Shown: positions 1-38,161 of the stretch, piece by piece
Numbering within the stretch: the stretch's first letter is position 1
Layout of the letters: each line of letters opens with the position of its first letter
Source: a virus
DNA: 38,161 nt
Reading direction: 5' to 3' (one strand)
Virus record (IMG/VR): IMGVR_UViG_3300037521_000201
Coordinates: 1 to 38,161 of that record
Notes under the pieces: model-generated
The model's database searches: none
What the model saw: the letters and a program-made list of their open reading frames with translations, nothing else
Told to the model about the DNA's origin: nothing
Program-made: the position numbers and the translations under genes

Positions 1-27
1 TTCAGATTTCTTGCTTTTCTTTCCCAT
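1..27 (-). CDS. 5' fragment of the 116-aa acidic protein gene (repeat copy)
   Basis: These are the first nine codons (MGKKSKKSE) of the gene that is complete at 37652-38002. They are present here only because of the terminal repeat. On the circular molecule this is one gene, not two. Confidence 0.85.
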
Positions 28-51
28 TTTATCCTCAGTTATTTAAAATTT

Positions 52-80
52 ATATTGCCAAAATATACTTTTATTGTCAG
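52..80 (-). promoter_or_regulatory. Candidate promoter of the acidic-gene/lysis operon (left copy)
   Basis: On the minus strand CTGACA (75-80) lies 17 bases before CAATAT (52-57), a plausible sigma-70-type pair. Transcription would read into the 116-aa gene, which has a GAGGATAAA ribosome site before its ATG. The same site occurs in the right repeat at 38027-38055. Confidence 0.5.
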
Positions 81-85
81 TACCT

Positions 86-108
86 AGTTATAAATATTAT
101 TAAGCGCG
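86..108. promoter_or_regulatory. Sequence shared with the early promoter region
   Basis: AGTTATAAATAT followed by ATTAAGCGCG is found here. The same two blocks, AGTTATAAATAT and ATTAAGCGC, occur at 5747-5758 and 5771-5779, where 12 extra bases separate them and the second block is a full palindrome. Here only half of the palindrome is kept. It may be a second, weaker site for the same regulator, lying just upstream of the promoter at 52-80. Confidence 0.4.
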
Positions 109-165
109 TATAGGCTCGAATAAGACATTTTGGTTTTTTAATACACACAAGCACCCTAAGCTCAT

Positions 166-561
166 TTAACCGGCTTCAGCGTTCTGGTACGCTTGTTGTG
201 GGGTTAAATTTCCATCAACCACGTGAACCAGTTGTTTCATGTAGCGAGCGACCCAATCAGCCGGAGCAACGCCTCCGGTATATTCTATTTGCTTTGCTTC
301 AGATTGATTAGTCGAATACTCTTTGTATTTATCCCTTAAGATTTCTTTAAGCCTACCATCACTAGGGATTGTTTTTTCATTTTCCATGATATACCTGAAA
401 AACGGCTTAATTTTGTCTGTTCTTAGTGTTTTTAAAGTTTCCTCAAGTAGTTTGACTTTCATATCAATTAACCCATTAGTGGCTGATCTGTTAAAACTGA
501 CAAATAAATTCATTAGCTGACTTTTAAATATATCCGTTCTTTCTGCGTTCCAATCATTCAT
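166..561 (-). CDS. Hypothetical helical protein, possible helicase loader
   Basis: A 131-aa protein, last gene of the replication operon. The ATG at 561 is chosen over an upstream one at 594 because AAGGGA lies nine bases before it and it follows the initiator stop by two bases. The protein is charged and looks mainly helical. A segment around residues 50-75 ends in an 'IPSDGRLKEIL'-like stretch, reminiscent of small phage proteins that load DnaB-type helicases. Its place directly behind the replication initiator supports that role, but no diagnostic motif is visible. The function is a guess; the gene is secure. Confidence 0.7.
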   Translation of the reverse strand: MNDWNAERTDIFKSQLMNLFVSFNRSATNGLIDMKVKLLEETLKTLRTDKIKPFFRYIMENEKTIPSDGRLKEILRDKYKEYSTNQSEAKQIEYTGGVAPADWVARYMKQLVHVVDGNLTPQQAYQNAEAG

Positions 562-563
562 TT

Positions 564-1313
564 TTAAACGTCCCTTTGTTGTTCTAGCGCCCATTGAATC
601 ATTTCCTCTTGCTCTTGCATGTGTGCAGGTACACTAGGTTTATTGAAAGTACCTGTTTGGTTTAAGTACCCCTCAAACTTTGAGCCAAATAAAGTTTCTG
701 GCCTTAAATATTTTTCTTGATCGGTTCCTTTCCATTCTGCCGACTTTTTGAAGATCACCGTTTTGAAGTTATCAAAAGTAAACCCCTCTTTGAGTCTTGT
801 ATTTATCAATAATTTGGTTTTACCAATATTCGGTTTGTAATTTGATCCAACAATTTGATTTAAGTATTTTACAATTCCTGTTTGTATTGTATTGTCTTGT
901 TCTGTAGTGTTATGTACTGTAGTGTTATGTACTGTAGTCGTAGCAAGCCCAGAGCCTACTCTGGGATCGCTCTGAGTTTGCCCAGTTTCCTCTATCCAAG
1001 CGATTTTAGGCCCTTTTAGAAAATCTATCGCCCGCTTAAATGAGTTTTGAGAAAATCCCGTCATAATTTCAAAATCATCAAAATCGAGAGGCCCAGTTTC
1101 ATTTTCTAACACCCCTCTCTTAGGCATTTTTGACGCTAATTGTATCAACAAAATCCAACAAGAAAATATTTCATTCTTGTTTTTATGTTTGGATAATTTT
1201 AGATAAGAAAGCCCGTCCATTTTGTTTGGTAACGGTATCCACTTGTTTTTTTTATACCTTCTAGATTCTGCAATCTCGAAGTTTTCATCCCAATTTTTTA
1301 TAATAAACGTCAT
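564..1313 (-). CDS. Phage replication initiator with Phg_2220_C-like C-terminus
   Basis: A 249-aa protein. Residues 1-110 resemble the winged-helix N-terminal part of phage replication proteins (an opening KNWDENF, then KMDGLSYLKL). A Thr/Asn-rich linker follows at about 122-145. Residues about 148-218 match the pattern of the conserved phage C-terminal domain (Phg_2220_C): YLNQIVGSNYKPN, then a K-rich helix, FKTVI..K..EW, and a YLRPETLFGSKFEGYLN end. Such proteins bind the phage origin and recruit the helicase. The linker is encoded by tandem DNA repeats (893-943), as in lambda O, where the origin lies inside the gene. Located between an origin-like non-coding region and the possible loader gene. 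Confidence 0.8.
   Translation of the reverse strand: MTFIIKNWDENFEIAESRRYKKNKWIPLPNKMDGLSYLKLSKHKNKNEIFSCWILLIQLASKMPKRGVLENETGPLDFDDFEIMTGFSQNSFKRAIDFLKGPKIAWIEETGQTQSDPRVGSGLATTTVHNTTVHNTTEQDNTIQTGIVKYLNQIVGSNYKPNIGKTKLLINTRLKEGFTFDNFKTVIFKKSAEWKGTDQEKYLRPETLFGSKFEGYLNQTGTFNKPSVPAHMQEQEEMIQWALEQQRDV
893..965. repeat. Iteron-like tandem repeats and hairpin inside the initiator gene (candidate origin)
   Basis: Two perfect tandem copies of TGTTATGTACTGTAG lie at 908-922 and 923-937. A third copy at 893-907 matches at 12 of 15 bases, and a weaker fourth may lie at 878-892. Eleven bases after the array is a perfect hairpin, CCCAGAG-CCTA-CTCTGGG (948-965). Short iterons inside an initiator gene, at the junction between its two domains, are the architecture of the lambda O origin. 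Origin function is inferred from this layout. Confidence 0.6.
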
Positions 1314-1598
1314 TTTGTACCACCAATCTTAAAATGAGGCTCGCGCGAAGATTGGCATAGACACGCAGACTTTCGCAGCTAGAAGCTGACCTCAAAAATT
1401 TAACAGATTACCAATCTTACTTTTTAATATAAAAAACTATTACCCATAGGGTAGTTAAATACTTCGCCCGACCAGTTGCAAGCAAACTGCTACGTAAAAA
1501 CTCGCGAGGTCGGCCAGACGAAGATTCTTAAATTTTAAATTCTGATTTCATAGCAGTTGAAGTTTAATATACAAAATGATTTTCAAATGGGTAGGTAC
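1314..1598. other. Non-coding region with short repeats and inverted repeats upstream of the initiator
   Basis: About 285 bp without a convincing gene. ACCAATCTTA occurs at 1322-1331 and 1410-1419, and the inverse AAGATTGG at 1348-1355 forms an 8-bp inverted repeat with 1323-1330. CAGCT-AGA-AGCTG (1376-1388) is a perfect small hairpin. From 1462 to 1523, CTTCG..CGACC and GGTCG..CGAAG pair around an inner CAGTT..AACTG-type stem, with a CTCGCGAG palindrome also inside. It may be initiator binding sites, an operator or a structured leader RNA. No tRNA T-loop signature was found. Confidence 0.55.
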
Positions 1599-1742
1599 TT
1601 AATTAATAAACGCCTGTTTCCCGTCAGCAATCACAATCGCGGTATCAATTTTCTCGATAATTTTCTTATGTAGAGCAGAATACTTTTCGCGTTCCTCAGT
1701 TCTCGCTCTTGTAACTGCCTTTAGTTCGTAATTTTTAATCAT
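1599..1742 (-). CDS. Small hypothetical protein (47 aa)
   Basis: The ATG at 1742 is preceded by AGAGGTG at a good distance, and the frame runs 47 codons to TAA. The protein is basic and helical in its first 30 residues (MIKNYELKAVTRARTEER...) and ends in KQAFIN. It follows the 56-aa membrane-protein gene by four bases, so it belongs to the same operon. No family was recognised. Confidence 0.6.
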   Translation of the reverse strand: MIKNYELKAVTRARTEEREKYSALHKKIIEKIDTAIVIADGKQAFIN

Positions 1743-1746
1743 TCTT

Positions 1747-1917
1747 TCACCTCTTTGGAAAATATTCATTTATATAGATTACTGTTTTTCTCAATTCCTC
1801 TTCACAATCCGTCGGGTACTTTGACCTTATAATAACTTTCACATTCGGATTGATAAAATCGTAAATGTTGTAAGCCAACAGAAAACAAAATATTAAGAGG
1901 AAAAATTCAGATTTCAT
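1747..1917 (-). CDS. Small membrane-anchored protein (56 aa)
   Basis: The ATG at 1917 overlaps the TGA of the winged-helix gene upstream (ATGA), which implies translational coupling. Residues 5-19 are strongly hydrophobic (FFLLIFCFLLAYNIY), so a single N-terminal membrane segment or uncleaved signal anchor is likely. The remainder is a short soluble tail with one Cys. The reading frame is open for 56 codons and its stop lies in the next gene's ribosome site. No family was recognised. Confidence 0.6.
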   Translation of the reverse strand: MKSEFFLLIFCFLLAYNIYDFINPNVKVIIRSKYPTDCEEELRKTVIYINEYFPKR

Positions 1918-2237
1918 TCTAAAACTTGATACTCATTAAGACCGCCTATAGTTCTGCGCCGCCTGTTTACTGTGAAGCCACCGAAACGGTCTTTTCTTAG
2001 GTGCCTAAGCTGCGCTGAGATTGACGTTTCTGGATAACCTAGCTCATCGCTAATCTCTGAGCAAGTTCGCCAAATTCCGTCAAGCATAAGCTGTTTAATT
2101 TTCTCATGTTGGTTTTCTAATCGGCTATGGTCAATCTTGGGTATGTAGTCGGGCCCGTTGAAATGTGGCTTCGGGTTGTCCATGAACATTGACTCTTGCT
2201 CGCCAAATTCTGGTAGGATTGAGTTATCTTGTTTCAA
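1914..2237 (-). CDS. Winged-helix DNA-binding protein
   Basis: A 107-aa protein with a TTG start, four bases after GGAGGGG. The first 40 residues are polar and probably disordered. Residues about 43-95 form a winged helix: HEKIKQLMLDGIW, then CSEISDELGYPETSISAQLRHL as helix-turn-helix, then a wing of basic residues (NRRRRT). This is typical of small phage proteins with a MarR-like fold whose DNA target is unknown. It sits in the replication operon just upstream of the origin-like region and could regulate or assist replication. The fold call is fairly firm and the function is open. Confidence 0.65.
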   Translation of the reverse strand: MKQDNSILPEFGEQESMFMDNPKPHFNGPDYIPKIDHSRLENQHEKIKQLMLDGIWRTCSEISDELGYPETSISAQLRHLRKDRFGGFTVNRRRRTIGGLNEYQVLE

Positions 2238-2238
2238 T

Positions 2239-2523
2239 TTACCCCTCCAAAGTTTTGATTAAAAGGTTTAAATAAGATGATTCCAAAACCGTCTGACCAC
2301 CTTCCTTGCACTTTAAACCTTGTAAAATATCTAGTGCTAGTTTATTTCTATTCAATGTTAGCAATATTTTTTTATACTTAGCAATCCCAACAGGGTAAAG
2401 CGTGGCGGTCCCGTCATCGTTCATGTGGAGGCCACCTGGTTCACTTCTATCGCTTTGTTTATTTTCACAAACAATCATTTGAATATCTGTACATCTACAA
2501 TTAAACAGATTTTTGTTATCCAC
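2239..2523 (-). CDS. Hypothetical protein (94 aa)
   Basis: The GTG at 2523 directly follows the TAG of the upstream gene, with GGAGG in front. The N-terminal third has three Cys (NCRCTDIQMIVCE), and the C-terminal half is helical and Leu-rich (KYKKILLTLNRNKLALDILQGL). No family was recognised. It sits between a small CxxC protein and the winged-helix protein. Confidence 0.6.
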   Translation of the reverse strand: MDNKNLFNCRCTDIQMIVCENKQSDRSEPGGLHMNDDGTATLYPVGIAKYKKILLTLNRNKLALDILQGLKCKEGGQTVLESSYLNLLIKTLEG

Positions 2524-2718
2524 CTACGGCCTCCTTTGATGTTCATCAGCGTTCTTACAAGTCGCATAATGTGGCCTATGGCCGGTTACTTTGTCTCCAA
2601 TAGTCAGAACGATAGACGTTTTAACACGGTCTACCGCTATTTTACCGCCCTTGGTTGATTCGGCCCAATAGATCGGAGCCTGGCAACTTAAACAGAAAGC
2701 TTCTCGAAAGTTATTCAT
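2524..2718 (-). CDS. Small Cys-containing protein, probable zinc-binding phage protein
   Basis: A 64-aa protein with CLSCQAPIYWA near the N-terminus (residues 9-19) and HYATC near residues 50-54. Together these give a CxxC...HxxxC arrangement. The pattern 'CxxC.API.WA....GK..AVD...H..TC' is common in small phage proteins encoded near replication and recombination genes; their function is unestablished. The context here fits: NinB-like and Sak4-like genes lie upstream. Confidence 0.7.
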   Translation of the reverse strand: MNNFREAFCLSCQAPIYWAESTKGGKIAVDRVKTSIVLTIGDKVTGHRPHYATCKNADEHQRRP

Positions 2719-2742
2719 TGAATTTATCCCCTTACTTAAACA

Positions 2743-3129
2743 TTAATTCTTTTCTATCTGACTATAATCCACTTCATTAGGGGATTCTATATCGATACCC
2801 AACACTAAAGACCCATACCTCTGAATATCTTCTAAAAACTTAATCCATTGCACAGTAGTTAGTTTTGAAGTAGGTATTATAAATGTTCCAATTTTGTCAT
2901 CAAAAAACTGTAGAAACTTGAATTTAACGATCTCTTTGGCCATCTCCCTACTTACTTTCTTACCTGAAAGCCTAGTCATAGCCTCAGATAATTGACCTAA
3001 AACAGGGCCATGAAAATGGCGGTTTTGACCATTAGTTCTCTTTTTCTTGAGTTTTTCAATAGTGTAATCCCCATCTTTTAAATCAGACAGGGATTCAGCT
3101 ATTTTACCGTTTTTGATTTCAATTTTCAT
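2743..3129 (-). CDS. NinB-like recombination protein
   Basis: A 128-aa protein. After a beta-rich N-terminus it has RTNGQNRHFHGPVLGQLSEAM (about residues 36-56), like the R..QN..LH helix of NinB/YbcN-type proteins. A later block, LTTVQWIKFLEDIQRYGS, precedes an IESPNEVD end, typical of related small phage proteins. NinB binds single-stranded DNA and acts in phage recombination. The ATG at 3129 overlaps the stop of the membrane-protein gene upstream. It lies in one operon with the Sak4-like ATPase, and NinG is encoded across the terminal repeat. Family assignment is moderate. Confidence 0.55.
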   Translation of the reverse strand: MKIEIKNGKIAESLSDLKDGDYTIEKLKKKRTNGQNRHFHGPVLGQLSEAMTRLSGKKVSREMAKEIVKFKFLQFFDDKIGTFIIPTSKLTTVQWIKFLEDIQRYGSLVLGIDIESPNEVDYSQIEKN

Positions 3130-3296
3130 TCAATCTTTTCGTTTAAAAGATGAAGCATAATATTATCTATCCTATCAATATTATCATTTAAAAGTTTAAT
3201 CTCTTTTCGTTGGTCTGTTAGCTCATAATATTGGTTTAATAGACAAATAACCACTAGAGACAGAATTAAGAGATCTAAAATTATAATTAATTGCAT
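3126..3296 (-). CDS. Small membrane protein with coiled-coil tail (56 aa)
   Basis: The ATG at 3296 lies inside the end of the gene upstream (stop at 3287), and the TGA overlaps the ATG of the NinB-like gene. Residues 2-20 are a hydrophobic helix (QLIIILDLLILSLVVICLL). The rest has regularly spaced Leu/Ile (EIKLLNDNIDRIDNIMLHLL), which suggests a coiled coil. The fold resembles other small membrane proteins in this phage (1747-1917 and 4786-4986), but no sequence relationship is obvious. Confidence 0.65.
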   Translation of the reverse strand: MQLIIILDLLILSLVVICLLNQYYELTDQRKEIKLLNDNIDRIDNIMLHLLNEKIE

Positions 3297-3559
3297 TTTT
3301 GTTCCTTTCGTTTAAGGTGTTCCAACACTAATTCTTTGAGAAACTCAACAACATCTATAGAAGGATCTTCTGACTCTTTATTAAGATCAAATTCGGATGT
3401 AATATCAATATCTAAAAAAACTACTTTCTGAATAGTATAATGAACCTCCTGTGAATCTGGTTCCTCTGGGACACCAAATCGGCCCCTAGCGCCAGTATGG
3501 CACTCACCTATGTTCTCTTCATATTCTACCTTACAATCTATTTCTGGAAAATCAAACAT
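3287..3559 (-). CDS. Hypothetical acidic protein (90 aa)
   Basis: A 90-aa, strongly acidic protein. It is followed within its own end by the start of the next gene (10-base overlap), and its start lies inside the end of the Sak4-like gene. The middle is beta-like (EVHYTIQKVVFLDIDITSE) and the end is a charged helix. No family was recognised. Tight overlaps on both sides support it as a real operon member. Confidence 0.6.
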   Translation of the reverse strand: MFDFPEIDCKVEYEENIGECHTGARGRFGVPEEPDSQEVHYTIQKVVFLDIDITSEFDLNKESEDPSIDVVEFLKELVLEHLKRKEQKCN

Positions 3560-4601
3560 TATCGTCCTCCGTTATACCTATCAATGATTTACTGTCATTA
3601 AGTAGCTGTTCGTTCTCTGGTGACTGAAGGTTCACTGAGTTTAAATATTCTTCATTAAGTTTATGCCATCCCTCAATTGTATCACATTTTAATATTCTCT
3701 CATCCCATCGATCTTGTGGCTTGGTACTTTTACTTACCCGTTTCATGTGAGTACTGAAAAGTTGTTTCCAGGTTTCAGTTTTGTTAGATGGGTTTCCAGT
3801 TAGAGTATCCCATAAATAATCACCAAATTCATTTACAAATTTGGCTACTTTAACACCCTCATATTCTTCTTTTGTTTTACAGGCTGTTAAGTGCTTGTTC
3901 CACTCTGATCTTTTAGGCTTCTCTTTTTCATCTTCAATAGGAGATTCACCTTGTTCATATTCGTTAAGCTCTGATAAAACCATGTTAAGATCATTCTCAA
4001 TCAAAACGTCTTGAAATAGTCCCATTGGGCTTTTAACAGTGTTATTACCGTTATTCTTGGTTAGAAAGTAGTATTGACCATCTTTAACAACCGTCTGTAA
4101 AACCATAGTAAACAAACCCTCTAAGGTGATAGTCTGGTCTAACATTTTACCGATAGTCTTACATTTTATTTTACCGTTCTCACCCTCTTCTGAATGACTG
4201 AAAAACACTACATTCAAATCAGGTCTTAAGCTATTACAAGCATTTATCACACTCCAAGCGTTTGAAGCTATTTGTGTAAACTTGGTAAACCCCGTTTCAG
4301 AAGCTCTTTTCATGTATTCATTAGCCATTAAATATTGGTAATCATCTATTATTATAGTCTTTATTTCTGGACGGTCTTTTGAAATCTTATTTAACGATTG
4401 AATTATTTGTATAGCGTTATCAGTAACAAAAATATTTGCCGGACCCGTCTCATTCTCTGGATGAAACTTGCTTCTCCATTTTGGAAAAGGCAAAGGCTTT
4501 GATATTATTTGTATTAAAAATGTAGATTCAGAAAGCATATTTCTAAGACTACAACTTTTACCTGTTCCCGACTCACCTATTATTAGTGTTGGATTGCTCA
4601 T
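3552..4601 (-). CDS. Sak4-like RecA-fold ATPase (recombination)
   Basis: A 349-aa protein. The P-loop GESGTGKS is at residues 9-16 and a Walker B-like TIIIDDYQYL at about 86-95. The block NVVFFSHSEEGENG (about 140-153) fits the RecA/KaiC-fold ATPases found in many phages as Sak4-type single-strand annealing proteins. About 120 charged C-terminal residues after position 230 are not recognised. Such proteins assist strand annealing in phage recombination. It lies upstream of the NinB-like gene, which is consistent with a recombination cluster. Its start overlaps the stop of a 53-aa gene by four bases. Confidence 0.7.
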   Translation of the reverse strand: MSNPTLIIGESGTGKSCSLRNMLSESTFLIQIISKPLPFPKWRSKFHPENETGPANIFVTDNAIQIIQSLNKISKDRPEIKTIIIDDYQYLMANEYMKRASETGFTKFTQIASNAWSVINACNSLRPDLNVVFFSHSEEGENGKIKCKTIGKMLDQTITLEGLFTMVLQTVVKDGQYYFLTKNNGNNTVKSPMGLFQDVLIENDLNMVLSELNEYEQGESPIEDEKEKPKRSEWNKHLTACKTKEEYEGVKVAKFVNEFGDYLWDTLTGNPSNKTETWKQLFSTHMKRVSKSTKPQDRWDERILKCDTIEGWHKLNEEYLNSVNLQSPENEQLLNDSKSLIGITEDDNV

Positions 4602-4759
4602 GTTAGTTCTCCCTTAAAATTAACTGTTGTTGTTTTACCGGTCCCTTCATGATATTCTTTTAGTACTCGTTTGATTTGCTCTGTTGCTCCGTTCCCTTTA
4701 ATTCTATCACAGGACAATAGGGTACTCAAAATCAGTTCCATTTGTTGATGGTTATCCAT
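4598..4759 (-). CDS. Small hypothetical protein (53 aa)
   Basis: The ATG at 4759 follows AAGGAGTG at a proper distance. The 53-aa frame ends in TGA overlapping the Sak4-like start (ATGA). The sequence is polar, with one short helix (QMELILSTLLSC) and a later EQIKRVLKEYHEGTGK segment. No family was recognised. Confidence 0.65.
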   Translation of the reverse strand: MDNHQQMELILSTLLSCDRIKGNGATEQIKRVLKEYHEGTGKTTTVNFKGELT

Positions 4760-4785
4760 TTTGGTTTTCACTCCTTAGTTTTTGG

Positions 4786-4986
4786 TTATAAATTGTTTTC
4801 TATATCCTCTAATATGTTGTCAATTTCGTTTATATTTCTTTGTTGATTCAATAGCAGTTTCACGCGCTCAAACATGAGTTGGTGAGATTCGGAAACTTCC
4901 CTTAATTTCCGCCTCTCTCTAATATACATATATATCAAAAAAAGGTTACTTAAAAATGAAATAGTCATCCATGTAACGACACTCAT
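4786..4986 (-). CDS. Small membrane protein with coiled-coil tail (66 aa)
   Basis: The ATG at 4986 overlaps the TGA of the Cro-like gene. Residues 3-21 are hydrophobic (VVTWMTISFLSNLFLIYMY), followed by a basic YIRERRKLRE patch that suggests the N-terminus is outside and the tail is in the cytoplasm. The tail is a long amphipathic helix with heptad-like Leu/Ile. Function is unknown; it could be a superinfection-exclusion or host-takeover peptide, but nothing specific shows this. Confidence 0.7.
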   Translation of the reverse strand: MSVVTWMTISFLSNLFLIYMYIRERRKLREVSESHQLMFERVKLLLNQQRNINEIDNILEDIENNL

Positions 4987-5168
4987 TCGACACCTATTTC
5001 AATAAGGTAATCATTGATAGAATCTATCACCCGCTTTTGCTTTGGGCTCTCGCCTAGCTTATAACGCCTGAGTGCGTCTTGTGATATTTTCATGCCCATA
5101 GCCGCCTCTTTGTGTGAACCGGCTATGTTTTCAGCTTCGGTTAGTTTTGTTGTTAGTCTTTTGGTCAA
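4983..5168 (-). CDS. Cro-like helix-turn-helix protein
   Basis: A 61-aa protein with a TTG start eight bases after AAGGAG. It has a compact helix-turn-helix: AGSHKEAAMGMKISQDALRRY (about 16-36) with a recognition-like helix ending in RRYKLGE, followed by a helical tail. Size and layout fit Cro/CI-type regulators. It is an early gene of the leftward operon and could bind the palindrome at 5771-5784 in that operon's promoter, as autoregulating Cro proteins do. No paired CI-like repressor is seen. Confidence 0.6.
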   Translation of the reverse strand: MTKRLTTKLTEAENIAGSHKEAAMGMKISQDALRRYKLGESPKQKRVIDSINDYLIEIGVE

Positions 5169-5337
5169 TTTCGATCTCCTTATTTTGAATTTTTAATATT
5201 GCGACTTGTATTTCAAGTGCAGCCGTAACTTTTCCCTGGGCGAAAGTCTCGTCAAAATTCTTTTTAGCCACGGAAAATTCTTTCTCGTATCCTTTTTGCA
5301 TCTGGTCTAATTCCTCTAAAATATGATCATAGTTCAT
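5131..5337 (-). CDS. Hypothetical coiled-coil protein (68 aa)
   Basis: The ATG at 5337 follows GAGGGGGTC. The protein is almost wholly helical and charged (LEELDQMQKGYEKEFSVAKK...), which suggests a short coiled coil. It overlaps the Cro-like gene by 38 bases in another frame. No family was recognised. Confidence 0.6.
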   Translation of the reverse strand: MNYDHILEELDQMQKGYEKEFSVAKKNFDETFAQGKVTAALEIQVAILKIQNKEIEIDQKTNNKTNRS

Positions 5338-5474
5338 TACGAGACCCCCTCGTTTTTAACTTTACTAAAACAGTGTTTGCAATAAACTGGGTACGTCTTT
5401 TTCAAATCGAATACATCGCCAGTTACCTCATGTATGCCGAAAAAACAGAATGTTTTGTTTATTAATTTTATCAT
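5337..5474 (-). CDS. Small Cys-containing protein (45 aa)
   Basis: The ATG at 5474 sits in a TAATG overlap with the upstream stop, and GAGGGGTGAA lies in front. The 45-aa product has YCKHC (residues 32-36), an FCFFGIHEVTG segment earlier, and ends NEGVS; a small metal-binding site is possible. Its TAA overlaps the next start by a base. No family was recognised. Confidence 0.55.
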   Translation of the reverse strand: MIKLINKTFCFFGIHEVTGDVFDLKKTYPVYCKHCFSKVKNEGVS

Positions 5475-5728
5475 TATTCACCCCTCAAATACTTTAAACA
5501 TTCATCTGTAATTATATCGTCTTTTGTCATTTCATAAACTAATTCTGATAATATTTCTTCTCTAAACCACACGGCCAAATCCAGTTTATTATATTTTCGC
5601 CCGTTTATTTCAACACCCCAGAACCAGGGCTCATCTTCATCAAATAACGCTGTAACTGTCACAAGTTTTACGTCTTCTTCGCCGACTGGGATTTCCACTT
5701 CAATTTCTGTGTCTAATGAATTACTCAT
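5474..5728 (-). CDS. Hypothetical acidic protein, first gene of the early operon
   Basis: An 84-aa acidic protein. AAAGGAA lies eight bases before the ATG, and a promoter is recognisable at 5759-5787. The first half looks beta-rich (TEIEVEIPVGEEDVKLVTVTA, then WFWGVEINGRKY) and the second half helical. No family was recognised. As the first leftward early gene it is a candidate host-takeover or DNA-mimic protein, but only its position and charge suggest that. Confidence 0.65.
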   Translation of the reverse strand: MSNSLDTEIEVEIPVGEEDVKLVTVTALFDEDEPWFWGVEINGRKYNKLDLAVWFREEILSELVYEMTKDDIITDECLKYLRGE

Positions 5729-5758
5729 ATTTTGATTTCCTTTAGCAGTTATAAATAT

Positions 5759-5787
5759 ATACTAACACTTATTAAGCGCTTAATCAA
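5759..5787 (-). promoter_or_regulatory. Early leftward promoter
   Basis: On the minus strand TTGATT (5782-5787) is followed after exactly 17 bases by TAGTAT (5759-5764), with further TATATT/TATAAC options beside it. It lies about 30 bp before the first gene of the early operon. A 14-bp palindrome overlaps the -35 element and spacer, so it is likely a regulated promoter. Confidence 0.6.
5771..5784. promoter_or_regulatory. Palindromic operator candidate
   Basis: ATTAAGCGCTTAAT is a perfect 14-bp palindrome, flanked by CACTT and (after one extra base) AAGTG, which extend the symmetry. It overlaps the -35 box of the early promoter, where a bound protein would block RNA polymerase. The Cro-like protein encoded in the same operon is the natural candidate to bind it. 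Confidence 0.55.
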
Positions 5788-5825
5788 GTGGAAAATGAAA
5801 ATACTTTGAAATAAATTTTGGGCAA

Positions 5826-5850
5826 AGAAAAACCCTCATTTCTGAGGGCT
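5826..5850 (-). terminator. Rho-independent terminator of the tail operon
   Basis: Read on the minus strand, CCCTCA-GAAA-TGAGGG forms a perfect 6-bp stem with a 4-base loop (5833-5848), followed by TTTTTC. It lies 46 bp after the glycosyltransferase stop and ends the long leftward structural operon before the early promoter. Confidence 0.85.
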
Positions 5851-5895
5851 ATCTGTGTATCGCTAATACCGTTTCGAGCTATTAATAATAATAAC

Positions 5896-6531
5896 CTATC
5901 TAGGGATATGCTCCAAGCTTAATCTACCATCTAAAACAACAGGTATTCCATAATCGCGGAGCTTTAAGCAAAAACCGATATCATCAAATACAGTATCCAT
6001 ATAGCGGCCCCGATCCTCAGGTACTTTAATAGTGCGAGATTCAATCCAAGGATACTCAATTTTTTTTAACAGATCCCTACTAATTAAACAAAAGCCAAAG
6101 CCGCCGAAATATTCGGTTCCTTCGTAAATCCTGTTTGTGCCTGGGTCTATGTGGTTATCATAATTTGAACAGCCGGGAAACCCTTCTAAATACTTACCGC
6201 CGACCATTTTACCGCTCATCTTGTTACCTGGCTTGTATGGATAAAGCCCAAATACAACAGGTTTTTGCAATTCATACATTTTAATAAAATCGTCAAACGT
6301 GCCTACTACGTCAGAATCCCAAAACAGACAATAATCGATTGAACTATCAAAAGGCACGTTTTCAGCACTACCCCAAAGAAGATCGTTTCTAGCCCTTAAT
6401 ACGTCAGCGCTTTCGATAGATTGACCAATGAACTTGATACCGTTCCATTCTTTTGGGAAATTAGATATTGCTTGAATAGTCTCTTGGACCATATCATTTT
6501 TATTAAGTACGCATATTTTAACTACGATCAT
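5896..6531 (-). CDS. Glycosyltransferase-like protein (GT-A fold)
   Basis: A 211-aa protein. FWDSDV (residues 70-75) is a DxD-type metal/nucleotide-sugar motif preceded by a hydrophobic strand. FGGFGFCLISRDLL (about 143-156) and DTVFDDIGFCLKLRDYG (about 179-195) match the later acceptor and acidic motifs of GT2-like enzymes, and LEHIPR closes it. Residues 45-52 (LRARNDLL) resemble the 'R.N.L' helix common in such phage proteins. It is last in the tail operon and overlaps the fibre gene by four bases. It might glycosylate a virion protein or alter host surface sugars; the target cannot be read from sequence. Confidence 0.7.
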   Translation of the reverse strand: MIVVKICVLNKNDMVQETIQAISNFPKEWNGIKFIGQSIESADVLRARNDLLWGSAENVPFDSSIDYCLFWDSDVVGTFDDFIKMYELQKPVVFGLYPYKPGNKMSGKMVGGKYLEGFPGCSNYDNHIDPGTNRIYEGTEYFGGFGFCLISRDLLKKIEYPWIESRTIKVPEDRGRYMDTVFDDIGFCLKLRDYGIPVVLDGRLSLEHIPR

Positions 6532-7958
6532 ACTTTGCGATCCCCGAATTGATTTCCGTGGCCCATATATTGAAGAGTCCAGTTTACATCGTGACCGATT
6601 AAACCGGGTAAATATGCTGTTAAATTGCCTGATCCAATAGAAAAATTAATACTACCACTAGCCCCGTCAATATCATTGAAAAATGATAATTGGGATTGAC
6701 CTAAAATTGTTCTAGTACCCCCGTCCGATCGCACCGCCACATGATAAATTGCAGAAAAAGAAGCGCTTAAATCGGTTTTTAGTCCGTTAACAAAAACCAA
6801 ATAAGTTGAAACACCATCGTCAACACTACCGCCGATATCAAAATCAACCGTGCCTGAAGTATTAGTCCCTAGCGTTGTCGCGGTCCTAGTTGTATCAATG
6901 GATATTCTATTTGAATCAGTCCATCGTTCCTGAGTGCCTTCTGTAAAAGGATTAGGAGAAACTCCCTGGCCTCCTCCAATATCAAGCCTTTCTGTGATCC
7001 TAGCGTCTGATAAATCGTTAAATTGAAGCCCTCGAAGAAAAAGCGGGTCTGGTCCACTAAAATAACCTGATCTATCTGTTGTTACGCCTGGGGGTATTGA
7101 TTTCATATCACCCCGACCCGTAACCCTAAGAGCGCCACCTGGACCAAAAGCCTCACCCTCAACAGTACCGCCAAACCTCTCTGTAACAAAGTTATCTAAA
7201 GCGAAGTTTCCAGAAACCGCGCTCGTTACTTCAATTTTGAAAGGAGCTTCACTTTCATTAGTAGATTTAAAATAAACCTCTTTACCGTTGCCGACAGAAG
7301 TATCCAAAACAATCACCTCGGTAGAGGTTTCCGAAGAAAGGGATAGTACACCGACAAAAGAAGAAAAAACTACATCATAAGTGAATTTATACCATGTATT
7401 CGGGTACATTCTTTCAGGTTTATTATTTTCTGAAATCTGCGAAGCCTCAGAGGATCCGGCAAAAAAATTATAACCCAACTGTGAGCCAGACCCAATGGTA
7501 AAACCGCCAACAAGAACCCAAAGAGAACTAGAGTCAAAACCACCGTCATTGATAAAATTACCGCCTACAGGGCTTGAGCGGTCTTGAACGTGGAAATTAC
7601 CACTAAATATTGATAGCAATTCCTCTGAAGTGTAACCGCCGAAAGCTGTGTCATCTGGTGAAATTGTTATTTTCTCACCATCTACTAAACGAATACCGCC
7701 GACGCTATCAAGTGAAAGAAGTTTTCCAGAACTCATTAGGATATTCAAAAGAAAGGTTTTTGAACCGTTTATTGTCTGGGCCCCTTCGATTAAAACCTGT
7801 TTGGTATCATCAGACCAATATTTAAGAGCGCCACCTGGCAATTTAGCGACTTGTCTATTGTCTACGTTTTCAACGCCTTTTTGCTTCTCTTTGAGATTGG
7901 CCGCCAAAGCCGCCGGAGTATCGAAATACCTGATTATATCTTCAAAATCGTTTGCCAT
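6528..7958 (-). CDS. Tail fibre / receptor-binding protein candidate
   Basis: A 476-aa protein. The N-terminus (NDFEDIIRYFDTPAALAANL) is helical and likely the virion anchor. The rest is Gly/Ser/Thr-rich beta sequence. A middle domain (about 125-260) has the look of a carbohydrate-binding module: FINDGGFDSSSLWVL, then WYKFTYDVV and FALDNFVTE. A C-terminal region is Asp/Gly-rich. Its place downstream of the 1101-aa tip protein and before a glycosyltransferase fits a distal fibre that contacts the host. Confidence 0.6.
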   Translation of the reverse strand: MANDFEDIIRYFDTPAALAANLKEKQKGVENVDNRQVAKLPGGALKYWSDDTKQVLIEGAQTINGSKTFLLNILMSSGKLLSLDSVGGIRLVDGEKITISPDDTAFGGYTSEELLSIFSGNFHVQDRSSPVGGNFINDGGFDSSSLWVLVGGFTIGSGSQLGYNFFAGSSEASQISENNKPERMYPNTWYKFTYDVVFSSFVGVLSLSSETSTEVIVLDTSVGNGKEVYFKSTNESEAPFKIEVTSAVSGNFALDNFVTERFGGTVEGEAFGPGGALRVTGRGDMKSIPPGVTTDRSGYFSGPDPLFLRGLQFNDLSDARITERLDIGGGQGVSPNPFTEGTQERWTDSNRISIDTTRTATTLGTNTSGTVDFDIGGSVDDGVSTYLVFVNGLKTDLSASFSAIYHVAVRSDGGTRTILGQSQLSFFNDIDGASGSINFSIGSGNLTAYLPGLIGHDVNWTLQYMGHGNQFGDRKV

Positions 7959-7980
7959 AATAGTACCTCAATATAAATTT

Positions 7981-10900
7981 TTAACAATCCGATGGCTCTG
8001 TAATCGTATCGGGATTGGTTCCAAGTTCTGTTATCGTGTCTGGGCTCGTTCCTGTTTCAATTATTAAGCAGCCCCTAATATCTTCAATATCAGACGGTAT
8101 AAGGGTCAATTCTAAAATAATAGTATCAGTGGGGGGGTTGATCTTAATTTTGCTTATATACCCCTCTTTCTGTTCGCCTGCCGTGTGTTTTTTATCTCTG
8201 AAGGTCGTAAAATCCAATAACTCTAATTCTGCGTGTTCTGGTGTTATTGGAATGTGAAAATTGGCTATTTCCTTTTGTCTTGTAGACCATTCGACTATGT
8301 GTTCAAGCAGCATTACCGGACTAGAATACATTCCAGGGTCGGCTTTGAAGTTTGATTCATCCACAAACCATCTGCAATCGCCTAATCTTTTAGGTAACGG
8401 ATTAACAACCAAAGTCTTTAAATAAGCTTGGTGGCAAGCGTTCCACATCTCAGAGGATCGGTTGTAGTCAGTCATTCCACCGGCGAAAGTAGTCCACAAT
8501 TTAACCCTAGTTGAGTGAATCCTCATTGTGATAGGTCCAGTTTCCTCATCGCCATCCATAAAGCCAGATAAGTTTTCAAATGAAACTTGAATTTCGGCGG
8601 CTTGAACTGAAACTATTTCACCATAATCTATAATACCGTTTTCAGCTTCATAAGATACGATTAAGCCCACAATAGCAAACTCAGAAGGCAAAGCAGCCCA
8701 CTGGACAAGTACTTCAGAGCTTCCATTGGTATCAATAGAGAATACAGCTTTTATGGCCGCAGAATCTTCAAAATCGTTAGCGCCATCTGTTGAAAGGTGT
8801 CTTTCTGGGAAACTATCTTCATCTACTTTCTTGATAAAAACTGATTTTTCAAACCTTTTAGCGGGCTCATTCCATTCATAATTTATTTCAAATTCATTAT
8901 ATACTTGATTGATATCTGATAGAATTATAGGGCTGATTGTGCCTTGAACTATGTTTCCGCTTGTATCGGAAAATTCAGCCACGGGATCAGTAAAATCTCT
9001 AAATGCTTTTAATTTTCTTTTCCCGCTTCTGCCTGGGAAAATTCCCACAAATGATTGTTGAGCCATTTCTTTTAAATAATTAAAACTTTTGGCTCTCTCT
9101 GTTATCTGCCTACCCGCGCCCCAGTTTTTTCTCGAATCAATACCGGTTAAGTCGAAATCATCCCCATCAGTTAAGCCATCGTATGACTCTAATATCTTGA
9201 GAAAAATATTATATAGGTTTGTGGTCGGCTCATCGCTTATATCCGTACGCTCGCCGATTGTCTTGATAAAAATATCATCGTTTATAATGTTAATTTCTTT
9301 TTCACCGGCGAAACAAACCTCATTTACAGTAATAGTTATGTTGTTACCTGGACCCGTCAATTCGTGGCCACTCCCAAAAGTAACCTCTAACGTGGGTACC
9401 GCTCGAAATGCGACTTTTGAGTCATAAACATCGGATATATTTAACTGTTCTTTTTTTATTCCAAATAGTAAAGGGTTGTTTTCGCTATCACCGTAATATA
9501 TAGGAGGTATTAAATCAAATGATTTTATTTCCGAAGCCGTAAAGTTACCGGTAGACATTGCGATATTTCTTGATATGATCTCATCTTTATACCTTATCAA
9601 AAGTCGCCCATTCAAGTCATAGAACGCAATTCCTATTTCCTGATCCACCTCTTCAACAGAGGCGGACTCAGATTGAACGGTCCAATTTCCTAACACATAA
9701 AATTTATCATAATTCGCATTTAACATTTCATCCGGTAAATCAAACAATATATTACAACTAAATCGACTATTTTGTCCTGGTGCTATTTGTTGAAAAACGG
9801 CAGAATTACCGGTAAGTGGGTCTTTGTCTATTACGTTTGGTACGTCCTCATTTATCGGCGGGAAATCATCAGAGACTAAAGATCCTGGTTTGGTAAAATC
9901 TAAAGCGCGTATTCTGTAAGCTCTTTTAGGTGTAAAAGGAAATAGTTTTACAAAAGACCCATCGTTTCCGGTAACATCGGTAAACGCCGTTATTCCTGGG
10001 AACCCATAAGAATTAATATCATCTTCGCTAGATTTTCCTATTATCTCAGACACATCCACATAATCAAATTGATCTTTATCAAAATAAGAAAGCTGTTTTG
10101 TGTCTCCAAAATTATCATTTGGAAAATCTGTTATTTTTTCATTTGACACTATGTAAGAATTTTCAAAATCAAAAACCTCTACCCACGTCCCTAATTCTGC
10201 TCCCGCTGCGTTTGGGGGCACCGGTGTTATTGTAGATTCATCTGTTTTAGCGTCAATTTCTAAAGTTACATGCCGCTCACCACTTGGAAAGGTTGTCACA
10301 CCTTGGATTCTTGTTATTTTAAAAGCCTCTTCACTAGCCCCCGCTAAAACAAATTTCAAAAACTTACCTAAGAAAATAGACTCTTCGTTTTTAAGCTTGC
10401 CCACGTTTATTTGTACTAGTACTTCGGTTATATTACCGCTTCCATCCTCTGTTGTATCGTAAGCACTTACCTGAGCGATCATGCGGTCTTGACCGTTAGT
10501 TCTCGCAATGACTAAAGGCTCGCTAGTAACTTGGATATTTAAAAGTTTAGCGTTGTTTTGATAACCAAAAGTAACTGGAATTGGCTTTCCGATTGTTTTT
10601 TTTAATATGCCTGAAAAAGAGGTTTCGTTTGCTGTTTGAGGCGGTAAAACCTTATGAGCATTTTGGAAGTTATCCTGACAAATAAGGTCGATTTTAGTTT
10701 CATTATAAGAATATTTTTGAACTATTCCCGTCCAAACATTATAAAAAACATTGTCTATCACCACATAATAACGAATAGTACGGTTTAACATAAAGAATTT
10801 TTCATCGTCAATTATATCAAAAAGCGGTTGCCCCTCGAAAGTACCGGATTCAATCTTTATGTTGTCCAGTGAGAAATTTACACCAGACAAAGAGCCATAG

Positions 10901-11286
10901 TCACCCGAGGTAAGTACGTTTATAATCCTCACTGGGCTACCTAGAGAGCCTCTAGAAGAGATAACACCCTCGCCCCACTTGATTGCATTAGCTGTGCTTA
11001 GTTCGCCGGTAGGGACCACCGTAGACCCATCGTAATTAGGCCGACCTGTTATTATACGAAAAGCAGAACCACCGGCCCCGCCATTAAGCAAAGCATCGTT
11101 AAATAAACCAATTACTGGTTCGTCGGGAATATCGGTATTGTCAGATATGTCAATTTCAATTGCGTAATTTATTACGTGTGAGGTTGATACCGGCGGAAGG
11201 TCGCCAGAGATCATCGACTCGACTATCTGGCGGTCATAATACTCGTTTGGGTTGGCTTTTAAACCTGACGGTTCTATTTCAGCCAT
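7981..11286 (-). CDS. Large tail-tip / baseplate-hub protein
   Basis: A 1101-aa protein, the largest in the genome. The N-terminal 200 residues read as a beta-rich virion domain (YYVVIDNVFYNVWTGIVQ). A central region (about 700-830) with ILESYDGLTDGDDFDL and FVGIFPGRSGKRKLKAFRD resembles the hub-type domains of siphovirus tip proteins. Near the C-terminus, SPDTITELGTNPDTITEPSDC carries two copies of a short PDTITE repeat. It lies far downstream of the tape measure, as tip proteins do in noncontractile-tail phages. The exact family is not certain. Confidence 0.6.
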   Translation of the reverse strand: MAEIEPSGLKANPNEYYDRQIVESMISGDLPPVSTSHVINYAIEIDISDNTDIPDEPVIGLFNDALLNGGAGGSAFRIITGRPNYDGSTVVPTGELSTANAIKWGEGVISSRGSLGSPVRIINVLTSGDYGSLSGVNFSLDNIKIESGTFEGQPLFDIIDDEKFFMLNRTIRYYVVIDNVFYNVWTGIVQKYSYNETKIDLICQDNFQNAHKVLPPQTANETSFSGILKKTIGKPIPVTFGYQNNAKLLNIQVTSEPLVIARTNGQDRMIAQVSAYDTTEDGSGNITEVLVQINVGKLKNEESIFLGKFLKFVLAGASEEAFKITRIQGVTTFPSGERHVTLEIDAKTDESTITPVPPNAAGAELGTWVEVFDFENSYIVSNEKITDFPNDNFGDTKQLSYFDKDQFDYVDVSEIIGKSSEDDINSYGFPGITAFTDVTGNDGSFVKLFPFTPKRAYRIRALDFTKPGSLVSDDFPPINEDVPNVIDKDPLTGNSAVFQQIAPGQNSRFSCNILFDLPDEMLNANYDKFYVLGNWTVQSESASVEEVDQEIGIAFYDLNGRLLIRYKDEIISRNIAMSTGNFTASEIKSFDLIPPIYYGDSENNPLLFGIKKEQLNISDVYDSKVAFRAVPTLEVTFGSGHELTGPGNNITITVNEVCFAGEKEINIINDDIFIKTIGERTDISDEPTTNLYNIFLKILESYDGLTDGDDFDLTGIDSRKNWGAGRQITERAKSFNYLKEMAQQSFVGIFPGRSGKRKLKAFRDFTDPVAEFSDTSGNIVQGTISPIILSDINQVYNEFEINYEWNEPAKRFEKSVFIKKVDEDSFPERHLSTDGANDFEDSAAIKAVFSIDTNGSSEVLVQWAALPSEFAIVGLIVSYEAENGIIDYGEIVSVQAAEIQVSFENLSGFMDGDEETGPITMRIHSTRVKLWTTFAGGMTDYNRSSEMWNACHQAYLKTLVVNPLPKRLGDCRWFVDESNFKADPGMYSSPVMLLEHIVEWSTRQKEIANFHIPITPEHAELELLDFTTFRDKKHTAGEQKEGYISKIKINPPTDTIILELTLIPSDIEDIRGCLIIETGTSPDTITELGTNPDTITEPSDC

Positions 11287-12081
11287 TTAATCCGCCATTA
11301 TGAATCGTATTTTCTTAGTCCTAGCACCTGGGGCGCTGAATTTATAAGCAATAGACTTTCCATTCGTGTCGGCAGCGGATAAATCGATTTTGTAATCACC
11401 ATCGCTTATCTCGGTCGCCGGCGTATTAGTCATAGACACATAAGCCCCGCCGTCAATCGACCTTTCGCAAAGAGGTGTTTTCAATAAAGCCGGTGACACA
11501 TCGTCAGACTCTAAAACAAGGCCAAAAGTAAGATTAGGGAAAGCTGTATTTTTCTGAAGTGTTTCGGGTAAATTATCCGTTTTACCTTTAATATCATCCA
11601 ATTTAGTACTAGAGGTCGCTTGATTTGCGATGATAGTATCTTGTTTAGATTCAGTGGCGTCACCAAAACCAGTGGCACTTTGCCAAGACCCGGATCCGTG
11701 AGCTGACTCTAAATCCGCTAATATTGTAGATATAATGGTGGACGAATCAATAAAGGCTGGTATTGTTCCGTCCTCTCTAGAGTTTGTATTTACCGCCTGA
11801 TTGCCTACAATCACCTTATGGATCTCGTAAGTTTCCTCTGTAAGGTCGGCCCCACCGTTAGATGTGAAACGCCAAAGACCGTCGGCGATATGCACTAAAT
11901 TCACAAAAAGCTCACCAACAGAAGTGAAAGTCCCGGGGCCATTATCTAAATATCTATTGTTCGATACTTTCCTGATAGACACTTGAGCCGTTGATAAACC
12001 CGAAGTAATACCAACCTTTTGATTGTTTTGTAGCTCCAGGCTTACGGCGACATTTGATCCGCTTCTCTTGATAACACTCAT
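11287..12081 (-). CDS. Minor tail / fibre-like structural protein
   Basis: A 264-aa protein. The N-terminal half is beta-rich. A linker (about 125-175) contains DLESAHGSGSWQSATGF and then DATESKQDTIIANQ, a segment style recurrent in phage tail proteins with coiled-coil stems. The C-terminal 80 residues form a separate beta domain ending in KIRFIMAD. It is encoded one base after the tip gene start in the same operon. A structural role is inferred from composition and position. Confidence 0.5.
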   Translation of the reverse strand: MSVIKRSGSNVAVSLELQNNQKVGITSGLSTAQVSIRKVSNNRYLDNGPGTFTSVGELFVNLVHIADGLWRFTSNGGADLTEETYEIHKVIVGNQAVNTNSREDGTIPAFIDSSTIISTILADLESAHGSGSWQSATGFGDATESKQDTIIANQATSSTKLDDIKGKTDNLPETLQKNTAFPNLTFGLVLESDDVSPALLKTPLCERSIDGGAYVSMTNTPATEISDGDYKIDLSAADTNGKSIAYKFSAPGARTKKIRFIMAD

Positions 12082-12093
12082 AATTAAACCTTT

Positions 12094-12660
12094 TTACCTG
12101 TCGTCAGTTATTGCGTCCACTGCAGCTTCATCGACAGCATCATTAACTTGAATCTTTATATCTCTGCCAGTATCTAAATGGGATTTTTTAGTGCCTAGCC
12201 CGTCTAAATGGTAAGCGTTTAGTTCTGACGTACTATTTACATCGTACCCATAATCGTCATCTTGAGTTATTGTAAGCGGATAATTAATAGCACCCACCTC
12301 AGAACTAGCGGATTTAGCCCCAGTACCATTTATTTGGGCCTCTGGAGAAAGAGAGAATTTTTTTCCATTATGCGTAAAACCATTGGAAATTAACTTACTT
12401 GTTTTAACATCAATTTTTTTCTTTCTCTTCTTCTTGTATCCGACAAGTTTTTCAGGTGCCGTTTCTACAACAGTTTCCCAAGACACTCCGTTCCATTTTT
12501 CATGGTCGGCAGTATCGTCATTTTTTTTGCAAGCTGCCGTGTAAGTAACATCAACTCTTTCGGTTTCATTAGCTGAATCGAACGATCCATCATTAGTAAA
12601 ATCACAAAACCCTTTTCTTAAAAGAACCCCAGTCGCAGTTTCAATTACTCCATTCATCAT
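12094..12660 (-). CDS. DUF4376-like tail protein
   Basis: A 188-aa protein. A basic run GYKKKRKKKIDVKT (about 74-87) is followed by SKLISNGFTHNGKKFSLS and SPEAQINGTGAKSAS. This is the 'I..GF.y.G..F....e.Q.n...a' pattern of DUF4376 domains found at the C-terminus of tail-fibre and fibre-assembly proteins. Its start overlaps the CxxCxxCC gene stop by four bases. It probably accompanies or attaches the fibres. Confidence 0.55.
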   Translation of the reverse strand: MMNGVIETATGVLLRKGFCDFTNDGSFDSANETERVDVTYTAACKKNDDTADHEKWNGVSWETVVETAPEKLVGYKKKRKKKIDVKTSKLISNGFTHNGKKFSLSPEAQINGTGAKSASSEVGAINYPLTITQDDDYGYDVNSTSELNAYHLDGLGTKKSHLDTGRDIKIQVNDAVDEAAVDAITDDR

Positions 12661-12986
12661 AAAAACCCCACCATGTTATTTTCTCTCATTTCTAAACATC
12701 GAGCAGAACCTTTTTCAAATTGCTTACATTTGTCTGGTCTAGTCGAATAAATTTCACACTTAACACTTTCGCCTATAACTCCGCTAAGAGCCTTACAACA
12801 AAATCCACCATTACAAGGTTTAAATCCCATGTGGTTTTTTTGCCATTCAAATTTAGATTTATATACATCAGGTATCTTGCCCCACTCATCATTAGTTGCG
12901 TAGACTCTTAAATTAATATCAGTCTTGTCAGTGCAGCAAATACCGCATGTAACACAATCAAGCTCTTCTAAGTTAGAGATTGTCAT
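12657..12986 (-). CDS. YkgJ-type CxxCxxCC cysteine-cluster protein
   Basis: A 109-aa protein. CVTCGICC (residues 11-18) gives the CxxCxxCC signature of the YkgJ family (putative Fe-S or zinc binding). Further Cys lie at 58, 63, 64, 77, 87 and 97, with CEIYSTRPDKCKQF matching the 'C.IY..RP..Cr.f' block of that family. All expected Cys are present, so it looks intact. The biochemical role of the family is poorly known. It overlaps the virion gene upstream by 14 bases and the DUF4376-like gene by four, and so is embedded in the tail operon. Confidence 0.85.
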   Translation of the reverse strand: MTISNLEELDCVTCGICCTDKTDINLRVYATNDEWGKIPDVYKSKFEWQKNHMGFKPCNGGFCCKALSGVIGESVKCEIYSTRPDKCKQFEKGSARCLEMRENNMVGFL

Positions 12987-13716
12987 GATACCCTATTACT
13001 GATAAATCTAATTCATCATCATTATCCTCAACTTGATAATCTAAACTTTGAGCTGCATTTGTTATCGGCTCTATGACCCCATACCCTTCTCTATTTTTAT
13101 CTCCTTGCAGGTGTATTTTAAATCCAAGATCCGTAAGAGAAGATCCTGTTGGCCGTAATGTTGCAAAATCATTTTTATCGTCTGCTTCATAATTAAAAGC
13201 TAATATCGGAGCTGTGGAAGTAACAGGCATAAACGCTGACAGGCTTACAGCAGTATAAGACGTTGCTGACCCATTTGTTAGCACTCGTAATGTAGTTTCG
13301 TTAGTCAAATAAACCATGCGCCTATTGTTAGCGTTACCTTCTTGCGTAAAGTTTAATATATTACTACTACTGTTATTTCTTACAGCTCCCACTCTTCTAA
13401 AATACTGGTAGCCTGCCGGCAATGTAGGGGTTGTTTGGTTTGTTGATAGTATGCCTGCGACCCCAGAAGAACCAGAAATAATATAACATGTGTAAAGCGT
13501 GTTTGCTGCTTCTGATCCTGTATCTAAGCCCCCTGCTCCTGAAGTGGAAATATCTACCGTTAGAGGGCTGGGATTTATAACATTGACAGAATCAGTGCTA
13601 TCTCTACATTCTCCGACCCCTATAGATATTTGCCCGCTATTTATCCTCGTCAGTTTTAAATAGTTAAAGTTTCCTGGGGGAAGTATTAAAGGATCGCCAC
13701 CAATTCTAGTACTCAT
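12973..13716 (-). CDS. Beta-rich tail/fibre-like virion protein
   Basis: A 247-aa protein, rich in Ser, Thr, Asn and Gly. LYTCYIISGSSGVAGILS and LPAGYQYFRRVGAVRNNSSS (about 80-120) are a block I associate with phage tail-fibre proteins. The start overlaps the small membrane-protein gene by four bases (ATGA). No enzymatic motif is seen. A structural role is inferred. Confidence 0.5.
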   Translation of the reverse strand: MSTRIGGDPLILPPGNFNYLKLTRINSGQISIGVGECRDSTDSVNVINPSPLTVDISTSGAGGLDTGSEAANTLYTCYIISGSSGVAGILSTNQTTPTLPAGYQYFRRVGAVRNNSSSNILNFTQEGNANNRRMVYLTNETTLRVLTNGSATSYTAVSLSAFMPVTSTAPILAFNYEADDKNDFATLRPTGSSLTDLGFKIHLQGDKNREGYGVIEPITNAAQSLDYQVEDNDDELDLSVIGYHDNL

Positions 13717-14027
13717 TTACGGACCTCAATTTTTAAAGAATCTATCTGGCTTTGTAAAAAGTCTAGTTTCTCGAAATGAACTGAATCAATTTTTTTCACA
13801 ATCGGCTTACCTTGGTTAATCACAATCTCTTTGACCGGGCCTCTAATTATTGGTAAAATAGTTTTTTGGCCTATAGGTATGATAACTAAAGTTGTAATAG
13901 TAGAACCGAAAAATAAGAAAGTACCCCCAACAGACACGACAACGCTCCAATTTTTCAGTAAAAGAGTAAAAAGCGACCAGATATAGGTAAACGCTTCTCT
14001 GTGTCCGATTTTCTTTTGATTAGTCAT
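13713..14027 (-). CDS. Small membrane protein, holin or spanin candidate
   Basis: A 104-aa protein. A positively charged N-terminus is followed by a hydrophobic region at about residues 27-53 (VVVSVGGTFLFFGSTITTLV), enough for one long or two short membrane segments. Then comes a soluble tail ending in a helix, EKLDFLQSQIDSLKIEVRK. It overlaps genes on both sides by four bases. Size and topology fit a holin- or spanin-like role, but the endolysin is far away across the terminal repeat, so the call is tentative. Confidence 0.55.
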   Translation of the reverse strand: MTNQKKIGHREAFTYIWSLFTLLLKNWSVVVSVGGTFLFFGSTITTLVIIPIGQKTILPIIRGPVKEIVINQGKPIVKKIDSVHFEKLDFLQSQIDSLKIEVRK

Positions 14028-14368
14028 TCCATTAATCCCGGTATTTTGTAAGGGTCAGTCCCGTCTTTTTGGATCAAGTAAATTAAACAGTTATTTATTC
14101 TAGTGAACCTTTTATCACCAACAGTTAAATTTTCTTGTATCTCTTTTACATCGTTTTTAACGCCTTGAACCTCATCTCCTATTCTGGTTTTAAAATCGAC
14201 CATATCTTTTTTGTCAACTTTTAGATTTAAAGCTTTGATTAAGTTTGTATGATTTAGTGTGTTCTTGTTGAATAAATAATTCCAACCCCAAGAAAAAGCT
14301 TTTTGAAAAACGGTCAAAGCAAATAAAATGAGCGCCACGGTCAAAGGGCTTATTGTTATTTCTTTCAT
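14024..14368 (-). CDS. Small membrane protein with coiled coil, holin/spanin candidate
   Basis: A 114-aa protein. Residues 5-24 form one N-terminal membrane helix (SPLTVALILFALTVFQKAFS), followed by a charged coiled-coil region (about 50-90: KVDKKDMVDFKTRIGDEVQ...) and a C-terminal tail. This shape is common among phage hemolysin XhlA-like and holin-associated proteins. It overlaps the receiver gene upstream and the other membrane-protein gene downstream by four bases each, so the three are probably translated together. Confidence 0.55.
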   Translation of the reverse strand: MKEITISPLTVALILFALTVFQKAFSWGWNYLFNKNTLNHTNLIKALNLKVDKKDMVDFKTRIGDEVQGVKNDVKEIQENLTVGDKRFTRINNCLIYLIQKDGTDPYKIPGLME

Positions 14369-14727
14369 TCATTTACCTCTAGCACTCCCATTTCAAATAA
14401 TACTCGCTCGATCTCAACTTTATCCGCTCCACCATCCAAAAAGTGCTTGCAGCCCCGCTGCTTTGTCCCAACCTCTGCCCCTGGGTCTAATAAATACGAC
14501 ATCACGACAGTTTTTTCCTTTTGCTCATCAGTCATTCTTTCGAGAACCCCAAAACCGTCTAGTATCGGCATTTGGAGGTCAAGAAATATTAGTTCATAAT
14601 CATTTTCTAAAAGCTTCAATCCTTGTACGCCATCATAGGCAGAGTCAAAGCTTATTTTGTTTTTAAATTTGTGCTTTAATACAGTATGATAATCCTTTTG
14701 GTCATTTATGATCAGAGCTTTCAACAT
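14365..14727 (-). CDS. Stand-alone response-regulator receiver (REC) domain protein
   Basis: A 120-aa protein, the length of one CheY-like receiver. Strand 1 ends in IINDQ, keeping Asp9 where most receivers have two acidic residues. FLDLQMPILDGFG puts the phosphoacceptor at Asp50. VVMSYL supplies the Ser77 switch residue. The usual Lys of the KP motif appears to be replaced (FLDGGADK, about 95-102), so phosphorylation chemistry may be altered. No output domain is present. It is first in an ATGA-linked chain with two membrane proteins and a virion protein. A receiver inside a tail operon is unusual. Confidence 0.85.
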   Translation of the reverse strand: MLKALIINDQKDYHTVLKHKFKNKISFDSAYDGVQGLKLLENDYELIFLDLQMPILDGFGVLERMTDEQKEKTVVMSYLLDPGAEVGTKQRGCKHFLDGGADKVEIERVLFEMGVLEVNE

Positions 14728-14730
14728 TTA

Positions 14731-15657
14731 TCATATCCCTATGAAAATACCTGTATGAATAGATCCGCCGCCAACGCCACCCGCTGAAGGAGGGGGAAAG
14801 GGTTCTGGTTGATGAATTCCCATTGGGAAGATATCGCCCATAGGGTTCTGATCCACGTCCTCAGTGAAAAAAGCTGATAAATCTAAACCAACATTCCACA
14901 GGACAGAGCTTGAATCTATATGAAAATCCACTCCGTCATTTACAAAATTCATGCTCGCTAGCGTTTGGTTTATAAGAGAGCCTGCACCCGGAGCGGTGGC
15001 ATCTGTCGAACAGTTATTACTTCCTGTAACTACACCATTAAAATCATTGAAAACAGTATTAATAGCCACGCAATTATTGCATATAAGAGTCGTAAAAGCA
15101 TCATGTGTAAACCCATTATCATCGCAACCATACGCAATACAATTATAAGCATAAAAAGTATTATTAGCATTGAATCCTTGGAATCCGTTTCCATTAGGGG
15201 CGTTTGCAATGCAATTTATAGCTCGACCATGTCCTGTAAACACAAAAGCACCTTTTGAGTTAAATAATCCTTTAGATCTACATCTTAAGAAAAGAGTGTT
15301 GTTCGCATTAGCGTCTATCCTAAACCCTCTCTGTACGGTAGCAGTATATGTAAGTTGAATATCTCTTATCTGGCAATAATCAGAAGTTATCTTAAACCCA
15401 TCTCCATTAAATAAATTGTTAATCACTATAACTCCACCATCCATAATACCAGCGGACTCGGCACCACTTGCGGCTCTCACGATAATATGATCGTCTGCCG
15501 ACTCGTTCGCAAACCCATCAATATTGACTATTTCGTTATAGCTACCCGCTTCCATAACAACCTCATGTACCCCTTGTCCGGACAAATTGGGAGGGATAGC
15601 GGCTATAGCAGCCCCTAAGGTTGCATAAACACTAGGTACATCATAGATAGTGGACAT
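14731..15657 (-). CDS. Right-handed beta-helix virion protein (tailspike-like)
   Basis: A 308-aa protein. Repeated short strands of Asn, Cys and aromatic residues (FKITSDYCQIRDIQLTYT, TLFLRCRSKGLF, FYAYNCIAYGCDDNGF, LICNNCVAINT) spaced about 20-25 residues apart form the ladder of a parallel beta-helix, residues about 50-215. The Pro/Gly-rich end (PFPPPSAGGVGGGS) is a linker. Such folds occur in tailspikes, some of which degrade polysaccharides. No catalytic residues can be assigned, so the role may be purely structural. Confidence 0.65.
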   Translation of the reverse strand: MSTIYDVPSVYATLGAAIAAIPPNLSGQGVHEVVMEAGSYNEIVNIDGFANESADDHIIVRAASGAESAGIMDGGVIVINNLFNGDGFKITSDYCQIRDIQLTYTATVQRGFRIDANANNTLFLRCRSKGLFNSKGAFVFTGHGRAINCIANAPNGNGFQGFNANNTFYAYNCIAYGCDDNGFTHDAFTTLICNNCVAINTVFNDFNGVVTGSNNCSTDATAPGAGSLINQTLASMNFVNDGVDFHIDSSSVLWNVGLDLSAFFTEDVDQNPMGDIFPMGIHQPEPFPPPSAGGVGGGSIHTGIFIGI

Positions 15658-16026
15658 TTAAACCTCAGTGAAAATAAAATTGGAAAAAGTTAACTGACCA
15701 CCAAGGCCAGGATCAACGGGTCCACGTTCTGAAAGGGCTTCTAATTCACCTGAAGAAAAACAATTTAGATCTACATTTGTTCTAGGTGTAAGTACAACGT
15801 CTTGCTCATCTTTGATTGGAGAGTTTAAATATTTTTCTATTTCTTCATGTTGTTCGGTTGTAATGTCTACATCTTTCCAATAAAAAATTTCTTTCATTTT
15901 ATCAGCAAGATCCCAATCACCACAGCAGTCACCACTGCATATCTGAACAACTCTTCCCACAAGTTTACCATTGGGTACGCCTTCAACAGAAGATAGGTTC
16001 CTAGAAATTAAAACAGTGTATATCAC
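15658..16026 (-). CDS. Hypothetical tail-operon protein (122 aa)
   Basis: A 122-aa protein. It has QICSGDCCGDWDLADKM near residues 29-45 (three Cys close together) and an acidic helical middle. Its start touches the stop of the spike-base-like gene. No family was recognised. A structural or assembly role is suggested only by position between the tail-distal genes. Confidence 0.55.
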   Translation of the reverse strand: MIYTVLISRNLSSVEGVPNGKLVGRVVQICSGDCCGDWDLADKMKEIFYWKDVDITTEQHEEIEKYLNSPIKDEQDVVLTPRTNVDLNCFSSGELEALSERGPVDPGLGGQLTFSNFIFTEV

Positions 16027-16292
16027 TAAGCTAGTCCCGTTACACTAGTTACGCCTGATGTGCCTATAATGGTGTACTTTTTCACTGTGATGGCGTAAAT
16101 TGCCCCACCTTTTACAGGTATTGTTTGCGGCGTGTCATCTAAAGCAACCACACCCAAAACACCATCAACGTCAGGTATAAACGCCCTTGGGTAATCCTCT
16201 TTGTTCGTGGTAGGGTCTACGATTGTTCTTTCTAAAGTATCATCTAGAGCAAAAGTTTGTGGCTTTGGTGATGATTTGGTACGATTCGACAT
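16026..16292 (-). CDS. Spike-base-like small structural protein
   Basis: An 88-aa protein. After FALDDT comes a beta-rich body with RAFIPDVDGVLGVVALDD and IPVKGGAIYAITVKKYTIIGTSGV. This resembles the 'aL.VgtaGdv.v....-v..G.i.Pv.v..V.atGTt' pattern of spike base proteins known from gene transfer agents and siphophages. It lies just upstream of the beta-helix gene, where a small adaptor for a spike would fit. Identification is by pattern only. Confidence 0.5.
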   Translation of the reverse strand: MSNRTKSSPKPQTFALDDTLERTIVDPTTNKEDYPRAFIPDVDGVLGVVALDDTPQTIPVKGGAIYAITVKKYTIIGTSGVTSVTGLA

Positions 16293-16310
16293 TTTTAAAC
16301 CTCAATTTTA

Positions 16311-17078
16311 TTATTCATTCCAGTAAGCAAGATCTCTTGCAAACGTGATACTTAAATTCCAATCACAAAAGCCCTGTCGACCCAAATCATCCCATCGAAT
16401 AACTCGACAATTGAAGGGGCCTAAACCGGCTCTCGTACCAAATGGATATAAAATATTTCCGAAGCTTGGGAAAGGTATTTTATTCGCTCTTGCTGTAGTT
16501 GATAGGTAACGGCGAATTGCGGCCATTTCGTCACGGTCTTGATTGAACCTAGCCTGGTAGGTACCGGCTTCAGTACCGTCTTGAGCGAGATGATCCTGAA
16601 TATAGATATCCTGATCATAAGTGAATAATTTATTCATTTCAAAAACCGTTTCTCTTGTATCTACATGACCCAAAGTTCTTAAGGTATCAAGCGAGGTGAC
16701 CACGTTAATAAAACTGGGGTCAACCATTCTCAAGCTTAAGCTCATCTCGTAAACTTTAAATGAAACGTGCCTTATTTTACCGTAACCAGTGACAATCACC
16801 TTAACGTCGCCAGTGTGGTCCACATCGGCCCCGAATATTTCTTCACCAGAGTTACAATTTATGATAAAATTCGCTCGCCTTTGAGCCAAAACTAGCTCTA
16901 AATCGGTTAATTCATCAATCGGCCCTCGAAAAGTCACGTCTGCGCTGTAAATATCCTCATCAGCGGACCTATCACAGCCTCGCCAGTTTGAATCGGCCCG
17001 TTGAGCCCATTTAAGAGATAATTTAGTCTGCGGCTTATATTTCCAAAGCACTAGAACTGATCGACCATCCCAGATCAT
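16311..17078 (-). CDS. Tail protein downstream of the tape measure (possible distal tail protein)
   Basis: A 255-aa protein overlapping the tape-measure stop by four bases. It is beta-rich with several Trp/Tyr strands (SVLVLWKYKPQTKLSLKWA, VSFKVYEMSLSLRMVD), and its C-terminal part includes FNCRVIRWDDLGRQGFCDW. The first gene after the tape measure in siphoviruses usually encodes a distal-tail or tip-initiating protein. No signature domain was recognised, so that role rests on position. Confidence 0.5.
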   Translation of the reverse strand: MIWDGRSVLVLWKYKPQTKLSLKWAQRADSNWRGCDRSADEDIYSADVTFRGPIDELTDLELVLAQRRANFIINCNSGEEIFGADVDHTGDVKVIVTGYGKIRHVSFKVYEMSLSLRMVDPSFINVVTSLDTLRTLGHVDTRETVFEMNKLFTYDQDIYIQDHLAQDGTEAGTYQARFNQDRDEMAAIRRYLSTTARANKIPFPSFGNILYPFGTRAGLGPFNCRVIRWDDLGRQGFCDWNLSITFARDLAYWNE

Positions 17079-19630
17079 ATTAGCTCATGAACCTCAGAAT
17101 CACGCTGTAATTCGGAAAAACTTTGTATTTGCTCTTGCATGGTTTCTTGAACCATTGAGGCAATTTTAACAGGATCGCCGTTTTGTACATTAATCACTGG
17201 GGCCTGAAAGGTAATTGTGTTTCCACCTCCACCGCCTGCCAGAACACGCTCAAATTCTCTGTTTTGCCTAGCCGTGAGAACCCTTTCGCCACCATTCGCT
17301 AAAATTGGTACTGAATCACCAGATCTTGGGCCCTCAACTACACCGCCCTGGGCGAATTTTTGTGCGTTTATCGCTGCGATTTGAACAGCGCCGGCAGCAA
17401 GAGCAGAGGTACCCGCAATAAGACCTAATGGTACAAATGGTTGTGTCGCATATCCACTGGTCGCCGCTTGAGCTGTATTCAACACAGCCGATGCAAGAGA
17501 AAATTTCTTTTGTTTTTCAAACCCTTTTCGCCTGATTGACTCCTGTTGAGCAATCGCATTTTCCCTAATTGATTTGAGTTTAGCCTCACTAGCGCCCGCA
17601 TCTTCAGCAGCCTTGAACTCGGCCTCTGAGCGCCTCCTAGCGTCTTTTAGATCATTCTGAGTGCGTACATTAGATAATTCACCTAGAGAGTTAGCAAGGT
17701 TACTGGCAGCGGCGAGAGATACTTGAGCAATAGCTAAATTTTCAGCCGTTTCTTGCTGCCTCGCTTGTTTTTTTATTTCAGCTATTTCATTAGCCTTGGA
17801 TCGTTCTAATTCAATGAAAATATCTTTGTTGTCTTTATTGGCTTGTAATTCTTTGGCAAAATTAGCCTCAATTATGGATATTTCTTTATTAGCCCCTTCA
17901 GGTAAATTCTGGGCCTTTAAGCTTGCAAGTAAATTCCGGTTTTCTTGCTCTTTTTTCTGAACCTCAGTTTTCTCTTCCTCAATTTTCTTTAACTGCTCAA
18001 GTTCTTGATCTAAGAATTTTTTATCAATGGCAAGAGCTTTTTTAGACACTACAGCCCTAAGATTAGCCTGGGCCTCCGCATTTTTACCGAGAATCTTCTC
18101 TTTTTCTTTCTGAAAGTCAGCTAATTGAGCTAGTTCCTGGCCTTGAGCGCCCAAAGTGGCGATCTGTAAATCACGGATTAGTTTCTTACGATCCTCAATT
18201 TGTTTTTTGGTTTCAATTTCCGGAGCTTCTATTTTTTCTTTTATGGCAGCTTTCGCGGCTGCCGCTGCGACCTTTTCAAATCCTTTTTCAGCCACGGTTA
18301 AGCCAATGACCATTTTTTCAAGATTAGCCCTTGCGGGATCGAAAGACGAACCTATAATTTCCTTTGAAGATGCTACGGCACGATTAAAATCATTGAATTT
18401 TTTTAATTCATCTTTAGACAAAAGGCTTAGTTTTACACCTCTAGAAGTCTTAACTTTTTCCTGTAACGCTCCAAACTCATCTTGAAGTTCTAGAATAGTT
18501 TCGAGAGATTCTTTTAATCTTTTGTTATTCGCAGCATCAGTTAACTCAAGACCACCCAAAGCTTTAACCCGTTTGTCCATCTGAGAAAGCGCTGTATCAA
18601 TAGCCAGAACAGAAACGGCCAGAGCAGCCATCGCAGGATTGATTGAAACTATGCCTTTATTAAATTTACCTAACCCGCCCACAAGACCACTAAGTTGTTT
18701 AGCTGACCAAACAGCAAAAAACGCTTTGCCTATTGTAGTGATACCTTCGATATTATCGCCAAGAAACTCTACTGCGGTAGATGCTCCCTCGAACGATTTC
18801 TTTAATACATCAGCAAAGCCATCATCTAAAATCTGCCTTTGTACTTTGAATATGGTATTGCTTAAAGCGTTGATTTTACCGTTTAAAGTCTCGGGCCCTA
18901 GTGCCGCCGTTGCGCCAAAAGTAGAGCGTAATTCTTTTGCTAGATTAGGTAACATCTGGGCCGCTGTGACCTTACCCGTTTCTAGAAGCTTGTTTAATTC
19001 TTTTTCAGTAACGCCCATTGCCTTGGCGGCAAGAGAGAATGCACCTGGGATTCTTTCGCCTAATTGGCCTCTTAATTCTTCAGCCTGTACGTTTCCTTTA
19101 GAGATCATTTGTTGAACAGCTCTTAAGGCGCCTTCCATATCAGCAGCAGATAAACCAAGCGCTGCGCCCGCCTCTGAGACACCTATAAAGATCTCTCTTT
19201 GCTCAGCCATCGTGAGGCCACTGTTTTTGGCGGCCGCGGTTAGTTGCGCATAACTTAAAGCCGTTGATTGAAGCTCTAAGCCGAGCCTATTGGACTGTTT
19301 TTCTAGAAATGCAAATTCTTTTCTGGCACCCTCTACACTTCCGGTACCCACTTTCAAGGCGTTGTTTATTCGATCAACGTTTTTCTGGGCAGACACAAAC
19401 GACTGGGTAAACTTACCAGTAACAAAACCGGCTAGACCAACAAAAGCGGCCTTTTGTGCGCCTATACCACTGACTATTGATTTAGTTGCTTTCTGAGAGG
19501 ATTGAGCTACCAGTATCGATGATTTGGCAATTTTTTTATTTGATTTGGTTATCTCATCGGCGGTTTTTTTATACTTACTAATCGCGCCTTTATTATTGAC
19601 TTCAATTCCTATTTCAACTTTTCTAGCCAT
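17075..19630 (-). CDS. Tape measure protein
   Basis: An 851-aa protein. Residues about 85-245 match the tape-measure N-terminal domain (TIGR02675-like): the blocks LQSTALSYAQLTAAAKNSG, AQVNGN-type MISKGNVQAEELRGQLGERI, and MGVTEKELNKLLETGKV. Long Ala/Lys/Glu-rich helices follow (about 450-680). A hydrophobic Gly/Ala segment near 720-770 resembles the membrane-inserting part of tape measures, then GGVVEGPRSGDSVPILANGGE, a common C-terminal block. Its length would set a tail of siphovirus size (roughly 120-130 nm by the usual 1.5 Å per residue rule). Overlaps the T reading frame upstream by eight bases. Confidence 0.9.
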   Translation of the reverse strand: MARKVEIGIEVNNKGAISKYKKTADEITKSNKKIAKSSILVAQSSQKATKSIVSGIGAQKAAFVGLAGFVTGKFTQSFVSAQKNVDRINNALKVGTGSVEGARKEFAFLEKQSNRLGLELQSTALSYAQLTAAAKNSGLTMAEQREIFIGVSEAGAALGLSAADMEGALRAVQQMISKGNVQAEELRGQLGERIPGAFSLAAKAMGVTEKELNKLLETGKVTAAQMLPNLAKELRSTFGATAALGPETLNGKINALSNTIFKVQRQILDDGFADVLKKSFEGASTAVEFLGDNIEGITTIGKAFFAVWSAKQLSGLVGGLGKFNKGIVSINPAMAALAVSVLAIDTALSQMDKRVKALGGLELTDAANNKRLKESLETILELQDEFGALQEKVKTSRGVKLSLLSKDELKKFNDFNRAVASSKEIIGSSFDPARANLEKMVIGLTVAEKGFEKVAAAAAKAAIKEKIEAPEIETKKQIEDRKKLIRDLQIATLGAQGQELAQLADFQKEKEKILGKNAEAQANLRAVVSKKALAIDKKFLDQELEQLKKIEEEKTEVQKKEQENRNLLASLKAQNLPEGANKEISIIEANFAKELQANKDNKDIFIELERSKANEIAEIKKQARQQETAENLAIAQVSLAAASNLANSLGELSNVRTQNDLKDARRRSEAEFKAAEDAGASEAKLKSIRENAIAQQESIRRKGFEKQKKFSLASAVLNTAQAATSGYATQPFVPLGLIAGTSALAAGAVQIAAINAQKFAQGGVVEGPRSGDSVPILANGGERVLTARQNREFERVLAGGGGGNTITFQAPVINVQNGDPVKIASMVQETMQEQIQSFSELQRDSEVHELI

Positions 19631-20000
19631 TCTGTTTCGCCTTTAATGCTGCGTTTGCCGCTTCGCTTTCTCTCATTATATTATCTAATTTTGCAAGAAT
19701 TTTCTCGCAATAATCATGAACTTTTATGAGCTTTGAGTTTTGTCTATATAATCCACCGTCAACAGGCCAAAGTTTATGAGACTTAATATATGTGTACAAA
19801 TTAAAATATAATCGGGCCTCAGTGTTAATTAAATCACCGAGTCTTTCGTTATGTTCTATAGTGCCAAATCCCTTGCATTTTTGACAATCTTCGCCTTTGG
19901 ATATTTTACCGCTACCGGTGCAAAACCAACATAAAAGCTTATAGCCCCCAGATTCCTCCACGGTATATTCACCGTGATAAATGGAAGTGAGGGCAACTAG
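19623..20000 (-). CDS. Tail assembly chaperone T portion, read by -1 frameshift, with CxxCxGxG zinc motifs
   Basis: The -1 frame is open from the slippery site at 20000-20006 to a stop at 19623. Frameshifting would add 125 residues to the 128-aa G protein, making a 253-aa GT fusion. An internal GTG at 19961 could give a separate 112-aa product. Two DnaJ-like half-sites, CWFCTGSG and CQKCKGFG (residues 11-18 and 26-33 counted from that GTG), suggest one zinc site. Lambda GT binds the tape measure during tail assembly. The gene's position, immediately before the tape measure, fits this exactly. DnaJ-like zinc motifs in a T domain are notable. Confidence 0.8.
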   Translation of the reverse strand, partial: LVALTSIYHGEYTVEESGGYKLLCWFCTGSGKISKGEDCQKCKGFGTIEHNERLGDLINTEARLYFNLYTYIKSHKLWPVDGGLYRQNSKLIKVHDYCEKILAKLDNIMRESEAANAALKAKQNG

Positions 20001-20383
20001 TTTTTTGCTTCTTTCTCGGAAATTTCCTTACCGAATCTTATTTGAAGCGTAAGCTGTGATCTCTGAACATTGGAAATTTTTGATAAACAATCATTTGTTA
20101 AGGGCTTGATATTGCCTGGGTAGGTTGTTTCTGACTTTTCATCCCTTTTAATGACAATATCCTTGCCTTTTGAGTTCTTGAAATTCTCAAATCGTTTAAG
20201 GCCCATACTCAAGATAGGCAAAATCAAATCACCCTCTTTTGTATTATCGGCGATTAAGTTTTCAACATAGGTGTCTTGCTCAAAGTCTAGGGTAGACATC
20301 CAAATAATAGTCTGGTCTTTTTTCTTGAGCTTTTTATCTGATTCTGGTATAAACGGGTAATCCGTTAATTCAATCGCTTCCAT
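19997..20383 (-). CDS. Tail assembly chaperone G
   Basis: A 128-aa protein between the tail tube and tape-measure genes, where lambda gpG homologues lie. It has a charged middle and an ending of EISEKEAKN. The last two codons before TAG form the slippery heptamer A-AAA-AAC. In siphoviruses G alone coats the tape measure while the rarer GT form recruits tail tube subunits. Sequence similarity to known G proteins cannot be seen; the call rests on position and frameshift. Confidence 0.75.
   Translation of the reverse strand: MEAIELTDYPFIPESDKKLKKKDQTIIWMSTLDFEQDTYVENLIADNTKEGDLILPILSMGLKRFENFKNSKGKDIVIKRDEKSETTYPGNIKPLTNDCLSKISNVQRSQLTLQIRFGKEISEKEAKN
20000..20006 (-). promoter_or_regulatory. 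Programmed -1 frameshift slippery site (A AAA AAC)
   Basis: On the minus strand the G gene ends GCA AAA AAC TAG. A AAA AAC fits the X XXY YYZ rule, and after slipping both tRNAs re-pair on AAA AAA. The stop codon immediately follows, and the -1 frame then runs 125 codons without a stop. This is the classic arrangement for G/GT synthesis. Confidence 0.85.
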
Positions 20384-20505
20384 AGTGTATCCCTTGTTAA
20401 AAAGGGAAATATAGAATTATTTAACCCTTGTAGCTATAAGAAAGGGGCCTCGTCAAAGAACCCCCCTCCCAACCACAGCGAAGGGATACGCTGTCGGAGT
20501 GAAAA
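20384..20505. other. Intergenic region between tail tube and chaperone genes with a hairpin
   Basis: ACAGCG (20475-20480) and CGCTGT (20489-20494) form a perfect 6-bp stem with an 8-base loop, not followed by a T run. A weaker CCCTT..AAGGG stem lies near 20390-20407. It may lower transcription or translation downstream of the abundant tube protein. It does not look like a full terminator. Confidence 0.4.
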
Positions 20506-21936
20506 TTATATGAAAAGCATTTCCCATTCATCGTCATCTGTGCCGGTACACATAGCTTCAACTTCTAAGCTAGTGATACCGTCTTTTTCACCTACAGGCA
20601 AAGCGGCGAATTCAAGAGAATCAGCAAAGAACCAGACTAATTTGTCCAAAACTGTACCGACGCTCATTTGTAGTGCGACCTTAGTGCCTTGATCTAGTTT
20701 ATCAAAGAAATCAAAAGTGGCGGCTAGTTCATGCTCACAGCTAAGGGTAATTTTAGGTTCTCTAGAGGTAAGTTTGGCCCCTTCGATACCAGAATCACCA
20801 GTGGCGTTTCCGTTTTCACGTTGAATAATGTTGTTTCCCATATCGAAATTAATACCAGAGAAAACAGGCTCAAAAGCATCTAGTTTAAGCTGAGAATTTT
20901 TAACAATTGGAGGCGCTTCAGTTTCTTTTATGGTCACGGTCATTACTTTGTCGCCGATATCTTCTTTAGGGCCTTCAAATGCGAAATCAAGAAACATCGC
21001 CTTATTTGCGGCAGCCTCAAAACTCATATTGGCCATTGCAGATCGAGATCCCCAATGAAAACCATCGTTTTCAAAATCAACAGTTGCGACTTCATGGCAA
21101 CCTGAGAACGGAGTAACCGCAAACCCTTTAACAGTAGGGGCCAGAGCTGAAGTTGTAGTTGCCCCACTTATACTACCCGTTAAAACCTCACCAGAAACAA
21201 AAGTACCTGAAATTATATCAAAATGGATTTTAGTTTCACCATTAAGAACGGGCTTGACTATTCGCCCAGTAGCCCCACTCGTACCACCTGTGATAACATC
21301 ACCCCTTACAAATTTATTCCCTGTTATTGCACCAATAGCGATACAAGACAAAGCTCTATAACCACAGCCAGAAGCGATCAAAGACCACGCGAATTCAAGA
21401 TCTCTTTGGATGTAACCTACAGCGGTAGAATCGGACAAATCGTCACCAGTGTCGGAATCTTTATTCGGATTAATAATTTCGATTACGTCAGAACCGTCAT
21501 TAACATTTGTTATCAAAAAAGTACCGTTATTTATTGGATTTACGGCATTTATTACGGTGTAATACATACCTGGCAAAACATTGGAAAAATCTTCGCTACC
21601 ATCATGAGATATATTATGAATGAAATCCGCGTCCCATCTAATTTGATCAATACCCATACCCTCAAGACTCGCCTCAACCCCATAGAAATCATCTGGCGTA
21701 TTAGCCTCAACTCTGAAAGTAGTGTTAATTGCTTTTGTTGATTCTAGTGATCCGATATTAGATAAAGAAGCAAGAGCAATATCTCTTTTTTCTCTAGGTG
21801 CGTTATATTCGGGTGTTGCACCGGCATAAACGCGCGCTCGACCATCATTAGGTATTAATGAAACCGCTGTACCTGGTACATCTTCTATTCGGCCTAAAAC
21901 GTTTATTTTTCTTGATAACAATGGGCAATTTTGCAT
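20506..21936 (-). CDS. Major tail tube protein
   Basis: A 476-aa protein, long for a tube protein. N-terminal (about 1-100) and C-terminal (about 300-476) beta-rich parts read as a tail-tube fold (KLDAFEPVFSGINFDMGNN, then a WEMLFI end). Between them, GDVITGGTSGATGRIV and GEVLTGSISGATTTS repeat a motif typical of domains inserted in phage structural proteins and probably exposed on the tail surface. It lies between the terminator-type connector genes and the G/GT chaperones, as expected for the tube. Confidence 0.75.
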   Translation of the reverse strand: MQNCPLLSRKINVLGRIEDVPGTAVSLIPNDGRARVYAGATPEYNAPREKRDIALASLSNIGSLESTKAINTTFRVEANTPDDFYGVEASLEGMGIDQIRWDADFIHNISHDGSEDFSNVLPGMYYTVINAVNPINNGTFLITNVNDGSDVIEIINPNKDSDTGDDLSDSTAVGYIQRDLEFAWSLIASGCGYRALSCIAIGAITGNKFVRGDVITGGTSGATGRIVKPVLNGETKIHFDIISGTFVSGEVLTGSISGATTTSALAPTVKGFAVTPFSGCHEVATVDFENDGFHWGSRSAMANMSFEAAANKAMFLDFAFEGPKEDIGDKVMTVTIKETEAPPIVKNSQLKLDAFEPVFSGINFDMGNNIIQRENGNATGDSGIEGAKLTSREPKITLSCEHELAATFDFFDKLDQGTKVALQMSVGTVLDKLVWFFADSLEFAALPVGEKDGITSLEVEAMCTGTDDDEWEMLFI

Positions 21937-21951
21937 TATGCACCCCTATGA

Positions 21952-22410
21952 TTAAATGGTTTCACTTGGTTCACTTCTTTTGACTCTGTAATCGATTTCC
22001 CATTCCATTTCAATACGACCTGGACGGGCGACAATGTTTGTAAAAAATTTTTGGTCATTGAGTAAATCGGCTTTGGTCCAACCTTTGTCCTGTAAATCGG
22101 CGTGACCGGCCTCAAGTACTCTTTGAAAGTCTTGTAATACCTTTGACAAAGCGAGCCTAGAATCTGGCTCTGTAACATTGTCCACGGTAATAATAAATTT
22201 GGCTTTGAGTGTGGCGGAATATGAATCGACCATTTGCTCATCTGGATCGAGGAAATCCTCATCCGTATAATCTGTTTTAACATTTGGATATGTTTTTGAA
22301 TTAGGTTTAAACTGATTGATATCATCATAATCAAAATTAAACCCCGTCCCAATAGACATGGCATCAATCTGTGAATCAATTTCGCTTGTAATATCATTTT
22401 TAATAGTCAT
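21952..22410 (-). CDS. Head-tail connector / tail completion protein
   Basis: A 152-aa acidic protein whose ATG overlaps the stop of the gp37-like gene by four bases. It has a long charged N-terminal part, then AKFIITVDNVTEPDSRLAL, a helix LSKVLQDFQRVLEAGHADL, and IEMEWEIDYRVKR at the end. The position between the gp37-like gene and the tail tube suggests a tail terminator or connector. No named family was identified. A competing 153-codon frame over the same bases lacks a ribosome site and has unlikely composition. Confidence 0.6.
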   Translation of the reverse strand: MTIKNDITSEIDSQIDAMSIGTGFNFDYDDINQFKPNSKTYPNVKTDYTDEDFLDPDEQMVDSYSATLKAKFIITVDNVTEPDSRLALSKVLQDFQRVLEAGHADLQDKGWTKADLLNDQKFFTNIVARPGRIEMEWEIDYRVKRSEPSETI

Positions 22411-22853
22411 TCTTGAGACTCTTCAATAGTGTTACCCATTGTGATCTGGTAAATATAATACTGGGCCTCGCGCCCTAAAAAACTGCGATCAATTGGAAAC
22501 ATGTAACTGGAATCTTCAAAGCCATCTGGTGTAAAGCCTGATAGGACTCTGAGAATTTCCTGGGATACATCGTAAATCCCCTCTTGATTCGATTGTTTCC
22601 TTAAATTTTTCTTAATAATGTTGAATTGCCATGTATAAGCGGCTTGCTGAGTAAGTACCGTTTGGTTATTACCTTCGGGTGGTTCCCAGAAACTAGATTG
22701 AAACGCAACTAAAATAGCCCCGCCTTTGTGCTTCATTTGTCCGATATAGTTATCAAAACTTTCTGGATACGATCTAATTTCAATGCTCTTATTGGGCAAT
22801 AGATCGGCCTGAAGCTTTGCTATGATCTTTTCTTCGTAGTCGTTTAAATCCAT
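22407..22853 (-). CDS. Mu gp37-like (DUF1834) tail terminator/connector protein
   Basis: A 148-aa protein. The N-terminus (LNDYEEKIIAKLQADL), then IEIRSYPESFDNYI, ILVAFQSSFWEPP, and an end with YYIYQITM follow the layout of Mu gp37/DUF1834 proteins: a helix followed by a beta sheet that closes around a ring. It follows the gp36-like gene with a one-base overlap, which is the conserved Mu order. Confidence 0.75.
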   Translation of the reverse strand: MDLNDYEEKIIAKLQADLLPNKSIEIRSYPESFDNYIGQMKHKGGAILVAFQSSFWEPPEGNNQTVLTQQAAYTWQFNIIKKNLRKQSNQEGIYDVSQEILRVLSGFTPDGFEDSSYMFPIDRSFLGREAQYYIYQITMGNTIEESQE

Positions 22854-23332
22854 TAGCAGGGCCCGTTATAATAACCGTCTAAGAAGCCTTTACCATCCGG
22901 TTGGCTTACGAATATCTGAGATTTACCGGCTGTGCTGCCTTGACCAGATCCTTTATAAATACCGGCTGTGTTAGCTGTGCTAGTTGGATCATCAATTAAA
23001 AGAGTACCGGCCTGGACCATACCAAGCTTTTTGCGAACATCCTCAATATCATCTCTAAGAACATCAGGGATCTCAAGGTTTATTCTTCTTCGATATAATT
23101 GGTAAATGGCCAGTGAAACCGACCAATCCTTAACCGCTAGAGCAACGGTAGAAGTTACGGGCAAATCATGTTTGCCTCGTAAGTATGTATTAATTTCGTT
23201 ATCTGCGCGTTCTATAGCGGAGGTAATCTTTGCGTCGTCTACGGTATCAACAGGATCAGAATCATCAGTCAGTTGAATTAAATCATCGTCTGAAAGAATC
23301 TCCTGAATATCCGATTTAGTACTGTAAGCCAC
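22853..23332 (-). CDS. Mu gp36-like (DUF1320) head-tail connector protein
   Basis: A 159-aa protein. YSTKSDIQEILSDDDLIQLTD, followed by AIERADNEINTYLRGKHDLP and DWSVSLAIYQLYRRR, is the typical all-helical DUF1320 pattern ('A...Ad..Id.yL..RY.lP'). These proteins form an adaptor ring below the portal. The C-terminal 40 residues are Gly/Ser-rich. Lies directly after the capsid gene, as in Mu-like phages. Confidence 0.85.
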   Translation of the reverse strand: MAYSTKSDIQEILSDDDLIQLTDDSDPVDTVDDAKITSAIERADNEINTYLRGKHDLPVTSTVALAVKDWSVSLAIYQLYRRRINLEIPDVLRDDIEDVRKKLGMVQAGTLLIDDPTSTANTAGIYKGSGQGSTAGKSQIFVSQPDGKGFLDGYYNGPC

Positions 23333-23353
23333 AAAGCATTTACCTCAGTTATA

Positions 23354-24334
23354 CTATGTTAATATTGTGTCGATCCAAAGATAACCGGCAGAATTGGCAG
23401 TAACTACTGTGCCAGTTTCTTCCATTGAATCATATACATGGCCTTTCTTTTCGTTATGCCAATAGCTCTCAGTGATACGAACTTGTTTGTTATCAAGTTT
23501 TGATCTAGTCTGAACACCGGCGTTAAGTTTTTTACGGCCAGGACCTTGAAAGGCGTATAAGAAAGCAGAACCCTTAGTATCGTTCTTTTCCCAAATGTAT
23601 TGACCTGCATAAGCATCGGTTGAACCGGCATCGGCTGTATTCATAACAGCTCCACCAACTACAACACTACCAATTTGGAGAATGTTTGCTAATGAATCGG
23701 CTGTAAGTGAATCACGGCCTACATATTTAAGCTGTTCTCTCATATCGTCAATTCGTTTGATTGCTTGCATAGTGCCGAAATCAAGCATTAATCTAAGAGA
23801 TTTAGGGTTTACACCTTCTCTTTTAAGTTTAGAAAGGGCTACATCAAAATCAGCTAAGAAAGTAGATGTAGAAGGGGCGAGCCATGAACCGGCCTGATCT
23901 TTTCCACCGGCTACACCGTCGGACCAAGTATCAGCAAAAATCGCTTCAGCAACTCTGATCTCACGACCTAAGTCTAAATCTTTTGAATTCTTTTCGATTG
24001 AATCAGTGGCTAATTCGATAGGGGGTGATTGTCCGTTAGGAATACCCGCATCTCGAAGATCTTCACGTGTGATCATATCAGAAGCCGCATATTGTTTGGT
24101 ATTGGCATCGACGGTATCACGTTCAACCTGAGTAGTTTTGATTCTAGTACCTGGCGCACGTTCTGAGGCTCCGCTTTGGAACTGTTCACCCTTGTTATAA
24201 CGTGTAATTTTTTGTTTTGGGCTCATGAGTTCAATCATGGGGAAAACTTCTTTATTGATCAATTCGCTGTCGTGAAATTTGACAGAAATATCTTGTGCGT
24301 GTCCGACTAGAACTTCTACATTTTGACCACTCAT
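23354..24334 (-). CDS. Major capsid protein (Mu T-like)
   Basis: A 326-aa protein. The block DTVDANTKQYAASDMITREDLRDAG (about 71-95, split by function) and DLGREIRVAEAIFADTWSDG mark the capsid proteins of Mu-like and related phages, and LMLDFGTMQAIKRIDD is in the central domain. The order protease/scaffold, decoration, capsid, gp36 supports the call. The fold is presumably HK97-type. Probably one of the most abundant virion proteins. Confidence 0.85.
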   Translation of the reverse strand: MSGQNVEVLVGHAQDISVKFHDSELINKEVFPMIELMSPKQKITRYNKGEQFQSGASERAPGTRIKTTQVERDTVDANTKQYAASDMITREDLRDAGIPNGQSPPIELATDSIEKNSKDLDLGREIRVAEAIFADTWSDGVAGGKDQAGSWLAPSTSTFLADFDVALSKLKREGVNPKSLRLMLDFGTMQAIKRIDDMREQLKYVGRDSLTADSLANILQIGSVVVGGAVMNTADAGSTDAYAGQYIWEKNDTKGSAFLYAFQGPGRKKLNAGVQTRSKLDNKQVRITESYWHNEKKGHVYDSMEETGTVVTANSAGYLWIDTILT

Positions 24335-24396
24335 TTTGATAACCTCTTATTTTGTTGTTGTGAAAACCGTTTAATTAAATAATTTAAAAGACTTGA

Positions 24397-24777
24397 TTAA
24401 GCTGTTGTGCCGCCTCTAGTTAGGTGAATAATAGAATACTTGTCTAGTGCGCTTCCACCTTCGTCAGCTTGACCCACTTCACGCTTGCCTGAAGCTGATG
24501 TAATAGCTTTACCGGCTGCGTCAGAAGCAACTACAGCCCCGTTTGCGACTGCGGCACCAGAAAGAACTCGAACTACATTACCAGAATTTTGCAAATGAAC
24601 TTCAACAGATTCGCCTTGTGCGACGGTTTTTGAAGCTACGCCCTTGATCTCTTCGCCATCACCACAGGTAACGACTTCGCCATTGGAATCCAATTTAACA
24701 AAGGTATCCGCGACAATAGCAGCGCCCGCAATGTAAGTGAGTGATTTTTCTTCTGATACTTTTCTGCCTTGTCCCAT
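24397..24777 (-). CDS. Capsid decoration protein (DUF2190)
   Basis: A 126-aa protein. The sequence is Gly/Ala/Val-rich, with AGAAIVADTFVKLDSNGEVV followed by KGVASKTVAQGESVEVHL, the alternating strand pattern of DUF2190 proteins. They trimerise on the capsid and stabilise it. It lies between the protease/scaffold and capsid genes, the usual position. Confidence 0.8.
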   Translation of the reverse strand: MGQGRKVSEEKSLTYIAGAAIVADTFVKLDSNGEVVTCGDGEEIKGVASKTVAQGESVEVHLQNSGNVVRVLSGAAVANGAVVASDAAGKAITSASGKREVGQADEGGSALDKYSIIHLTRGGTTA

Positions 24778-24840
24778 GATAAGAGCCTCTTTTTAAATTG
24801 TAAATTCGTTATTTGTTAATAATTTGTTCTAATCTCTTGA

Positions 24841-26016
24841 TTAAACTGAAGCTTTGAAAAGTCCAGGTTCTTTTTCTTGTAATTTTTTGATTGATTCGCC
24901 GTAAGTGCCACCGTCTTTTTCTTGGATAGCCGAGGCTTTTTCTTTGATTTGAGCTTCTATTGAAGCGGCTGCTTCGCTAACTTCGCCAAATACTGTGCCT
25001 GGTGTTACGCTTGCTTTCTTGTTCTCAAGGCTCAATTTGTAATTTTCTAGAGGTGTTCGAGATACTGTTTCGTCACCTTCTTTAAATTCTTGAGCGGCTT
25101 GGCCATCTAAAGCCTTAACGGTCATAAGAATAGATTGCTTTTCAGCAGGGTCGATTTTTCCATCAGAAACCAATTTTTCAGCAAAAGCGTTGTGCTCTGC
25201 GTCTTTTTTCTCAGATTCAATGGTATCAATGCTTGTTTGAAGCTCTTTGCTCTTAGCTTCTGAGGCCACAAGTTTTTCAGAAAACTCGCCTGATTCAATT
25301 GTTTTGGCTTCTAAGTCAGCTTTTAGTGAAGTGACTTCAATTTCTTGTAATTTAAATGCTGCTTCGTAATCCATTTTTTGATCCTCATTTGGGGTTTCTT
25401 TGAAAGTTTCCATTACTTTTGGTTCGGTAATTCTGGTTTGCTTAAGGTCATCTATTGAGAACTGAGATATAATACTGTCAGCCGTTTCGAGCCCTTTTTC
25501 ACCTATCATGAAATCACGCATGCTTTGAAACATTCTTCCAACCGTTCTAAGGCCGAAAGCCGCGTCCATTTCAGCAAATTCAACGTCAATTTCAGCAAAT
25601 TCGATAGTCTGAATATCTTCGCTTTCTGAATACGCGAAATCTGGCATACCTTTAACGGCAACCGGAGCACCACCAAAAAACCCAACATGCTTTAAGGATT
25701 TGTTTCCTCTAAGAGCAATTGATCGATGTTTAAAATTCTTTCTTTTTAGAGCTTCGCCAAATTCCTCTGTAATATCTGACATCCTAGCGAAAAGCTTCTT
25801 ACCCTTGCGAAATAATTCGTTTGGTTCAAACCACGCGTAAGCGGGTGAGTTTTCTTTAGGGTGACCGATTACAGCCGGAACCGAATCTTTCATTTCGTTC
25901 GTGGCTTCGATTATTTGATCTAGATCCGCTTCAGTCCACGTTTGAGTATTCCCAGCGCCATCCGTTTGCTTACCGGCTCTGAATATTTCCATTGTGACTG
26001 TTTTGGTCTTGCTCAT
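24841..26016 (-). CDS. Mu I-like capsid protease with scaffold region
   Basis: A 391-aa protein. The N-terminal 140 residues match Mu-like prohead proteases: WTEADLDQIIEATNEM, PAVIGHPKENSPAYAW (His52 probable catalytic), and HRSIALRG (His97, Ser99). A long helical, Glu/Lys-rich region from about 210 to 300 (SLKADLEAKTIESGEFSEK...) is scaffold-like. In Mu the I gene also gives the scaffold Z from an internal start. It is the first gene of the leftward structural operon. No good ribosome site precedes the ATG at 26016, and a second ATG eight codons in lacks one as well. Confidence 0.85.
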   Translation of the reverse strand: MSKTKTVTMEIFRAGKQTDGAGNTQTWTEADLDQIIEATNEMKDSVPAVIGHPKENSPAYAWFEPNELFRKGKKLFARMSDITEEFGEALKRKNFKHRSIALRGNKSLKHVGFFGGAPVAVKGMPDFAYSESEDIQTIEFAEIDVEFAEMDAAFGLRTVGRMFQSMRDFMIGEKGLETADSIISQFSIDDLKQTRITEPKVMETFKETPNEDQKMDYEAAFKLQEIEVTSLKADLEAKTIESGEFSEKLVASEAKSKELQTSIDTIESEKKDAEHNAFAEKLVSDGKIDPAEKQSILMTVKALDGQAAQEFKEGDETVSRTPLENYKLSLENKKASVTPGTVFGEVSEAAASIEAQIKEKASAIQEKDGGTYGESIKKLQEKEPGLFKASV

Positions 26017-26164
26017 TATGAAGATTAAATTAAAACAAGTTTTTTTGCGCTCCTACGACAAAACGCTAGTCAATGGCACTGAATAATTGTATACTGTAGT
26101 TAAGATTAAGAACTGCTATGAAAATCGAAAACATTTAAAGAGAGAAAGGGCATAAGGGGGTAGG
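26017..26164. other. Divergent control region between the two structural operons
   Basis: About 150 bp separating the leftward capsid/tail operon from the rightward operon. A rightward promoter can be seen at 26067-26095. No clear -35/-10 pair reads leftward toward the protease gene, so that operon may depend on an activator. The Mor-like protein is the candidate. A six-codon frame (MKIENI) at 26116-26136 has no clear ribosome site. Confidence 0.5.
26067..26095 (+). promoter_or_regulatory. Rightward promoter
   Basis: TAGTCA (26067-26072) and TATACT (26090-26095) are separated by 17 bases and match the sigma-70 consensus at four and five positions. It would drive the small ORFs, the IbrB/IbrA-like pair and possibly the downstream head genes. 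Confidence 0.5.
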
Positions 26165-26338
26165 ATGCTAGATCCGTTCACAATGCAAGAGGCCACGCCA
26201 GAGCGCGAGGCTGAAATCAGACAGAACCAGAAAGATTTTTTATTCGGTAGTGAGAATAACAATGATATGTACAAGTTCAAAGACGATAACACGCACCAGG
26301 GCAAGAATATAAAGCCTAGACGGTATAGGAGGGGGTAG
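26165..26338 (+). CDS. Small hypothetical protein (57 aa)
   Basis: The ATG at 26165 follows AAGGGGGTAGG. The frame codes for a charged, polar 57-aa protein starting MLDPFTMQEATPEREAEIR and ending in KPRRYRRG. The longer leftward frame over the same bases (26116-26409) lacks a ribosome site. It is the first gene of the rightward operon. No family was recognised. Confidence 0.55.
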   Translation: MLDPFTMQEATPEREAEIRQNQKDFLFGSENNNDMYKFKDDNTHQGKNIKPRRYRRG

Positions 26339-26341
26339 GGT

Positions 26342-26413
26342 ATGGAACTACAAAATGGCACTGGGAGAGGTTTATTTAACACACAATCTAACAGAGTATT
26401 TGAAAACAATTAA
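26342..26413 (+). CDS. Possible micropeptide (23 aa)
   Basis: ATG at 26342 is preceded by AGGAGGGGG and opens a 23-codon frame (MELQNGTGRGLFNTQSNRVF...). Its stop lies in the strong ribosome site of the IbrB-like gene (TAAGGAG), so it may couple translation of that gene. The peptide is not recognised. Confidence 0.4.
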   Translation: MELQNGTGRGLFNTQSNRVFENN

Positions 26414-26422
26414 GGAGAGAAT

Positions 26423-27574
26423 ATGGATTACAAAAGACAAGATATTAACACACTACTTTCAGATATACAAGGGTTTATGGACTCTTATGAAAGTCTAACT
26501 ACAAAAATGGAGTTTATAAACGATGTAAGAGAATATATTCATGAAAATGGGCCATTCAAAAATGAACCGGTAGATTTTGTAAGGTGGGTTGTTACAGATG
26601 ATGTAATAGCTAATGAGTATAACCCTAATAAGGTCGCACCTCCTGAGATGGAATTATTAGAAGTGAGTATAATGAATGATGGATATACTCAACCTATTGT
26701 TACATGGCCTAATAATGATAAATCAGAGGTTGTGGATGGTTTTCACAGAAGTAGGGTTGGTAGAGAGTCTGCTATTGTTAAAGAAAGGATCATGGGGTTT
26801 TTGCCAACAGTAGCTATAAGAAATGAGCAGGCAAGCAAAAATGATAGGATTGCTTCAACTATTCGTCATAATAGAGCTAGAGGTAAACATCAAGTTGATG
26901 CTATGAGTGAAATTATTTTAGAGTTAAAAAATAGAAATTGGAAAAACTCAAGAATAGCTCGTGAACTTGGTATGGATGAAGAGGAAATATTAAGGCTTTG
27001 TCAGATTACAGGTTTACAAGATGTTTTTTCAGATGATGATTTTTCTAAGTCATGGATAGCTAGTGATTCTACTGAAAGTCCTTTTGAAGAGTTAACAGAT
27101 GATCTAACTAATGAGGAAGTTGAAAAATATCGTACAGTAAATACTAATGATCCTGATAGAATATTCCATACATTTGATAAATGGGAGTGCCATAAGGCCG
27201 GATTCTACGCTTCTAAATTTGAAGGGAAGAAAAAAGATGAATGTGAACAATCTTATGCAAATTTTCTATCGAATGATACTAAATTCAAAGAAGCTCTTAA
27301 CGGTGTTATTTCTAAATGGAAACATTCTTGTGAACATTATTTAACTAATAAATCAATGAATAGAATAGCTTGGTTAGGTCAGGCAGCTATGTGTTATGGT
27401 ACAGGAATACCTAGTGTATTTTGCGCCGGATTTAATAGACTCACACCTGATGAACAAGAAAGGGCTAATAATATTGCTTTAGAGTATTTAAACATTTGGC
27501 TTAAAAACAATAATAGGAACGAAGTTGAAATAGAAGAAGCTTTATCACTTGGCCGTCAAGTTAACATTTATTAA
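26423..27574 (+). CDS. IbrB-like ParB-domain protein
   Basis: A 383-aa protein with TAAGGAGAG before its ATG. Residues about 57-160 are a ParB/sulfiredoxin-type domain: VAPPEMELLEVSIMNDGYTQPI, then VVDGFHRSRV (103-112), then TIRHNRARGKHQ (147-158). HTH-like NSRIARELGMDEEEILRLCQ follows (about 174-193). The C-terminal 170 residues are less familiar. Such ParB-like proteins are commonly paired with PAPS-reductase-like IbrA in phages and other mobile elements; IbrAB was named for regulating immunoglobulin-binding proteins in Escherichia coli. Nearby codons look AT-richer than the head genes. Its biochemical target is unknown. Confidence 0.8.
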   Translation: MDYKRQDINTLLSDIQGFMDSYESLTTKMEFINDVREYIHENGPFKNEPVDFVRWVVTDDVIANEYNPNKVAPPEMELLEVSIMNDGYTQPIVTWPNNDKSEVVDGFHRSRVGRESAIVKERIMGFLPTVAIRNEQASKNDRIASTIRHNRARGKHQVDAMSEIILELKNRNWKNSRIARELGMDEEEILRLCQITGLQDVFSDDDFSKSWIASDSTESPFEELTDDLTNEEVEKYRTVNTNDPDRIFHTFDKWECHKAGFYASKFEGKKKDECEQSYANFLSNDTKFKEALNGVISKWKHSCEHYLTNKSMNRIAWLGQAAMCYGTGIPSVFCAGFNRLTPDEQERANNIALEYLNIWLKNNNRNEVEIEEALSLGRQVNIY

Positions 27575-27587
27575 GGAGAAATGAAAA

Positions 27588-28805
27588 ATGGCAACAAAAT
27601 TATATCAAGATACTAATGTATTAGACGCTGCAAAAGATCGTATTTCTAAGGCTTTTGATGACTTCGAGAGGGTCTATATATCCTTTTCAGGAGGAAAAGA
27701 CAGCTCTGTGATGACTCATTTAGTTATGGAAGAAGCAATAAGAAGGGGTAGAAAAGTTGGTTTACTTATAATCGACCTGGAGGCTCAATATGTAGATACT
27801 ATTGACCATGTAGAAGTAATGGCTGAAATGTATAAAGACCATATAGATTTACACTGGTTTTGTGGCGAACTTCTTTTAAGAAATGCTGTGAGTAATTATG
27901 AGCCTCGCTGGATTTGTTGGGATGAAGAGAAAAAAGATATGTGGGTTAGAGATAAACCGAAACTAGCTAGGGATTTAAACGATTACCCTTTTTATGTTCC
28001 AAAGATGGAATTTGAAGAATTAATGGTAATTTTTGGTGAATGGTACTCTCAAGGTAAATCAACAGGCGCCTTTATTGGTATTCGTTCAGATGAGAGCTTG
28101 CATAGATACAGGGCTATTGTTAGCCGTAAAGATGGTTTAATGCACAGGGATTACAAGTGGACTACTAAGGTAAAAAAGAATCTTTTTAATCTATACCCTA
28201 TTTATGATTGGAAAACTGAGGATATTTGGATTTATCATGGAAAATATAACGATAAGCCTCATAATGCTGTTTATGATAAAATGAATATGGCCGGTGTTAA
28301 GTTAAGCCAACAAAGACTTTGCCAACCCTATGGGGATGACCAAAGAAGGGGTTTATGGTTATATCATATACTAGAGCCTGATACTTGGTATAAATTAATT
28401 AATAGAGTTAATGGTGTTAATTCTGGTGCTTTATACGTACAAGAAAACGGTAATGTTATGGGATACCATAAAATAACCAAGCCTGAGAACCATACTTGGA
28501 AAAGTTTTTGTAATATGCTTTTATCTACAATGCCAAAGAAAACAGGTGTTCATTATAGGAGTCGTTTCCAAAAATTTATTTCAGGTTGGCAAGATCGGGG
28601 TTATTTAACGATACCACAAGAGGCCCCTTTGGAGCTTGAAAGTAAGTGTTGGGTTCCTTCATGGCGTAGAATGTGTAGGGTTATTTTAAGAAATGATTAT
28701 TGGTGCAAGGGATTGGGTCAAACTCAGCCTTTATCAGATGCTTATGGTAAATTTAAGGATATTCGAGCAAAGCGAAAAATTGTAAAGGAGCTTGAGGGGG
28801 TATGA
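27588..28805 (+). CDS. IbrA-like PAPS-reductase/ATP-pyrophosphatase family protein (DUF3440-like)
   Basis: A 405-aa protein beginning 14 bp after the IbrB-like gene. The PP-loop SGGKDSS is at residues 34-40. The family's later blocks are present: TGAFIGIRSDESLHRYR, YPIYDWKTEDIWIYHG, and SQQRLCQPYGDDQRRGL. The C-terminus (CRVILRNDYWCKGLGQTQP) fits DUF3440-type proteins. PP-loop enzymes adenylate or reduce a substrate. DndC, the phosphorothioation protein, belongs to the same superfamily, but no other dnd genes are here. The two-gene pairing with the ParB-like protein is the firm point. Confidence 0.85.
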   Translation: MATKLYQDTNVLDAAKDRISKAFDDFERVYISFSGGKDSSVMTHLVMEEAIRRGRKVGLLIIDLEAQYVDTIDHVEVMAEMYKDHIDLHWFCGELLLRNAVSNYEPRWICWDEEKKDMWVRDKPKLARDLNDYPFYVPKMEFEELMVIFGEWYSQGKSTGAFIGIRSDESLHRYRAIVSRKDGLMHRDYKWTTKVKKNLFNLYPIYDWKTEDIWIYHGKYNDKPHNAVYDKMNMAGVKLSQQRLCQPYGDDQRRGLWLYHILEPDTWYKLINRVNGVNSGALYVQENGNVMGYHKITKPENHTWKSFCNMLLSTMPKKTGVHYRSRFQKFISGWQDRGYLTIPQEAPLELESKCWVPSWRRMCRVILRNDYWCKGLGQTQPLSDAYGKFKDIRAKRKIVKELEGV

Positions 28806-28840
28806 CTAAAAAAACCAAAATTTTAAAAGAAGGGGAGTAG
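28802..28840 (+). CDS. Possible 12-aa peptide (coupling ORF)
   Basis: ATG overlaps the IbrA stop (ATGA) and opens MTKKTKILKEGE before TAG. The end of this frame contains the AAGGGGAG ribosome site of the next gene, so it may exist only to carry ribosomes forward. Very short; coding is uncertain. Confidence 0.25.
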   Translation: MTKKTKILKEGE

Positions 28841-28841
28841 G

Positions 28842-29120
28842 ATGGAAGAAATAAAAGAAATAATTTTGAGTCACTGCCAGGGGATAGCTTACCCAGAATT
28901 TGATCTTGAAGATTTGAATGTGATGGTAAAAGAAATCAATGACCGTTATACTAATGTACAGAGCCAAGAGCTAACCAAAGCAAAGGAAGAAATCGAGAGG
29001 TTGAAGAAATGGAAAGATTGGTTAGAGGCTCATAAAGATTCACATGATATTTATTGTAATCATAGAGATGGTCGGGTTTGTAACTGTGGCCTTGACGAAC
29101 TACTAAAAGAGGTGAAGTGA
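28842..29120 (+). CDS. Hypothetical coiled-coil protein with C-terminal Cys/His motif
   Basis: A 92-aa protein with AAGGGGAGTAGG before the ATG. The middle is a charged helix (LTKAKEEIERLKKWKDWLEA), and the C-terminus has YCNHRDGRVCNCGLDELL. That C-x-H..CxCGLD pattern recurs in small phage proteins and may bind a metal. Function unknown. First in a string of small genes between IbrA and the terminase. Confidence 0.6.
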   Translation: MEEIKEIILSHCQGIAYPEFDLEDLNVMVKEINDRYTNVQSQELTKAKEEIERLKKWKDWLEAHKDSHDIYCNHRDGRVCNCGLDELLKEVK

Positions 29121-29497
29121 TGGTAAAGGAAACACCGAAAATTCTTTATAAAGCCTTAAGACAATATGCTCACAATACTAGGGTAGGGGATTTATTCGCT
29201 GGGTTTGATTATGATGAAACTGTAAAAATAGTCGAATCCCTAGAAAAGATTTTAGCCGATACCATAGTAGACTCCAATGACCAAAGGCATAATTTTGTAA
29301 TGTCAGAGATTAAGGTTAAATCCCAGGCCAAGGAAATAGAAGGGCTGAAGGAGTTGGTTAAATTGGCTGTTCAATGGTTTGGCGATGAGATAGAGAATGG
29401 AAACGGAAATATTGAATATGATGAGTTAGAACTAATCTATAAAAAACTCCTATCCAAACCAACAGAACCAGACACCACAGACAAGGGAGGGGGGTAG
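29120..29497 (+). CDS. Hypothetical protein (125 aa)
   Basis: The ATG at 29120 (TGATG overlap with the previous gene) lies six bases after AGAGGTG and is preferred to the GTG at 29117. The protein is helical and acidic, with DYDETVKIVESLEKILADT and a Pro/Thr/Gly tail (TEPDTTDKGGG). No family was recognised. Confidence 0.6.
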   Translation: MVKETPKILYKALRQYAHNTRVGDLFAGFDYDETVKIVESLEKILADTIVDSNDQRHNFVMSEIKVKSQAKEIEGLKELVKLAVQWFGDEIENGNGNIEYDELELIYKKLLSKPTEPDTTDKGGG

Positions 29498-29569
29498 ATG
29501 GAAGAATACAAACTAATATTATTAGTCGTGGCCATGTTAGCTTTTATAATTGCAGTGGTTTTAAAATGA
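29498..29569 (+). CDS. Single-span membrane micropeptide (23 aa)
   Basis: ATG at 29498 follows AAGGGAGGGGGG. The product, MEEYK followed by about 17 hydrophobic residues and a Lys, is almost entirely one membrane helix. The TGA overlaps the ATG of the next gene. The ribosome site is among the strongest in the window, which argues against chance. Confidence 0.5.
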   Translation: MEEYKLILLVVAMLAFIIAVVLK

Positions 29570-29760
29570 AAAGCACCGTATTTAAACCAAACAACGGAGA
29601 AGGAATGGAAGAAACTTTTGAACAATGGCTAGAAAGCTTAAATCAGTACGCTAAAGATTTAGGATGGCCACCAAACTTTGACGATTGCGAAGAGACTAGA
29701 GAGTGTTACGAAGATGGTGAAACGAAAGCTCAAGCATTTGGTGATATGTTTAGGAATTAA
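29566..29760 (+). CDS. Hypothetical acidic protein (64 aa or 51 aa)
   Basis: The first ATG (29566) overlaps the micropeptide stop. A second in-frame ATG at 29605 is preceded by GGAGAAGGA and may be the true start, giving a 51-aa acidic helical protein (METFEQW-type opening: MEETFEQWLESLNQYAKD). No family was recognised. Confidence 0.5.
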   Translation: MKSTVFKPNNGEGMEETFEQWLESLNQYAKDLGWPPNFDDCEETRECYEDGETKAQAFGDMFRN

Positions 29761-29806
29761 CCAAAGAGGAATAAATGACACCCACTAACAAAGAGGAGCT
29801 GTAGAG

Positions 29807-30019
29807 ATGGATGACTATAGTAAGAGAAGAATAACTCTAAATGAGGAGATTTCAATAGCCTTTTATCATTGGGATCACACAGAAAACGAGCTTTCGATTG
29901 AGGGAGAGGTTGGCGGATGCTATTTCTGTTCAGGCACTAATATTGATATTGCAATCACCAAAGAGAAAGCGGTTGAGTTAATTGAAATTCTTAATGGATT
30001 TTTAACCCCCAAAGACTAA
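29807..30019 (+). CDS. Hypothetical protein (70 aa)
   Basis: A 70-aa acidic protein with AAGAGGAGCTG before the ATG. A nine-codon frame at 29775-29804 ends just ahead and holds that ribosome site, so translation may be coupled. CYFCSG in the middle gives one CxxC. No family was recognised. Confidence 0.55.
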   Translation: MDDYSKRRITLNEEISIAFYHWDHTENELSIEGEVGGCYFCSGTNIDIAITKEKAVELIEILNGFLTPKD

Positions 30020-30034
30020 GGAGAGATGAAGAGA

Positions 30035-30244
30035 ATGGATATAGACGCACTAAGACAAGCACACGAAAAGCTAAAGAGGAAAAGTCTGAAGCAAAGGGAC
30101 CGCATCAAGGAACTGGAAGAAGGATTAGAAGGGTTAATTAAATTTAGCGAAGATGAAAAGCAAGAGGGGATGGTGGGTTATAACTCCGGCCTGATAATCA
30201 TGAGTTTAGCAGTATCTAGACAATTTCCTGCCTACTCTTTGTAA
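30035..30244 (+). CDS. Hypothetical coiled-coil protein (69 aa)
   Basis: AAGGAG lies about ten bases before the ATG at 30035; an in-frame ATG at 30026 is too close to it. The N-terminal half is strongly charged and helical (AHEKLKRKSLKQRDRIKELEE), likely a coiled coil, and the C-terminal half is more hydrophobic. No family was recognised. Confidence 0.5.
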   Translation: MDIDALRQAHEKLKRKSLKQRDRIKELEEGLEGLIKFSEDEKQEGMVGYNSGLIIMSLAVSRQFPAYSL

Positions 30245-30268
30245 AACAACAATTAAACGAGGATGAAT

Positions 30269-30562
30269 ATGACTGAAAGAACAACTAAAATTGAGATGGA
30301 ACTAACCCACAATGAATATCTTAGATACAAAGAAATGGCCAAAGCATTAGATAGCCCTAATCCATACAATTTGATTTGCGCTCTTTACGAAACAGAACAG
30401 AACAGGATACAAATAGGGGATTTCTTTTACTCTACAGAACAAAACGGGGTAGATATAAGGAAATGTGATAATCAAAATCAAGCTGATAGGCTCAATAGTA
30501 TTGGTCAGTTTAAAAAGTTACCCGAAAATTTTGACTTTTTATCCTTAATTGAGGGCAAATGA
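30269..30562 (+). CDS. Hypothetical protein (97 aa)
   Basis: ACGAGG lies six bases before the ATG at 30269, which is preferred over an in-frame ATG at 30263. The 97-aa product begins MTERTTKIEMELTHNEYLR and has mixed composition. Its TGA overlaps the next ATG. No family was recognised. Confidence 0.55.
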   Translation: MTERTTKIEMELTHNEYLRYKEMAKALDSPNPYNLICALYETEQNRIQIGDFFYSTEQNGVDIRKCDNQNQADRLNSIGQFKKLPENFDFLSLIEGK

Positions 30563-30726
30563 ATAAGCGAGAGATGCAAGAAATATCTATGAAATTCGCA
30601 CCGAGGCCAGAGGATATTAATTTTATTAATTATCCATCAGACAGGGAGCAAGTCCAGGCGGTTGTGAAAAAGGGGCCAAGAGCCCCCCAATATCTTTCGA
30701 CATTAACCTCCAATAAATTGGATTGA
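30559..30726 (+). CDS. Small hypothetical protein (55 aa)
   Basis: ATG at 30559 overlaps the stop of the previous gene (ATGA), with GAGGG just before. It encodes a basic, Pro-containing 55-aa protein (MNKREMQEISMKFAPRPEDI...). A GGGGC-GCCCC hairpin lies inside the gene near 30676. No family was recognised. Confidence 0.5.
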   Translation: MNKREMQEISMKFAPRPEDINFINYPSDREQVQAVVKKGPRAPQYLSTLTSNKLD

Positions 30727-30741
30727 TAATAAGGTACTATA

Positions 30742-30945
30742 ATGACTAAAAAAATGCCACCCAGAACAGGAACTATTTTGCAAATATACCAATGTGAGAT
30801 TATAGACGTGTTTCACTCGCAAATTGATGCTGTAAGAAAAACCGGTGTAACCGCAAATCTTTTAAGTCAGGCTCTAAACGGTATTAACGAATCCTGTGGA
30901 GGTTACGAATGGAAGTACGCTAAGGGAATAGACGGATTGTTTTAA
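30742..30945 (+). CDS. Small protein with NUMOD1-like DNA-binding motif
   Basis: A 67-aa protein. Residues about 15-60 follow the NUMOD1 pattern found beside homing endonucleases: QCEIIDVFHSQIDAVRKTG, then LLSQALNGINESCGGYEWKY, with the typical conserved Ala, Gly and GGY.WKY. No nuclease domain is attached or nearby. It may be the orphaned DNA-binding part of an intron-type endonuclease reused as a small regulator. Family call by pattern. Confidence 0.55.
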   Translation: MTKKMPPRTGTILQIYQCEIIDVFHSQIDAVRKTGVTANLLSQALNGINESCGGYEWKYAKGIDGLF

Positions 30946-31008
30946 AAAAAGTCTTAGCCCGTAAAAACGCGATAGAATCGACACTTTTAGATGATAACAA
31001 GGGGAATT

Positions 31009-31209
31009 ATGATTATCAATTCAGGCTTAAAAGACAAAAACAATCGTGAAATTTTAGACGGCCATACAATAAAAGCTACCGGCATAAAAGATAATCTGGG
31101 GCGTGAATATAAAATATCATTTGAAAAAGGGTGTTTTACGGCTAAATGCTATAAATCTGAAACGTGCCTTGGTAATTTGAACCTTTCGGATTTCGAGATT
31201 CTTGATTAA
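31009..31209 (+). CDS. YopX-like small protein
   Basis: A 66-aa protein. AAGGGG lies before the ATG at 31009, favouring it over an in-frame start 18 bases upstream. The opening NSGLKDKNNREILDGHTIKAT resembles the N-terminus of YopX-family phage proteins ('D.ngkeIyeGD.vk'), but the protein is shorter than typical. Function of the family is unknown. Confidence 0.4.
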   Translation: MIINSGLKDKNNREILDGHTIKATGIKDNLGREYKISFEKGCFTAKCYKSETCLGNLNLSDFEILD

Positions 31210-31260
31210 AAAACCGCTTTGAACTCCGCCAAAATATCGTAATTTAACAGTAAAGGGAAA

Positions 31261-31767
31261 TTGAGCAAATCTATGCAAGAGCTAGATCCAAATAAAGAGA
31301 TCATTTCCGAAGAGGAAAAGAAAACTCGCCTAGCGATTTTTGATGATAATCATGTAGCTATAACTCAGGCTTATTGGGGCTTTATTGAGCAAAATAACAG
31401 GATGCCCACTTATTCATGGGTAGCCGAGGAAACGGGCCTTGCGCTTAATACCGTTCGCACTCATCTAAAAAGCTACAAAGAGAAAGATCTCAAGGATCAA
31501 GTAGAGAAATTCAAAATTTTTAGCGATGACGTAATGTTAGGCCAAATAAAGAGGGCCAGAGAGGGTGGTCACGGTTCAACGGATGCGGCTAAACTGTATT
31601 ATCAAATAGTCCATAACTTCAAACCTGGATTAGAGTTAAGTATCAAGAAAGGCACAGATTATGGCAAAATGACCCTAGATGAGCTTACAGAGCTACAAAA
31701 GCAGAAGGTAGATAAATTTGAATCAAAACTCCTCCGACTCGCAAGAGATCGCGATACTCCAAGCTGA
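31261..31767 (+). CDS. terS: Terminase small subunit candidate
   Basis: A 168-aa protein with a TTG start after AAAGGGA. Residues about 30-75 contain a helix-turn-helix: AYWGFIEQNNRMPTYSWVAEETGLALNTVRTHLKSY. Helical segments follow, suited to oligomerisation. It lies directly upstream of the large terminase and overlaps it by 50 bases, as small subunits do. It would recognise phage DNA for packaging. Identification rests on fold and position. Confidence 0.65.
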   Translation: MSKSMQELDPNKEIISEEEKKTRLAIFDDNHVAITQAYWGFIEQNNRMPTYSWVAEETGLALNTVRTHLKSYKEKDLKDQVEKFKIFSDDVMLGQIKRAREGGHGSTDAAKLYYQIVHNFKPGLELSIKKGTDYGKMTLDELTELQKQKVDKFESKLLRLARDRDTPS

Positions 31768-33229
31768 AACCGAGCAAATCAATTTAGAGATTGAGCGGCG
31801 TATTTGTCGCGCTTCTTTGTACGGTACTGTTCGGACGTTTTGGGATGTGATAATACCAGACCCTTTTCGCTATAACTGGCATATTGAATATTTGTGCAAT
31901 GAGATGCAAAAAGTTGGGCAATGGGTGATAGATCGTCAACCGGCTGAATATGATTTGATAATAAATGTACCCCCTGGTACTACAAAATCGACAATTTGCT
32001 CTGTTTTCTTCCATGTTTGGCTTTGGATTAATGCGCCGTGGGTTCGTATGATCTCAGCTTCACACACAAATGATTTGGCTATTGAGCACTCTATTTTATC
32101 TAGAGATGTGATGAAATCGCAGAAATTTAGAACTTTATTTCCGCATAGGGTGAATTTTAAGTCAGATCAAGACAATAAGACCTATTATAGAAATGTTCGA
32201 GGCGGGTCTCGGGTGGCCACTTCGGTTGGTGGCAATATCATGGGTAAGCATGGTCATATAATTACGATAGATGATCTAATCGACCCAAAAAAGACCGCTT
32301 CGGACGTTGAGAGGGAAAAGGCGAATGATTATATATCTAGGACCTTATCTACTCGAAAAGTTGACAAAGAGAATACGCCCACGGTTTTGATAATGCAGCG
32401 ATTACACGAACTGGACCCCACTGGGTTTTTATTGTTTAAGGCCGAAGAATCAGGCAAGAGGATAAAACACATTTGCTTGCCCGGTGATGATACTTTGGGC
32501 AATATTAAGCCTCATTTATTGAAATTCATGTATAAAGACGGTCTTTTAGATCCGAATAGGTTGAATCGAAACGCTTTAAAGATAATGGAAACCGATCTCG
32601 GAGAATCTGATTTTACAGGCCAGGTTAGGCAGTCGCCACAGGCCCCTGGCGGTAATATTTTGAAAAGGGAGTGGTTTAAGTGGTATGAGGAATTGCCGAA
32701 AGAAAGGCCTATTTCAAAGATTCAGAGTTGGGATACTGCATTTAAAAAGACCAAAACTTCTGCTTATAATTGCGGATTGACGTTTTATGAGTATAGGGAT
32801 GGGTATTATCTAGAGGATGCGATTTTTGAAAAGATGGAGTATCCAGAGCTTAAGGCTTCAATATTAGCTTATGAAACTGCTCACAGCCCTAATTTAGTTT
32901 TAATTGAAGATAAGGCCACGGGCACCCCGATTATACAAGAATTGACCCGAGATAATAAAATCAACTTCATACCAATTTTACCGGATGGAGATAAGGTTCA
33001 AAGGGCTCATGCAAGTTCTAGTACTGTCAAGGCCGGAAATGTTTATATTCGGAGCAATGCAAAATGGACTCATAAATTAATAAATCAATTGATACTTTTT
33101 CCAAATTGCCAGATTAAAGATATTATGGATGCTTTCTCACAGTACATAAATTATATCAGAGATAACCCCAGTGTCCCGGTAACTAGAATGGTTGGCGGTG
33201 GGAAGTCTAAAGTCACTAGAAATTACTAA
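31718..33229 (+). CDS. terL: Terminase large subunit
   Basis: A 503-aa protein with a TTG start after AGAAGG. The ATPase Walker A-like PPGTTKST is at residues 85-92, and Walker B, IITIDDLID, at about 181-189. The nuclease begins with SWDTAFKKTKTSAYN (about 337) and includes VLIEDKATGTPI (about 394), both typical of the RNase H-fold domain of TIGR01630-like terminases. It translocates DNA into the prohead and cuts it. Length is normal and all motifs look intact. Confidence 0.95.
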   Translation: MNQNSSDSQEIAILQAETEQINLEIERRICRASLYGTVRTFWDVIIPDPFRYNWHIEYLCNEMQKVGQWVIDRQPAEYDLIINVPPGTTKSTICSVFFHVWLWINAPWVRMISASHTNDLAIEHSILSRDVMKSQKFRTLFPHRVNFKSDQDNKTYYRNVRGGSRVATSVGGNIMGKHGHIITIDDLIDPKKTASDVEREKANDYISRTLSTRKVDKENTPTVLIMQRLHELDPTGFLLFKAEESGKRIKHICLPGDDTLGNIKPHLLKFMYKDGLLDPNRLNRNALKIMETDLGESDFTGQVRQSPQAPGGNILKREWFKWYEELPKERPISKIQSWDTAFKKTKTSAYNCGLTFYEYRDGYYLEDAIFEKMEYPELKASILAYETAHSPNLVLIEDKATGTPIIQELTRDNKINFIPILPDGDKVQRAHASSSTVKAGNVYIRSNAKWTHKLINQLILFPNCQIKDIMDAFSQYINYIRDNPSVPVTRMVGGGKSKVTRNY

Positions 33230-33238
33230 TAGGTTATT

Positions 33239-34711
33239 ATGACAAATCCAAGAATCCGAGATAAAGATTTTAAAGTAAGCGACTCGAAATACAGTAGGGG
33301 TAACTCAATAGATGCTTTTGCCACGGCTGACGTATTGCCCAATCCCGATCCAGTATTAAACACTCAAAACAGTTTGGCTACTTGGCAGAATTTTAGAAAT
33401 ATCTTTTGGGACCCACATTTGACCGCTGTTATAGCTTCAAGGAAATCGGTTACTTTATCTAAAAAGTGGTATATCGAGGGCGGTAAATCACCGTCTAGAG
33501 TACGTAAATTCATTGAGAAAAATTTTGAAAACCTTGATATTCATAGGGCCACTGAAGAAATTTTAGACGCTCCTTTTTTCGGCATGCAGGCAATGGAGCC
33601 TATTTGGGGTAGCCCTGAAGGTGTCGAAGGTGAGAACAAGATATTTTGCAAAGAGTTCACTGGTCGCCCTGCTTGGTGGTTTCAATACGACAAAGAGAAT
33701 AAGCTTAGATTCAGATCAAAAGATAATTTCTGGCCTGGTGATCCTGTCGAAGATATGAGTTTAATCGTGGCTAGGAATAACCCAAAGTATGAGAATCCTT
33801 ATGGAGAGGCTCTTCTAAGTAAAATTTATTGGTCGATTAACTTCAAGAAAGCTGCTTTTAAATATTGGATCGAGTTCGCCGAAAAGAACGGTTCGCCCTA
33901 CTCTATTGGTAAAGTACCTAGAAATGCGGGCGAAGCTGAATACGACGAACTCTTAGAAAGGCTGCAAGAATTGGTTAACGGATCTTCAGCCGTAATTCCT
34001 GATGACACTAGCGTCGAGTTTATTTCGTCTGGAAGCAAATCAAGCGCTGATATCTACAAAGATTTAATGAACGCCGCGAATCAAGAAATTTCAAAGGCAA
34101 TTCTAGGCCAAACCCTTACAACAGAGTCAGGTGAGAAAGGATCTAGGGCGCTAGGCCAGGTGCATGATAACGTAAGGCTTGATATCGCCGAAGCCGATGA
34201 AATAATGGCCGAAACTTGCTTTAATGTGCTTATCCGGTGGATTGTAGATATAAATTTTGGTCCAAATGTTGTGGCTCCTACGTTTAAATATGAGCATGAA
34301 AAGGATATTAAAAAGGATCTAGCCGAAAGGGATAAAATATTAAGTGAATTAGGTGTTAAGTTTGATGCCGAATATTTTAAAGAAATTTATAATTTGGCCG
34401 ATAATCACTTCACAATGGTTGAGCCTGTTGTAACTGAGTTACAAGATGAGCCAGAGTTTCGAGAGGCTTCTGAATTTGAAGATCAGAAAGCTGTGGATAA
34501 TTTTATTAATGGCTTGACTAATAAAGAGCTTCAAAAGGATTCAGAGTTTTTAGAGCCAATAATAAAAATGATTGAGAAAGCTAGTTCATTTGAAGAGGCT
34601 CAAGGCGCTTTAATAAGCCTGTTTCCTGAAATTAGGCCAAAACGATTAGAAAAGTTATTAGGCAGGGCTCTTTTTTCTACCCAAAGCCTAACCCGCAACA
34701 CAGAGGATTAA
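33239..34711 (+). CDS. Portal protein (Mu gp29-like, DUF935)
   Basis: A 490-aa protein. The DUF935 blocks are clear: WDPHLTAVIASRKSVTLSK, LDAPFFGMQAMEPIW, ARNNPKYENPYGEALLSKI, and the later LGQTLTTESGEKGSRALGQV (about 290-310). The protein forms the dodecameric portal at one capsid vertex. It starts nine bases after terL and is followed by the F-like gene. Confidence 0.95.
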   Translation: MTNPRIRDKDFKVSDSKYSRGNSIDAFATADVLPNPDPVLNTQNSLATWQNFRNIFWDPHLTAVIASRKSVTLSKKWYIEGGKSPSRVRKFIEKNFENLDIHRATEEILDAPFFGMQAMEPIWGSPEGVEGENKIFCKEFTGRPAWWFQYDKENKLRFRSKDNFWPGDPVEDMSLIVARNNPKYENPYGEALLSKIYWSINFKKAAFKYWIEFAEKNGSPYSIGKVPRNAGEAEYDELLERLQELVNGSSAVIPDDTSVEFISSGSKSSADIYKDLMNAANQEISKAILGQTLTTESGEKGSRALGQVHDNVRLDIAEADEIMAETCFNVLIRWIVDINFGPNVVAPTFKYEHEKDIKKDLAERDKILSELGVKFDAEYFKEIYNLADNHFTMVEPVVTELQDEPEFREASEFEDQKAVDNFINGLTNKELQKDSEFLEPIIKMIEKASSFEEAQGALISLFPEIRPKRLEKLLGRALFSTQSLTRNTED

Positions 34712-35458
34712 TTGGCAATCCCAGGTAAAATAATCGTCGACGCTTCAAAAGTTAGCCCAGAGGAGGCTATTAAAATTTTTGATAAGCAAGGGATCAAGAT
34801 ATCAAAGACTGCCGAAGAAACTAGAAAAGCGGTAGAGGAAAAGGTCTTTGCAATTACCCAAGACGTTCAAATGAGCGTGGTTCAAGATGTTCGAGACGCT
34901 TTGTCAAAAGCCTTGAAAGATGGGCAAACTTTTGAAACTTTTCAGAAGGATATTAAAAATACTTTGGCCAAAAAGGGTTGGACGGGCGAAAGGACGGCTA
35001 TAATCGGAGGTGAAGAGGTTAAGGTGCTTACCACCCCACACCGTTTAAGGACCATATACAGGACTAATATTCAATCAGCTCTAAATGCCGGTAGATTTGA
35101 ACGTCAGATTGATAACGCGGACGATAGGCCCTTCTTAATGCTAATTGACGGTATTATCGAGAACTCTAGGCGATCACACAAAACCCAATCAGGATCAATA
35201 CAGCCGATCACTTCACAATTTTGGAAAGCTCCTAATTCTTGGTACCCTCCAAACGGCTTTAACTGTACTGGTCGAACCAGATCACTCACAAGAGCAGAAG
35301 CCAAAAGCCGAGGCGTTAAGATAAATAACCGATCATTAAAGCCAGATCCAGGGTTCGGATTTAACCCCGCCACCGAGTCTTTTAAGCCAAAAAAAGAAGA
35401 TTTTGATCAAGATATTTGGGACGCGGGCCAGGATTTAGAACCGAGCGTTTTGAAATGA
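34712..35458 (+). CDS. Mu F-like minor head protein (head morphogenesis)
   Basis: A 248-aa protein with a TTG start directly after the portal stop, behind AGAGG. TIYRTNIQSALNAGRF and then SWYPPNGFNCTGRTRSLTRAE (about 175-195) are hallmarks of the phage Mu F/SPP1 gp7 family. The Cys-containing block near NCTGRTRS is conserved. It is likely a minor capsid protein associated with the portal and DNA ejection. Confidence 0.9.
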   Translation: MAIPGKIIVDASKVSPEEAIKIFDKQGIKISKTAEETRKAVEEKVFAITQDVQMSVVQDVRDALSKALKDGQTFETFQKDIKNTLAKKGWTGERTAIIGGEEVKVLTTPHRLRTIYRTNIQSALNAGRFERQIDNADDRPFLMLIDGIIENSRRSHKTQSGSIQPITSQFWKAPNSWYPPNGFNCTGRTRSLTRAEAKSRGVKINNRSLKPDPGFGFNPATESFKPKKEDFDQDIWDAGQDLEPSVLK

Positions 35459-35979
35459 TAAAGGTCACCACAAAATCAACAGAGGTGCAAGCTTTATTCA
35501 AGCAACTAGGTTTTAATGCTGAAAAACTAAAACCCGCTTTGGTTAAAATTGGCGGAATGTTAGAAGATGCAAGCGAAAAAGCTTTTAATCGTCAGGGTCC
35601 AGGTTGGCCCGCACTAAAAAAATCAACAAAAGAAAAACTATCTAGGACCGGAAAAGGCGGTAAGACCCTACAAAGATCAGGCCAACTGGCCTCTTCTGTT
35701 TCTTCTCAAATACGCGGAAATACTGTTTTTATAGGTTCTAACTTAGAATATGCCAGGGTCCATCAAAAAGGCGGAACCATAAACCATCCAGGCGGAACAA
35801 AATACAAGTTCATAGGGCCTGGAAAAATCGCTTATTTGAAAAAAGGCGCTAAAAAATTTAATGGAATCACAAAACCTCATAAAATAAAAATTCCAAAGCG
35901 TGAATATTTAATACTTTCAGAGGCAGAGCTTAGAAAGTCTAATTTCATTTTAAGCAAACACATGGTAAGGGGAACATGA
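35455..35979 (+). CDS. Mu G-like virion morphogenesis / tail completion protein
   Basis: A 174-aa protein. The ATG at 35455 overlaps the F-like stop (ATGA) and is preferred to an upstream in-frame ATG. AFNRQGPGWPALKKSTKEKL, LQRSGQLASSVSSQI and VFIGSNLEYARVHQKGGTI match the phage virion morphogenesis family (Mu G, P2 S). It helps join head to tail. Confidence 0.9.
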   Translation: MIKVTTKSTEVQALFKQLGFNAEKLKPALVKIGGMLEDASEKAFNRQGPGWPALKKSTKEKLSRTGKGGKTLQRSGQLASSVSSQIRGNTVFIGSNLEYARVHQKGGTINHPGGTKYKFIGPGKIAYLKKGAKKFNGITKPHKIKIPKREYLILSEAELRKSNFILSKHMVRGT

Positions 35980-36242
35980 AGTCATTCGTAAAAAAATGGA
36001 ATAGGGACGATATACCAAACAAAGGTTTGAAAGAAGTTTCGGACGTTATCGGTATAAATGCGGTAAAAGCTTTATTAGTCAAGTGCCCAGGTATGACTTT
36101 CCACATTCCAAAAAAATATTATTCTCAATTGGATGATAGTTTTTTGAAAAAGCACAGGAAAGAAAAAGCAACCTGGCTTGCCCACAAACTAGGGTTATCA
36201 GTCAGAACGATTTATCGAAAATTACAAAAATTAGCTGATTGA
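35976..36242 (+). CDS. Mor-like transcription activator
   Basis: An 88-aa protein. MTFHIPKKYYSQLDDSFLKKH (about 47-67) and the helix-turn-helix AHKLGLSVRTIYRKLQKL (about 70-87) fit the Mor/C family, which in Mu activates middle and late promoters lacking a -35 box. It is shorter than Mor (129 aa). It overlaps the G-like gene by four bases, and its end overlaps the convergent NinG gene by 12 bases. The late leftward operon shows no -35 box, so Mor-like control is plausible. Confidence 0.75.
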   Translation: MKSFVKKWNRDDIPNKGLKEVSDVIGINAVKALLVKCPGMTFHIPKKYYSQLDDSFLKKHRKEKATWLAHKLGLSVRTIYRKLQKLAD

Positions 36243-36665
36243 CTTATCTCGCTTCATGGATTCAACCCTGTTTGAGTAGAATTTTAAGTGGATCTCTAAC
36301 TCTTCAACGGTAGTCCTTACAAATTGTTTAGATAATTGCCTTAATAATTCTGGGGTACCAATATCATAGGTTTTAGTTAAAAAAGCCTCGTATTGTTCTA
36401 GATTGCCCCCTAGCCTACAATTACAGTTTTCGCATTGAGGATGACAGTTTTTTTCCATCCATCTAGTGGAAATATTCCAACGGTTTACAAAATGCCCGTT
36501 TTGCATACGGTCCCAAGAATCAATTCTATTGCAAGTGCAGCACTTAGTAAAACCCCATTCATCGGCATTGAATAGCCTAATGTACTGGGAAAAAACGGTA
36601 TCTAGTCGCTTTTCTAGGGCTTTCTTGTGTATTTTAGTGATCTTAGGGTCCATCCTCTGAGCCAC
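36231..36665 (-). CDS. ninG: NinG-like recombination endonuclease (Rap)
   Basis: A 144-aa protein starting at a GTG (36665), or at an ATG five codons in. FTKCCTCNRIDSWDRMQNGHF, NCHPQCENCNCRLGG and YDIGTPELL match NinG/Rap, with the Cys/His sites of a metal-binding fold. Rap resolves Holliday junctions and D-loops in phage recombination. It is last in its operon, and overlaps the endolysin gene by 52 bases. Confidence 0.85.
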   Translation of the reverse strand: MAQRMDPKITKIHKKALEKRLDTVFSQYIRLFNADEWGFTKCCTCNRIDSWDRMQNGHFVNRWNISTRWMEKNCHPQCENCNCRLGGNLEQYEAFLTKTYDIGTPELLRQLSKQFVRTTVEELEIHLKFYSNRVESMKRDKSIS

Positions 36666-37177
36666 TTGAACTTAACCGGCTTTGCATAACACTTACTAAA
36701 GTATAGATTTATGCGCTCTTGAACAATGACATTTGCAAACTGAGAACTGGCACCGTTTAATTTGCTTATTGTGGCGGGTCCAATTAAACCATCCACAACC
36801 AAACAGTTTTTGAAATACTTGTTTATGGTTTCTTGAAAGAACCTAACAGCCGATCTTTTCCCTAGATTAATACCGCAATCAAAAAGGTGCTCGGCAAACA
36901 ATGGATCTTTGATTTTATGGCATTTTAGAGGGACCCAGAAATATTTGTAATAAAAAGCGTCAACCATTTTGTTTAATTTGAAGTCATTGAACTTTTCATT
37001 ATTTTTTATTTTACGGCCCGCATTTTTCTTGATTCGGTCAATTATCGCCCACCCTTCCCACTTAGGCCAGAATTTTCTCGCGATTCCAATATAAGTTTCC
37101 TTTCCTTCGTCATCAGGATCATTAGCGTAGCCACCCTCAGAGCGCCTCACATCATACATTGCAGTTTTAAAGCTCAC
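36614..37177 (-). CDS. Endolysin, GH108 family with peptidoglycan-binding C-terminus
   Basis: A 187-aa protein with a GTG start. SEGGYANDPDDEGKETYIG (residues 13-31) carries the GH108 catalytic Glu14 motif, followed by GIARKFWPKW. FDCGINLGKRSAVRFFQ (about 110-126) and VVDGLIGPATISKLNG (about 137-152) match the linked PG_binding_3-type domain. It cuts peptidoglycan at lysis. No signal peptide is visible, so a holin is needed. None is encoded beside it. Confidence 0.9.
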   Translation of the reverse strand: MSFKTAMYDVRRSEGGYANDPDDEGKETYIGIARKFWPKWEGWAIIDRIKKNAGRKIKNNEKFNDFKLNKMVDAFYYKYFWVPLKCHKIKDPLFAEHLFDCGINLGKRSAVRFFQETINKYFKNCLVVDGLIGPATISKLNGASSQFANVIVQERINLYFSKCYAKPVKFKWLRGWTLRSLKYTRKP

Positions 37178-37409
37178 TTAGTACCTCTTTTATTTTTACC
37201 CTTAAATCCAGGTATGGTTTTTGTTTTTCTGGTTCTGATGTGGCTGAATGGAAAATGGCAGCCCTAGTTAAACCGTTATCTATCAAAGGATTACTTAATA
37301 TTTTCTTTAATCTTTTGAGTAAAAGCTTGTCTTTTGTCACACTCTCAAAAGGCTCTATAGGAGGAATACCATTTTTGATAGATTCCCCTTTAATTTCATT
37401 TTGCCAAGA
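37167..37409 (-). CDS. Second reading frame of a possible frameshifted gene
   Basis: The frame is open from 37409 to TAA at 37167 with good coding character: GIPPIEPFESVTKDKLLLKR, then LKKILSNPLIDNGLTRAAIF and RVKIKEVLSEL. No ATG occurs in it. Possible GTG at the SVTKDK codon would give about 58 aa. More likely it is reached by -1 frameshift at 37385-37391 from the 83-aa frame upstream, which would make a 146-aa protein. Alternatively a sequencing or assembly error splits one gene. The end overlaps the endolysin start. Confidence 0.5.
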   Translation of the reverse strand, partial: SWQNEIKGESIKNGIPPIEPFESVTKDKLLLKRLKKILSNPLIDNGLTRAAIFHSATSEPEKQKPYLDLRVKIKEVLSEL

Positions 37410-37606
37410 TCATCAGAATGTTTAAACGAGATCGGGCCCATTGGAAACCCTTCGTCGCCTATTTCCATGACCTGGAATTTACCCTCTTTGGGTTTTATTT
37501 CGTTTTCACTTGCATTTGACAAACCCATTACGAGAAAACAAACGCCCTCGCCTTTTTCCATTACTTCGCCGGTTTGGTCCCTTAGTATATCACCGCAATT
37601 TATCAC
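37355..37606 (-). CDS. Hypothetical protein (83 aa), upstream frame of a possible -1 frameshift
   Basis: A GTG at 37606 follows AAAGGGAGTG. The 83 codons include a beta-like EGVCFLVMGLSNASENE and EGKFQVMEIGDEGFPMGPI. The final residues (LKGNLSKMVFLL) overlap a longer, better-looking frame in the -1 phase. A slippery A-AAG-GGG lies at codons 73-74. No family was recognised. It lies between a terminator-like hairpin and the endolysin. Confidence 0.6.
   Translation of the reverse strand: MINCGDILRDQTGEVMEKGEGVCFLVMGLSNASENEIKPKEGKFQVMEIGDEGFPMGPISFKHSDDLGKMKLKGNLSKMVFLL
37385..37391 (-). promoter_or_regulatory. Candidate -1 slippery site (A AAG GGG)
   Basis: On the minus strand TTA AAG GGG AAT in frame 0 gives heptamer A-AAG-GGG, which fits X XXY YYZ; slipping reads AAA GGG. 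The 0 frame stops ten codons later while the -1 frame runs 72 more codons. Fits a programmed shift but no conserved gene is known here. Confidence 0.4.
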
Positions 37607-37619
37607 TTTTTCACTCCCT

Positions 37620-37646
37620 TTAAAAAGGGCGATGTAAACCGCCCTA
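37620..37646 (-). terminator. Rho-independent terminator or attenuator
   Basis: On the minus strand AGGGCG-GTTTACAT-CGCCCT (37626-37645) is a perfect 6-bp stem with an 8-base loop, followed by TTTTT. It lies just after the 116-aa gene and just before the ribosome site of the 83-aa gene, so it should lower transcription into the endolysin and NinG. Confidence 0.7.
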
Positions 37647-37651
37647 GTGAT

Positions 37652-38002
37652 TTATTTGTTTCTTTTAGGTGCTTTAGCGTCTGCTTTCGCCTTTTTTTCT
37701 GCTTCGATTTTCTGGTATTTTGCAACCAATTTATCAGAATCAACATGATATTTCGAGTTAATTTCAGAAATTTTAGCACGATCTTTTCGGCCTAAACCGT
37801 CTAGTGCTCGGGCTCTTGCCATTGCAAGTTCGCTTGATTCAGATTTAAGGGTTTTAGTGCTTGCCGTTTCTGATTCTACAGTTTCAACTACCGGTTCTGG
37901 CGCTTCTTCGGTGACAGTTTCTTCAGTTTCAACTACTTCGGCCACTGGTTCGATAATTTCTTCGACTTTTGTCTCTTCAGATTTCTTGCTTTTCTTTCCC
38001 AT
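37652..38002 (-). CDS. Acidic, low-complexity protein (116 aa)
   Basis: A 116-aa protein with GAGGATAAA before its ATG and its own promoter. Residues 8-60 are Glu/Val/Thr/Pro-rich with repeated EPVxE-type units (EPVAEVVETEE, EPVVETVES). Residues 62-116 are basic and helical (MARARALDGLGRKDRAKISE). Opposite charges in two halves suggest a disordered linker with a nucleic-acid- or protein-binding tail. The role is unknown. Its first nine codons lie in the terminal repeat, so a real cut there would split it. Confidence 0.7.
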   Translation of the reverse strand: MGKKSKKSEETKVEEIIEPVAEVVETEETVTEEAPEPVVETVESETASTKTLKSESSELAMARARALDGLGRKDRAKISEINSKYHVDSDKLVAKYQKIEAEKKAKADAKAPKRNK

Positions 38003-38161
38003 TTTATCCTCAGTTATTTAAAATTTATATTGCCAAAATATACTTTTATTGTCAGTACCTAGTTATAAATATTATTAAGCGCGTATAGGCTCGAATAAGA
38101 CGTTTTGGTTTTTTAATACACACAAACACCCTAAGCTCATTTAACCGGCTTCAGCGTTCTG
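37976..38161. repeat. Terminal direct repeat, right copy
   Basis: 186 bp matching 1-186 except at two transitions. Joining the ends gives a circle in which the early operon (5728 to 166) runs on past this region to the acidic, lysis and NinG genes (38002 to 36231), all leftward. Confidence 0.95.
38027..38055 (-). promoter_or_regulatory. Candidate promoter of the acidic-gene/lysis operon (right copy)
   Basis: The same CTGACA-17-CAATAT pair as at 52-80, here in the copy that lies directly before the complete 116-aa gene. The predicted start of transcription is about 15-20 bases before the ATG. Confidence 0.5.

Follow-up and report, generated by a model that had tools for sequence, protein, structure and literature searches.

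The stretch of DNA analysed here (the window, 38,161 nucleotides) corresponds to positions 1 to 38,161 of the IMG/VR record IMGVR_UViG_3300037521_000201, a metagenomic contig of an environmental phage. The ends of this record overlap (126 nt exactly, with 2 mismatches in 186 nt) and therefore the map is a circle of about 37,975 bp with two arms (Table 1). The rightward arm carries the TerS-like, TerL, portal, F, G and Mor-like genes, and the leftward arm includes the I-like protease, DUF2190/cement, capsid, gp36 and gp37 genes and the tail genes, which carry on leftward past the head genes. Fifty-eight ORFs of 80 aa or more were listed, of which 40 were scanned with PHROGs (the other 18 have at most 172 aa each) and 30 with Pfam. 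These scans and the ORF coordinates confirmed the head genes and strands named in the original prediction, and revealed Mu-type head proteins (portal, F, G, I, gp36 and gp37). The single-strand head gene order of Mu-like transposable phages was not found in the window, no DDE transposase or B-type ATPase was detected among the 40 of 58 listed ORFs in the PHROGs scan, and DnaD-like, Sak4-like and NinB-like genes are present in place of transposition genes. The sign of the GC skew flips with the arms but tracks the coding strand in both, and for this reason the skew was rejected as a means of dating the rearrangement.

Table 1. Features of the two arms and of the region between them in the window.
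Feature	Position	Strand	Evidence or remarks
Tape measure protein	17075-19630	-	phrog_2335 3.5e-54
gp37-like protein	22407-22853	-	PF09646 4.5e-13
gp36-like head-tail adaptor	22853-23332	-	PF07030 1e-21; phrog_195
Major capsid protein	23354-24334	-	phrog_1005 E 4.4e-37; 59% identical in G006
DUF2190-type cement/decoration protein	24397-24777	-	PF09956 6.8e-10; phrog_673 2.1e-18
I-like head maturation protease, first gene of the arm	24841-26016	-	phrog_976 E 1.7e-59
Left part of the inter-arm spacer, candidate control region	26017-26150		Block adjoining the protease start, 15-mer at 26055
Variable cargo region between the arms	26423-31209	+	ParB-like, PAPS reductase/DUF3440, small ORFs; family matches
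ParB-like gene in cargo region	26423-27574	+	
PAPS reductase/DUF3440 gene in cargo region	27588-28805	+	
Probable small terminase (TerS-like)	31261-31767	+	Directly upstream of TerL; weak family matches only
Large terminase (TerL)	31718-33229	+	phrog_38 3.1e-84
Mu-type portal protein	33239-34711	+	PF06074 (Portal_Mu) 6.8e-90
Mu F-like minor head protein	34712-35458	+	PF04233 (Phage_Mu_F) 1.7e-11; phrog_220 4.1e-51
Mu G-like neck/tail completion protein	35416-35979	+	PF05069 8.3e-21; phrog_26 1.8e-26
Mor-like small DNA-binding protein, last gene of the arm	35976-36242	+	phrog_836 'late transcriptional activator' 8.8e-8
NinG-like gene, right boundary	36231-36665	-	PF05766 2.5e-12

For the protease no Pfam family was above its cut-off, and a 37% identical counterpart occupies the same place and strand in L027/G006. 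The capsid protein gave no Pfam match and, as a query against phage sequences, no match at 1e-5. The TerS-like product is a probable small terminase, as judged from its position, and both L021 and L027 have a relative in that position (33-34% identity). The Mor-like protein is a candidate late activator, although this assignment is weak: it scored 19.2 bits against the Pfam Mor family, under the cut-off of 24.9, and its alignment gave a single match in PDB (E 0.035). A counterpart with 52% identity is located at the same place in G006. The NinG-like gene is convergent with the Mor-like gene and both overlap by 12 nt.

The arms are separated in the window by about 5 kb of variable genes and in G006 by only 0.2-0.3 kb. 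Different genes are found at the cargo position in G003 and G005, and no match to the ParB-like or PAPS reductase genes was found in G006. The 140 nt upstream of the protease gene aligned locally with their counterpart in G006 at a score of 23, a value attained in 3 of 2000 letter shuffles. When up to 2 mismatches were allowed, a 15-mer was found a single time in each of the window, G003, G005 and the L027 stretch, in the same place. The sequence preceding the TerS-like gene showed no conservation with G006, its alignment score of 11 being attained in 1466 of 2000 shuffles. The conserved block is present on the protease side only and is a candidate control region; this and the variable genes between the arms leave a shared activator site hypothetical, as does the weak assignment of the Mor-like gene. 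Scans for promoter- and terminator-like sites at the junctions gave results near chance level.

Ten close contigs, drawn from 8 metagenome records, were analysed for the junctions, and each of them aligned on a single strand. The left and the right junction were each crossed by 6 of the 10, two contigs crossed both, and none showed the reversed orientation. G006, a complete circular relative with a 114-nt end repeat, has the same layout as the window, with identities of 59% for the capsid, 58% for the portal, 52% for TerL and 37% for the protease. A misassembly, one of the origins proposed in the original prediction, could be suspected in a metagenomic contig known here from assembled sequence alone, but the same junctions enclose differing sequence in contigs of other metagenome records, and they recur in the relative whose capsid is 59% identical, so that this origin is practically discarded. 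An active invertible switch flipping the packaging arm, also proposed there, is favoured by the geometry only and is very improbable, since no contig was reversed, no site-specific recombinase was found among the 40 of 58 ORFs scanned with PHROGs or among the 30 scanned with Pfam, and the right boundary sits in overlapping convergent genes. The boundaries were said to lack a long inverted repeat, and indeed the score of the best ungapped inverted match (12) was reached by 82 of 200 shuffled pairs. This match, a candidate repeat at both boundaries (25949-25972 / 35951-35974, 75%), was rejected for that reason and also because the best matches in G005 and L027 fall elsewhere. A check fixed beforehand considered that a divergent order shared by relatives would argue against a recent inversion, and the relatives do share it. 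Since this layout is common to the relatives and some other phages also use it, it looks like an old, settled arrangement, neither an assembly error nor an active switch.

The same split is already annotated in Hankyphage, in a Porphyromonas phage, in a variant form in a Salinibacter phage and, functionally, in P2. The gene order taken as anomalous in the original prediction thus differs from the canonical Mu order but has precedents among annotated phages, and no description of a divergent Mu-type head order was found in the titles and abstract starts of the open-licence literature. In P2, as in the window, TerL and portal genes are in one arm and scaffold (in the window, protease) and capsid genes in the other, both read outward; the promoters of the P2 operons P-Q and O-N-M-L lie next to each other, point in opposite directions and flank an annotated activator site (3057-3087). 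However, TerS (M) is grouped with the capsid in P2, whereas the window has a Mu-type head and a Mor-like gene instead of the P2 activator; the late activator of P2 is Ogr. In Hankyphage (Bacteroides phage jmh43_hp) and Porphyromonas phage010a the TerS-TerL-adaptor-portal-neck and protease-capsid-tail genes depart in opposite directions, as in the window, from one intergenic region, but transposition genes are annotated and endolysin and holin genes follow the capsid gene; no similarity to the window TerL or protease was found, the protease test being weak. The Hankyphage group has been presented as candidate Alisviridae (PMC10367356), and a Hankyphage time course in B. thetaiotaomicron has been published (PMC12135933). 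In Salinibacter phage M31CR41-2 a gp29-type portal gene is on one strand and gp36, protease and gpT capsid genes are on the other, as in the window, but TerL is apart, on the strand of the capsid, and a ClpP-class protease is annotated. Mu/B3-type phages (B3, phiSHP3 and KP12) and the loci L028-L031 have homologous portal and I-type protease proteins, with F and G matches in most, but show single-strand order and another terminase family. Cellulophaga phage phi17:1 has a TerL about 40% identical, but its annotated portal (PF04860) and capsid (PF05065) are of other families and its head genes lie on one strand.

The window TerL was nearest to the TerLs of Cellulophaga and Croceibacter phages (about 40% identity; phmmer 1.5e-107 with that of phi17:1). 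Among 12 others compared it matched only those of G006 and phi17:1, with no match at E 10 (phmmer) for the 10 other phage TerLs, of which those of Komp_PAO1_1 and D3112, annotated as hypothetical proteins, were chosen by position. The KP12 TerL matched 4 of the 6 canonical-type loci searched (L028-L031, 41-53%), but not L032 or L033. L051, related in F and portal, matched the window-type TerL weakly (E 8.6e-4) and, given this match, the terminase families may not separate cleanly. These data bear on a plain ancestral inversion of 26.0-36.24 kb, with an intact head/packaging block and no tied module exchange. As originally predicted, reversing this segment by coordinates gives back the canonical order TerS-TerL-portal-F-G-(Mor)-I-capsid, and in the canonical relatives the portal, F and protease genes share a strand. 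However, the TerL of the window arm differs from the kind in canonical relatives, and the segment also contains the non-head cargo genes (26.4-31.2 kb). Because the arm carries the terminase of another lineage, a simple flip of an intact block appears improbable; what stands of the predicted inversion is a change of gene order with respect to canonical Mu-like phages, as read from a midpoint-rooted portal tree.

In this portal tree (rows trimmed to 540 residues) the window clade sits among phages with canonical single-strand order, and for this reason a rearrangement in the ancestor of the clade is likely from the sequence comparison. The change would have been from canonical to split order, as suggested by the midpoint rooting. 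Five rows form long branches, above all that of Salinibacter. The starred branches force 3 layout changes, a count from an unrooted tree that does not tell gain from loss. L021 and L022, which end before the junctions, and L034, which is partial, were left unlabelled; L023-L026, with a TerL match only and no visible layout, were dropped. L033 and L051-L058 have portal and F (L054, L055, L057 and L058 also G) and L050 has F and G, and they were counted as neither layout, as the protease profile found none in L033 and L050-L058. L042 has protease to gp37 on one strand, the junction not being found in its stretch.

The layout could alternatively be ancestral in Bacteroidota phages with Mu-type heads, with an ancestor common to Hankyphage. 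Its presence in Hankyphage, a Porphyromonas phage and a Salinibacter phage, the affinity of the window TerL to Cellulophaga and Croceibacter phages, and one short relative from the genome contig scan (L034, from a Kapaibacterium MAG, with no protease found in its 3.3 kb) are consistent with shared ancestry, as is a number of tree changes compatible with gain or loss. By contrast, AU tests on the portal rejected the grouping of the five divergent rows into a single clade (p 9.9e-50) and also a clade uniting Hankyphage, the Porphyromonas phage and the window group (p 0.005, for a group named post hoc, once the tree had been seen), and lotta8-2, which adjoins Hankyphage on the portal tree, has canonical order. 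The window-clade protease profile gave no match at E 10 to the Hankyphage, Porphyromonas and Salinibacter proteases, a weak point because it also missed those of the canonical phages lotta8-2, D3112, Mushu and the Meiothermus phage. The protease tree was built without the sequences from Hankyphage, Porphyromonas, Salinibacter and lotta8-2, and with those from Meiothermus, Mushu and D3112 despite their lack of a profile match. With no TerL match, a rejected portal clade and no protease match in this weak test, kinship of the window with the Hankyphage group was not found, and common inheritance of the split is unlikely.

The phages of the window lineage, which have a Mu-type head and in which no transposition genes were found, thus probably share a fixed layout of two arms that arose by an ancestral break of the canonical order and gave two divergent late arms. 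The canonical Mu order would have been broken between G and I in an ancestor of the clade, whose terminase is also of another lineage, both changes falling between the clade and its canonical relatives. Packaging and portal-vertex genes (TerS-like, TerL, portal, F, G and Mor-like) lie on one arm and shell and tail genes on the other, and both arms point away from the same region, near 26.0-26.4 kb, in the manner of the P2 arms. The two arms most likely work as two divergent late transcripts, both putatively activated by the Mor-like protein.

A false alarm of misassembly or switch is thereby removed, and more than one lineage of phages with Mu-type heads can keep a divergent head gene layout stably. 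A more tentative proposal, rather doubtful at present, is that Mu-type head clusters switch repeatedly between one-strand and split order, always at the joint between portal/neck and protease/capsid, so that a packaging/portal arm and a shell/tail arm face away from each other. If the gains were independent, a recurrent advantage would shape phage head operons, for example because a single divergent control region could balance the small number of portal and terminase copies against the large number of capsid copies, and in the window lineage the split would have come with terminase replacement and a presumed loss of transposition. The break at the same joint, here with a foreign terminase, provides a concrete test case for how the ratio of packaging to shell proteins is set.

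The window spans an entire IMG/VR virus record. Its positions 1-186 recur at 37976-38161 (126 nt identical; 2 mismatches in 186); this overlap marks the genome as circular or terminally redundant and closes the map into a circle (about 37,975 bp). The closing point is traversed by the near-copy contigs G003 and G005 and by other contigs. The rightward arm holds the TerS-like, TerL, portal, F, G and Mor-like genes, and the leftward arm those for the I-like protease, cement, capsid, gp36, gp37 and tail. The identities of the head genes named in the original prediction were borne out by Pfam or PHROGs, those of protease and capsid by PHROGs only. The sign of the GC skew flips with the arms, tracking the coding strand.

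Arms of the window and contents of the cargo slot in the window and its near-copy contigs.
Feature	Coordinates	Strand	Content
Leftward arm (window)	26016 down via tail genes, across record end, to 36231	-	
Rightward arm (window)	26423 to 36242	+	
Cargo slot, window	26347-28828		ParB-like and PAPS reductase/DUF3440
Cargo slot, G003	28289-30590		truncated ParB and cytosine-methyltransferase-like gene (judged from its sequence)
Cargo slot, G005	18900-19748		another small gene

The original prediction had attributed this layout to an inversion between about 26.0 and 36.24 kb, a misassembly or an active switch. The window was compared with ten other contigs from eight metagenome records (91-100% identity in aligned parts); some of those from one record may be fragments of a single genome. 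The left junction was spanned by six contigs, the right by six, and both by two (G003 and G005, collinear with the window except for differing or missing patches). The recurrence of the junctions in contigs of other metagenome records speaks against a misassembly. Reversed order was found in none of the ten, because each aligns to the window on one strand only. When the two boundary regions were searched for inverted matches, shuffled sequences equalled the best score in 82 of 200 cases for the window, in 175 of 200 for G005 and in 65 of 200 for L027 (a stretch of the complete circular relative G006). A PHROGs scan of 40 of the 58 listed window ORFs turned up neither a site-specific recombinase nor a transposase, and the right boundary falls where two convergent genes share 12 nt. 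Within the reach of these tests, the divergent layout is thus not an active switch.

The two-arm layout also occurs in G006 (42,591 bp, with an end repeat of 114 nt), where the arms are separated by 0.2-0.3 kb (by ORF start or similarity start of the TerS-like gene), with a Mor-like gene after G and a convergent gene facing it. Identity to the window is 59% for capsid, 58% for portal, 52% for TerL, 41% for G and 37% for protease. The divergent layout is therefore not recent but at least as old as the split between the two genomes.

Portal, F and protease all lie on one strand in five metagenomic relatives (L028-L032, portals 34-38% identical). Among the matches listed in phage searches, at least 14 records were matched in portal as well as protease, on one strand in 12 of the 14; the other two are large cyanophages with these genes about 15 kb apart. 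A rearrangement relative to canonical order is supported, but a plain inversion would not readily explain an arm whose TerL is of another kind than in L028-L031. The KP12 TerL matched these four of the six loci searched (41-53%), not L032 or L033, while the window TerL matched just G006 and Cellulophaga phage phi17:1 among 12 others compared; its best matches in a wider phage search were Croceibacter and Cellulophaga phages (about 40%). L051, a locus with a Mu-type portal, weakly matches the window-type TerL (E 8.6e-4), which speaks against a clean terminase division. Rearrangement and terminase change therefore both part the window clade from canonical relatives. No transposition genes were found by PHROGs in 40 of the 58 listed window ORFs, and the replication genes carried are of another kind.

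By annotation, the same head split occurs in Hankyphage and Porphyromonas phage010a, and Salinibacter phage M31CR41-2 has a variant of it. In a midpoint-rooted portal tree (21 rows), the window, G006, L021 and L022 formed a starred clade among canonical phages, the Hankyphage and Porphyromonas phage pair adjoined canonical lotta8-2, and the Salinibacter phage stood separate on a long branch. The starred branches force three layout changes, gains and losses of the split not being distinguished because the root is the midpoint. A single clade of all five divergent portal rows was rejected by the AU test (p 9.9e-50). The test likewise rejected a clade uniting Hankyphage and the Porphyromonas phage with the window group (p 0.005), a grouping chosen once the tree had been seen. 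The protease profile of the window clade matched 9 of 16 other proteases, all from canonical phages (L029, 5.2e-48; B3, 6.3e-38; KP12, 9.9e-38; six more), and missed those of Hankyphage, the Porphyromonas and Salinibacter phages and canonical lotta8-2, D3112, Mushu and Meiothermus phage. In the protease tree, the window and G006 were joined (93/99, not starred) within a starred set with nine canonical rows. The window layout was probably derived apart from the other divergent layouts. In Pseudomonas phage Komp_PAO1_1 (L062 5046-6291), the + strand has an open protease-like frame where the deposited annotation places a long - strand gene, which is probably mis-called.

The arms are probably expressed as two divergent late transcripts. 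In support, the G006 arms read outward from one short region, window and G006 share a conserved block upstream of the protease (score 23, attained by 3 of 2000 letter shuffles), and the Mor-like gene (phrog_836, 8.8e-8; G006 counterpart 52%) sits at the same place in both. A 15-mer of this block (≤2 mismatches) occurs once each in the window, G003, G005 and L027, the first three being near copies. Against a simple shared promoter, no conservation was found upstream of the TerS-like gene between window and G006, and variable genes occupy 26.4-31.2 kb of the window, between the arms. The ParB-like and PAPS reductase genes of the cargo slot have no match in G005 by DNA alignment or in G006 by tblastn, G006 having only a short spacer there. 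In a Kapaibacterium MAG contig (L034 2508-2786), portal, F and G are followed by an opposite-strand Mor-like gene (22% identical), convergent with G. Two small opposite-strand genes lie directly upstream of the protease in canonical-order lotta8-2 (L060 11501-12176) and phi17:1 (L071 15409-15998), near the joint at which the window order splits.

Variation was also observed within the arms. The G-like gene is allelic at 35607-35891, being identical in L002 and L045 and about 59-60% identical as protein in L003, L005, L007 and G005, the G003 copy being cut by the contig end. The tape measure region (17362-20378) has no DNA alignment in G003 and L014, whose protein matches just at both ends (45% and 63%); the G005 copy is 93% identical over its full length. 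For the 1101-aa protein at 7981-11286, neither PHROGs nor Pfam gave a match at E 0.01; a 28% identical relative lies in the G006 tail region.

In functional terms P2 is split in the same way, its P and O operons flanking an annotated activator site, and variable head-gene position is reported in a passage on Leptospira transposable prophages (PMC8705779). The observation of a split head module was correct and the strong readings placed on it were not: the window is a stable instance of an already known kind of layout, distinguished by a foreign terminase and by a break at the same joint as in other split phages.
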